A stretch of DNA of 44,897 bases from Halobiforma nitratireducens JCM 10879 (GTDB taxonomy: Archaea > Halobacteriota > Halobacteria > Halobacteriales > Natrialbaceae), in assembly GCF_000337895.1 (NCBI RefSeq), contig NZ_AOMA01000128.1, forward strand, positions 18,778 through 63,674, given 5' to 3'. Every line of letters starts with the position of its first letter. Positions within the stretch are counted from its first letter, which is position 1. Position numbers and translations under genes: made by a program. Below the pieces are notes generated by a model that saw only the letters and a program-made list of their open reading frames with translations, was not told where the DNA came from and made no database searches. Shown here one piece after another: positions 1 to 44,897 of the stretch.

Positions 1-1
1 A

Positions 2-1513
2 CGGGTCCTCGTCGTCCCTATCGCCGGCGCGGGCGTCGTGCTCGCGACCAGTCCGGAACCGCTCGCGTTCGAGGCACTCGACCGGGATCGGGATCGAGCG
101 GCGATCGCGGCGATCGGGGACGGAGCCGCGGTCGCCCTCGAGTCGGTCGACCGTGGCTCGCAGCTCGTGGACTGCCGACGCGAGCGGACCGCGCTCGAGG
201 GCGAACTGGCGCTGGAAGCCGAGACGCGACGACTCGGACGGGAGCTGCTCGCGGCCGAGAGCCGCGACGACCTCGAGCGTCGGCTGTGTGAGGGAGTTCT
301 GGAGCTGGGTGGCAAGAGCAGTACGGAGTCCAGTAACGATGACGGTGGGGTCGATCTCGTCTGGATCGGCGAGATCGACCCGACGAGCGAGCGGATCGCG
401 CCGCGGACCGTCGCTGGCGGGGACCTTCCCGAGGAGTTCTCGGTGGCCGCCGATCCCGATGTCGCCGGGCCGACGGGTCGAACAGCGGCCAGAGGAACGG
501 CGACGATGGCCGACGACCGTGAGGGAGAGACGGTACTGCCCGCCACCGAGTCCCGGCCACAAGCCCCTCAGGACCGGGACCTCGACTCGAGCGAGGAACG
601 CCTCGTCCGCGATGCCGGCTATCGCTCGGTGTTGAGCATCCCACTCGCTCACGACGGGGACGCGTTTCGCTACGGAACACTCACCGCCTATGCCGAGCGG
701 CCGGGGGCGTTCGGCGACCGCCTCCGGGATGCCGTCGGTTTCCTCGCGACCGTCGCTGCACACGCTGTCGGGGCACTCGAGCGCGAACGCGCGTTGCTGT
801 CGGACGGCGTCGTCGAGCTCGAAGTCGCGATCCGGACCGACGGCGAGGATCGGGACCCGCTCGCGGCGCTTGTTCGTCGACTGGGTCGCCCCGTCGCCGT
901 CCACGCCGTCGTTCCGCGGTCGTCTGGCGGGTCGACCGTCTACTGTACGCCATCCGGGACCGACTCCGCGGAAACCCTGACGACGGGAGCCATAGAGACC
1001 GCAGTCGACGCGATTCCGGCGCTCGAGTCGTTCCGGTGGGTCGGTGACGGAGACGGCTCCGCCGACCGGCGACTCGAACTCGAGTTCGCCGAGGGGACTG
1101 CGGCGAACGCGGTCGCGACCCTCGGCGGTGTCCTCCGATCGGTGCGACCGGGCGAGGACCGGACTCGACTGCTGGTCGCCCTCCCGCAACCGCTCGACGT
1201 GCGCCAGTTCGTCGACGCGCTCGGCCGAACCGGCCGCGAAGCGACGCTTCTCGCGCGTCGCGAACGCGACCACGCGACCCGATCCGCCAGGCCGTTCGAG
1301 GCGGAACTCGAGAACAGACTCTCGGAACGCCAGCTCCGGACCCTCGAGAGCGCTTACTACGGCGGCTTCTTCGACTGGCCGCGGGAGAGCACCGGCGAAG
1401 AGATCGCCGAGGCGCTTGGCGTCTCCCAGCCGACGTTCAGCCGTCACCTTCGGGTGGCACAGGGGAAACTGTTCGAGTTGCTGTTCGAGGAGCGGTCCGT
1501 CGGGGAGGAGTGA
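2..1513 (+). CDS. Bat-type HTH-10 transcriptional regulator with GAF-like domain (5' partial)
   Basis: The frame is open from base 2, so the gene begins left of the window; the first internal GTG (base 38) is not a likely true start. The visible part is about 504 residues. A GAF-like sensory region covers roughly residues 70-250 (counted from base 38), followed by the middle domain usual in bacterio-opsin-activator (Bat) proteins, and a C-terminal HTH-10 DNA-binding domain containing LSERQLRTLESAYYGGFFDW and EEIAEALGVSQPTFSRHL. HTH-10 proteins are haloarchaeal transcription regulators that often sense redox or light through PAS/GAF domains. The ligand and target genes are not visible. A second HTH-10 gene lies just downstream in the same direction. 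The family is clear; the specific role is unknown. Confidence 0.9.
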   Translation, partial: RVLVVPIAGAGVVLATSPEPLAFEALDRDRDRAAIAAIGDGAAVALESVDRGSQLVDCRRERTALEGELALEAETRRLGRELLAAESRDDLERRLCEGVLELGGKSSTESSNDDGGVDLVWIGEIDPTSERIAPRTVAGGDLPEEFSVAADPDVAGPTGRTAARGTATMADDREGETVLPATESRPQAPQDRDLDSSEERLVRDAGYRSVLSIPLAHDGDAFRYGTLTAYAERPGAFGDRLRDAVGFLATVAAHAVGALERERALLSDGVVELEVAIRTDGEDRDPLAALVRRLGRPVAVHAVVPRSSGGSTVYCTPSGTDSAETLTTGAIETAVDAIPALESFRWVGDGDGSADRRLELEFAEGTAANAVATLGGVLRSVRPGEDRTRLLVALPQPLDVRQFVDALGRTGREATLLARRERDHATRSARPFEAELENRLSERQLRTLESAYYGGFFDWPRESTGEEIAEALGVSQPTFSRHLRVAQGKLFELLFEERSVGEE

Positions 1514-1567
1514 AAGTGAGGCCCGGTAATCGACTATTACAGGGCTCGGTGTGAGCGACCCGTTTCG

Positions 1568-1821
1568 GCTTACGGCGACAACCACGAGCACGTCTCGAGT
1601 AGCTCGTACTTACTCGCGGTCCGGTCGGCCCTTGAGCGGTTCGCGGCCGGAAATACGTCTTTTCTTGGCGTGGAAAACGTTCTCGAACGTGGACGGATGA
1701 ATCAGTATTGTGGGTCGACGGCCGCTTGATTTCCTGTATAGCGGCTACGACCATACGTCCGGCGTCGAATCCTCCATTCGATGACCGCGTTTCCGGTAAC
1801 GAGCGCTTACGGCGACAACCA
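1568..1821 (+). repeat. Pair of exact 17-base direct repeats in the 326-base gap before the second HTH-10 gene
   Basis: The sequence gcttacggcgacaacca occurs at 1568-1584 and again at 1805-1821, 237 bases apart and otherwise in unrelated surroundings. The second copy ends 18 bases before the proposed GTG start at 1840. This gap (1514-1839) holds no other convincing gene. The copies could be binding sites for one of the two neighbouring HTH-10 regulators, or a small duplication; the sequence alone does not decide. Confidence 0.6.
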
Positions 1822-1839
1822 GGCGGGAGGGGGTCGAGC

Positions 1840-2580
1840 GTGAGTATCGACGTCGCCGACGCCGAACGTGAATCGGCACACGAGTACCAGGAAGCTAACC
1901 GAGAGTGCGAGCGAGACGCCGTCCGGTCCCGTGCCGACGGTGGCGTCGTCGCTCAACTTCGCCTCGACCACCCCGATCTCTTTCTGGGTCCAACCCTGGA
2001 GCGAGCGCCCGACGCGACGGTCGAGCCCGAATACTGGACCACGGTCGGCGGGCGCACGCTCGTTTTCCTGAACGTCCGAGACGCCGCTTTCGACGAGTTT
2101 GAAGCCTCCCTCGAGGTCGATCCGACCGTCACCGACCCCGTTCTGCTCGATCGGGTCGGCGACGGGCGCGTCTACCGAGTCGCGATCGCTGAGGGGACGA
2201 TCACGTTCGTCGACCAGGCGGCCACGACGGGAGCCCATCTGCTCGACCTCTCGAGTTGCCGCGACGGTACCGGGTGGTGCGTGCAGTTCCGGTTCCCGAA
2301 CCGTGACGAGCTCGTCGAGTTCAATTCGTACTGCGAGGACCGAGGGGTATCGGTGACGGTGGATCACCTGCGAGTCTCCGACGACCGCGACGACGGCGTC
2401 GTCGCACTGACCGAGAAACAGCAAGACCTCCTGTTGACTGCCTACGAAGAGGGGTACTTCGATGTCCCACGAGGAATCTCACAGGACGAGCTGGCCGACC
2501 AACTCGGCGTCTCGAAGTCGGCGGTATCCCAGCGGTTGCGACGCGCGATCGGTGAACTCTGCCACGCGACGCTGTCCTGA
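1840..2580 (+). CDS. HTH-10 (Bat-like) transcriptional regulator
   Basis: About 246 residues. The C-terminal HTH-10 domain is plain: ALTEKQQDLLLTAYEEGYFD followed by ISQDELADQLGVSKSAVSQRL. The N-terminal two thirds is the sensory or dimerisation domain typical of short Bat-like haloarchaeal regulators, with no PAS or GAF that I recognise. I chose the GTG at 1840 because a purine-rich gggaggggg tract lies just upstream and because the 44 codons from the only longer start (TTG at 1708) are basic and low in acidic residues, unlike haloarchaeal coding sequence. The gene follows a larger Bat-type gene in the same direction, so the two may regulate together or arise from duplication. The target is unknown. 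Confidence 0.85.
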   Translation: MSIDVADAERESAHEYQEANRECERDAVRSRADGGVVAQLRLDHPDLFLGPTLERAPDATVEPEYWTTVGGRTLVFLNVRDAAFDEFEASLEVDPTVTDPVLLDRVGDGRVYRVAIAEGTITFVDQAATTGAHLLDLSSCRDGTGWCVQFRFPNRDELVEFNSYCEDRGVSVTVDHLRVSDDRDDGVVALTEKQQDLLLTAYEEGYFDVPRGISQDELADQLGVSKSAVSQRLRRAIGELCHATLS

Positions 2581-2610
2581 ATCGGGTCCGTCGGTCGCGT
2601 TTCCAGCAGC

Positions 2611-2630
2611 GAGTGATCGAGTGATCACTC
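2611..2630. terminator. Hairpin after the second HTH-10 gene
   Basis: gagtgatc (2611-2618) pairs perfectly with gatcactc (2623-2630) across a four-base loop, 31 bases after the HTH-10 stop codon. It could end or protect that transcript, but no T-tract follows, so it may instead be a protein-binding palindrome. Confidence 0.35.
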
Positions 2631-2744
2631 TCGAGTGCCAGCAAACCCGAACCCGAGGGAGACGACTGCAGTGGAAAAAGTCGTCGGTCCGATCTGTTCC
2701 GCGATTCGTCCACACTGAGCTGAAGAGACGATGAGAGCCGAGTG

Positions 2745-2939
2745 TCAGTCGTCGCCGTCGTCGTCCTCGTCGTCTTTGATCGCACCGAGCTGCGAGACGA
2801 GTTCGTCGGTCGAGGCATCGGACTCGAACGACATCTCGCCGTCGTGGTCGTTTTCGTGGACGTTGACGGCTTCGACGTTCTCGTCGTCGTCAGCCGTCTG
2901 TTGCTGCTGCTCGGATTCGTCGTAGCTACCAAAACCCAT
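2745..2939 (-). CDS. Small acidic DUF5786-like protein
   Basis: 64 residues beginning MGFGSYDESEQQQQ and ending in a run of Asp/Glu (KDDEDDDGDD). The opening MGFGSYDESEQ is what I remember of a short conserved haloarchaeal protein annotated as DUF5786; the function is unknown. I use the ATG at 2939 rather than the ORF opening at 2966, since family members start at this Met. It is extremely acidic with no membrane segment or cysteine, so a soluble cytoplasmic protein is expected. It stands alone, transcribed away from the structured intergenic element at 3083-3157. Confidence 0.8.
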   Translation of the reverse strand: MGFGSYDESEQQQQTADDDENVEAVNVHENDHDGEMSFESDASTDELVSQLGAIKDDEDDDGDD

Positions 2940-3082
2940 ACACACACGAACGGGAGGGGCGTTCAAAGGTGTGCCGGTTCGTGCCGTCTCCGAAACCTGT
3001 TCTCACTACAGCCTTTCCCACGGGACCGCGGGCCAATCCGACGACGGCCTCGAGCCGTTCTACAGGCGGAGCGGCCGAGTGT

Positions 3083-3157
3083 CTCGGGGTCGTACGGAAG
3101 ACGCTGTCTTCCGTGATGACGAGACGCCGAAGGCGTCTCGAACCACGTGACCCCGAG
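3083..3157. ncRNA. Candidate structured RNA: 75-base three-way junction
   Basis: Three perfect stems fit together: an outer 9-bp stem ctcggggtc (3083-3091) with gaccccgag (3149-3157), an inner 9-bp hairpin acggaagac (3094-3102) with gtcttccgt (3106-3114), and a second inner 9-bp hairpin cgagacgcc (3120-3128) with ggcgtctcg (3132-3140). Both inner loops are three bases. It has tRNA-like length but not tRNA arm sizes. It lies between the antiporter stop and the DUF5786-like start, both on the minus strand. It could be a stand-alone RNA, a terminator/processing structure, or a leader element; the transcribed strand cannot be told because the stems are self-complementary. Confidence 0.45.
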
Positions 3158-3162
3158 GCGGT

Positions 3163-3181
3163 TCACGGAAATCCGCCGTGA
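3163..3181 (-). terminator. Short hairpin just past the antiporter stop
   Basis: tcacgg (3163-3168) pairs with ccgtga (3176-3181) across a seven-base loop. It begins 13 bases beyond the antiporter stop codon on the minus strand and directly precedes the three-way-junction element. No T-tract follows, so termination is only a guess. Confidence 0.3.
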
Positions 3182-3194
3182 GAGGCGACGGATA

Positions 3195-5264
3195 TCACTT
3201 GAATCGGAGGTACTGGCGGTCGTACTCCGGTTCCCCCTGTCGCGGGTGGATCGTGATGAACGACTCGGGCGGCAGCTCGGCCAGCCGTGCCGGCAGATCC
3301 GCGAGCTCCGAGTGCCAGCCCACGTCGCCCCGTCGGGGTGAAATCGCGACGATGAGGTCGTCCTCGTCACTCTCGTGCTCGAGGGTCGGCAGGAGGCGAT
3401 CCCAGTCGTCGACCGACTCGAACTCGGCGGAGATGTCTTCCTCGACCAGCTCGAACAGTTGCTCGAACTGGTGGCCCGACCCCTCGACGACGAGCACGGA
3501 AAGCGCCGCGCCCTGGCTCGCGGCGATACGCTTGATCAGGTGGACCGCCTCGTAGAACCCTTCGTGGTGGTCCGCACCGATGGGGACGACAACGAAAATC
3601 CGCCGGGTCGTGTTGATCGGATGTCCCAGCCGGGAGACGAGAACCGGAAGCGAACTGCGCTCGAGCACCTGGTCGATGATGCTGCCGAAGATCCGGTGGC
3701 GGAAACTCTCGCGGGCGTCCCACCCCATGATGATCTGGTTGGCCTGGACCTCGACTGCGCCCTGGACGATCCCCGAGGCGACGTTGTGGTTGACCCGCGT
3801 CTCGGTTTCGATCGGGACTTCGGCTGCGCTGGCGGTCGCCGCCAGTCCTTCCAGTTCCTCGTTCGTTTCGGCGATCCGTCGCTGCGGTTCGCCCTCGTCT
3901 GGCTGGACGACGGTCAGCAGGTGGACGGGTTCCGACCCCCGGTCGCCTTTGATGAGGAAGGCGAGTTCGAGCAGCCGTTGTTGGAGTTCGGCGTTGTGCG
4001 AGAGCGGCAGCAGGATGTTCGGGTCCGTCGCGCTGCTGGCGTCCTCGCCGGGATCACGCTCGAGGGCGAGTCGGTGAGCCGCCCGCTCGGTGAGCCAGGG
4101 ACTCACGAGCGCGGTCACGAGCAACATCAGCACGACGGCGTTGAGCACCTCGAGCCCGAACAGGTCGGCCTCGAACCCGACGAGCGTAATCGCGAGCGCA
4201 GCGGCGGCCTGGCCCGTCGAGAGCCCGAAGATAACGTCGCGCTCGTGTTTGGTGTAGCCCTGTACGCGGGCGACGAGCCAGGCCGCGCCGGCTTTCGTGA
4301 CGAGCATTATTCCGACGATGAACGCGGCGATCTGGAGGGTCTGGGGGCCGTCGAAGATAACGCTCGGATCGACGAGCATCCCGACGTGCAACAGGAAAAA
4401 CGGGATAAAGAAGGCGTTGCCGACGAACTCGATGCGGTTCATCAGCGTCCCGCCTTCCGAGATCAGTCGATTCAGGGCGATACCGGCGACGAACGCGCCG
4501 AGGATCGGTGACAGGTCGAGTAGTTCGGCGAGCGCAGCGGTCGCAAAGATCGCGACCATCACGAACAGGAACTCGAAGTAACTCTCCTCGCTGAACGTCC
4601 GGAAGAACCATCGGGAGACCGGCGGAACGACGAACCAGGCACCCGCAAAGAGGACGACAAGCGAGAGCGCGACCGAGACGAACAGCCAGGCCGTCAACTC
4701 CCCGCCCGCGGCTCCGGTGACGATAGCGAGGACGACCAGTGCCAGCGTGTCGGTAAAGAGGATACCGCCGAAGACGGCCGTGACGGCGCGGTTTTTCGTC
4801 ACACCGTATCGGTTCACGATCGGGTACGCAAGCAGCGTGTGTGAGGCAAACACCGACGAGAGCAACAGCGCCGCCCAGAGGTCCAGTCCGAGCACGTAGT
4901 AGCTCCCGGCGGTTCCGAAAACGAACGGCAGGAAGAAACTCGTCAGTCCGAATATCGCGGCGTTTTCCGGCGCTTCCTTGAACCCCTGCAGGTCGAGTTC
5001 CAGCCCGACGGTAAACAGCAGGTAGATCAGCCCCACCTCGCCCAACAACTCGATCGCGTCACCGTGTTCGACGAACTCGAGCGCGCCGGGCCCGATCAAC
5101 GCCCCGAAGATGACGACGCCGACGATCCCCGGCTGACCGAGGCGCTTGACCAGTAACGGCCCGACCAGGAAGATCGCCATCGCTATCGCGAAGACCAGAA
5201 CCGGTTGCTCGAGCGGGAACGACGGCACGTCGACGAGTAGCGTGATCGGATCGAGAGAGTTCAT
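3195..5264 (-). CDS. CPA2-type cation:proton antiporter with C-terminal UspA-like domains
   Basis: 689 residues. The first 400 or so form a polytopic membrane domain of the KefB/NapA (CPA2) type: many hydrophobic helices, GQPGIVGVVIFGALIGPG near the N-terminus, and GLIYLLFTVGLELDL, both usual in this family. The C-terminal 270 residues are soluble and carry UspA-like segments (DPNILLPLSHNAELQQRLL; IFVVVPIGADHHEGF), a fusion common in halophilic archaea and likely regulatory. It would exchange Na+ or K+ for H+ across the cell membrane. I chose the ATG at 5264; the longer ORF (to 5432) adds only Ala/Val/Thr repeat sequence coded by a tandem repeat and starts upstream of the likely transcription start. 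The ion is unknown. Confidence 0.9.
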   Translation of the reverse strand: MNSLDPITLLVDVPSFPLEQPVLVFAIAMAIFLVGPLLVKRLGQPGIVGVVIFGALIGPGALEFVEHGDAIELLGEVGLIYLLFTVGLELDLQGFKEAPENAAIFGLTSFFLPFVFGTAGSYYVLGLDLWAALLLSSVFASHTLLAYPIVNRYGVTKNRAVTAVFGGILFTDTLALVVLAIVTGAAGGELTAWLFVSVALSLVVLFAGAWFVVPPVSRWFFRTFSEESYFEFLFVMVAIFATAALAELLDLSPILGAFVAGIALNRLISEGGTLMNRIEFVGNAFFIPFFLLHVGMLVDPSVIFDGPQTLQIAAFIVGIMLVTKAGAAWLVARVQGYTKHERDVIFGLSTGQAAAALAITLVGFEADLFGLEVLNAVVLMLLVTALVSPWLTERAAHRLALERDPGEDASSATDPNILLPLSHNAELQQRLLELAFLIKGDRGSEPVHLLTVVQPDEGEPQRRIAETNEELEGLAATASAAEVPIETETRVNHNVASGIVQGAVEVQANQIIMGWDARESFRHRIFGSIIDQVLERSSLPVLVSRLGHPINTTRRIFVVVPIGADHHEGFYEAVHLIKRIAASQGAALSVLVVEGSGHQFEQLFELVEEDISAEFESVDDWDRLLPTLEHESDEDDLIVAISPRRGDVGWHSELADLPARLAELPPESFITIHPRQGEPEYDRQYLRFK

Positions 5265-5282
5265 TGTCGAGGTCGTGGCGAT

Positions 5283-5327
5283 GGTGGCGACGGTGGCGAC
5301 GGTGGCGACGGCGGCGACAGCGGCGAC
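5283..5327. repeat. Nonamer tandem repeat in the antiporter leader
   Basis: Five consecutive nine-base units: ggtggcgac three times, then ggcggcgac and agcggcgac. It lies 19 bases before the antiporter start codon, inside its probable 5' leader. Because the unit is a multiple of three the longer reading frame stays open through it, which creates a misleading upstream extension of the ORF. Confidence 0.85.
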
Positions 5328-5447
5328 GGGAGCGCTCACGGCGGTCGCCGGCCGTTTCCGGCGCAGTGGTATCCCCTGCGGGGGAGGACTGACGGCCGTA
5401 GAACACCGTTTCCGACGTCGTAATCGTCGCAAAACATGACCGGTCGG

Positions 5448-5459
5448 CGTAATAAATCG
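5448..5459 (-). promoter_or_regulatory. Probable TATA box for the antiporter gene
   Basis: cgtaataaatcg on the plus strand reads as cgatttattacg on the minus strand. A start of transcription about 25 bases further would fall near 5425-5430, giving a leader of about 160 bases before the ATG at 5264. The rest of 5265-5827 holds the nonamer repeat and no convincing gene. Confidence 0.4.
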
Positions 5460-5826
5460 TCTCCTTTCTACGAGCGTCTGTCCTCATCGGTCGCCAGGAC
5501 GACCCGTCCGGTCGAGGTAGCCTCCGGTTCGTGGCGTCAGTTCCGGCGAGAGTCGCCGAACCCTGGTCTTTCGTTTCGCTCCTCCTTCTCCCTCGGCCGC
5601 CGCCGTTTTCGTTCGTTTCGGCTCGTATCGGTCGACTGAACGGCTGTTCGGTTGACATACTCCGCCGACCGAAACAGAGAGTGAAAAACACACTCCAAAA
5701 TACGCAAATAAGTGGCCGGTCGTTTACTCCCTCCCCCACATCAGTCGAGTCTCGACACACGATAGCCGGATTAGCCGCGAACTATCTCGAACGGATTACC
5801 CCGATACTACCGCGGGCGGTAGCCAA

Positions 5827-5836
5827 TCTATAGTAA
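5827..5836 (+). promoter_or_regulatory. Probable TATA box for the small ORF and glmS
   Basis: tctatagtaa is centred about 33 bases before the ATG at 5864, the same spacing as the near-identical tctatagtaa at 9766-9775 before the zinc mini-protein gene. This geometry is typical of leaderless haloarchaeal transcripts. Confidence 0.45.
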
Positions 5837-5863
5837 TGGGCTCGGATTGCCTCGGTTTCTATC

Positions 5864-6052
5864 ATGTCCACGCACTGCTTCGCCGCCCCAGGAACCCTCT
5901 CGAGCGGATGCTCGGCGGGGGATCGTTCCGACTCGCGCGGGGATTCACGTTTCATCACGATCCCGGCCGCGACTACTGCCCGAGAGTCGACCGACCGTAC
6001 CGAACCGTCGACCGCCGCGAACCCGAACGAGCAGGACTCGGTGCTAGGGTGA
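5864..6052 (+). CDS. Possible 62-residue protein encoded directly upstream of glmS
   Basis: The ORF runs from ATG 5864 to TGA 6052, begins MSTHCFAAPGTLSSGC and ends PNEQDSVLG, with two cysteines and a Ser/Thr/Asp-rich body. I recognise no family. Support comes from context: a TATA-like element sits about 33 bases upstream, which fits a leaderless message, and the stop lies six bases before the glmS ATG with a Shine-Dalgarno-like agggtgatc (6046-6054) overlapping it. That layout would let the ORF be translated first and glmS be reinitiated. It could equally be untranslated glmS leader. Confidence 0.4.
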   Translation: MSTHCFAAPGTLSSGCSAGDRSDSRGDSRFITIPAATTARESTDRTEPSTAANPNEQDSVLG

Positions 6053-6058
6053 TCGTTC

Positions 6059-7873
6059 ATGTGTGGAATCATCGGCCACGTCGGCGACGGTGACGCCCTC
6101 GAGACGCTGCTTACGGGACTCGAGAACCTCGAGTACCGAGGTTACGACTCCGCGGGCGTCGCGGTCCAGAACGGGTCCGGAATCGCCGTCCAGAAGCGCT
6201 CGGGGAAGGTCGACGAACTGAAAGACGCGGTTTCCGACGTGAGCCTCGAAGGCGACGTCGGGATCGGCCACACGCGCTGGAGCACCCACGGCCCACCGAC
6301 CGACGAGAACGCCCATCCCCACACCGACTGCACGAAAGACGTCGCCGTCGTCCACAACGGAATCATCGAGAATTACGCCGAACTCAAAGCCTGGCTCCGC
6401 GACCGGGGCCACGAGTTCACGAGCGACACGGACACCGAAGTCATCCCACACCTGATTCAGTACTATCTGGACGACGGGATGACCGACGAGGCCGCCTTCC
6501 GCCGTGCCATCGACGAACTCGAGGGCAGCTACGCCGTCGCCGCAATGCTCTCCGGCGAGCACGTCCTCTATGCGGCCCGGAAGGGGTCACCGCTGGTCGT
6601 CGGGATCGAAGACGAGGAGTTCTTCCTCGCCAGCGACGTGCCGGCGTTTCTCGAGTACACCGACAGCGTCGTCTACCTCGAGGACGGGGACGTCGTCGTC
6701 GTCGACGGTGACGGCGTCGAGTTCACGGACCTCGACGGGGACCCGATCACCCGCGAACCCGAGACGGTCGACTGGGACCCCGAACAGGCCGGGAAAGGCG
6801 AGTACGAGCATTTCATGCTCAAGGAAATCCACGAACAGCCGACCTCGTTGGCCCAGGCGATCGAGGGTCGGATCGATCCCGAAACGGAGCGAATCTCGCT
6901 GGACGGGTTCGATCCCGGCACGTTCGAGCACGTCGACGCTGTCCAGTTGGTCGCCTGCGGGACCTCGTATCACGCCGCGCTGTACGGCTCGCTTGCCCTG
7001 AACCAGGCCGGCGTACAGGCGACGGCGTTGCTCGCTAACGAATACAGCGTCGTCGCACCGCCGGTCGACGACGACACGCTCGTCGTCGCAGTCTCCCAGA
7101 GCGGGGAGACGGCCGACACGCTGAGTGCGCTTCGCCAGGCGAACCGCCGCGGTGCCGACACGCTCACGATCACGAACGTCGTCGGCTCGACCGCGGCCCG
7201 GGAAGCCGACGACGCGCTGTTTATCCGTGCCGGCCCCGAGATCGGCGTCGCGGCGACGAAGACGTTCTCTTCGCAGGCGGTGATGCTCACGCTGCTCGCA
7301 CAGCGAATCGCCGCCGACGCCTGCGGGCACGTTCCGGCCGATCTCGAGTCGCTGCTGCCGGATATCGGCAAGATGCCCGACGCGATCGACGGCCTGCTCG
7401 AGGAGTCGGCCGCCGACGCGATCGCGCGGGACTACCTCGACAGCGAGTCGTTTTTCTTCATCGGGCGGGGGCTCGGCTACCCGGTCGCGCTCGAGGGGGC
7501 GCTGAAGTTCAAGGAGATCACCTACGAACACGCCGAAGGGTTCGCGTCGGGCGAGCTCAAACACGGGCCGCTCGCCCTGGTGACTCGGGAGACACCAGTG
7601 TTCGCGATTTTTACCGGCCAGGAGGACGAAAAGACGCTGAAAAACGCCGAAGAGGCACAGACCCGCGGTGCACCAGTGATCGCGGTCTGTCCGGACGACC
7701 ACCGGGCCGTCGAGGTCGCGGACGATCACCTCACGATCCCGGACGTCGATTCGGAGCTGGCCGGGCTGCTCGCGAACGTGCAACTCCAGCTTGTCTCCTA
7801 CTACGCTGCGGACCTGCTCGGGAGACCGATCGACAAGCCGCGGAACCTGGCGAAAAGCGTCACCGTCGAGTAG
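6059..7873 (+). CDS. glmS: Glutamine--fructose-6-phosphate aminotransferase (isomerising)
   Basis: 604 residues, the usual length. It makes glucosamine-6-phosphate from fructose-6-phosphate and glutamine, the entry step to UDP-GlcNAc, in the cytoplasm. The N-terminal class II glutamine amidotransferase starts with the catalytic Cys2 (MCGIIGHVGD) and has LEYRGYDSAGVA (residues 24-35) and HTRWSTHG (71-78). Two SIS sugar-isomerase domains follow, with SQSGETADT in the first and FKEITYEHAEGF and ELKHGPLALV in the second; the end KPRNLAKSVTVE is the conserved GlmS C-terminus. The next gene (GlmU-like) is convergent and glmM lies 2.4 kb further, so the whole route is clustered but not in one operon. 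Confidence 0.97.
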   Translation: MCGIIGHVGDGDALETLLTGLENLEYRGYDSAGVAVQNGSGIAVQKRSGKVDELKDAVSDVSLEGDVGIGHTRWSTHGPPTDENAHPHTDCTKDVAVVHNGIIENYAELKAWLRDRGHEFTSDTDTEVIPHLIQYYLDDGMTDEAAFRRAIDELEGSYAVAAMLSGEHVLYAARKGSPLVVGIEDEEFFLASDVPAFLEYTDSVVYLEDGDVVVVDGDGVEFTDLDGDPITREPETVDWDPEQAGKGEYEHFMLKEIHEQPTSLAQAIEGRIDPETERISLDGFDPGTFEHVDAVQLVACGTSYHAALYGSLALNQAGVQATALLANEYSVVAPPVDDDTLVVAVSQSGETADTLSALRQANRRGADTLTITNVVGSTAAREADDALFIRAGPEIGVAATKTFSSQAVMLTLLAQRIAADACGHVPADLESLLPDIGKMPDAIDGLLEESAADAIARDYLDSESFFFIGRGLGYPVALEGALKFKEITYEHAEGFASGELKHGPLALVTRETPVFAIFTGQEDEKTLKNAEEAQTRGAPVIAVCPDDHRAVEVADDHLTIPDVDSELAGLLANVQLQLVSYYAADLLGRPIDKPRNLAKSVTVE

Positions 7874-8222
7874 TTACCGTCCCTTTTCCCTCTCGTCTCC
7901 GCCTCGGTTGGACGTCGGGTGTCCGGATGACCGGTCGTGAATCGCCGGACGGCCGGCCTCCGACGCTGTGGGACGGGACTACCCCCGACGTTCACGCCCC
8001 CGCAGCGTCGGATTCGAGTCGCCTGCCATCGGCGACCGGTTCGAACGGAGGACTGGCGATCGCGTTTACGATCCGCCCCAACCGGCTTCGATGCGATCGT
8101 GACAGGATCGTGATCGCAGCGCCGTCGGGACGAGCCGTAGCGATGAGGCACCGATCGTCACCCTCCAAGTGAGACGAAGTCCGCGTCGTCTATAAACGCC
8201 ACACCTGATACGTCCGGATTCG
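7874..8222. other. Gap between convergent glmS and glmU-like genes
   Basis: A pyrimidine tract cccttttccctctc follows the glmS stop at about 7881 and is the only terminator-like sign. Open frames here are arginine- and serine-rich and lack the acidic bias of the real genes. I see no gene, RNA or repeat. Confidence 0.6.
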
Positions 8223-9410
8223 CTAGCGGTCGCGGTCGACCGTCTCGCCGGGGCGGGTCGTCGCGCCCGCGTCGAGTCGTAGCCCCGGAGTCAGACTCGA
8301 GTTGATCCCCGTCTTGACGCCGTCGCCGGCGACGACGCCGAACTTGCGGCGACCGGTCGAGACGCGCTCGCCTTTGACGGTGAACGTCACGTCGTCGTCG
8401 TCGTGGCGCAGGTTCGCAACGGTGGTGCCCGCGCCGAAGTTGACCGCGCGTCCGAGAACGCTGTCGCCGACGTACGAGAGGTGGTTGACCGCCGCGCCAG
8501 CCGAGACGACGCTGTTTTTGATCTCGACGGCGTTGCCGACCGAGGCGTCTTCGCCGATCAGGGTTGCGCCGCGTACGTAGGCGTTCGGTCCGACCGTCGC
8601 GCCGGAACGGATCAGAACCGGCCCTTCGATCACGACGCCGGGTTTCACCGTCGCGCCGTCCTCGACGACCACGTTGCCCTCGAGGTGGGCGGCGTCGCTG
8701 ACATCGCCGTCGATCCGTCCCTCGAGGTCCCCGATCTTCCACTCGTTTGCCTCGAGCAGTTCCCAGGGCCGGCCGACGTCCATCCAGCGATCGACGGTGA
8801 CCGGCGTCACGGCGAACTCCTCGATGACTCGCGAGAGGACGTCCGTGATCTCGTGTTCGCCGCGCTCGCTGGCCGGCACCTCGAGCCACTCACGGGCCTT
8901 CGCGGGGAACGCGTAGGCCCCGGCGTTCGCGAGGTTCGTCGGCGGTTCGTCGGGTTTTTCGACGATACCCGAGACCGTCCCGTCGTCGGTGCTGAGCACG
9001 CCGTAGTTCCGTGGGTCGTCGACCGCCACGGCACAGACGGCGGGTGTACGCTCGAACAGTCGCTCGATTGCAGCCGGCTCGTAGAGGTTGTCGCCGTTGA
9101 GGACGGCGAATGGCCCCTCGAGGAGCCCCGCTTTGCGTGCTGCATTCACGGCGTCGGCCGTGCCGTTCTGTTCGGTCTGGACGGCGTACGATACCGGTAC
9201 GTCGCGGTAGGTCGCCCCGAAGTGCTCTCGGACGGCCTCGGCCTCGTAGCCGACGACGAGGACGATCTCGTCCGCTCCGGCGTCGATCGCCGCGTCGACG
9301 GCGTGGGCCGAAAGCGGCCGGTCGGCAACCGGCAGCATCGGTTTCGGAACCGTCTCGGAGAGCGGTCGAATCCGTGTTCCCTTGCCCGCCGCGAGAACGA
9401 CAGCTTTCAT
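8223..9410 (-). CDS. glmU: Bifunctional sugar-1-phosphate nucleotidylyltransferase/acetyltransferase (GlmU-like)
   Basis: 395 residues from ATG 9410. The N-terminal half is a nucleotidyltransferase: MKAVVLAAGKGTRIRPLSET then KPMLPVADRP gives the NTP-binding loop and the catalytic lysine region. The C-terminal half is a left-handed beta-helix with hexapeptide repeats (GATVKPGVVIEGPVLIRSGA; NHLSYVGDSVLGRAVNFGAG), as in archaeal GlmU-like enzymes that acetylate GlcN-1-P and then form UDP-GlcNAc. Clustering with glmS and glmM supports that pathway, although archaeal members can also use glucose-1-P with dTTP or UTP. A longer ORF reaches 9590, but the family begins at this Met and a TATA box lies 31 bases upstream. 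Confidence 0.9.
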   Translation of the reverse strand: MKAVVLAAGKGTRIRPLSETVPKPMLPVADRPLSAHAVDAAIDAGADEIVLVVGYEAEAVREHFGATYRDVPVSYAVQTEQNGTADAVNAARKAGLLEGPFAVLNGDNLYEPAAIERLFERTPAVCAVAVDDPRNYGVLSTDDGTVSGIVEKPDEPPTNLANAGAYAFPAKAREWLEVPASERGEHEITDVLSRVIEEFAVTPVTVDRWMDVGRPWELLEANEWKIGDLEGRIDGDVSDAAHLEGNVVVEDGATVKPGVVIEGPVLIRSGATVGPNAYVRGATLIGEDASVGNAVEIKNSVVSAGAAVNHLSYVGDSVLGRAVNFGAGTTVANLRHDDDDVTFTVKGERVSTGRRKFGVVAGDGVKTGINSSLTPGLRLDAGATTRPGETVDRDR

Positions 9411-9435
9411 GGCACTAACGTACGGCGATTCCGGG

Positions 9436-9446
9436 GATAAATATGC
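9436..9446 (-). promoter_or_regulatory. TATA box of the glmU-like gene
   Basis: gcatatttatc on the minus strand is centred about 31 bases before the ATG at 9410. This predicts a leaderless or nearly leaderless transcript and confirms the chosen start. Confidence 0.55.
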
Positions 9447-9765
9447 AGTATCTACCCATCGTAACCTGCTCGAGGAGTCGGACCCTGGACCGGACACGGG
9501 CTGGGTTCTCACGTGTGTGGCGTCGATCGACCGGTTCGGGCCGGTTCGACCGAACCGGTAACCGGTGTCACCATCCGATCGAGTCGGCACGATCGAGCGC
9601 GGTCCGCTTTCCGTTCGGTTTCACCGGATTAATCGGTTATTACCGTTTCGAAATACTGAATTTCGGGAGTGAGAGGCAGCAAGGATGCTGGATTTTGACA
9701 CTGTCGAGCGACCCTGTTCGTGGCGGGAAACCCGATACTAACTTCTCGGAACGGAGTTATGCACT

Positions 9766-9775
9766 CTATAGTAAA
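9766..9775 (+). promoter_or_regulatory. TATA box of the zinc mini-protein gene
   Basis: tctatagtaa is centred about 31 bases before the ATG at 9802. The rest of the 391-base divergent gap (9411-9801) contains no gene I can support. Confidence 0.5.
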
Positions 9776-9801
9776 TACCCTTCTGTGGCAACGCGTTGGT
9801 G

Positions 9802-10011
9802 ATGTCGACGGAACCATCCGACGCGAAGTGGACGCCGATGACGTCTCGAGAACGGACGAGCGCCCCCCGGTGTGTCAACTGCGGGAATCAGGTCACGCGC
9901 CAGTTCGCCAGAGTCTTCGGCGACAATCGTGACGTGGTCCACGCCTGCCCGGAATGCGCGACGTACCGAGAGATGAAGACCTCGGATTTCATTCCCAAAG
10001 AAGCGAGATAG
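9802..10011 (+). CDS. Small zinc-knuckle protein (DUF7563-like)
   Basis: 69 residues. Two CxxC knuckles, RCVNCGNQVTRQFARVFGD and ACPEC, would bind one zinc ion as a ribbon. This VFGDN...CPxC layout is shared by a group of short haloarchaeal proteins that I recall as DUF7563; their role is unknown, with nucleic-acid or protein binding a fair guess. In-frame TTG and GTG codons sit at 9796 and 9799, but ATG 9802 is preferred by codon and by the TATA spacing; a second Met at 9838 would still keep the zinc ribbon. It lies between the glmU-like and glmM genes on the opposite strand, so co-function with them is not implied. Confidence 0.8.
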   Translation: MSTEPSDAKWTPMTSRERTSAPRCVNCGNQVTRQFARVFGDNRDVVHACPECATYREMKTSDFIPKEAR

Positions 10012-10100
10012 CGGTGTGAGTACGGCTGGGTTTGCCGTTGTGACGGTTGCCATCCGCCGTTCGTCGCTTCTCGTCTGCGTTTGGCCCTGGGCTGGCCGAG

Positions 10101-10128
10101 CAGTCGACAGTCGACAGTCGACAGTCGA
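10101..10128. repeat. Heptamer tandem repeat CAGTCGA x4
   Basis: Four perfect head-to-tail copies of cagtcga occur in the 300-base gap (10012-10311) between the zinc mini-protein gene and the glmM stop. No gene or other structure is evident in the remainder of the gap. Confidence 0.9.
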
Positions 10129-10311
10129 CACGGCGAACCACCCCGTACAGAACCGACCGGACGAACCACCGGCCGTCCGGACTCGAGGCGGCGTCGCATT
10201 CCGCACTCCCATCGGTCGCCGACACACCGACTCTCGTGTGAGTGCTGTACGTCATTTCCGGTGGAACCGCGATCCGAAGCGGCCGTCCGGCAATTGGTAC
10301 GGCAATCCCGC

Positions 10312-11658
10312 TCAGACGTCCGTCGTGGTTCGTTCTATCGCCTCCTCGACGGCCTCGCTCGCTTCGTCGAACACCCGGTCGACGGCTGCTTCCGAACGGG
10401 CTTCCGCCGTGATGCGTACGAGCGGCTCGGTCCCGCTGGCGCGAACCAGAAACCACCCGTCCTCCGTCTCTACCCGCACGCCATCGAGCGTGTCGACCTC
10501 CTCGTAGCGGTCGAGCAGTCGTGATCGCACGCGCTCGACGACGGCGGCCTTGTCCTCGACCTCGAGGGAGGTTCGCCGAATCGGGTACCCCCCGATCTCC
10601 GCGACCAGTTCCGACAGCGGACCACGGTTCGCGACCAACTCGACCAGTTTGGCCGCCGCGAGCGGTCCATCCGGACAGCGACTCTCCGCGGGCCAGATCC
10701 AGGCTCCGCTCGGCTCGCCGCCGAAGACGACGCCGTCGTCGGTGGTTCGTTCGGCGACGTAAACGTCACCGACCTTCGTCCGCGTCACCGCCGCTCCCGC
10801 TTCGGCCAGGGCGTCGTCGACCGCCAGACTCGTATCGACCGGTGCGGCGACGGCGACATTGCGGTCGTCGCGCTCCCTGACCGCCGCTCGAGCGAACAGC
10901 GCCAGCAACGCGTCTTTCGGGACGAACGTACCCGTCTCGTCGACGGCCACCATCCGATCAGCGTCGCCGTCGTGGGCGATCCCGATCTCCGCGTCGGTGT
11001 TCGCGACGAGCGTCTCGAGCGTCTCGAGCGTCTCTCCGGTAGGCTCGCTGGGTCGTCCGGGGAACGAGCCGTCCGGCTGGGCGTTCAGGGTCCGGACCGC
11101 ACAGCCGAGGTCGTCGAGCACGTGCGGCGTGATCGCGCCGGCTCCGTTGCCGAGGTCGACGACCACGGAAGGCGTCCGCTCGAGCGAGACGGCCTCGGCG
11201 ATCAGCCCTGCGTGGTCGTCTCTTGCGTGATCGTACTCCCACCGGTCGCCAAGGCCGTCCCACGCCGTGAGGTCGTAGTCGTCTTCGCGAACACGGCGCT
11301 CGATCGCATCGCGTTGCTCGGGGCCGAAGGCCTTCCCGGAGGGCATCCAGAGCTTGAGCCCGTTGTCCGTCGCCGGGTTGTGCGAGGCCGTGACGACGAT
11401 TCCCGCGTCCGCGCCGAGGGCGTCGATCGATCTGGCGACCGTCGGCGTCGACTCGACACCGACCTCGATCACGTCGGTGCCACACTCCCGGAGGCCGGTC
11501 GCCGCGGCGTCGACGAGCAGTTCGCCGCTCTTGCGGACGTCCCGTCCGACGACGACCGTCTCGTACCCTTCCGAGCCGACCGCGCGGCCGACCGACAGCG
11601 CGAGGGCCGCCGTCACCTCGTCGCCGACGGGGCCACGGATTCCGCTCGTTCCAAACAT
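10312..11658 (-). CDS. glmM: Phosphoglucosamine mutase / phosphohexomutase
   Basis: 448 residues from ATG 11658 (MFGTSGIRGPVGDEV, the standard GlmM opening); the ORF extends to 11796 but that part is not conserved in style. The phosphoserine loop TASHNP is at residues 90-95 with Ser92 as the phosphorylated residue, and the metal loop HDGDADRM is at 229-236. GEPSGAWIW near residue 355 is the sugar-binding loop, and RASGTEPLVRITAEA near the C-terminus is the phosphate-binding loop. It converts glucosamine-6-P to glucosamine-1-P, feeding the GlmU-like enzyme encoded nearby. Archaeal mutases of this family may also act on glucose or mannose phosphates. Confidence 0.93.
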   Translation of the reverse strand: MFGTSGIRGPVGDEVTAALALSVGRAVGSEGYETVVVGRDVRKSGELLVDAAATGLRECGTDVIEVGVESTPTVARSIDALGADAGIVVTASHNPATDNGLKLWMPSGKAFGPEQRDAIERRVREDDYDLTAWDGLGDRWEYDHARDDHAGLIAEAVSLERTPSVVVDLGNGAGAITPHVLDDLGCAVRTLNAQPDGSFPGRPSEPTGETLETLETLVANTDAEIGIAHDGDADRMVAVDETGTFVPKDALLALFARAAVRERDDRNVAVAAPVDTSLAVDDALAEAGAAVTRTKVGDVYVAERTTDDGVVFGGEPSGAWIWPAESRCPDGPLAAAKLVELVANRGPLSELVAEIGGYPIRRTSLEVEDKAAVVERVRSRLLDRYEEVDTLDGVRVETEDGWFLVRASGTEPLVRITAEARSEAAVDRVFDEASEAVEEAIERTTTDV

Positions 11659-11876
11659 ACCCGTCGCTGACGGCGTCCAGCCCCTTACTATGCGGGGATT
11701 ACCGGCCCGACGGGGATCGTCCGGTTCGCTCGGCAGATCGCCCCTCGCCGACGGTCCTCGACCGACCGCCGATACGGAGATCGGTCGGCCGTTCACGCGG
11801 CGTTAGTACATCCCTATATTTCTGAACCGTCTGGAGCGTATATACCGCGGATCGTCGTACGAACTGATACGAACGT

Positions 11877-12338
11877 ATGAGCGCTACCGATCGCGATTCC
11901 GACGTCGATGCCGACGCCGACGCCGAGACCGAGGTCGAAGGGGAATCACCGGCCGGCGATTCCGAGCCACCAGAGGACGGGCCGAACCAGGGCTCGGAGG
12001 CAGGGTCCGAACGCGGACTCGAGCCGGAGTCGAAACCGAAACCGAAGCCGAAGCCGGAGCCGGACCCGAACCTCGAACACGAGACCGAGCGCAACGTCGA
12101 CGCCGAGGCCCCACCGGACCCCGAAACCGCCGTCGGCGACCTCCCACCCAGCGCCAAACTGGTCTACAAGGTTCTCGAGTACGAGGGATCGTTGACCCAG
12201 GAAGAGATCGCCGGCGAATCGCGGCTCTGCTCGCGAACCGTCCGTTACGCGCTCGACAAACTCGAGGGGAACGAGCTGGTCGTCAGTCGGGTCTGTCTCG
12301 AGGACGCGCGACAGTCGAAGTACTGGATTCCGGAGTAA
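11877..12338 (+). CDS. Winged-helix DNA-binding protein with long acidic/KP-rich N-terminal tail
   Basis: 153 residues. The first 90 are low complexity: Asp/Glu-rich, then alternating Lys-Pro (KPKPKPKPEP). The last 60 form a winged helix with LPPSAKLVYKVLEYEGSLTQ, EEIAGESRLCSRTVRYALDK and a final wing SKYWIP. This C-terminal domain is common in small haloarchaeal regulators of MarR/TrmB-like fold. The tail is far longer than usual and may keep the protein soluble in high salt or bind partners. It stands alone; I see no operator-like repeat in its 218-base upstream gap. Confidence 0.8.
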   Translation: MSATDRDSDVDADADAETEVEGESPAGDSEPPEDGPNQGSEAGSERGLEPESKPKPKPKPEPDPNLEHETERNVDAEAPPDPETAVGDLPPSAKLVYKVLEYEGSLTQEEIAGESRLCSRTVRYALDKLEGNELVVSRVCLEDARQSKYWIPE

Positions 12339-12396
12339 TTCAGGCGATTACTGTCCGTTCCCGGGAGATCACGATTTGTCTGCGGGCCGGATGGGT

Positions 12397-12459
12397 CTCG
12401 TTACTCGTTACTCGTTGCTCGTTGCTCGTTGTTTGTTGCTCGTTGCTCGTTACTCGTTA
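12397..12459. repeat. Heptamer tandem repeat CTCGTTR x9
   Basis: Nine consecutive seven-base units read ctcgtta or ctcgttg, with one variant tttgttg in sixth place. The array lies between two convergent genes and ends 12 bases before the stop codon of the downstream minus-strand gene. Perfect register over 63 bases points to slippage-type expansion. Confidence 0.95.
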
Positions 12460-12471
12460 CAGCGACCCCCC

Positions 12472-13488
12472 TCAGCGCAGCTTTCTGTACCGGTCGACCA
12501 CCAGGTCGAGTCCGAACGCACCGGCAGTAATCGTGTAGTTCGTCTCGAGTTGCGGGTTGAACTTCGCCTTGTAGCGGTTGATGCTCGGCACCCCGGCACC
12601 GACGAGGTCGTACCGCTCGAGGCCGTCGTGGAAGCCGTCCCGCATCACGTGCCAGTCCAGCAGGTCGTTGATCGCCAGATCAACGTCGGCGTCGGGCTTG
12701 ACGCCGCCCTGCCACCGGTACCGGGTCGTGTCCGATTCGACGACCAGGATCCCGCCGACGACCTCGTCTTCCACTCGACAGACGTACGGTCGGATCGAGC
12801 CGTCGGGCAGCGTCGCGTGTGCGGCCTGAGCGAACTCCGGCGTCAGGTGAAACGGTTGCCCCTGGCTCTCGTAGCGCTGGGCGACCTGTTCGACGATCCG
12901 GGCGACGTCCTCGTTGTCGCCTTCCTCGACGACGTACTCGTCTTCCTCGGCGTTCCGGACGTTACTCCGCGCGTCGCTGCTGAACTGCTCCGCCAACTCC
13001 GCCTCGCTGTCGGGTGTGGTCAGATCGACGACGTACGTGTATCCCGGTTCGACGTCGAACCCGTTCCAGACGAACGGCCGGACGTCTTCGAACTCCGCGG
13101 CGACGATCTTGGTGTATACCGGCGATACCTCCCGCTCGATCCACTCGATCGACCCCTCGAGGAAGCGCTTGACCCGTCGGTCGGCCTTGCGCTGTTTCAG
13201 CTTGTCGACGTTCAGCGTCGCCGGACCGAGGTAACAGGACCACGACCGCGGGGCCGGGGAGAACGCGCCGGTGATCGGCCCGCGTTCGTACGCGAAGATC
13301 GGAAAGAGCCCGACGGCTTCCTGCCCTTTGAATCCAGCCAGCAGGTGTGGCGTCGTGTCGGTGTCGTCGGCCTGGAGCTGCAGTGCTTCGGCCCGGAAAA
13401 ACGGGTTCGTTCCGTCGGAGCGCTCGACGTACCGGTTCCACTCGTCGGCGTCGGTCCAGGGGTCTAGCGTCGTAATTTCGATGCTCAT
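12472..13488 (-). CDS. FemAB/GNAT-like acyltransferase
   Basis: 338 residues from ATG 13488 (MSIEITTLDPWTDADEWNRY). The pattern NPFFRAEALQLQ in the first 40 residues, the mid-protein SSDARSNVRNAEE segment, and the region with VVGGILVVESDTTRYRWQGG then INDLLDWHVMRDGFHDGLERYDLVGA match the FemAB-like or BioF2-like branch of the GNAT superfamily. Such enzymes move acyl or aminoacyl groups onto amino sugars or peptides, and in haloarchaea often sit near polysaccharide or glycan genes. The start is five bases past the stop of the upstream hydrolase gene, so the two form an operon. Substrate unknown. Confidence 0.8.
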   Translation of the reverse strand: MSIEITTLDPWTDADEWNRYVERSDGTNPFFRAEALQLQADDTDTTPHLLAGFKGQEAVGLFPIFAYERGPITGAFSPAPRSWSCYLGPATLNVDKLKQRKADRRVKRFLEGSIEWIEREVSPVYTKIVAAEFEDVRPFVWNGFDVEPGYTYVVDLTTPDSEAELAEQFSSDARSNVRNAEEDEYVVEEGDNEDVARIVEQVAQRYESQGQPFHLTPEFAQAAHATLPDGSIRPYVCRVEDEVVGGILVVESDTTRYRWQGGVKPDADVDLAINDLLDWHVMRDGFHDGLERYDLVGAGVPSINRYKAKFNPQLETNYTITAGAFGLDLVVDRYRKLR

Positions 13489-13493
13489 AGCTG

Positions 13494-15131
13494 TCAGAGA
13501 TAGCCCAAATCCGAGAGGCGATCCTCGACGACCGTATCGTCGGTCGCCGTGACCGGCTCGGCTTCGTAGGCTGGATATTCGGCTTCCGTTCCCGGGTCGA
13601 CGATCGGCAGCGGATCGCCGTCCATCGCCGCGTCGATCGGCACGTCGAACAGCGCACAGATCGTCGGCGCGACGTCGAAGATCGTCGCCCCAGCGTCCTC
13701 GAGCGGGACCGTCTCGTCGAACGCCGGCCCGGCCGCCGCGACGACGCCAGTCCGTTTGTGGTTCCACGGCTCCATCGGCTCGCCGAACTGCTCTGTTCCG
13801 AGTTCCGTGGTCACCGCGTTGTCGAAGTCGGCGGGGACGGTGACGACGTCGGGTGCCTCGTCGACGTGTGGCCCCTCGAAGTACGTCTCACGGGGCTCGA
13901 CCGCGTCGAACACCGGATCGCCGTCGGGCGTTCGGACGGCGGACAGTTCCGCGATGAGTTGTTCTCGAACCTGCTCGTACTCGGACTCCGGAACCAGTCC
14001 GTCGGGTTCGCGCCCCTCGAGATTGATCCGGACCCCGAGTTCGCTTTTGGAACGCATGTAGACACGCGAGTTGGGGAAATCGACTCCTTCACTCGCGGCA
14101 CGGATCAAGTCGTTGGGGACGCGGCTGCCGACCGGCTCCTTGAGGCCGACGCGATCGAGTGTGGCGGCCACGCGCTGGGTCGTGAGGCCGACGCGGGCGG
14201 CGACAGCCAGCGCGGTTTCGACCACGCTCCGGTCGCCTTCGTGTTCGCCGGCTTCGTCCCCTTCGAGGAGGTCGTTCTCCCAGCTTTTCGACCAGTCGGG
14301 CATCCCCCCGCCGTTCTCCGTCCCCTTCACGTCGCCTCGATCCCTGAGGAACTCGTTGATCCGGAACTCGTGGCCGGTGACTCGTCCCATGCCGTGGTCG
14401 CTGACGATCAAGACGTTGTCTGGAGCGGTCTCCTCGAGCGTCGCTTCGAGCTGTCGGTCGACGGCCCCGTAGACCGCCTCGATCGCCTTCCTGTCGCCGG
14501 GTCGGTCGTGGAAGACGGTGTCGGTAATCTGGAACTGGAGGAACCCAAACTCCGGCTCCAGTCGGCGACAGAGGTACCGGAACGCCTTCCCGCGCTTCTC
14601 TGCGGTCCGTTCGTAGCTTTCGATCGACTGGTCGGGTTCGGGCCCGCTGCGCGGATAGACCCGGTAGCCACCGCAGGCGATCTCGACATCCTCGAGGATC
14701 CCCGCTGGGTGACACTCGGGTTCTTCCGGCGCGGTCATCCCCGGGATCAACGCCCCGTCGAACGCTCGAGCGGGGTGGGTCACCGGGAGATTGACGACGA
14801 CGCTGGTGTAGCCATGCTCGGAGAGGAGTTCCCAGACCGGCCGCTCGCGGACGTGGGTCGCGTTCACTACGTCCCACTCGTATCCATCGAACGTCAGGAA
14901 GTCGTAGACGCCGTGTTTTCCGGGGTTCTTTCCGGTGTAAAGCGAGGGCCACGCACTCGCCGACCAGGGTGGAATCTGCGACTCGAGGGGCCCGTCGGTT
15001 CCGGACTCGAACAGCCGCCGTATCGCCGGCACTGCCCCTGATTCGAACAGCGGTTCGAGAACGGGCCGACAGCCCGCGTCGAGTCCGACGACGAGTAACT
15101 CGAGATCGGTGTCGTCGGTCGGTTCCGTCAT
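13494..15131 (-). CDS. Alkaline-phosphatase-superfamily hydrolase (type I phosphodiesterase/nucleotide pyrophosphatase-like)
   Basis: 545 residues from ATG 15131. Metal-site signatures of the superfamily are visible: LLVVGLDAGC near the N-terminus, PPWSASAWPSLYTGKNPGKH carrying the nucleophile (S/T) region, and VLIVSDHGMG in the middle. The C-terminus ends in DRLSDLGYL, an ending frequent in sulfatase/phosphodiesterase relatives of archaea. Likely substrates are phosphodiesters or phosphoglycans; none can be named. No signal peptide is evident, so action in the cytoplasm or at the inner membrane face is expected. First gene of a two-gene operon with the FemAB-like transferase, suggesting shared work on surface glycans. 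Confidence 0.85.
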   Translation of the reverse strand: MTEPTDDTDLELLVVGLDAGCRPVLEPLFESGAVPAIRRLFESGTDGPLESQIPPWSASAWPSLYTGKNPGKHGVYDFLTFDGYEWDVVNATHVRERPVWELLSEHGYTSVVVNLPVTHPARAFDGALIPGMTAPEEPECHPAGILEDVEIACGGYRVYPRSGPEPDQSIESYERTAEKRGKAFRYLCRRLEPEFGFLQFQITDTVFHDRPGDRKAIEAVYGAVDRQLEATLEETAPDNVLIVSDHGMGRVTGHEFRINEFLRDRGDVKGTENGGGMPDWSKSWENDLLEGDEAGEHEGDRSVVETALAVAARVGLTTQRVAATLDRVGLKEPVGSRVPNDLIRAASEGVDFPNSRVYMRSKSELGVRINLEGREPDGLVPESEYEQVREQLIAELSAVRTPDGDPVFDAVEPRETYFEGPHVDEAPDVVTVPADFDNAVTTELGTEQFGEPMEPWNHKRTGVVAAAGPAFDETVPLEDAGATIFDVAPTICALFDVPIDAAMDGDPLPIVDPGTEAEYPAYEAEPVTATDDTVVEDRLSDLGYL

Positions 15132-15514
15132 AGGCCAGCGATTCACGTGTCGGTGCTTTGTTATGCGAGCGTTTTTGCCCTGTAGGCCGGCGCTTCCGCA
15201 ACGACTCGCGATGCCGTCGCGGACGCCCAGTGTGCGGATCGGACGGGTTTCGTCCTGTAAGCCCGGACTGGGATCGGCGGGGAGAGCGTACCCGCGGAAA
15301 TATTAAGTCCGGTATGGAGACCCGGTGGGTGCATGACCGGGTTAGATGTGGGACCGATGGCTGCGTGACCACCGGTATCGCGTGGTCGGAGTTCGTCGCG
15401 GATGGTCGAATACGCGTGCGATTGCGCCCACGGGCGATAGCTCGATCACCTGCGACGGGTGTGTACGACACTCCAAGAGACCAGTCACCGACGCTCGACC
15501 GCCACCACAGCCGA
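15132..15514. other. Gap upstream of the hydrolase operon
   Basis: 383 bases between the hydrolase start and the HerA-like stop. A TATA-like ggaaatattaag (15297-15308) points either way: the plus strand gives an open frame from ATG 15314 that runs antisense into the HerA-like gene, which I do not accept as a gene, and the minus strand would give a leader of about 140 bases for the hydrolase operon. Confidence 0.45.
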
Positions 15515-17332
15515 TCAGTCCTCGACCGCCAGCAGCGTCGAGCGAACGTCCTCCGAGAGCGCGTACGACCGTTCGTGTCGCCGGTCGAGCACCGCTTCGG
15601 TGCGCAGTTCCGAGAGCAGTCCCTGGATCGCCACCGGCGAGCGGTCGACCCGCTCTGCGATCGTCTCCGTCTCGAGCGGTTCGTTCCGCGCGAGCGTCGA
15701 TAACACTCGTCCCGCCGTTTCGACAGTACACTGGGACCGCTCGCTTGCCGCCTCGAGTCGCTCGCCAAGCGGTGTCGACTCGAGGCGATCCGCCAGCGTC
15801 TCCTGATCCGTCGCGACGAGGAGTCCATCGTCGTCCCCGGCGAAGGGACCGTCGTTACTCCCGACCTCGCCGTCGCCGTCGGCCGTCACGACTTCCCCGT
15901 CCGACTCGTCGAGGACCGCATTCGTCTGGTCCGTCTCCGTCTTCGGCTCCGTGTACCCGTACTCGACCGGATCGCCGCCGACCTGAACGATGTCGTCGTC
16001 CGCGGACGCCTCCGCTCTCCCTTCGCTCGCGCCGTCTTCGTCCCCGACCCGGTCGCTCTCGAGCCGTCGAATCTCCTCGCGCAACCGCTCGTTTTCTTCC
16101 CGAAGCCGTTCCATCGCGTCGGCGCGGGACTGGACCTGCAACTCGAGTTTTTCGATTCGCTCCTCGCGCTCTTCCAGCGTCTCCTCGAGTTCGTCCCGCT
16201 CGGCCTCGAGATCGACGATCTCTTCGTGGAGCTGTCGGACGTCTTCGCTTCCGGCCCCGGCCGCACTCTCGTCGGGCAACTGGGTCTGGAACGTCTCGGG
16301 CTGTGTCAGTGCGTCGGCCATCTGCTTCGCTGCCGAGGAAACGTCGCGGGCCGACTCGAGTTCGTCCTCCAAGGTTTCGATCCGCTTTTCTTTCTTCTCG
16401 AGTTCGTTCTCGAGCTGGTGGATGCGGTCCTGTTCGCGCTCTTGGCGCTCGGATATCTTCTCGAGGTCGCCGACCAGCGAGTCCGAGACGGATTTGAGGT
16501 CCGGTCGTTCGAAGTCGTCCAAACCGGGGGTTGCGCCGGCGTCGAACGTCCGCTTGCGGCGGAACTGCACCTTCCGCACTTCCACGTCGTTCCAGTCGGT
16601 CTGGACGAACGCCTGCCCGTCGTCCAGATCGGCGACGAGCTCCGAGTACTCGCTGTCGATGATCCGGCCGACGACCTTCGTGTCGTTGTTCCAGGTCAGC
16701 CGGTGCCAGACCAGCCAGTTGGCCTGGGTGATGAAGTCTTTCTTGACGTCGGCGGGGCGCTGGCTGATCCCCAAGATACCCAGGCCGTGTTTCCGGCCAC
16801 GCTTGCTGATCTTGATCAGCAGGTTCCCCGTCTCACCGACGCCGCCACCTTCGGGAATGTACTCGTGGACCTCCTCGACGACCAGCAGGAACGGCTTTTT
16901 GAGTTTCTTCTCTTTGACGAACAGCTGGCGAGCGATCTTGCGTAGCAACTCGTCGGCGACGTCCTCGTCGAGATAGCCGGAAACGTCCAGAATGATCGGG
17001 ACGTTCTCCTCCAAGGCGAGTTCGGCCATCTGCTCGGCGTGCTCGGGGCCGATCTGGATGTCACACTCCTCGTCGGCTCCGGCGTGGAGCATCTCGTACT
17101 CCTCTTTGAGTCCGTAGTACTCACCGTCAGTGTCGACGATAAGCAAGGGAAAGCCGGCCTCGAGCAACTCCTCCGCGATGACCGAGGCAGTGTTGGACTT
17201 GCCCGAGCCGGACTTTCCGGTTACGAACCCACGACCCGTCAGGAGTTCGACGACCGGCAAGTAGAGGTCGTCTCCGTGGTCCGTTTCGCCGACGAGGATT
17301 TCGCGCCGTTGATCGCCGGTTCCGTCGGTCAC
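15515..17332 (-). CDS. HerA-like ATPase with coiled coil and C-terminal winged helix
   Basis: 605 residues from GTG 17332. A HerA/FtsK-type P-loop domain fills residues 1-270: Walker A GKSGSGKSN at 39-47 and Walker B FLLVVEE at 148-154, followed by the SQRPADVKKDFITQANWLVW sensor region. Residues about 295-450 are a long Glu/Arg/Lys coiled coil (QLENELEKKEKRIETLEDEL), then an acidic linker, and the last 90 residues resemble a winged helix (TAGRVLSTLARNEPLETETI; DRSPVAIQGLLSELR). HerA proteins are DNA-pumping hexameric ATPases, often working with NurA in end resection; no nurA is adjacent. The coiled-coil plus winged-helix tail is a haloarchaeal elaboration. It ends next to the eCIS locus but faces away from it. 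Confidence 0.88.
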   Translation of the reverse strand: MTDGTGDQRREILVGETDHGDDLYLPVVELLTGRGFVTGKSGSGKSNTASVIAEELLEAGFPLLIVDTDGEYYGLKEEYEMLHAGADEECDIQIGPEHAEQMAELALEENVPIILDVSGYLDEDVADELLRKIARQLFVKEKKLKKPFLLVVEEVHEYIPEGGGVGETGNLLIKISKRGRKHGLGILGISQRPADVKKDFITQANWLVWHRLTWNNDTKVVGRIIDSEYSELVADLDDGQAFVQTDWNDVEVRKVQFRRKRTFDAGATPGLDDFERPDLKSVSDSLVGDLEKISERQEREQDRIHQLENELEKKEKRIETLEDELESARDVSSAAKQMADALTQPETFQTQLPDESAAGAGSEDVRQLHEEIVDLEAERDELEETLEEREERIEKLELQVQSRADAMERLREENERLREEIRRLESDRVGDEDGASEGRAEASADDDIVQVGGDPVEYGYTEPKTETDQTNAVLDESDGEVVTADGDGEVGSNDGPFAGDDDGLLVATDQETLADRLESTPLGERLEAASERSQCTVETAGRVLSTLARNEPLETETIAERVDRSPVAIQGLLSELRTEAVLDRRHERSYALSEDVRSTLLAVED

Positions 17333-17535
17333 CGCGAGATCACCTCTCCCTTGCTCTGGGCCTCACCTTCGGACACGCGTTCGCTCGCGACCGCGTCGTT
17401 CATGTTATCCGTACAGTCCGAACGCGGTACCTTGAATATTGGCCTCGCGTTTCCCCTCTCTGTTCCGCCGTCGAAACGGACGAAAACGAGGGAACTGTCT
17501 GGTGCTGGTAACGAGTAGCGCAAAATTAGTCTCCC

Positions 17536-17550
17536 AAATATTTTAATAAA
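17536..17550 (+). promoter_or_regulatory. TATA-rich promoter at the left edge of the eCIS locus
   Basis: aaatattttaataaa is centred about 37 bases before the ATG at 17580 and stands out sharply from the GC-rich surroundings. It predicts a leader of about ten bases for the first eCIS gene. The HerA-like gene is transcribed divergently from the same 247-base gap. Confidence 0.6.
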
Positions 17551-17579
17551 GCCGATCTGTATAAGCAGACGAGACGGAA

Positions 17580-18824
17580 ATGAAGGGGCCTTCACAGGAG
17601 TTTAGCGGTCCGAACGACGATCTCTCTCAATTCAGCAAAAACCGGTTTTTCCAGGGGAAGCTGATGACTCCCCGGGTCATGGAGATCGACCGATCGTACC
17701 ACGCCGAGCGGTTGCAGACGATCGCCCGCCACGTTATCGGATCGGGCATCGTCTCTGGACTCGAGGTGGAGTCGATCGAATCGGCCGGCGACGGGATCGA
17801 AGTAACGCTCACCTCCGGACTCGCACTCGACGGACGTGGACGGCCCATCGTCGTCGAGCAGACGACGACCACGACGCTGCCGTCGGTCTCCGCCGACGAA
17901 ATCTATCTGTTCATCGAGTACGACGAGGTGGCGGCCGAAACCGTTCCGGTCCCCGACACTGACGGCGCGGTCGACGACGACACCGTCCCGAACCGACTCG
18001 TCGAAACCTTCGAACTCACCCACCGGGAGACGCCACCCGAAACGTCGTCCGCGCCCGAGGAGTTCGACCCGACGGCCGTCGACCCCGACGGCGGAGACCT
18101 CGATTCGGTCGCCCGGAAGCTAGCGAACTGGTACCACGAGCAGTATCGTATCGGCCCGGACGCGACGGACGAGCCCGCCGTTCCTCTCGGTGGCTACGAG
18201 CGAACGCCCGACGGCTCGTGGATCGAGATCGACGGTGAGACCGTTCGTCCGCACGTGTACGATCACGAAACGCTCGCCGCGTTGCTCGTCGGGCATCTCA
18301 CGGATACCGACAACCCTCACGAAACGCCCGTCCACGAACCGGTCGATCCGAACCCCGACGTGGCGGACATCGAAACACGTCTTGGAGCCGTCGAGGAGTC
18401 GCTTCGGGACCTGGAACGGGAACGGAACACGCTCGCCCGCTACTCCCTTCGGAAGACCATCAAGGATCGCGCCAGGTTCTTCGACCGCCTCAGCGAACGG
18501 ATCGAAGCCCACCACGGAGAGAGTAGCCGATCGGCTCGAGAAATCGCACAGCTTTCCGACGCGGAGATCGCCGATGGAGAGGCCGTCCGCGAGGAGTACG
18601 CCCAGCACCTTTCGACGGTGCTTCCGTCGCTTATCGAACTCGGCGAACAACTCGAGGGCGTCGTCACCGAGCGGTCGCTCGAACGGTATCTCCGTGCAGT
18701 CTCACAGCTCCAGTCGACGCTGGAAACGGATGCAGAACTGGTCGAACTGATCGATGCGGACGACCGCGTCTGTGAAACGGTCGACTCCCTCGACGTCCTC
18801 GTCGACGTCGTTCCTGATACCTAA
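17580..18824 (+). CDS. eCIS-associated FFxGKLM-type protein
   Basis: 414 residues. The opening block NRFFQGKLMTPRVMEIDRSY followed by HVIGSGIVSGLEVE matches a family repeatedly found beside phage-tail-like gene clusters, with the pattern F..GKLM...., Y, then G.GVV.GLEV; its role is not established. Residues 60-125 look like a beta-rich domain, 125-250 is acidic linker including HLTDTDNPHETPVHEP, which resembles a fibre-type motif, and 255-414 is helical with coiled-coil character. A tail-fibre or attachment role would fit, as would a baseplate accessory role. It has its own promoter and a T-rich terminator, so it can be expressed apart from the sheath and tube genes that follow. Confidence 0.7.
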   Translation: MKGPSQEFSGPNDDLSQFSKNRFFQGKLMTPRVMEIDRSYHAERLQTIARHVIGSGIVSGLEVESIESAGDGIEVTLTSGLALDGRGRPIVVEQTTTTTLPSVSADEIYLFIEYDEVAAETVPVPDTDGAVDDDTVPNRLVETFELTHRETPPETSSAPEEFDPTAVDPDGGDLDSVARKLANWYHEQYRIGPDATDEPAVPLGGYERTPDGSWIEIDGETVRPHVYDHETLAALLVGHLTDTDNPHETPVHEPVDPNPDVADIETRLGAVEESLRDLERERNTLARYSLRKTIKDRARFFDRLSERIEAHHGESSRSAREIAQLSDAEIADGEAVREEYAQHLSTVLPSLIELGEQLEGVVTERSLERYLRAVSQLQSTLETDAELVELIDADDRVCETVDSLDVLVDVVPDT

Positions 18825-18910
18825 TGGCTGCTCCCACGAACTGTATCCGCCGAACGACGCCGGTTCGGATGTCGCATTACCTAACGGTACGTTCAAATCT
18901 GCCGAACAAT

Positions 18911-18929
18911 CTTATTTTTGTATATTTTT
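18911..18929 (+). terminator. T-tract terminator between the FFxGKLM gene and the sheath gene
   Basis: cttatttttgtatattttt contains two runs of five T residues, the usual signal for archaeal RNA polymerase release, about 90 bases after the stop codon at 18824 and before the sheath promoter. Confidence 0.55.
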
Positions 18930-18967
18930 GCTGATGCTGAATACGCCCTGTGCGATGTAAATATCGT

Positions 18968-18982
18968 AAAATATATTAATAC
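18968..18982 (+). promoter_or_regulatory. Promoter of the sheath/tube operon
   Basis: aaaatatattaatac is centred about 53 bases before the sheath ATG; transcription would start near 19001 and give a leader of about 27 bases with the purine-rich ggaagagga at 19014-19022. A weaker TATA-like tctctataac (18993-19002) also lies here. This is one of the most AT-rich stretches in the window, as expected of a strong promoter. Confidence 0.55.
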
Positions 18983-19027
18983 AATGAGACGATCTCTATA
19001 ACGTAGCACGTCTGGAAGAGGATATAA

Positions 19028-20827
19028 ATGCCAGAGTATCAAGCACCCGGAGTTTACGTCGAAGAAGAAAGCACTGGAAGCAAATCAGTCGAAGGTGTAA
19101 GTACCAGTACGGCAGGATTTTTGGGACAGACAGTTCGTGGACCGGTCGAACCACAGCTCATCACGAGCTACAACGAGTTCGAGCGCATCTATGGGTCGAG
19201 CCCACCGGAGTCGGATCTAGATGTCGCGATCAACGGCTTCTTCAAGAACGGCGGAAGCCGATGTTACGTCGGTCGGGTCACTGCGGCCGACCCCAACGAT
19301 GTCGCGACGAGAACGCTGATCGACGACGAGAAGAACGACGTTCTCGAACTCGAGGCGAACGGGCCCGGCGACTGGGGAGAAAACGTCGCCGTGATCGTTC
19401 GCGACGGACAGCACCCAGATCAGTTCGATCTGATCGTCCGGTACTGGTCGTGTGATCGGGCCGAAGTCATGGACCCGGACGGCGACCGCCCCGAACCCTC
19501 GCCTGATGTCGAAGAGGTGTTCGATGGACTGTCCGCGGACCCCAAGTCCAGCCAGTTCTACGAAAAGCAACTGACGAGTTCCGTACTGGTCGAGGTCGAA
19601 TATCTCGACGACGGACAGCCGAAAAACGGACTCGTCTGGTTGAGTCGAGACGACCACGATATCCGTACCGACGGCGGCCGCGAAATCCGCACCGATGGCG
19701 GGGTCGTCGAAGCCGATCGGGAAGACGTGCTGCACATTCCGGACGACCTGGACGAACTCACGGACGAAGACCGTGAATCGCTCGCCGAGTCGGTCGATAT
19801 CGACGCTGATCCGTCTTCCGAGGAATTCCTCGACGAACTCGAGCAAATCCGAGACGGCGATCGGGAGGTCGACGCCGAAGTCGTGACGGAACTGCCGGCA
19901 CAGACACAGGCCGACGCCGAACCCGACACCGATGCCGAATCGGATACTGCGTTCGAGTCCGACACCGAAGAGGAAGTCTCTCTGAGCGATTACGAGGGCG
20001 TCGACAAACCCGGCCTTCGTACCGGTCTCGCAGCGTTCAAAGCTATCGACGACATCTCCCTCGTCTGTGCCCCCGACGAAAACGATGTACAGGGGCTGAC
20101 TGACGCGCTCGTCGCACACTGTGAGAACATGGGAGACCGATTCGCGATCCTCCAGTCGCCGCAGACTCCGGGACCCGTCTCCGAGATGGAGACGCCGGTG
20201 GACTCCTCGTATGCGGCCTACTACTACCCCTGGGTCAAGGTCCTCGACCCGGTGACGAACCGGGAGAAGTTGGCTCCACCGGGCGGTCACATCGCCGGGA
20301 TCTACTCCCGGAGCGACATCAGTCACGGCGTTCACAAGGCCCCCGCGAACGAACCGCTTCGCGGGATCGTCGGCCTGCAGCGTGACATCACGAAAGGCGA
20401 ACAGGATGTCCTCAACCCGAAGGGCGTCAACTGTATCCGGAGCTTCCAGGGACGCGGCACTCGCGTGTGGGGCGCTCGGACTTGTTCCAGCGACCCCGAG
20501 TGGAAGTACATCAACGTTCGCCGGCTGTTCCTCTACATCGAGCAGTCGCTCGAAGAAGGGACCCAATGGGCCGTCTTCGAGCCCAACGACGAGGACCTCT
20601 GGGCACGCATCCGCCAGTCCACCGAGAAGTTCCTCAAGACGGTCTGGCGCGAAGGCGGCCTCCAGGGTTCGACGGCCGACGAAGCGTTCTTCGTCCGCTG
20701 TGGGGAAGAGACGATGACCCAGGACGACATCGACAACGGTCGTCTCATCGTCGAGATCGGAATTGCACCGGTCAAGCCCGCAGAGTTCGTCGTATTCCGG
20801 ATCTCACAGGATACCGGTACCGCCTGA
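19028..20827 (+). CDS. Contractile tail sheath protein
   Basis: 599 residues. MPEYQAPGVYVEEESTGSKS and STSTAGFLGQTVRGPVEPQL are the standard N-terminal sheath signature that links to neighbouring subunits, and the C-terminal region (GTRVWGARTCSSDPEWKYIN, RRLFLYIEQSLEEGTQWAVF, then VEIGIAPVKPAEFVVFRI) is the conserved inner sheath domain seen in Afp2/Pvc2 and phage sheaths. Between about residues 150 and 330 is an outward-facing insertion that is strikingly acidic (DTDAESDTAFESDTEEE). It would polymerise round the tube and contract on firing. It is the only sheath gene in the window, whereas Afp and PVC carry several. Start fixed by a purine-rich leader. Confidence 0.96.
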   Translation: MPEYQAPGVYVEEESTGSKSVEGVSTSTAGFLGQTVRGPVEPQLITSYNEFERIYGSSPPESDLDVAINGFFKNGGSRCYVGRVTAADPNDVATRTLIDDEKNDVLELEANGPGDWGENVAVIVRDGQHPDQFDLIVRYWSCDRAEVMDPDGDRPEPSPDVEEVFDGLSADPKSSQFYEKQLTSSVLVEVEYLDDGQPKNGLVWLSRDDHDIRTDGGREIRTDGGVVEADREDVLHIPDDLDELTDEDRESLAESVDIDADPSSEEFLDELEQIRDGDREVDAEVVTELPAQTQADAEPDTDAESDTAFESDTEEEVSLSDYEGVDKPGLRTGLAAFKAIDDISLVCAPDENDVQGLTDALVAHCENMGDRFAILQSPQTPGPVSEMETPVDSSYAAYYYPWVKVLDPVTNREKLAPPGGHIAGIYSRSDISHGVHKAPANEPLRGIVGLQRDITKGEQDVLNPKGVNCIRSFQGRGTRVWGARTCSSDPEWKYINVRRLFLYIEQSLEEGTQWAVFEPNDEDLWARIRQSTEKFLKTVWREGGLQGSTADEAFFVRCGEETMTQDDIDNGRLIVEIGIAPVKPAEFVVFRISQDTGTA

Positions 20828-20886
20828 TTCGCCTGATCGAACAGCTCGCAAACTAACCTAGCAGACAACAGATACACAACACAACA

Positions 20887-21336
20887 ATGCCTGAACACGG
20901 ACCACTTCCAAGCACAGAATTCAAAGTCGAACTCGACGGCGTCGAGGTTCCCGGTTTCCTCGAGGTCAAGCTGCCGAAAAAGGAGACCGAGGAGTACGAC
21001 TACCGCGAGGGTGACGACGCAAAGCACGCCCGCAAGATGTTCGGCGACGTTCACTACTCGCCGCTCGTCTTGGCCCGTGGTGCCGACGAGAAAAACGACG
21101 CGATCGGCGACTGGCTCAAGGCCGTCGAAGAAGGTAACGAGGACGACGCTCGGAAAGATATCGCCGTGGTCATCATGGACCAGTCTGGCGACAACGCGAT
21201 CCGGTACGAGTTCTCCGAAGCGTGGGTTCGCGAGTACGAACCACCGACGCTGAACGCACAGGCCGGCGGCGGGGAGGCGCTGGCGGTCGAGACGTTCACC
21301 GTCGAGTTCGAGGAAATGGAGCGCAAGAACGTATGA
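20887..21336 (+). CDS. Inner tube protein (gp19-like), first copy
   Basis: 149 residues. FKVELDGVEVPGFLEVKLPK near the N-terminus and the body with a YREGDD segment match the T4 gp19 / Afp1-Pvc1 tube fold, a six-stranded beta barrel that stacks as hexamer rings inside the sheath. The ending AVETFTVEFEEMERK is the usual last strand. It follows the sheath by 59 bases and overlaps the next ORF by four bases (ATGA at 21333). A second, more canonical tube protein lies at 22365; the two may make different parts of the tube or its tip adaptor. Confidence 0.92.
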   Translation: MPEHGPLPSTEFKVELDGVEVPGFLEVKLPKKETEEYDYREGDDAKHARKMFGDVHYSPLVLARGADEKNDAIGDWLKAVEEGNEDDARKDIAVVIMDQSGDNAIRYEFSEAWVREYEPPTLNAQAGGGEALAVETFTVEFEEMERKNV

Positions 21337-21494
21337 CAACACAGACGCCGTCCGGGCACGAGTACACGCTCGATCACACCTGGTACGGCGATGCGTGCCG
21401 CCTCGACAGTGAGGGGCATCTCCATACCGGAAGTGCCACCTCGCACGTCAGCAGTCTCACCGTCACCTACACGACGGACAGAGGTCACGAATGA
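21333..21494 (+). CDS. 53-residue ORF coupled between tube and chaperone-like genes
   Basis: It starts in the ATGA overlap with the tube stop and its own TGA overlaps the ATG of the next gene, so both ends are in register for coupled translation. The protein (MTTQTPSGHEYTLDHTW... ending TTDRGHE) is hydrophilic, rich in His, Thr and Ser, with one Cys. I recognise no family. A longer frame opens upstream at 21222 but lies inside the tube gene. Either a true small subunit or a bridging ORF. Confidence 0.55.
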   Translation: MTTQTPSGHEYTLDHTWYGDACRLDSEGHLHTGSATSHVSSLTVTYTTDRGHE

Positions 21495-22066
21495 GCGATC
21501 AAACACTCCAGACCGAGTTCGAGTTCACCCTGCCGAGAGGGTACGTCGACGACGACGGGACCCTGCACAAAGAGGGGCGGATGCGGCTAGCGACGGCTGC
21601 AGACGAGATCCAGCCGCTTCAGGATCCGAAGGTACAGTCGAACCAGTCGTACCTGACGATCACGCTGCTTGGCAGAGTCGTCACCGAACTCGGCACGCTC
21701 GAGACGGTCGATCGGAGCGTCATCGAAAACCTGTTCGTCACCGACCTGGAGCACCTCCAGGCGATGTACGAACGGATCAACAACCGCGGCCGGAATACCG
21801 TCGTGACCGGTTGTCCGGAGTGTGGCCACGAGTTCGAAGCCGACGTCATGAGCGGGATGCCCCACACTACCGAGGGCGGTCCCGACGCCGACGCCGATGT
21901 CGATCACTCGAGCCCGGCTGTAACGGGTGACGGTGGCGGCGACGGTGGCCCACACGACGATACGGCATTCGAAACGGCGATGACCCGTGACGGTGCCGAT
22001 GGTGCCGACGACGGCGAAGACGCCGACAGCGGTGGTGAGCTCACGACGGGAAATCCGACCGAGTGA
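21491..22066 (+). CDS. Phage-tail-assembly-chaperone-like eCIS protein with CxxC knuckle
   Basis: 191 residues. The first 105 (FTLPRGYVDDDGTLHKEG; MRLATAADEIQPLQDPKVQS; then VVTELGTL and IENLFVTDLEHLQAMYERIN) match a small protein found just after tube genes in many eCIS loci and likened to tail assembly proteins. At 108-111 CPEC followed by GH could bind zinc, perhaps with a partner molecule since only two Cys are visible. The remaining 75 residues are acidic Asp/Gly-rich low complexity. The start is backed by gaggtca five bases upstream and by the ATGA overlap. Role: probably chaperoning tube or tape-measure assembly. Confidence 0.75.
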   Translation: MSDQTLQTEFEFTLPRGYVDDDGTLHKEGRMRLATAADEIQPLQDPKVQSNQSYLTITLLGRVVTELGTLETVDRSVIENLFVTDLEHLQAMYERINNRGRNTVVTGCPECGHEFEADVMSGMPHTTEGGPDADADVDHSSPAVTGDGGGDGGPHDDTAFETAMTRDGADGADDGEDADSGGELTTGNPTE

Positions 22067-22326
22067 TACAGCTGTACGACCGCGACACCCTCTACGAGGA
22101 GGTTGCGTTCGTCGCGTACCACTTCGGGTGGAGCCGCGATGAAGTGCTCTCGCTTCCTCACTGGGAGCGACACCGGTGGTGCGAAGAAATCAGCGAGATC
22201 AACGAACGGATGAACGACGGCACCCCGTCGGCACCGCAGGAACAGTCCCAGCCCGAACAGAGCGGAAGCATCCTCGGCGACGACGGTGAGGGGACGCTCC
22301 TCCAGAACTCGCTCGAGGACCTCTAA
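22063..22326 (+). CDS. DUF6760-like small eCIS protein
   Basis: 87 residues from GTG 22063, overlapping the previous stop as GTGA. The first 50 residues (YDRDTLYEEVAFVAYHFGWS then HWERHRWCEEISEINERMN) match a short helical family seen beside the chaperone-like gene in eCIS loci and annotated, as I recall, DUF6760. The rest is a Gln/Ser/Pro-rich tail ending LLQNSLEDL. Pairing with the preceding chaperone-like gene resembles the paired tail-assembly ORFs of phages, so a joint assembly role is a fair inference. Confidence 0.75.
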   Translation: MIQLYDRDTLYEEVAFVAYHFGWSRDEVLSLPHWERHRWCEEISEINERMNDGTPSAPQEQSQPEQSGSILGDDGEGTLLQNSLEDL

Positions 22327-22364
22327 GCGTATTCGTCCCCACCTTTCCACACGACATACCACAG

Positions 22365-22817
22365 ATGACATACACGGATCAGAGCGACCCTTACACACAG
22401 TTCAATTTCGAGGTACAGGTCGACGGCGAACCCGTAGCCGGATTCTCGGAGATATCCGGGATCACGATGCAACTGGAGACAGTCGAGTACAGGGAGGGTG
22501 GCGTGAACGACCACGTCCATTCCCTGCCGGGGACGTTCTCTCACGCGAACCTCGTGATGGAACGCGGCATGACCGAGGATGCGACGTTCTGGCAATGGGT
22601 ACAGGACGTTATGAGCGGCAACGTGACGCGAAAAGACGTCGTTATCAAACTCCAGGAAGGTTTCCAGGGCCAGAGCGTCTGGGGCTGGGAGTTTACCGGT
22701 GCCTATCCGACGCGGTGGCAGGGCCCCGATCTCGTCGGCGCGAAAAACCGAATGGCTTTCGAGTCGCTCGAGTTGACCTACCAGCGATTCGACACGGTGT
22801 CGGGGATGCCGGAGTAG
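22365..22817 (+). CDS. Inner tube protein (gp19-like), second copy
   Basis: 150 residues. YTQFNFEVQVDGEPVAGFSE, then ISGITMQLETVEYREGG, HSLPGTFSHANLVMERGM and the final LELTYQRFDTVSG are the textbook signature of Afp5/Pvc5 and T4 gp19 tube proteins. It is closer to the consensus than the copy at 20887. Starting 38 bases after the DUF6760-like gene, it closes the left half of the locus; beyond it lies a 1.45 kb non-coding or decayed stretch. In Afp-type particles tube paralogues act at the baseplate end, and the same split may hold here. Confidence 0.93.
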   Translation: MTYTDQSDPYTQFNFEVQVDGEPVAGFSEISGITMQLETVEYREGGVNDHVHSLPGTFSHANLVMERGMTEDATFWQWVQDVMSGNVTRKDVVIKLQEGFQGQSVWGWEFTGAYPTRWQGPDLVGAKNRMAFESLELTYQRFDTVSGMPE

Positions 22818-23135
22818 TCGATCGGACTCGAGTCGGTCGATCCGGAGACTGCTACGGCTGGCGGACACCTCGCGACGGGTCGTCTCCGCCGTGCCGTCGC
22901 CGTCCGTGTACTGTCCAGACGGGGTATCGTCGTCGACACGTACGAACGGGTCCTCTTACTCGTCGTTTCGCCGTCGGTTCACGTCGTCGTTACTGCCGTT
23001 TGCGGACACAATGGCGCTCGCGAGTTCGGCGGTGACCATCGGGGACTGATACTGGGAGCAAAACTACGCGAAGCCGATCATGCTGCTGGAGTCGCACTGT
23101 TAGACGTCGAGTTCACGATCGACTTCGTACTGACT

Positions 23136-23639
23136 GCTGTCCGACAGTCTGAACAACTAAATGGGCCTGTCGATCCGAGCGTTCAAGGGCTCCGCGAAAG
23201 TCATCGACCCCGCGGGCCTGGCGAGCGTCTCGGGTCGGTTCGACCGAAAACCCGAGGGATGGCCGGAACCCGCTCGGCGTGCGTTACTGCTCGCCGTCGG
23301 TCACCACTGCGTCGTCGGTCGCGACAGTCACTCGATAACCGGCGTACTCGAACCTGACGGTGGCGTCCGCGGGCGACTCGAGGATGACAGCCACGGTCTC
23401 GGGTTCGACGGCGTCGTACAGCGGTGGCAGTGCCGTCAGGGCACAGTCCTCGCGGGTTGCGGTTCGCTCGAGGGCGTCATCGAGTGCTGGATGATGGTGG
23501 AGGAGGTCGTGGGAGGGTCGGGGTTTTCGACGAACGAGACCGAGAGCGAGAGCGAGAGCGAAACCGCGACCGTCGTCTCGCAGTCGGGGCGGGTAGTTGT
23601 CTGGTCCGGAGGCTGGATACGGACGGCTGTCCGACAGTC
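23136..23639. repeat. Two exact 14-base repeats flanking part of the decayed stretch
   Basis: gctgtccgacagtc is found at 23136-23149 and 23626-23639, 490 bases apart. Each copy contains the inverted repeat ctgtc/gacag. They bracket the HalOD1 relic's C-terminal part and might be remnants of insertion ends or duplicated regulator sites. Confidence 0.45.
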
Positions 23640-23705
23640 ACTTCGGCGTGGTTTTCTCGAGATCATGTGTCTCTGCGTTTGTGGCCCCGACACGGGAGAG
23701 AACAA
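23284..23705 (-). pseudogene. Frameshifted HalOD1-domain gene
   Basis: The minus strand from about 23500 to the TAA at 23284 encodes ALTALPPLYDAVEPETVAVI then VRFEYAGYRVTVATDD, a clear HalOD1 output domain, which in haloarchaea occurs alone or fused to signalling proteins. This frame has no ATG, GTG or TTG between the in-frame stop at 23638 and the domain core. The neighbouring frame, open from 23705, supplies a fitting N-terminal lead (ENPDPPTTSSTIIQH) that stops matching at about 23488-23500. Joining the two frames by a one-base shift there restores a normal small HalOD1 protein. I therefore read it as a pseudogene; a sequencing error would look the same. Confidence 0.65.
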
Positions 23706-24236
23706 TCACTCGAGTACGCTGTACCCAGTTGTCTGGAATTGGCGGGCGTCGGTAGGTCTTTATTTTGCCAACGTCAACGATGGCTGCTCCCGCCATGCGG
23801 GGGTACTGCTTGCGAGCAGGAGTGTCAGGGTGGAGCCATACACTCCGGCTCTTGTGCACTTTCGTGCGCATCCATCCGTTACGCAATCGCCTCCAAAATG
23901 ATTAGTATATTGACTAGTTAGTGGCGAAGCTGCTGGCCGCCAACTCGTATCCGAGAGCGGCTATCGTGCTTCCGGACCCAAATAGATCGCCTCGAGTGTC
24001 CCACTTATCTTGTCCCTTCCGGAGGAGAGAAAATTATTATCAGTACAGAGACAGGGCCCATTCAGTGACTGGGTGGGCGAACTGGACAGCACGTCGACAG
24101 AGTTCCTACCCATACCATCGACCAGAAGAGCAAAAATGCAGGCTTTGAATCGATTGGCCGGGGAGACGACGCAGTCGCGCTCGCGTCGTCAGTCCGAAGG
24201 TCGATCCAGCGGTCCTCGACACGGACACGGACGGCC

Positions 24237-24250
24237 GCCGCTATAGCGGC
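24237..24250 (-). terminator. 14-base palindrome past the AAA ATPase stop
   Basis: gccgctatagcggc is a perfect palindrome starting 13 bases after the ATPase stop codon on the minus strand. It may fold in the 3' end of the mRNA. No T-tract follows, so termination is uncertain. Confidence 0.35.
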
Positions 24251-24263
24251 CGGCGGCGCACCG

Positions 24264-26576
24264 CTACGGTGCCCCGTCGAACTGCCGCTCGAGTTCTTCG
24301 TAGTGGCGTTTCGTTGCGTCGTCGACGCTCGGACTGGTCGCCTTGATCGCGTGGTCGAAGTGATCGGCAGTCACCGTAATCGTGCCGACGTCGTCCTCGA
24401 TGTCGGCCGGCGTCTTCTCGTCGACGAACTGCCGGGCCGCCTCCATCGCGGCTTCGCGACAGACAGCCTCGATATCCGCCCCGACGTGACCCTGCGTACG
24501 ACCGGCGAGACGAGCTAGTTCGACCTCGTCCCCGATCGAGCGGTGTGTCGTGTGGACGTCGAAGATTTCGCGGCGTGCCTGGTCGTCAGGAATCGGAACG
24601 TGGATCTGCCGATCGAACCGTCCGGGGCGCAACAACGCGTCGTCGATGAGGTCCGGCCGATTACTGGTCGCGATCACGATGACGTCCTCGAGTTCCTCGA
24701 GTCCGTCCAGCTCCGTCAGTAACTGGGAGACCACACGTTCCTGTACGCCGGAGCTGTCGCCACCGCTACTGCGCTCGGCGGCGATCGCGTCGATCTCGTC
24801 GAAGAAGATCACCGCGGGGGCGTTCGAACGAGCCTTCTCGAACACTTCCCGGACGCCTTTTTCCGACTCGCCGACGTACTTGTTGAGCAGTTCAGGCCCC
24901 TTGATCGAGATGAAATTGCTCTGGGCTTCGCTGGCGACGGCCTTGGCGAGCAGCGTCTTCCCAGTGCCCGGCGGCCCGTACAGCAACACCCCGTTTGCCG
25001 CGGTGAGATGGAGTTCGTCGAAGACGGGACCGTATTCGAGGGGCCACTGTATCGTTTCGCGGAGCCGCCGTTTCGTGTCCTCCAGTCCGCCAACGTGGTC
25101 CCACGAGACGTCCGGCACTTCGACGAACACCTCGCGAAGCGCGGAGGGGTCGACGCTGCTCATCGCCCGCTGGAAGTCGTCTTCCGTGACCTCGATCGCC
25201 TCGAGTACCTCGGCATCGATCGTATCGCTTTCGAGATCGAGATCCGGTCGGACGCGACGCAACGCTCGCATCGCGGCTTCTTTCGCGAGTTGCTCGATGT
25301 CGGCCCCGACGAAGCCGTGGGTGTCCGCGGCGTACTTTTCGAGGTCGACATCTTCCGAGATCGGCATCCCGCGGGTGTGGACATCGAGGATTTCACGACG
25401 ACCGTCCTTGTCCGGGACGCCGACCTCTATCTCGCGGTCGAAGCGGCCGCCACGCCGGAGCGCGGGGTCGATGGCATCGACGCGGTTGGTGGCACCGATG
25501 ACGACGACTTCGCCGCGCTCTTCTAGACCGTCCAGAAGCGAGAGCAATTGTGCGACGATCCGACGCTCGACGTCCCCGCTGGTCTCCTCGCGCTCCGGGG
25601 CGATAGAGTCGATCTCGTCGATGAAAACGACGGCTGGCGATTGTTCGGTCGCTTCCTCGAAGACCGACCGGAGTTGCTCTTCGGACTCGCCGTAGTACCG
25701 GGACATGATCTCCGGCCCGGAGATGTCCGTAAAGAAGGCGTCAATCTCGTTCGCGACGGCCTTCGCGATCATCGTCTTCCCCGTTCCTGGCGGGCCATGA
25801 AGGAGGACTCCTTTCGGCGGTTCGATCCCCAGCTGCTGGAACAGTTCGGGGTACCGCATCGGCAACTCGATCATCTCCCGGACCTGCTCGAGTTCGTCGT
25901 CGACGCCTCCGATGTCTTCGTATGTGACATCGGGCGGAGACGACTCCGACTGTGACTGGGGCTGGCCTTGGGTTTCGGTGTCGGCTTCTGACGCGGCCCC
26001 GTTACCCTCTTTGCGTTGCTTTCCTTGTCCGTGGGACTGGGCGCGCTCGCGCTGTCGCTCGCTCGCCCGTTCTTTCACAGTGAGGTTCGTAGAGCCGACG
26101 ACGACGACCGTGCCGTCAGTCGGTTCCGCCCCCGCGACCTCCACCGGAATGCGTTGTTCCGGAACGGAGGACCCGGGACCGAGCCCCAGGGAAATATCGA
26201 CGCTCTGTCCGGGGTCGACGGCCCTTCCCTTGAGTTTTCGTTTGACGATCGGCGCGAGATCACCGTCGACGCGAAGCGTCTCGGGGACGGTTACCGTAAG
26301 CGTCGTTGCGGCCGGGAGATCGGCTGCCGACACCGTGACGGTGTCGCCGAGACTGACCCCGGGAGCTTGGCGGAGGTGGCCGTCGATGCGAATGACCCCG
26401 AGATCTTCGTCTTCGGGGTACCCCGGCCAGACGCGAGCAGCAACTTCGCCCTCGCTTCCTTCGATAAAAACGTAGTCACCGTTTTCGATATCCAGTTCTG
26501 CCATTGCCGTTCGATCGATGGCGGCGAGACCGCGACCTGCGTCTTTCTGTTTGAGGGATCTGACGGTAAGTTCCAT
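24264..26576 (-). CDS. CDC48-type AAA ATPase of the eCIS locus
   Basis: 770 residues. A CDC48 N-domain (1-170, double-psi barrel style) is followed by a Gln/Ser/Arg-rich linker (171-216) and two AAA rings: D1 Walker A GPPGTGKT at 261-268 with Walker B VVFIDE at 316-321, and D2 Walker A at 534-541 with Walker B IFFDE at 590-594. Arginine-finger and sensor motifs (GATNR, RRGGRFD, TSNRPD, RPGRFD) are present in both. eCIS loci nearly always hold an AAA ATPase (Afp15/Pvc15) needed for assembly; here it is a full CDC48 form on the opposite strand. Haloarchaea also have housekeeping CDC48 genes, so it may be a recruited paralogue. The linker is unusually long. Confidence 0.9.
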
Positions 26577-26989
26577 TTACTCAATTAAATGGTAGAAGCC
26601 GACATCTCATTAATACTTTCTTATTAGTTTCCGGTCGGAAATTCACTCGCCGACCCATCCTCGTTCAGTCGGCTCTTTCGGACAGTTATCACCGTAATAC
26701 GTCGAATTCGGCATAGGCATTCTTTTCGATTTTCACTTCTATTTTCTGTACTACTGTAACCAAAGTATTTATTACTATCTCATTGGATGACAACAGTAAC
26801 GGACTGATGAACGGTGGCGGAACACACTTGGACGACGACGGACCCCACTCAGCGACCGGACCGAGCTCGACTCGAGCCGCGGTCCGGCCCCGACCCACGG
26901 GTCCGTCCCGGGCCGGCTGGATTCGGGGACGCCGCCGCCTTCTCCGTACTGTATCACGCTGTAAACTAGTTCGATCGTAGTCAAATATA
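26577..26989. promoter_or_regulatory. Divergent promoter region between the ATPase and the membrane-protein gene
   Basis: On the minus strand gtattaat (26610-26617) is centred about 37 bases before the ATPase ATG. On the plus strand aagtatttattactatc (about 26761-26778) is promoter-like; it is followed by an arginine-rich 65-codon frame from TTG 26783 (an in-frame ATG is at 26807) that I do not accept as a gene, so it may drive the membrane-protein gene with a leader of about 200 bases. Confidence 0.4.
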
Positions 26990-28159
26990 ATGATAACGAG
27001 AAAGATCAAAAAATACGCAAAAAAGGCCGTAAAGAAGTTCATTAAACCGATTCTTCCGGCCGTAATGATTGCACTGGGGGTCGCATTAACCGCGACGGTC
27101 GTGGTCTGGTCGGCCGGATGGCTCGAGAGCGTTCCAGCGGTGACGCTCCCGGTGACGGGATCGGAGATAGATGCGTCACGTGTCGTGTTCATCTCCGGGT
27201 TTCTAGTCGGGCTCTTCGTCGGCGGCTGCTACCTTCTGTACCGCACCAAACGCGAAGCGATTCGCCAGCGCTGGGAGCAGTACTCGACGTGGGCGAAGGC
27301 GATGATCAGCGGGTGGGTAGCTGCGCTGTCTGTCGCCCTCGTCCTCTCGGTCGGATACGTTCTCGACTGGCTTACGGTCACGACGTTGCTCGTCGGCGTC
27401 CTGTTGAGTTGGCCCCTGGCCGTCGGAACGGTGCTGTTGGGGTATCGAAAGAGTACTCGGGCGTCCTCGACACTCGAGTCGATCAAGATCGGGTACGTAC
27501 TTACCCGTGGGTTAGAGAGCCGGACGCTCTCTATGATCGTCGGGCTCCTCGTCGCCATCGGTAGCGGACTTGCGATCGGTGGCCTCACGTGGTACTTCGA
27601 CCGCTACGTGTGGTGGATTCCCGTCGTCTTCGCCGGGTTACTCTGGGGTGTGGTGACGCTGTGGGTCTACAACCGTCACGAGCGTCGAACCACCGAACGG
27701 ACCGACCTCGTCATTGCTGCCATCAGCACGCCGGAGTCCCGAGACGTCCGTGAACTCACCGTTCGGAACGTTTCCGGACGACCGATCGAGCTCTCGGAAG
27801 CACTGATCCGGGATACGGACCTCGACCTCTACAGGCCCGGCGTCGACACGACCCTTCGTCCGGGGGAGGAGGGGACGTTCGAGATCGAACAGTCGTTCTC
27901 CCTCGAGCCGAACGACGACGCGATCCGTCTCCCGCTCGGGTACAACCTCAAGCGCGGCGGGGAGACACCTGCAGTGTTCACGAAGACGGGGGAGGTCTAC
28001 TTCCTCCAGTGGGCGGCACAACCGGCGGCCACGATCGGCCGCGACAGCTCAAAGCACGTGGTCGACTCGGCCGACCAGCGCCGCGACGAACGCCACTCGT
28101 CGGCCGAAACGTCGGAGTCAGTGATCGGCTCGGCCGGCAACCCAACGCCACAGGACTGA
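26990..28159 (+). CDS. Polytopic membrane protein inside the eCIS locus
   Basis: 389 residues. The N-terminus is strongly basic (MITRKIKKYAKKAVKKFIKP), odd for a halophile, and leads into about six membrane segments (near residues 22-44, 63-83, 103-123, 128-150, 178-198, 204-224). The last 160 residues are soluble and appear beta-rich (RDVRELTVRNVSGRPIELSE; EGTFEIEQSFSLEPNDDAIR). I recognise no family. It is the first gene after the divergent promoter and leads into the giant protein, so it is probably co-expressed with the baseplate genes. Possible roles are anchoring, release or protection of the producing cell; none is shown by the sequence. Confidence 0.75.
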   Translation: MITRKIKKYAKKAVKKFIKPILPAVMIALGVALTATVVVWSAGWLESVPAVTLPVTGSEIDASRVVFISGFLVGLFVGGCYLLYRTKREAIRQRWEQYSTWAKAMISGWVAALSVALVLSVGYVLDWLTVTTLLVGVLLSWPLAVGTVLLGYRKSTRASSTLESIKIGYVLTRGLESRTLSMIVGLLVAIGSGLAIGGLTWYFDRYVWWIPVVFAGLLWGVVTLWVYNRHERRTTERTDLVIAAISTPESRDVRELTVRNVSGRPIELSEALIRDTDLDLYRPGVDTTLRPGEEGTFEIEQSFSLEPNDDAIRLPLGYNLKRGGETPAVFTKTGEVYFLQWAAQPAATIGRDSSKHVVDSADQRRDERHSSAETSESVIGSAGNPTPQD

Positions 28160-28236
28160 TGCACTCGGCACCGTCTCCCACGAACGCATCGTATCGCCCT
28201 CTCAGGACCCGCTGCCACGCGACCCGCGTTACGTAA
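28159..28236 (+). CDS. 25-residue bridging ORF
   Basis: The ATG at 28159 overlaps the membrane-protein stop as TGATG and the ORF (MHSAPSPTNASYRPLRTRCH...) ends with TAA at 28236, three bases before the ATG of the giant gene. It spans the whole gap, allowing ribosomes to pass from one gene to the next. Too short for family matching; it may be chance. Confidence 0.3.
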   Translation: MHSAPSPTNASYRPLRTRCHATRVT

Positions 28237-28239
28237 CGC
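28226..28239. promoter_or_regulatory. Perfect 14-base palindrome abutting the giant gene's start codon
   Basis: gcgttacgtaacgc is fully self-complementary and ends at the base before ATG 28240. It could be an operator for a dimeric regulator. As RNA it would leave almost no loop, so pairing between two messages or DNA binding is more likely than a hairpin. Confidence 0.45.
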
Positions 28240-31200
28240 ATGTTCGACCCTATCACCGATAGAATCCTCACGCGAAACGCCGACGACGGCGACGGCGGCG
28301 ACGACACGCTGCGAGACGTTACCGTCGGGACCGACTGGAGCGACGGGAACGGTGGCCTCTTGCTCGAGGGAATCGACGGAAGCGACATTGGGAGTGGTCG
28401 GTTCCGGGGCCTCGAGACGGTGACGAAAGTCGATCGCCCGCAGACGCCGGCGACCGGCACCGGGCGGGGCAGTATTCTCACGCTCGATCCGTCGAAGCTG
28501 GGCAGCGGATTCTCGCTGCGGATCGTCAACCGATATCTGGCCGCCGACCGGACGTATCGACATCGTATCTGGGGCGACGCCCCACCCGAGGAAGGCGGGG
28601 AAGAGTTCGACCCGGAGCCGGACGATCCCCAGTCGACCGACGGAGAGTTCGAGGAACCGTCATTTCTCCCGGACGAGCCGTTGGCGTCGTTCGGCCTCGA
28701 GTCGACCGACGACACGATTTCGTGGCTGGAAGACGGCGCGTCCGAGCGGGAGTCTGTAGGCGGCGTTTCGGATCGCACAGATCACGACTCCCGACGCGAG
28801 AAAGCTGCAAATCCATCGTGGATAACGGCCACAGGGTCCGAACCGTCGCCAACCAGTAGCGGGGACGATGATGAGTACGGGCAGCCCCGTGACGGTCGGA
28901 GCGTCCCTCCCCGTCGGAGATCACCAATCAGCGAAGCTGAAACCGAGAGTGCTGTCGGTGACGACGGTGAGAACTCCCGGCCGTCGCGTACGTCCACTCG
29001 GTCGGCAAGGACGCCGGGCGGCCAAACCGGAACAGCCGGACTCTCGGACCCGTCGCCGAGCGACACGCGTGCATCGAAGAGACGAAGTGCCGCCGACGCC
29101 GACGCCGTCGCGACCAGCACCCAGGCACGCTCGAGCGCCACGACCGGTCGACGACCGGCACCGAGCGGTCGGACGGCTGACTCGAACGGTCAGTCGCCGG
29201 TGGCTGCGGGACCCAGTCCGAGTATCTCCCTGCGAACGCGCTCGATCGGTTCCGTAGTGGCCTCGGGGCCGGCAGCGGGGACCCCTCGACAGCGCTCGAC
29301 CGATGCTCCGAGCAGGACCCGGATCGGAGCCGGGACCGAGACGCCGCGGATCGACGACCGCCGAGAGACGGCACAGACCGTCTATCGGTCCCGGAGAGCG
29401 GAAGGTGAAGCCAGCGAGAACCGCCCGGCGGCGAACGAACACCCGTCAGGTCCCAGGCCGGAGACCGATCCGTCGTCTTCTCTTGGCGTCGAAGGGTACG
29501 AACGGAACGAGAGACAGCACAGCACAGCCGTGCAGAGAGCCACGAGAGCCGATGAGTCGACGGAAACGTTCGTGGCGAGTGACCGGAGACAGTCTCGTGC
29601 CCACAGCGAGGGAGCGCTCGGGATCGGAGAAAGAGCCCTCGGTCCCGTCGGGCGGCGAGGGGACGACCAGTCGACACCCGTCGTTTCCGACCCGACGAGT
29701 GTGTCCAGTCAAACGAAAGAGACGAGCCGCGACAGCACCGAGACGGCGGAGTCTGCGGGTCGATTCGACGGACGCAAATCGAGCGGACGTGGCCGGGCAC
29801 GGGGACAGAACCGAACTCCCCTGTCCTCGGAGGCCACCACGTCGAGACCACGGCGGTTTCGCTCGGAAACAAACGCGGCGACGGCCGCCGCTCGCGACCG
29901 GCCGACTCGATCGAACGATGGAGCCGCCACCCAGTCGCCGTCCGTCGGCGGTCGAACCACAACTGTCGGGTCCGTCGCCCCGTCGTCGAGCGACACGCGG
30001 ACGCTCGATGGGGAGGACGGCGAGGCCGCTGTCGCGACCAGTGCTGTGTCACGCGCGACGACCGATGCCGATCGACGGTCGACACCGAGCAAGCGTGTGA
30101 CCGACGCGAGCGGGCGATCGCCGACGACGGCGGGACTGGGTCGAGGCATCTCCCTGCGAACGCGTTCGATCGGTTCCACGGTGTCGTCGAGCCCGACAGC
30201 GGAGCCCTCTCGCCGGCAGTCGGCCGCGACCGAGACCAAGGCCGCGAGCGAAACCGGGGCCGAGGCCAGGACACCACGGATCGACGACCGCCGAGAGACG
30301 GCTCAAACTGTCTATCGCTCTCACCAGCCGGAAGCCGGGCCCGGAGACGATCGTTCGACGGCGAACGAGCACTCGTCGGAGCCCAACCCACCGGCCCGTC
30401 CGGGCAGCGACGGGACACAGCGACCGCCGTCCTCGATCCAGCAGGAGTCTACCGCGATTGACCCGGAACCACCGACCCGAACGGCAGGCGATCGCCGGCA
30501 GCCTCGAGGCCCCAACGAGGGAGTACTCGGCACTGCCGGCTCCGCTTCTGCCGAGCGCGGTGAGAACGTGACACCGACTATCGCGTCTTCCGATTCGTCG
30601 AGTACACACGGCGAGGTCGGACGAACGAACCGCGAAACCGGTAGAACGACGAGCCAGACGGGATGGACGAGCGAGCAGGGCAACTGGTCCTCGATGTCGG
30701 TACGCTCGACGACCGCTCGCATCCCACGATCGGGGCCGACGGAATCGGCCCGTGGGACTACCGAAGGGAGCAGCCAGGTTTCGAGAGCAACACGCTCGAC
30801 GACCGCTCGCATCCCACGATCGGTGTCGAGGGAATCGGCCCGTGGGACTACCGAAGGGAGCAGCCAGGTTTCGAGAGCAACACGCTCGACGACCGCTCGC
30901 ATCCCACGATCGGTGTCGAGGGAATCGGCCCGCGTGGCCTCCGAAGGGAGCAACCAGGTTTCGAGAGCAACACGCCCGACGACCGATCGTATCTCACGAT
31001 CGGGGCCGACGGAATCGGCCCGTGGGGCCTCCGAAGGGAGCAACCAGGTTTCGAGAGCAACACGCTCGACGACCGATCGTATCTCACGATCGGGGTCGAC
31101 GGAATCGGCCCGCGTGGCCTCCGAAGGAAGCGACCGGCCCTCGACGCTGGTGCGCTCGGTAGCCAGTGGTGTCTCACGACCACAACCCACCCAGTCGGCC

Positions 31201-34200
31201 GGTGCATCTACCGAACGAAGCGGCCGACCGCTGGCGGTCAAAAACGACAGGAACCCGGCGACAAGGGAACGGAGTCCGGCGACGGTTCCGCGAGTCCCCA
31301 GCACCTCATCGGAGGGAGTCTCGAGCGTCGATTCGAGTCGGTCAGTCGACCGCAGTACACCTCTTTCGAGCGAGCCGCTGACGGGAACGGGAACGGGAAC
31401 GGGAACGGTGACGGAGACGGGGATAAGGACGAGAACGGTGACGGAGACGGAAGCGAGCACGATCGACGCGATCCCGGAGCCAACGGAACGGACGACGCTC
31501 GAGTCGCGGACTGACGCTCGTCGGCCGAGTGCGGTCGAGCGCGGTTCTCGGCAGAACACCGTCGTCTCAGGTGCCGGCTCGCTTTCCTCCTCGTCGCGTC
31601 CGTCGAACGGCGTCGGTGGTGGAATCCGACAACGGGTCGCTCGGTTCGCCAGCCCACCTCGACCCAGCACGGCTGTTCCGTCCGGGTCGGAACGACACGA
31701 ACGGAGAGCGAACGTGGATACCGACGCAATCGCCCCCGCCGTTCCGACCAGTGTCGCGGACGGCGTCCAGGGAACCGCATCCACGCAGTCAGTCGATTCC
31801 GTCTCGGATTCCGACGCCAGTCCCGTGGGAAGCGAGCGCGACGCGACACGTCGCCGCAGCGATTCGCTATCCGTGCTGTCGAACGTGAGGAGAACCGCCA
31901 GCGGTGGTGGACGCGCGAGCACGCTGAGTAGCACTCGAGAACGACGAGAGCAGACGGGGGGTACCTGGACGCGCGACGCTGACCAGCAAACTGGAACCCG
32001 GACGCGCGACGCTGACCGGTCGACCACGCGAGGGGCGGAATCGACCGCGCTGACCGCAGCGTCGACCCGTGGCGATGCAACCGAGTCGATCGCCCACCGA
32101 GGAGAGGGATCGGCATCGTCGAACGACCTCGAGATTTCCACGACAGGTGGTCTCGAGGGATCGCCGTTATCGACGACGACCGAGCGTGTGACCGGGCAGG
32201 CACGGACCGTCGACGGCTCGAGTGTGAGTGCGAGTACGAGTGCAAGTGCAAGTGCAAGTTCGGGTTCGGGAACGGATGTGACCGAAGCTCCGGGCGAAAC
32301 GCACGAGCGTCGAACGCGCGTGAACGCAGCGAGTTCGAGCCCGAACCAGTCAGTCTCATCACGGAGCGTCGGTCACCCGTCCGATCGACAGCGGCCACGA
32401 CCGTCGACGCTCCCGCGTGGCGTTGCGACGCGGATTCGACGCACGAAGTCACGGACATCCGGAGCGCGTTCGCGACCTCAGTACAGCGGCTTCGAGCCGT
32501 CGGCCCCGTCCACGGGGTCGGCAGGGGCGATCCGCTCTCGTTTGGACGAACCCGGCACGCACGAAACCCAGAGGACCGCTGGAACCGCCGGCACACGGCC
32601 CTCGAGTACCGCACCCGGATCGCCGGCCACGTTGACGACTCGCTCCAGCGGAAGCGCACAACAGGTGTCCGACGCGCGTGGCCGGTCGTCGACCGACGGG
32701 ACGGACCGAGCGTCGGTTTCGTCGGGGGACGGGCGGCCCGAAATCGGGGATTCCGTTCCAGCTGGTGGCACTGACGGCATCGATTCCACGCTTGCATCGC
32801 GTGCTACGACGGTCGGGACCAGCCCCGGCTCTCGAGCGACGGGCCTCTCCGACGAGACCACTGGCGGAGCTTCATCGGTCGCTGACCCATCCCAGCCAGT
32901 GGCCCGAACCGACGTCCAGTCTCGCAGTTCTCCATCCGTCGACGCCACCCGGACGCCCACTTCCCAACCTCGTCGTGGCTCGCAGAGCCTGCGACGACGG
33001 ACGGATCGTCCGACGGCGGTTACGGTGTCGACCGACACGGAGACGACCGTCGCAGGGACGCGGTCTCGCTTCACTCCCGTTCTCGATGTCGACACGGGGG
33101 CCGGTAGCGGTGACCCTACAACCGCAGACGCTGCCAGCGTGGAACGCGACGGGCTGGGAGAGGCAACGGGACGGACCCGCAGTTCGAGCGCTGCGGGACA
33201 GCCGTCCGAATCGGGACTGCAGGGAACCGACGTTGCATCCCGGATACAGTCTCCGTCTCTTTCTGCTCCCACGACACGCCACGGTCCGGATGATGACGCT
33301 GCCACCAGCGACGTTTCGATGGCGGTCGCCGATTCGACCGAGCGGGAAGCCGACGATTCGAAGCGTGGACGGTCCACCAGTCGACGGCCGCCGCGAAGCG
33401 GCAACGAGACCGAGTCGAGTACGACTGTCGGCGAGCCCAGCCTCGCCCGCACCGTCGACGACTCGCCGTCGCTTACCGCCCCAGTACGCATCCGCTCGAG
33501 CGATACCGTCGGTGCGGTCGAGCCCGCGCGGTCGCACGACGATGATGAGATAAATAAATTTAAAAAACATCAATTAGAATCTACGACCGACGAGTCGATG
33601 GAGACAGCTAGCTCGAGTTCCGAACGCCCCTCGCTCGTCTACCGTGGCTCACAGCCTCTCGGCGTCACTGACGGCGAGAGTCAGTCACACGACGACGGGA
33701 CACAGGCCCCCGAGACGCGAATTAACGGCGGCCAAACCGACGATACCGGTCGCGCCAGCGTGCTGTCCTCGCGGGCCGACGACCGCGTCGTCGACGACCC
33801 TCCCGCGACGCGGGGCGACCGGCGCGCCACCACGGATCGGACTGCAGCGACGCAGGGTCGTGGGACGCCGGATCGTCACGAGGGGGGACGACGACGGGAA
33901 AACGTAACGAATCGGGAGGCGATGGGCAGCGACCGTCGCCCCGATTCGGGACGATCACCTGCCCACCGCGGTGGCCGAGGTGATGGGTTCGATCGGGGTC
34001 CCTCGTCCGGCCCACGTCCTGGCCCCGCGGCAGGTCCTGGTCACCAGTCCGGGCCGTCCCCGACCGATGGACGGGGCGGTAGTCCACGGGACCAGGATCA
34101 GTACCACGGGTTCACCGATCGGACACCCCGGACATCGAGCCAGCACTCCCACGGCACGAACAGGTCACGAGACAGACGGACCGATACCGACGTTCCGATT

Positions 34201-34311
34201 CCGGACGAGTCGCTCCGGTACGAAGCCGACGTCGATCGCGTCGTCGAGCGACTCTATCGGAAACTCGAGCGTCGAAAACGAATCGAACGCGAACGGAGAG
34301 GTAACCGATGA
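28240..34311 (+). CDS. Giant Ser/Thr/Arg-rich disordered eCIS protein
   Basis: 2023 residues. Residues 1-130 look ordered (MFDPITDRILTRNADDGDGG; SKLGSGFSLRIVNRYLAADR) and the last 30 form a charged helix, DVDRVVERLYRKLERRKRIE, of a kind I associate with proteins at this place in eCIS loci, just before the LysM baseplate gene. Everything between is low complexity, dominated by Ser, Thr, Arg, Gly, Ala and Asp with few hydrophobics and one Cys or fewer per hundred residues, so largely disordered. It contains five 30-residue tandem repeats and a larger internal duplication with ISLRTRSIGS and TPRIDDRRETAQTVYRS. Roles to weigh: tape measure, tube-filling or scaffold protein, or surface-exposed spacer. 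Stop overlaps the next start (ATGA). Confidence 0.85.
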   Translation: MFDPITDRILTRNADDGDGGDDTLRDVTVGTDWSDGNGGLLLEGIDGSDIGSGRFRGLETVTKVDRPQTPATGTGRGSILTLDPSKLGSGFSLRIVNRYLAADRTYRHRIWGDAPPEEGGEEFDPEPDDPQSTDGEFEEPSFLPDEPLASFGLESTDDTISWLEDGASERESVGGVSDRTDHDSRREKAANPSWITATGSEPSPTSSGDDDEYGQPRDGRSVPPRRRSPISEAETESAVGDDGENSRPSRTSTRSARTPGGQTGTAGLSDPSPSDTRASKRRSAADADAVATSTQARSSATTGRRPAPSGRTADSNGQSPVAAGPSPSISLRTRSIGSVVASGPAAGTPRQRSTDAPSRTRIGAGTETPRIDDRRETAQTVYRSRRAEGEASENRPAANEHPSGPRPETDPSSSLGVEGYERNERQHSTAVQRATRADESTETFVASDRRQSRAHSEGALGIGERALGPVGRRGDDQSTPVVSDPTSVSSQTKETSRDSTETAESAGRFDGRKSSGRGRARGQNRTPLSSEATTSRPRRFRSETNAATAAARDRPTRSNDGAATQSPSVGGRTTTVGSVAPSSSDTRTLDGEDGEAAVATSAVSRATTDADRRSTPSKRVTDASGRSPTTAGLGRGISLRTRSIGSTVSSSPTAEPSRRQSAATETKAASETGAEARTPRIDDRRETAQTVYRSHQPEAGPGDDRSTANEHSSEPNPPARPGSDGTQRPPSSIQQESTAIDPEPPTRTAGDRRQPRGPNEGVLGTAGSASAERGENVTPTIASSDSSSTHGEVGRTNRETGRTTSQTGWTSEQGNWSSMSVRSTTARIPRSGPTESARGTTEGSSQVSRATRSTTARIPRSVSRESARGTTEGSSQVSRATRSTTARIPRSVSRESARVASEGSNQVSRATRPTTDRISRSGPTESARGASEGSNQVSRATRSTTDRISRSGSTESARVASEGSDRPSTLVRSVASGVSRPQPTQSAGASTERSGRPLAVKNDRNPATRERSPATVPRVPSTSSEGVSSVDSSRSVDRSTPLSSEPLTGTGTGTGTVTETGIRTRTVTETEASTIDAIPEPTERTTLESRTDARRPSAVERGSRQNTVVSGAGSLSSSSRPSNGVGGGIRQRVARFASPPRPSTAVPSGSERHERRANVDTDAIAPAVPTSVADGVQGTASTQSVDSVSDSDASPVGSERDATRRRSDSLSVLSNVRRTASGGGRASTLSSTRERREQTGGTWTRDADQQTGTRTRDADRSTTRGAESTALTAASTRGDATESIAHRGEGSASSNDLEISTTGGLEGSPLSTTTERVTGQARTVDGSSVSASTSASASASSGSGTDVTEAPGETHERRTRVNAASSSPNQSVSSRSVGHPSDRQRPRPSTLPRGVATRIRRTKSRTSGARSRPQYSGFEPSAPSTGSAGAIRSRLDEPGTHETQRTAGTAGTRPSSTAPGSPATLTTRSSGSAQQVSDARGRSSTDGTDRASVSSGDGRPEIGDSVPAGGTDGIDSTLASRATTVGTSPGSRATGLSDETTGGASSVADPSQPVARTDVQSRSSPSVDATRTPTSQPRRGSQSLRRRTDRPTAVTVSTDTETTVAGTRSRFTPVLDVDTGAGSGDPTTADAASVERDGLGEATGRTRSSSAAGQPSESGLQGTDVASRIQSPSLSAPTTRHGPDDDAATSDVSMAVADSTEREADDSKRGRSTSRRPPRSGNETESSTTVGEPSLARTVDDSPSLTAPVRIRSSDTVGAVEPARSHDDDEINKFKKHQLESTTDESMETASSSSERPSLVYRGSQPLGVTDGESQSHDDGTQAPETRINGGQTDDTGRASVLSSRADDRVVDDPPATRGDRRATTDRTAATQGRGTPDRHEGGRRRENVTNREAMGSDRRPDSGRSPAHRGGRGDGFDRGPSSGPRPGPAAGPGHQSGPSPTDGRGGSPRDQDQYHGFTDRTPRTSSQHSHGTNRSRDRRTDTDVPIPDESLRYEADVDRVVERLYRKLERRKRIERERRGNR
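30702..31151 (+). repeat. Five 90-base tandem repeats inside the giant gene
   Basis: Units begin with acgctcgac or close variants at 30702, 30792, 30882, 30972 and 31062. Each codes for 30 residues of the type TTARIPRSVSRESARGTTEG. The last two copies differ from the first three in the same way (gaccgatcgt for gaccgctcgc and gcctcc for actacc), so the array probably grew in steps. Confidence 0.93.
33541..33585 (+). promoter_or_regulatory. AT-rich promoter-like patch inside the giant gene
   Basis: About 45 bases, including gataaataaatttaaaaaac, are mostly A and T within otherwise GC-rich coding sequence; they encode an odd Lys/Asn/Phe-bearing segment (EINKFKKHQLE). The TATA-like ataaataaattt (33550-33561) would start transcription near 33581, 17 bases before an in-frame ATG at 33598. 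That would give a C-terminal product of 237 residues that keeps the conserved end helix and could also feed the baseplate genes downstream. Confidence 0.5.
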
Positions 34312-34976
34312 CGAACGGAAAATTAGAGAAGGCCCAGATTACCATCCTCAACGGCAAAAAGCAAGGTGAAACGATCGAGTGTAAGTTCAATCCGAGCTCG
34401 TACACACTCGAAAAGAGCGTCAACTACGGCGAGATGAAAGCGACCGGCTCGGGTGCGTCGATCATGCAGTTCGTCGACGGCAACGCGGAGACGCTGTCGA
34501 TGGAGCTGTTTTTCGATACGACGGATAAACTCGGCTCCGACGACGCATCGACCGAGGAGCTCGACGTCCGGGAGCAGTACACGAAGTACATCGACTATCT
34601 GCTCGCCGTCGACGGCGAACTTCACGCCCCACCGGTCTGTCGATTCGTCTGGGGAGACGGGATCGACTTTACTGCGTTAGTCCAGAGTGCGAACAAGCAG
34701 TTCACCAAGTTCCTCCCCAGCGGCGTCCCCATCCGCGCTCGCGTGTCGATTGTCTTCAAGGAGTACAAAACGGCGGACTATCACAAATCGGAGGTCTCGC
34801 CGGAGTCGACCGACAAGACGAAAGTGTGGACGGTGTCGGAAGGGGATACCCTCTGGCTCATCGCGGACGAGGAGTACAGTGACCCATCTCACTGGCGAAC
34901 GATCGCGGACCAGAACGGCATCGACAACCCCCGCGCGATCGAGCCGGGTGAAAAACTCGAGTTGCCCCCTCTGTAG
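34308..34976 (+). CDS. LysM-domain baseplate protein (Afp7/gp53-like)
   Basis: 222 residues. The first 165 match the conserved eCIS protein that links tube and baseplate (LEKAQITILNGKKQGETIEC; KFNPSSYTLEKSVNYGEM; then SMELFFDTTDKLG and SGVPIRARVSIVFKEYK). A LysM domain occupies about 172-222 (VSEGDTLWLIADEEYSDPSH and GEKLELPP). LysM binds glycans elsewhere, but in eCIS and phage baseplates it is a structural module; archaea lack peptidoglycan, which supports that view. ATGA overlap with the giant gene means coupled translation. Confidence 0.93.
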   Translation: MTNGKLEKAQITILNGKKQGETIECKFNPSSYTLEKSVNYGEMKATGSGASIMQFVDGNAETLSMELFFDTTDKLGSDDASTEELDVREQYTKYIDYLLAVDGELHAPPVCRFVWGDGIDFTALVQSANKQFTKFLPSGVPIRARVSIVFKEYKTADYHKSEVSPESTDKTKVWTVSEGDTLWLIADEEYSDPSHWRTIADQNGIDNPRAIEPGEKLELPPL

Positions 34977-34977
34977 T

Positions 34978-35103
34978 ATGAGCGAAGGGATTCCACGCCG
35001 CAAACGCTGTCCGCACTCTTCACCCCGGGCTTCGAACACCGGGGTTGCTCGCGTCCAGAGTGGTCGCTCCGACGACCGAGACTGCGGAGGTGAGAGCGCG
35101 TGA
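34978..35103 (+). CDS. 41-residue bridging ORF between LysM and hub genes
   Basis: It starts two bases after the LysM stop (TAG-TATG) and its TGA overlaps the GTG of the hub gene. The protein MSEGIPRRKRCPHSSPRASN... is basic with two Cys, unlike the acidic proteome. No family recognised. It carries the hub gene's ribosome-binding site within its last codons, so translating it may open that site. It may be non-functional as a protein. Confidence 0.4.
   Translation: MSEGIPRRKRCPHSSPRASNTGVARVQSGRSDDRDCGGESA
35086..35093 (+). promoter_or_regulatory. Full Shine-Dalgarno site deciding the hub start
   Basis: ggaggtga matches the 3' end of haloarchaeal 16S rRNA over eight bases and lies six bases before the GTG at 35100. 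It fixes that GTG as the start and is the strongest such site I see in the locus. Confidence 0.75.
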
Positions 35104-36125
35104 GCTACGATGTCGACAACCATCCGCGATACTCTCCCCGGTTCAAAGTGATGATCGGGGATCAGAAGTTCCAGGAGCCCGGCGGTCGGATCGCCGACCT
35201 GGTAGTCGAGACCTCTTTCGAGGGTGCAGACCGGTTCTCGTTCGGGCTCAACTATCCGTTCGACGAAGAGCTCGACGAGTTCGCGGGGTTGTCCTGGGAC
35301 CAGTTCGAGGTCGGGACCGACGTGGAGATCGCGATGGGGTACGGCGACGAAGGAGAGTTGACGCCGCTTCTGTCGGGGAAGATCAGGTCGATCACCGGTG
35401 AGTTCACGGTCGATCACGGCCCCGAAGTGCAGGTTTCGGGGTACGGGCTCCTGTGGGAGGCCATGCAGGGGTCGCGATCGGACTCCTGGGAGGAGTCGAC
35501 GATCGGCAATGCCGTCGAAGACGTGCTCTCGTCGTACCCGTTCTCGTCGGTCGAGGTCGAGAGCGCACAGATCGAACGCGAAAAGCTCATCCAGAACGGC
35601 TGTAGCGATTACCAGTTCGTTCACGACCTCGCGGAGACGTACGGGTTCGAATTCTACGCCGAGCGGGACACGGTGAAGTTCGTTCCGCGATCCTCGGCGG
35701 TTTCGGACGATCCGGTCGCCGAGCTGTGGTACGGCGAGGACCTCCACGACTTCACCGGCGAAATCTCACATCGTCGGGATACCCACGAGGTCGAGATCAG
35801 GTCGTGGGACGTCGAACGAAAGGAAGAAATCGTAGAGACTGCAGGCAGTTCGGATGCGAAACACAAGGAGGTATTCAGCGTGCCAGCAATGTCACCCGAC
35901 GAAGCCGAACGGATCGCGGAAACGAAGCTCAACCAGTTCTCGGACGAAGTCGTCCGCGGGTACGGCGAAGCCGACGGCATCCCCGAAATCCGTGCGGGTG
36001 AAACGGTCGAACTCGTCGAACTCGGCGAGCGGTTCTCGAGTGTCTACCACGTGACCAAAGCGACCCATCGGATGGGTGCTGCCGGCTATCGGACGACGTT
36101 CGAGGCAGTGGAGGTCGGAGCATGA
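35100..36125 (+). CDS. Baseplate hub protein (gp27 / VgrG N-terminal / late control D-like)
   Basis: 341 residues. The opening YSPRFKVMIGDQKFQEPGGR, VGTDVEIAMGYGDEGELTPL, LLSGKIRSITGEFTVDHGPE, and the later DYQFVHDLAETYGFEFYAER are the standard gp27/VgrG hub signature. It would form the trimer that connects the spike to the tube's first hexamer ring. In Afp and PVC the hub and the spike are one VgrG-like chain (Afp8/Pvc8); here the spike is a separate gene overlapping by four bases (ATGA at 36122). Length fits the hub part alone. Confidence 0.92.
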   Translation: MSYDVDNHPRYSPRFKVMIGDQKFQEPGGRIADLVVETSFEGADRFSFGLNYPFDEELDEFAGLSWDQFEVGTDVEIAMGYGDEGELTPLLSGKIRSITGEFTVDHGPEVQVSGYGLLWEAMQGSRSDSWEESTIGNAVEDVLSSYPFSSVEVESAQIEREKLIQNGCSDYQFVHDLAETYGFEFYAERDTVKFVPRSSAVSDDPVAELWYGEDLHDFTGEISHRRDTHEVEIRSWDVERKEEIVETAGSSDAKHKEVFSVPAMSPDEAERIAETKLNQFSDEVVRGYGEADGIPEIRAGETVELVELGERFSSVYHVTKATHRMGAAGYRTTFEAVEVGA

Positions 36126-36868
36126 GTCAGCCGGGCGTATTCGACGGTGAGACACCGGAAGGCGGCATGCACGGCGTCGTCGTCGGTGTCGTCACCGACA
36201 ACGAAGACCCGAAAGACCTCGGTCGCGTCAAACTGCAGTTCCCGTGGCGTGACGCCGACGACGAGAGTTACTGGGCCCGGATCGCGACGCCGATGGCCGG
36301 CGACGAGTACGGTGCGTATTTCCTGCCTGATGTCGACGACGAGGTCCTGGTCGCGTTCGAAAACGGCGATATCCATCGACCCTATGTCATCGGCTCGCTG
36401 TGGAACGGCAAACAGACGCCGCCGCAGAAAAACGACGGCAACAACGACGTTCGCGAGATTCGTACCCGGAGCGATCACCGTATCACCTTCGACGACGATC
36501 GGGACGGCGACGACGGGAGCGTTACCATCGAGACCAGTGCCGGCCACGAGATCGTCATCGACGACGACGACAGCAACGAGACGATCCTGATTCGCGACGA
36601 CGATGCGACGAACCAGATCGTTCTCGACTCCTCGGACGATTCGGTCGCGATCGAAGCCGGCGACGAACTCGAACTCTCCGCGAAGAACATCACGATCGAC
36701 GGCGACAAGAGCGTCGAGATCACCGGCGGCACGAAAGTCGATGTCAAAAGCAAAAACACCGTCGACGTTTCGGGCAAAGCGAACGTCGACATCGACAGCG
36801 GCGGTATCATGAGTATCGACTCGACGGGACCGCTGACGATCGAAGGCGCAATCATTCGACTGAACTAA
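36122..36868 (+). CDS. Central spike protein (gp5 / baseplate assembly V-like)
   Basis: 248 residues. An OB-fold lies at about 15-105 (GVVVGVVTDNEDPKDLGRVK; DEVLVAFENGDIHRPYVIGS; then LWNGKQTPP, the hallmark of VgrG/gp5 proteins). From about 120 on, short repeated strands (ITIDGDKSVEITGGTKVDVK; NTVDVSGKANVDIDSGG) form the triple-stranded beta-helix needle. There is no lysozyme domain, as in other eCIS spikes. Asp-rich loops (DDDRDGDDGS, DDDDSNE) suit high salt. It would carry the PAAR tip encoded directly downstream. Confidence 0.94.
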   Translation: MSQPGVFDGETPEGGMHGVVVGVVTDNEDPKDLGRVKLQFPWRDADDESYWARIATPMAGDEYGAYFLPDVDDEVLVAFENGDIHRPYVIGSLWNGKQTPPQKNDGNNDVREIRTRSDHRITFDDDRDGDDGSVTIETSAGHEIVIDDDDSNETILIRDDDATNQIVLDSSDDSVAIEAGDELELSAKNITIDGDKSVEITGGTKVDVKSKNTVDVSGKANVDIDSGGIMSIDSTGPLTIEGAIIRLN

Positions 36869-36871
36869 CCT

Positions 36872-37162
36872 ATGAAACCCGCAGCACGAACTGGCGATCA
36901 GACCGCTCACGGAACGCCACTGACAGGAACAGGGAGTCCGAACGTCTTCATCGGCAACCGACCGGCGTGGCGTGCGCTGGCCGATGTCCACAGTTGCCCG
37001 CTGACATCCGGGGTAGTCCCTCACGTCGGTGGGCCAGTGGCCGGCGGCAGCACGACAGTCCTGATTAACGGCATGCCGGCGGCACGGCTCGGCGATACGA
37101 TCGTCGAGAACGGGCCACCGAACAAGATCGTTGCGGGCTGTCCGACCGTCCTCATCGACTAA
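36872..37162 (+). CDS. PAAR-domain spike tip protein
   Basis: 96 residues. Begins MKPAARTGDQTAHGTPLTGT and continues with SPNVFIGNRPAWRALADVHS, then a PHVGGPVAGGSTTVLINGMP block and GDTIVENGPPNKI, the PAAR repeat pattern. The conserved His and Cys residues that bind the tip metal ion are present (H14, H45... C47, H56, C89 by approximate count). It sharpens the gp5 needle and can carry effectors; no extension is fused here, so any effector must ride elsewhere. It is three bases from the spike gene and two from the gp25 gene. Confidence 0.95.
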   Translation: MKPAARTGDQTAHGTPLTGTGSPNVFIGNRPAWRALADVHSCPLTSGVVPHVGGPVAGGSTTVLINGMPAARLGDTIVENGPPNKIVAGCPTVLID

Positions 37163-37164
37163 CC

Positions 37165-37563
37165 ATGGCCGAGGAGTTTCTCGGAACCGGCTGGCAGTAT
37201 CCGGTCACGACCGACCACCGCGGCGATATCGAGACGTCGGATGCGGAGGCGGACATTCGCGAGTCGATCAGGATCATCCTGGGAACGGCGAAAGGCGAAC
37301 GCATCATGCGTCCCGAGTTCGGCTGTGATATCCACGACCACGTCTACTCGGCGGCGTCGCCAGCGACGTTGAACCTCATCGAGAGCAGCGTCCGCGAGGC
37401 GCTGGTTCGGTGGGAGCCACGCATCGACATCGAGGATATCAACGCCAGAACGGCGGACGACGACCCCAACGAGATCCTGATCGAGATCGAATACTACGTA
37501 CGGACGACGAACAGTCTCTCGAATATGGTGTATCCGTTTCACATCACGGAAGGTGACGGATGA
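37165..37563 (+). CDS. gp25-like baseplate wedge protein
   Basis: 132 residues. The gp25/W family core is plain: DIRESIRIILGTAKGERIMR then PEFGCDIHDHVYSAASPATL and an ending with EILIEIEYYVRTTNS. It is the conserved wedge component (Afp9/Pvc9) that seeds sheath assembly at the baseplate. Starts two bases after the PAAR stop and overlaps the next small ORF by four bases (ATGA at 37560). Confidence 0.94.
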   Translation: MAEEFLGTGWQYPVTTDHRGDIETSDAEADIRESIRIILGTAKGERIMRPEFGCDIHDHVYSAASPATLNLIESSVREALVRWEPRIDIEDINARTADDDPNEILIEIEYYVRTTNSLSNMVYPFHITEGDG

Positions 37564-37691
37564 GCGAACGTGGGGGGACGACGGGACGGTGGGTGAATTC
37601 GTCGGACGCGCCGTCGGGTGCGGGTTATGCAGGGCTCGAGGGACTGCGTTCGTCGCCCCGGCGGGGCGCTGATCGTGACGACACAGCATGA
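37560..37691 (+). CDS. 43-residue bridging ORF between gp25 and baseplate J genes
   Basis: It opens in the ATGA overlap with the gp25 stop and closes in an ATGA overlap with the baseplate J start at 37688, so it exactly fills the gap. Purine-rich ggaaggtga lies three bases before its ATG. The product (MSERGGTTGRWVNSSDAPSG..., then SSPRRGADRDD) is hydrophilic with no family match. Like the 41-residue ORF at 34978 it begins MSE and has an S-S-P-R string, a weak likeness. Confidence 0.45.
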   Translation: MSERGGTTGRWVNSSDAPSGAGYAGLEGLRSSPRRGADRDDTA

Positions 37692-40600
37692 AGGGGAACG
37701 AGCCGATCATCGACGACCGAGATCAAGAGGAGTTGTACGAGACGTTGCGCCGTCGTGCCGGGGCATACACCGAGGACTGGGACCCCGACACGGGTGATGT
37801 CGGACAGACGCTGGTCCGTATCTTTTCGTCGTTCGAGGCGGACGTTCGGAACCGACTCAACGAGCTGCCGGAAAAACATCGCCTCGCCTTTCTCGATGCG
37901 CTCGATTTCGACCGACGACCGCCACAGGCGGCTCGGGTTCCGCTCTCGTTCGAGGTGTCCGGCGATCTCGACCGAAACGTGCCGATCTCGGGCGGCACGA
38001 CGGCGGTTGCGGACCCGGCGGACGGAGAGACACAGCAGTTCGAACTCCCACAGGACTCGGGGTTCGAGGCGACGCCCGCGTCGCTGACGGACGTGGTCGC
38101 CGTCGATCCGACCGACGATCGGATCGTCGATCACGAATCACTTCCGGGCGGAGACCGGGAACGGCTGTTCACAGGGGAGTCGGTACAATCCCACACCCTG
38201 TATCTGGAAAACGAGCGCGCACTCGACGTGGCGGCCGGTTCGACGGTTACTGTCCGAATCGACGCCCAGGAAGGCGTTGCCCGTTTCTTCGATGAGACGA
38301 CCTGGGAGTACTACGGCGAAGACGAAGACGGCGATCTCGGGTGGCACACCCTCGAACGCGTCGTCGACGACGATTCCGACGTCGACGGGACTGGCGTACG
38401 GGAGCTTCAGGAACAGTTGCAGGCCCACTCCGAGACGGGGTCAGCGGACGAGCGCAACGGAAAGCCCGACCGCGACGACGTTGCCGAACAGCGCTTCCGA
38501 CTTCCCGGCGAACCGACGGTACGCGAGGTAAACGGGACCGACGGTCGGTGGTTGCGCTGCTCGCTGCGAGACGAGTCGGCAGTGCCGACGTGGCCCGTCC
38601 GTTCGGTGTCGATCAGTATGGCCAGCGACGACCGGGACGGCGGCCTCGAGCCCGACATGCTCCTGTCGAACGACGTTCCGCTCGCGCTCGAGGACGAGGA
38701 GTTTCGTCCGTTCGGTCGGGTCTCACACCCACCGGTGACGTTCTTTATCGCCTGCCAGGAGGCGTTGACCAAGCCGGGCGGAACGGTCGAACTCGAGTTC
38801 GACGAGCCGGAAGTGGAGGCCGACGCCGACAGCGGCACCGGCACTGGCACCGGCACCGGGATGGACCAATCCGGTGACGAGAGCCCCGGGAGCGTGTCCG
38901 ATACCGACGCGGTGTCCGATGGAATCCCCGGTCTCGAGGGTACGGGAGCGGAATCGAACGTGAACATGGGTATCCTCGACGGGCCGCCGGAGGTCTCCTG
39001 GGAGTACTGGAACGGGACTGGATGGACGCGACTCGAGTCCGTCGCGGACGGAACCGACGCGTTTCGCAGCCCGGGTCGCGTGCGGTTCGAAGTTCCGCCC
39101 GATATCGAGCCGACGACGGTTGCGGGACACGACAGCGTCTGGGTTCGTGCGCGTCTGGTCAGCGGGACGTACGGCCAGCCATCGCTGGAGTCGACCGACG
39201 GATCGACGCCGCCGTCGGTCGTAAACACCAACGATCCACCGGTGTACGGAGACCTCACGGTCAACTATCGTGCGGACCTCTCGTTCGATACGGTCGTTCG
39301 ACACAACAATGGAACCTACAGCGCCGATCTGTCGGGCCGGACAGGCGAGTTCGAACCGTTCGTCGGCATTCCGGACGACGAGCAGACGCTGTATCTCGGC
39401 TTCGACCACCGCCTGGAGAACGGGCCGATAACGCTCTTTTTCGTCATCGACGACGCGACGTATCCCGAGCAGTTCGATCCCGGCGTTCAGTGGGAGTACT
39501 GTGCTGGAGCGGACGGGACCTGGAAGCGACTCGACGTTCGGGATCAGACCGGCGGCCTGACCGAACGGGGGATCGTCACGCTGACGTTTCCGACGCCAAC
39601 GGCCGCGGTCGAGTTGTTCGGTCGCAGTCGACACTGGATCAGGGCTCGCCTGACGAAAGACGAGTTCGCGACCAGCTCGGGTTCGAACGGCGACACCGAT
39701 GCAAACGCCGACTCAGATGGTGACACGCTCGATTCTACTCACGGTGGTGAGTCGACGCCACCGGCCGATAGGACGACGGAGCGAACGACCCGTCCGCCCC
39801 TCCTGTCGGGAGTCTATCCTGATACTCAGTGGGCGTACAACAAGATCACGATCGAGGACGAGGTTCTCGGCTCGAGCGACGGCTCCCACGACCAGTCGTT
39901 TGCGTGCTCGCACGCGCCGGTGATCGATATCGATCTATGGGTCGACGCCCTCGAGACCATGTCCGCCGGCGAGCGTCGGCGTCTCGTAGAGGAACGGCCG
40001 GACTCGGTCAGACAGGAGCACGACTCCCGCGGCGAACTGAAGGCGTTTTGGGTCCAGTGGACGGCGGTCGACGACTTTCTCGAGTCGGGGCCACAGGATC
40101 GCCACTACGTGGTCAACCGGACGCTGGGAACGGTGCAGTTCGGCGACGGCGATGCCGGCAAGATTCCGCCAAGCGGACAGGACAACGTCAAAGCAACGTA
40201 TACGACCGGCGGTGGGAGTGACGGAAATGTCGATCCGGAGACGATCACGGACCTCAAGAGTTCGATCGCGCTGGTCGACTCCGTCACGAATCCGATATCG
40301 GCAAACGGTGGCACGGACGTCGAGTCGACAGAGCGGATGGTCTCGCGGGCGACGAACACCCTGCGACACCGCGGGCGGGCGGTGACGGCGCGTGACTACG
40401 AGCAGGTTGCGAAGGCCGCGTTCCCCGAGTTGGGGCGTGTTACCTGCGTGGCCGATGCCGAGGACGGCGTGATCGTGTATATCGTCCCGGACGCGCGGCG
40501 GGAACAGCCCGTTCCGTCGATGGCGCTGAAACACCAGGTCCGCCGGACGCTGTACGACCGTGCGCCGGCGTCGCTGGTCGCGGACGAGAACCGGGATGTC

Positions 40601-40960
40601 GTCGTTCGCGGACCGAACTACAGCGAACTCGCGGTCGACGCGACGGTGCGAACGCAGGGAGTCGAAAGCGTCTCGCTGCTAAAATCGACGATCGAAGAAC
40701 GACTCGACGCGTATCTACACCCACTGACGGGCAACGACGGCTCGGGATGGCCGTTCGCGACACTGCCTACGCGGGATTCGCTCATCGACGTCGTCGCGGA
40801 CGTCGACGGAGTGAGAGCCGTCTCGGAACTCGAAGCGACGGTTTCGATCGGCGGCGAGCGGCGGCCGCTGACCGGCCGCGGCGGAGTGGGATCGCTTCTG
40901 AACAGTACGCTGGTCTGTCGCGGACCACACCGACTCTCAGTTACGATGCCGGAGGACTAA
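37688..40960 (+). CDS. Baseplate J-like wedge protein, large copy
   Basis: 1090 residues (Afp11/Pvc11 class). The N-terminal DVGQTLVRIFSSFEADVRNR then LPEKHRLAFLDALDFDRRPP and the core DRHYVVNRTLGTVQFGDGDA with SGQDNVKATYTTGGGSDGNV are baseplate-J marks, followed by RGRAVTARDYEQVAKAAFPE and SLLKSTIEERLDAYLHPLTG. Two low-complexity acidic insertions, around 378-425 (including a GTGTGTGTG run) and around 655-700, interrupt the fold and are probably loops on the outside. It would form the wedge arms that open when the particle fires. The smaller J paralogue follows two bases later. Confidence 0.93.
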   Translation: MKGNEPIIDDRDQEELYETLRRRAGAYTEDWDPDTGDVGQTLVRIFSSFEADVRNRLNELPEKHRLAFLDALDFDRRPPQAARVPLSFEVSGDLDRNVPISGGTTAVADPADGETQQFELPQDSGFEATPASLTDVVAVDPTDDRIVDHESLPGGDRERLFTGESVQSHTLYLENERALDVAAGSTVTVRIDAQEGVARFFDETTWEYYGEDEDGDLGWHTLERVVDDDSDVDGTGVRELQEQLQAHSETGSADERNGKPDRDDVAEQRFRLPGEPTVREVNGTDGRWLRCSLRDESAVPTWPVRSVSISMASDDRDGGLEPDMLLSNDVPLALEDEEFRPFGRVSHPPVTFFIACQEALTKPGGTVELEFDEPEVEADADSGTGTGTGTGMDQSGDESPGSVSDTDAVSDGIPGLEGTGAESNVNMGILDGPPEVSWEYWNGTGWTRLESVADGTDAFRSPGRVRFEVPPDIEPTTVAGHDSVWVRARLVSGTYGQPSLESTDGSTPPSVVNTNDPPVYGDLTVNYRADLSFDTVVRHNNGTYSADLSGRTGEFEPFVGIPDDEQTLYLGFDHRLENGPITLFFVIDDATYPEQFDPGVQWEYCAGADGTWKRLDVRDQTGGLTERGIVTLTFPTPTAAVELFGRSRHWIRARLTKDEFATSSGSNGDTDANADSDGDTLDSTHGGESTPPADRTTERTTRPPLLSGVYPDTQWAYNKITIEDEVLGSSDGSHDQSFACSHAPVIDIDLWVDALETMSAGERRRLVEERPDSVRQEHDSRGELKAFWVQWTAVDDFLESGPQDRHYVVNRTLGTVQFGDGDAGKIPPSGQDNVKATYTTGGGSDGNVDPETITDLKSSIALVDSVTNPISANGGTDVESTERMVSRATNTLRHRGRAVTARDYEQVAKAAFPELGRVTCVADAEDGVIVYIVPDARREQPVPSMALKHQVRRTLYDRAPASLVADENRDVVVRGPNYSELAVDATVRTQGVESVSLLKSTIEERLDAYLHPLTGNDGSGWPFATLPTRDSLIDVVADVDGVRAVSELEATVSIGGERRPLTGRGGVGSLLNSTLVCRGPHRLSVTMPED

Positions 40961-40962
40961 GG

Positions 40963-42927
40963 ATGGGACTCGATCTACCCGAGTTAGACGACAGGGAGTA
41001 CGAAGAGTTGCTCGAGCAGGCGAAAAAACTGATCCCGGCGTACTCGGACGAGTGGACGGATCTCAATCCACACGACCCGGGAGTGACGATTCTGGAGGTG
41101 CTCGCCTGGCTGACGGAGACGCATACCTATCAACTCGATCAGATTACTGACGAGCACAGACGCAAGTACTTGCAGTTGGTCGGGTACCAGCAACGGCCGC
41201 CGACACCGGCGACGGCGACGGTCGCGCTCGACGTTCCCGACGCGCTCGTCGGCCAGCGGCTCCCAGCGGGAGCCCGACTCACCGTGACCGACGGCGTCGA
41301 CGAACGGTATCGGTTCGAGACGGACAGTGATGTCGTGCTGTCGAACGCGTCCGTCGAGGCGGTCATCGGTGATGCAGGCGCGGTGAGCGATCACAGCGAG
41401 GCGAACGCAGCGTCGGAAACGTACTATCGGCCGTTCGGTCGGGAAGTCGACGAAACCGACGCGCTCTATCTCGGCTTCGATCGGGACCCGTTCGCCGAGT
41501 CGGACCGTCTTACGCTGTCGGTCGCGTATCACGACGACGACTTGCCGGAGCCGGCGGACCCGCCCGAGCACGGCGACCATCCGACGTTCGAACCGTCGGT
41601 CGAACTCGCGTGGGAACGATACCGCGATGGCCGCTGGGAGCGACTCCGAGTGCTCGACGACGGGACCGACTCGCTGTACCAGGGTGGACTGATCGACCTC
41701 GCTACCGCCGAGCAGCCACGGGAGCGGGAGTCCGGCTCCGGGACCGAAACCCTCTCGCTTCCCTCGCGGGTTCCGGACGCTGCAGTCGGCTGGATTCGCT
41801 GTCGCGTCGAGACTCCTGGGTACGAAATCCCGCCCCAGATCGACAGTATCCGGCCCAACGTCGTTACCGCGACCCACGCCGCTCGCGTCGAGAACGAGCA
41901 GTTGACCCCTCTGTCGGGCACTGCAGGATCGAGGACCGCTCGATCGTTCGACAACGAGACCTACCGGTTCGAACACAGTCCGGTGCTCTCGGCGACGATT
42001 TCCGTGAATGGCGAACGCTACACCGAAGTCCCCGACTTCGACGCCTCCGGTCCGGACGATCGACAGTACGTCCTCGATCGCGAAACGGGACGCGTCACGT
42101 TCGGCGACGGTATCAACGGGACGGCACTGCCGACCGGCGCGACGGTCACCGCCGACTACGTCTACGGCGGTGGCGAACGCGGCAACGTCTCTCCGGCGGC
42201 GAGTTGGCAACTCACGGACCCGGGATCGGATTTCGACGCCACCGTCTCCGCGGCGTCGATCGATGTCACGCCGCTTGGACCCGCCACCGGCGGGAGCGAC
42301 GCCGAAACGGTGACGGAGGCACTGAACCGCGTCAGGCGCGATCTCGACCGGCCGGCCCGTGCGGTCACTGCGGGGGATTATCGACAGCTCGCCGAACGAA
42401 CTCCGGGCCTCAGAATGGGCCGTACGCACGTCGATGTCGACGAGACCGACGCGACCGTGATCGTGATCCCGTACGCGCCGGCCGACGTTCCGAGCCCAAC
42501 CCCGAGCGAGGCGTTTCTCGATACCGTCCGTGACTTCCTCCGAGAGCGGACGCTGCTGACCGACCGCGTCGAGGTCGTCGGCCCGCAGTACGTCCGCCTC
42601 GAGATCACGGTCGGTGGCCGGGTCCGCCGGCAGTACGCTCACAGCGGATTCGAAACGGCGATCACCGACGCAGTCGAGTCGTACCTGCATCCCCTCTCCG
42701 GGTTCGACGGCGATGGATGGCCGCTCGGTCGTTCCCTGAGTCGCGACGAGTTACGGGAGGTGATCGCGGAAGTCGATGCGGTCGCGCAGGTGTCCGACCT
42801 GTCGGTTACCGCCCACGGCGGAACGGCAAGCGGCGACGAGATCACGATCGACGAGACGGCGTTGTTCACCGTCGAACGTGTGACAGTCGAGATGGAGACG
42901 ACAACGCGACACGGAGGGCAACTGTGA
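40963..42927 (+). CDS. Baseplate J-like wedge protein, second copy
   Basis: 654 residues from ATG 40963, chosen over a longer frame because gccggagg lies 9-15 bases upstream and the earlier frame is inside the other J gene. LNPHDPGVTILEVLAWLTET near the N-terminus, DRQYVLDRETGRVTFGDGIN and TVTADYVYGGGERGNV in the middle, and RARAVTAGDY-type plus ESYLHPLSGFDGDGWPLGRS motifs later are the same order as in the larger copy. Two J proteins are usual in eCIS (Afp11 and Afp12). It shares four bases with the next gene (GTGA at 42924). Confidence 0.93.
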   Translation: MGLDLPELDDREYEELLEQAKKLIPAYSDEWTDLNPHDPGVTILEVLAWLTETHTYQLDQITDEHRRKYLQLVGYQQRPPTPATATVALDVPDALVGQRLPAGARLTVTDGVDERYRFETDSDVVLSNASVEAVIGDAGAVSDHSEANAASETYYRPFGREVDETDALYLGFDRDPFAESDRLTLSVAYHDDDLPEPADPPEHGDHPTFEPSVELAWERYRDGRWERLRVLDDGTDSLYQGGLIDLATAEQPRERESGSGTETLSLPSRVPDAAVGWIRCRVETPGYEIPPQIDSIRPNVVTATHAARVENEQLTPLSGTAGSRTARSFDNETYRFEHSPVLSATISVNGERYTEVPDFDASGPDDRQYVLDRETGRVTFGDGINGTALPTGATVTADYVYGGGERGNVSPAASWQLTDPGSDFDATVSAASIDVTPLGPATGGSDAETVTEALNRVRRDLDRPARAVTAGDYRQLAERTPGLRMGRTHVDVDETDATVIVIPYAPADVPSPTPSEAFLDTVRDFLRERTLLTDRVEVVGPQYVRLEITVGGRVRRQYAHSGFETAITDAVESYLHPLSGFDGDGWPLGRSLSRDELREVIAEVDAVAQVSDLSVTAHGGTASGDEITIDETALFTVERVTVEMETTTRHGGQL

Positions 42928-44897
42928 CGTTTTCGTACACGGTTACGACGAGCGAGTCGGACTGGCGCGACTGGGGACTGCGAAACGTTCGGATCACCGA
43001 CGGCGGCGTTGCCCTGCGGGAGACGACGGCGGTTCGGTCGCGAACGATCGACGACTCGATCGTCGACGTCACCGCCGATCGGGCGGGCGTGCGCTATTTG
43101 CTGACCCAGGACGGCGCAGTGTATCGATACGAAGAAACGAGCGACACTCGGGAACTGGTGATCGACGGTACCCCCCGGGGCGAGTGGGACCCACGATCGA
43201 TCACGACGAGCGGGTCTCGCGTGTTCGTGATCGATGGGGACGGAGTGATCACTGCGGTCGATCCCGAAACGCGGCGTGAGATCGAAACGTTCGAGACGCT
43301 CGTGGCCGACCCGAGAAAGCTGATCTCCGAACGGGGGACGCTCTACGCCCTCGATTCGTCGGGAACGATCGTCTCGATCCGCGGCGACGAACAAGAAGCG
43401 AGCCGGTCGTCGAAACCGACCGTCGATGTCGCGACATCGCCGGACGGTGTGGCGGTGATAACGACGGCCGAAGACGAAAACGAAGCGGAAGCGGAAGACG
43501 AAGACGAGCACGAACTGTGGCGAATCCGTACCGACCAGGACGATCCCACGAGTGAGAAACTGCTCGCAGGGGACGATTTCGCCGCCGAGACGCCGTTTAC
43601 CCCGACAGCGATCGCGATCGCCGGCCCCTCGCTGGTCATCGCTGGCCGCTGTAAATCCGGAGACGAACACGCCCTCTTCGAGTTCGAACCCGAAACGGCA
43701 CAGTTCTCCCGTCTCACCACCCTCGAGAACGCGGGAGCGATCGAGACGCTCGTCGGCCGCGTATCGGACGACGGCCGCCGATCGTTTTACGCGGTCGATG
43801 CCCAAGACCGGTGTTTCTCGCTGACCGAACGCATCGAGTATCTCGAGCGTCCCGATGGCGACACTCACGCCGGCCTCGCGGTGACCCGGTACGACGGCGG
43901 GAGCGACCAGCTCGAGTGGCATCGACTCGTCGTCGATCTCGCCCGGTTCCCCCCGAACACCAGGGTTCGACTTCGGTATTACGCGACCGACGAGCCGTTG
44001 TTGCCGGTCGACGGGTCCGGTTCGCCGGGGGAGTCCGATCGACCAGCAACACGAAACCGCGGGTCCGAGCGGTCCGCGGAACGGAAGCGCCGGAACGAGA
44101 CGCCGGCGAACTGGACGCAGACGCAGTTCGACCCGGCGGACGCCCCGGCGGTGCTACAGGGGATCGGCGTCTCCTCCGGGCTCGAACTGATACGGACGGC
44201 TCCGGAGCGGCTCGCTGCGCGCCACGAGTCGCTGTCGACGGAACCAGTCAAGCGCTGGCAACGAACCGCGTTCGACGCCCTCGAGACCCACGCCGAGTCC
44301 GAGTGGAACGTCGCCGAAGTGGCCGACAACCCCGACGTATTACTGCGAAACGCTACCGGCCGGTACCTGTACGTCGCCCTCGAACTCGTTGGAACGCCGA
44401 CGGCATCGCCACACGTCGATACCGTGACGGCGTACTGTCCGCGCCAGTCGTATCTCCGCTACATGCCGGAGCTGTACCAGGAGGACGATCGGTCGGCGGC
44501 GTTTCTCGAGCGGTTTCTGTCGGTGTTCGAGACGTCGTTCGTCGACGTCCAGTCCGAGATCGACGGGATCACGCAGTATTTCGACCCACACGGCGTTCCC
44601 AGCGATTCGCTGGCGTGGCTCGAGGAGTGGCTCGCGGCCGACGAGTACCGCGAGTGGCCCGAGAGCGCCCGTCGCGAATACCTGGCACGCGCTCCCGAAC
44701 TCTACAAACTGCGCGGGACGCGGGCCGGGCTGCGGGAGGTAATCGAGCTGTACCTGCGCCACGCCGCGGTCGAGGGACCGGAACCGACCACGGGTTCGGA
44801 CCGGGAACCGGAACTGGAGCCGAAACCGGAGCCGGACTCCCAACCGGACACGGACGACTCCGAGACTCCCACCGATACGACGACCGGCCACCGGCTG
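42924..44897 (+). CDS. Tail protein I-like protein with N-terminal propeller-like region (3' partial)
   Basis: 658 codons are open from GTG 42924 to the window edge with no stop, so the C-terminus is missing. Residues about 15-330 hold repeated short strands ending in patterns such as DGAVYRYEE, GSRVFVIDGDGVITAVD and GTLYALDSSGTIVSI, like a beta-propeller. From about 505 comes the tail protein I domain: RYMPELYQEDDRSAAFLERF, ITQYFDPHGVPSDSLAWLEE and APELYKLRGTRAGLREVIEL. That domain completes the wedge in phages and eCIS. The last visible 30 residues are a Pro/Glu/Asp linker (EPKPEPD). Reading this frame is required by the GTGA overlap with the J gene. Confidence 0.9.
   Translation, partial: MTFSYTVTTSESDWRDWGLRNVRITDGGVALRETTAVRSRTIDDSIVDVTADRAGVRYLLTQDGAVYRYEETSDTRELVIDGTPRGEWDPRSITTSGSRVFVIDGDGVITAVDPETRREIETFETLVADPRKLISERGTLYALDSSGTIVSIRGDEQEASRSSKPTVDVATSPDGVAVITTAEDENEAEAEDEDEHELWRIRTDQDDPTSEKLLAGDDFAAETPFTPTAIAIAGPSLVIAGRCKSGDEHALFEFEPETAQFSRLTTLENAGAIETLVGRVSDDGRRSFYAVDAQDRCFSLTERIEYLERPDGDTHAGLAVTRYDGGSDQLEWHRLVVDLARFPPNTRVRLRYYATDEPLLPVDGSGSPGESDRPATRNRGSERSAERKRRNETPANWTQTQFDPADAPAVLQGIGVSSGLELIRTAPERLAARHESLSTEPVKRWQRTAFDALETHAESEWNVAEVADNPDVLLRNATGRYLYVALELVGTPTASPHVDTVTAYCPRQSYLRYMPELYQEDDRSAAFLERFLSVFETSFVDVQSEIDGITQYFDPHGVPSDSLAWLEEWLAADEYREWPESARREYLARAPELYKLRGTRAGLREVIELYLRHAAVEGPEPTTGSDREPELEPKPEPDSQPDTDDSETPTDTTTGHRL

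Follow-up and report, generated by a model that had tools for sequence, protein, structure and literature searches.

A trimer of the tape measure spans the tube of diffocin and contacts the spike via its C-terminal helix, and of the tape measures of 80alpha and T5 the 20 and 35 C-terminal residues, respectively, have been resolved as trimers (extract of PMC10996793). The contractile injection systems (CISs) of Streptomyces are described as having no tape-measure gene (PMC10066040), and the particles of S. coelicolor are of uniform length with 61 sheath layers (extract of PMC12237407). Haloarchaeal systems are described as lacking both tape measure and plug (extract of PMC11566945).

The window, i.e. 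the whole stretch of 44,897 nucleotides from Halobiforma nitratireducens JCM 10879 that was analysed, contains a haloarchaeal CIS locus, and all features given here lie on its plus strand. The sheath gene (Cis2, 19028-20827; product close to PDB 9ezm, matched over 1-597, 946 bits) is followed by tube protein 1 (gp19, 20887-21336), a tail assembly chaperone-like protein (TAC, 21491-22066; phrog_508, E=6.6e-8), an adjoining open frame for a DUF6760 protein (22039-22326; PF20546, E=4.1e-42; start codon not fixed) and tube protein 2 (gp19, Cis5 position, 22365-22817). Both chaperone-like genes lie between the first tube gene and the long gene studied here, as do the second tube gene, an AAA gene and an anchor gene, the latter two also separating tube protein 2 from the long gene. 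The candidate membrane anchor, a protein with multiple transmembrane segments (26990-28159) encoded 80 bp upstream of the long gene, fits the description of Hbor_38620 (extract of PMC11566945). Downstream, the LysM tube initiator in Cis7 position (CIS_tube PF19266 plus LysM, 34308-34976), the baseplate hub GPD (35100-36125) and the spike base gpV (36122-36868) are encoded. Of 170 genomes from the Haloferax elongans family, 17 had a LysM match.

The long gene (28240-34311) runs from an ATG to a stop codon that overlaps the LysM gene start by 4 nt. It encodes a chain of 2023 residues, a candidate tape measure or giant spike plug, which has counterparts in 45 other loci and for which Pfam, NCBIfam and PHROG searches returned no family at the thresholds used. 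All 71 indels in six close species pairs without masked bases have a length divisible by three (not counted were two other pairs, with one masked sequence and 13/16 and 23/45 indels in frame), and comparison of these sequences thus confirms that the frame is real and translated; indels that keep the frame rule out a spurious ORF in GC-rich DNA. In ten pairs Ka/Ks ranges from 0.38 to 0.82 in the middle of the gene and from 0 to 0.32 in the last 35 codons. In-silico digestion with trypsin yields peptides of 8.0 residues on average, 101 of 253 being 7-30 aa long.

That the gene stands just before the LysM gene, as stated in the preliminary description, holds throughout: in all 46 haloarchaeal CIS loci examined a chain-type ORF with a charged C-terminal motif of about 30 residues directly precedes the tube-initiator gene, the gap to the LysM match being ≤20 nt in 43 of them. 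On this sequence evidence the chain gene is a core gene of haloarchaeal CIS loci. Slot ORFs had to end no more than 400 nt upstream or 60 nt downstream of the LysM start, and among these an ORF with a loosely basic end was preferred; when this preference is dropped and the longest upstream ORF is taken, the same ends result except in the short-chain loci L065, L071 and L075, whose longest ORF is a different one, further upstream. The proposal of a family whose ends are kept around a free middle is borne out, and its C-terminal end can be followed beyond haloarchaea. Homologues of the C-terminus were found in other CIS loci, as a profile of the C-terminal ends, run on 32 such loci, matches exclusively ORFs in the pre-LysM slot and reaches E<1e-3 in 13 of them (Nostoc, Paenibacillus, Rhizobium and ten archaea that belong to the same phylum; in one search E was ≤1 for 10 loci and <1e-3 for 8 of these). 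The N-terminal motifs come from a comparison among haloarchaea. A phage tape-measure signature (phrog_25241, E=9.3e-5) occupies residues 887-925 of the 1177-aa slot protein of the cyanobacterium Brasilonema, the only protein of this slot to show one, and the C-terminal motif of this protein is similar as well (profile E 0.24-0.38). A search of solved structures returned four chance-level matches for the C-terminal profile (best E 0.071), one for a short slot protein and none for the long Nostoc and Streptomyces proteins. Pro/Arg-rich Streptomyces proteins (L107, L153, L154) resemble the chain in place and make-up; as they have no profile match at E≤5, we claim no kinship for them.

The middle of the chain (28570-34200), correctly announced as Ser/Thr/Arg/Gly-rich, is of variable length and under weak constraint, with 29% Ser+Thr, 13% Arg, 10% Gly, 7% Pro and 11% hydrophobic residues (residues 131-1990). 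A repeat search and a 30-residue self-offset reveal a tandem repeat of 4.8 copies of a 90-bp unit (30 aa) at 30702-31135. The middle is disordered, as suggested before: in the last 120 residues AlphaFold2 finds nothing structured upstream of the terminal helix (residues 1904-1987, pLDDT about 50), and 1696 of 1972 FoldIndex windows (51 residues, whole chain) are negative, which is weak evidence here because folded proteins of the locus also give many negative windows (tube protein 1, 89 of 98). The N-terminal segment (residues 24-107, 28309-28560) is conserved, haloarchaeal alignments showing two motifs within the first ~107 residues, R-[DE]-I/V and then I-x-T-L-D-P-x-[RK]-L-x-G-G-F-x-x-R-I. 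Order in the first 130 residues can be upheld as conservation only, since AlphaFold2 gives no confident fold for the N-terminus (mean pLDDT 53, one low-confidence helix at 84-100); a folded domain is thus unsupported. The charged C-terminal helix, by contrast, is predicted by AlphaFold2 at residues 1988-2020 (34201-34299; block means 84-94 at its middle), and alignments and profile searches point to the same element, for which we propose a role as spike/hub-docking plug. A long helical or coiled-coil body is not indicated: besides the low hydrophobic content, Pro+Gly make up 17%, and only 10% of residues lie in Pro/Gly-free runs of ≥20, a share that reaches 18% in both phage tape measures used for comparison.

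Chain length separates the haloarchaeal loci into two groups. In 34 loci the chain has 1096-2365 aa and the genome encodes a membrane-anchor homologue, in 12 loci it has 381-625 aa and the genome encodes none (34/34 vs 0/12; as each ORF was taken to begin at its first possible start codon, lengths are perhaps slightly overestimated), the chains of the anchored clade being about 3.5 times as long at the median as those of the sister loci. This association corresponds to a single split on the tree and therefore counts once. The preliminary description pictured a particle whose size the chain might set. For the anchored clade the particle has to be given up, as its published relatives act as membrane-bound T6SS-like devices and not as released particles (extract of PMC11566945). 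Length setting could apply and, in our analysis, fits the slot and the absence of another recognised tape measure, but judged by sequence chain length is not tightly held: it varies within a genus, and a compensated length is rejected, as indels look compensated in a single pair of the seven compared (P=0.02; remaining pairs P 0.43-0.98).

We propose, at a probability of roughly one half, that the chain is the tape measure of the haloarchaeal CIS, non-helical and plugging the spike with its C-terminal helix. Docking, trimer formation, location in the lumen and length control are inferred for the chain as follows. The terminal helix of about 30 residues, probably trimeric, would form a plug on top of the spike, where the LysM tube initiator and the GPD/gpV hub encoded alongside would keep it in place, and would thereby nucleate the tube. 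As the tube grows, the ~1,900 disordered residues would lie inside it, assisted by the tail-assembly-chaperone-like proteins, and growth would stop where the tube reaches the conserved N-terminus, at the end away from the spike. The anchored, T6SS-like clade would have longer chains because its tubes are far longer.

In favour of this tape measure we count the slot directly before the tube-initiator and hub genes, the chaperone-like genes, the C-terminal helix, the Brasilonema signature and the coincidence of anchor and length. Phage and diffocin tape measures (before XkdP/LysM; CD1366 in diffocin) likewise are one very long chain with chaperone-like genes in the locus, and the slot before LysM and hub genes is the same in BalMu-1 and vB_EauM-23, where the gene immediately upstream of the LysM gene is annotated as tape measure (these two were inspected out of 16 matching phage records, and what matches in them is the LysM part only). 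The diffocin tape measure docks via its C-terminal helix, as proposed for the chain (extract of PMC10996793). We also count that CIS_TMP (Cis14/Afp14, PF19268), which has a proposed role in particle length in common with the chain but is another family in another place (just before the ATPase gene in Aureibacter), has no match in any of the 46 haloarchaeal genomes or of 11 additional genomes and records that encode a chain protein, the control search recovering it in two annotated plasmids; this absence is not specific, as four of seven control records or genomes with CIS loci without a chain protein lack CIS_TMP as well. The chain is neutral, whereas the tube proteins carry net charges of -0.09 and -0.13 per residue, and a negative lumen is described for the tubes of Anabaena, AFP and PVC (extract of PMC8894136). 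Finally, contracted sheaths of H. borinquense have a mean length of 220 nm (extract of PMC11566945) at a rise of 1.709 nm. This corresponds to ~129 rings and, at an assumed 3.9 nm per ring, to about 500 nm extended. Chains of 1605-2365 aa, lengths taken from the loci analysed here, would span this distance at 0.31-0.21 nm per residue, i.e. only if they are not α-helical. Unfolded, non-helical chains serve as length rulers in type III secretion (YscP/FliK type); as these belong to a different machine, the likeness is one of analogy only.

Against the tape measure we count, besides the two-record synteny, the unspecific CIS_TMP absence, the uncompensated lengths and the single split, that the chain matches no known tape-measure family and is not a coiled coil like the resolved diffocin protein (extract of PMC10996793). 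It further differs from phage and diffocin tape measures in being Arg/Ser/Thr/Gly/Pro-rich and in that we found no enzyme domain in it. Ring-matched periodicity is not clear (highest mean power ~1.5 vs ~1, without significance test), and the shortest chain of the long clade (1096 aa) measures 395 nm fully stretched, short of 500 nm. According to the extract of PMC11566945, tomograms of H. borinquense revealed no additional density inside the tube lumen, sheath lengths are called heterogeneous in one legend, only Cis2 was identified by mass spectrometry in sheath preparations, and the secretome comparison gave nine other proteins.

The loose control of length would also suit a giant spike plug without ruler function, which we consider possible although rather unlikely. 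The C-terminal helix would then act like Cis6/Alg6 and nucleate assembly on the spike. Both ends might sit at the spike, as those of Alg6 do, leaving the disordered part in the lumen as a passive spacer or loop. The slot, between tube protein and Cis7 LysM, is identical to that of the Cis6/Alg6/Afp6 plug (DUF5908, PF19265; its equation with the Cis6 family is inferred from the slot), deletion of Alg6/Cis6 abolished AlgoCIS particles, and Alg6 likewise has a C-terminal helix and a disordered loop, in addition to an N-terminal strand (extract of PMC8894135). Moreover, DUF5908 was not found in any of the 46 haloarchaeal genomes, whereas three of seven control records have it, one of these three below the cut-off. 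Yet the Cis6-type slot proteins seen have 53-71 aa, and profile comparisons of the chain with PF19265 and six short slot proteins detect no relation (hhalign probability 3.4%), so that homology is unsupported; nor would a passive loop explain why 1,100-2,400 codons are kept in frame, or the chaperone-like neighbours.

Delivery of the chain as cargo or effector, loaded in the tube and injected into a target cell, is less likely because the gene occupies a core slot in every haloarchaeal locus examined, and we regard it as improbable. Its model, Tme of Streptomyces davawensis, is also large and ~70% disordered, is encoded just before the baseplate genes and is proposed to bind spike and tube initiator (extract of PMC11126660), but carries DUF4157 and a nuclease domain, neither of which, nor any other domain, was found in the chain, just as the coiled coil and predicted transmembrane hairpin of Sle1 from S. 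lividans were not (Tme and Sle1 as described in extracts). The H. borinquense secretome comparison lists Cis1/2/7/8a and five DUF4157 proteins, and not the chain (extract of PMC11566945). Slightly less probable still is a cytosolic scaffold or tether outside the tube that links the baseplate to the membrane anchor or gathers effectors: it would account for the coincidence of long chain and anchor and for the fact that 23 of the 34 long-chain loci have the anchor gene directly upstream on the same strand (≤600 nt away), but anchor-less short-chain relatives retain slot and C-terminal motif, and chaperone-like neighbours and phage synteny point to the tube.

Taken together, the chain gene is a concrete candidate for the missing haloarchaeal tape measure, and a C-terminal helix encoded just before the tube initiator offers a handle to search other systems. 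More tentatively, the chain may represent a separate class of tape measures, i.e. an extended, intrinsically disordered ruler that a short conserved helix fastens to the spike. Archaeal and bacterial CISs without recognised tape measure would share it, and it would have been enlarged on separate occasions (to 2365 aa in haloarchaea and 2531 aa in cyanobacteria) to set tubes of T6SS length. If true, this would be a disordered ruler unlike the coiled-coil tape measure of diffocin and would make the haloarchaeal device a T6SS-like machine with programmed length, the length control of which becomes directly testable.

The gene at 28240-34311 of the window (+ strand) encodes a protein of 2023 residues, here termed the chain protein, in which domain family searches found no known domain, and no description of it was found in the open-licence PMC literature. 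The surrounding locus of a contractile injection system (CIS), in a host assembly that is 85% complete, comprises sheath, tube, tail-assembly-chaperone-like protein, DUF6760 protein, second tube, CDC48-type AAA ATPase and multi-TM protein, followed by the chain gene, the LysM protein (tube initiator), GPD hub, gpV spike, a PAAR-like frame assigned by eye, gp25 and two baseplate J proteins. The sheath matches PDB 9ezm, which we infer to be the H. borinquense sheath, over its full length (946 bits), and a CIS13 family protein is encoded upstream of it (17580-18824; NCBIfam NF053767, 573 bits). The AAA ATPase gene (24264-26576) lies on the opposite strand inside the locus; copies that are 79-80% identical occupy the same place and strand in two compared loci (L031, L032). 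The multi-TM protein, a candidate membrane anchor encoded directly upstream of the chain gene (26990-28159), agrees with the published account of the membrane anchor of H. borinquense.

Of 391 Halobacteria genomes, 46 carry a LysM homologue, the genome of the window included; the window locus and the 45 others form our haloarchaeal comparison set. In all 46 loci the ORF directly 5' of LysM ends in DVDRxVxxLYRKLERKxRIERERRG or a variant, in 43 at a distance of no more than 20 nt from the LysM match. All 71 indels in six close pairs keep the frame, and in ten pairs the middle is under weak (Ka/Ks 0.38-0.82), the C-terminus under strong selection (Ka/Ks 0-0.32). The chain ORF is a real, core gene of haloarchaeal CIS loci, and the preliminary description of a family with kept ends and a free middle agrees with this C-terminal motif, the selection on the middle and two conserved N-terminal motifs in the haloarchaeal alignments. 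AlphaFold2 confidently predicts a C-terminal helix (residues 1988-2020), preceded by 84 residues predicted to be unstructured, and gives no confident fold for the N-terminus. The middle contains a 30-residue tandem repeat and matches itself at an offset of ~310 residues. The P+G content of 17% makes one continuous helix implausible; in two phage tape measures P+G is 13-14%, but the hydrophobic content is three times that of the chain.

The comparison of the chain's C-terminal end with the pre-LysM gene in other loci, as proposed, extends the family beyond the haloarchaea. We built a profile from the 46 haloarchaeal C-termini and ran it on 32 loci from bacteria and other archaea (8355 six-frame segments). 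It matched ten loci at E<=1, eight of these at E<1e-3, always in the ORF adjoining the tube-initiator gene and no more than 10 residues from its end. After addition of these eight, a second search of the remaining 24 loci detected the motif in five with E<2e-4 and in three with E between 0.18 and 0.49, all in the slot before the tube initiator; hits with E above 2 resemble chance matches. Thus, the motif is supported at E<1e-3 in 13 of the 32 loci, i.e. ten of same-phylum archaea, Nostoc, Paenibacillus and Rhizobium, and more weakly in Kovacikia (2316 residues counted stop to stop, L158:1913-8860, on a cyanobacterial plasmid), Brasilonema (1177 residues) and Embleya; in Pseudanabaena (2531 residues, plasmid, L156:4963-12558), Rhodococcus and Paraburkholderia it was seen by eye only. 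The long cyanobacterial chains of Kovacikia and Pseudanabaena, both encoded before the tube-initiator gene, are apparently a separate expansion. The motif was unsupported in 13 loci, those of Treponema, two Deinococcus, three Streptomyces and seven with short slot proteins (Aureibacter, Azospirillum, Iodobacter, Roseomonas, Cereibacter, S. clavuligerus L101 and one archaeon). The Brasilonema protein (L157:9747-13280, - strand) combines a phage tape-measure signature with the similar C-terminal motif, and a small Pseudanabaena ORF upstream of the tube gene (L156:4268-4453) carries a similar short motif at a chance-level score (E=4.8). Streptomyces plasmid CIS loci contain a Pro/Arg-rich low-complexity ORF of ~420-1380 codons (L107:2358-5420, L154:309-4457, L153 ~3119-4372), flanked on one side by DUF6760 or its position and on the other by the gene of the second tube protein; unscored by the C-terminal profile, it is a candidate for the S. 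coelicolor tape measure said to be missing.

The chain most likely combines spike plug and tape measure in one protein, a reading that rests on the phage slot, on the missing families for these functions and on a helix-spike contact in diffocin. The gene before LysM is annotated as tape measure in two phages (the two records inspected out of 16 with a LysM match). Neither PF19268 (CIS_TMP) nor PF19265 (DUF5908, putative spike plug) was found in any of the 46 haloarchaeal genomes; of seven control records, two contained PF19268 and three PF19265. Since PF19268 is also missing from four controls that have CIS loci but no chain protein, its absence is not diagnostic by itself. The search for PF19268 was equally negative in seven further archaeal genomes and four plasmids that encode a chain protein, and in the Nostoc plasmid; among these, the motif was seen by eye only in Rhodococcus and scored E=0.49 in Embleya. 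In diffocin the tube is spanned by a trimer of the tape measure, whose C-terminal helix touches the spike (PMC10996793). The nearest published idea is Tme, a largely disordered, tape-measure-related CIS protein, yet Tme is described as an effector (PMC11126660).

Several observations speak against the combined plug and tape measure. Family searches place the chain in no tape-measure or plug family by sequence, indels look compensated in one of seven pairs only, and the chain has no clear ring-matched periodicity. In the H. borinquense system no extra density was seen in the tube lumen, the chain protein is not among the proteins reported by mass spectrometry, and one legend terms the sheath lengths heterogeneous (PMC11566945). 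The missing density and mass-spectrometry detection still count but weigh less, since a flexible chain is thin, its tryptic peptides are poor for mass spectrometry and Cis2 alone was detected in the sheath preparations (PMC11566945). 

The tape-measure reading was also set against tube length. Contracted H. borinquense sheaths have a mean length of 220 nm (PMC11566945). At a rise of 1.709 nm this corresponds to ~129 rings per tube. With an assumed extended ring spacing of 3.9 nm the tube would measure ~500 nm. A 2000-residue helix is 300 nm long, whereas a chain of 1605-2365 residues would reach 500 nm at 0.31-0.21 nm each and one of 1096 residues would be too short; as chain lengths come from the loci studied here and the tube from H. 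borinquense, this is a plausibility bound only.

Chain length divides the haloarchaeal loci into 34 with long chains (1096-2365 residues, median 1605) and 12 with short ones (381-625, median 458). Of the 45 other genomes, 33 contain a homologue of the multi-TM gene, exactly those with long chains. Three of the matches are weak (E 1.6e-12, 6.5e-10 and 5.3e-7), three have an internal stop, and for three long-chain loci the match lies outside the fetched stretch, in one ~0.7 Mb off. On the LysM tree long and short chains separate once (support 99/96), and the link between length and anchor therefore counts as one event. This split looks like the two clades described previously, of which the one with the membrane anchor acts in the manner of a T6SS in the two species studied (PMC11566945).
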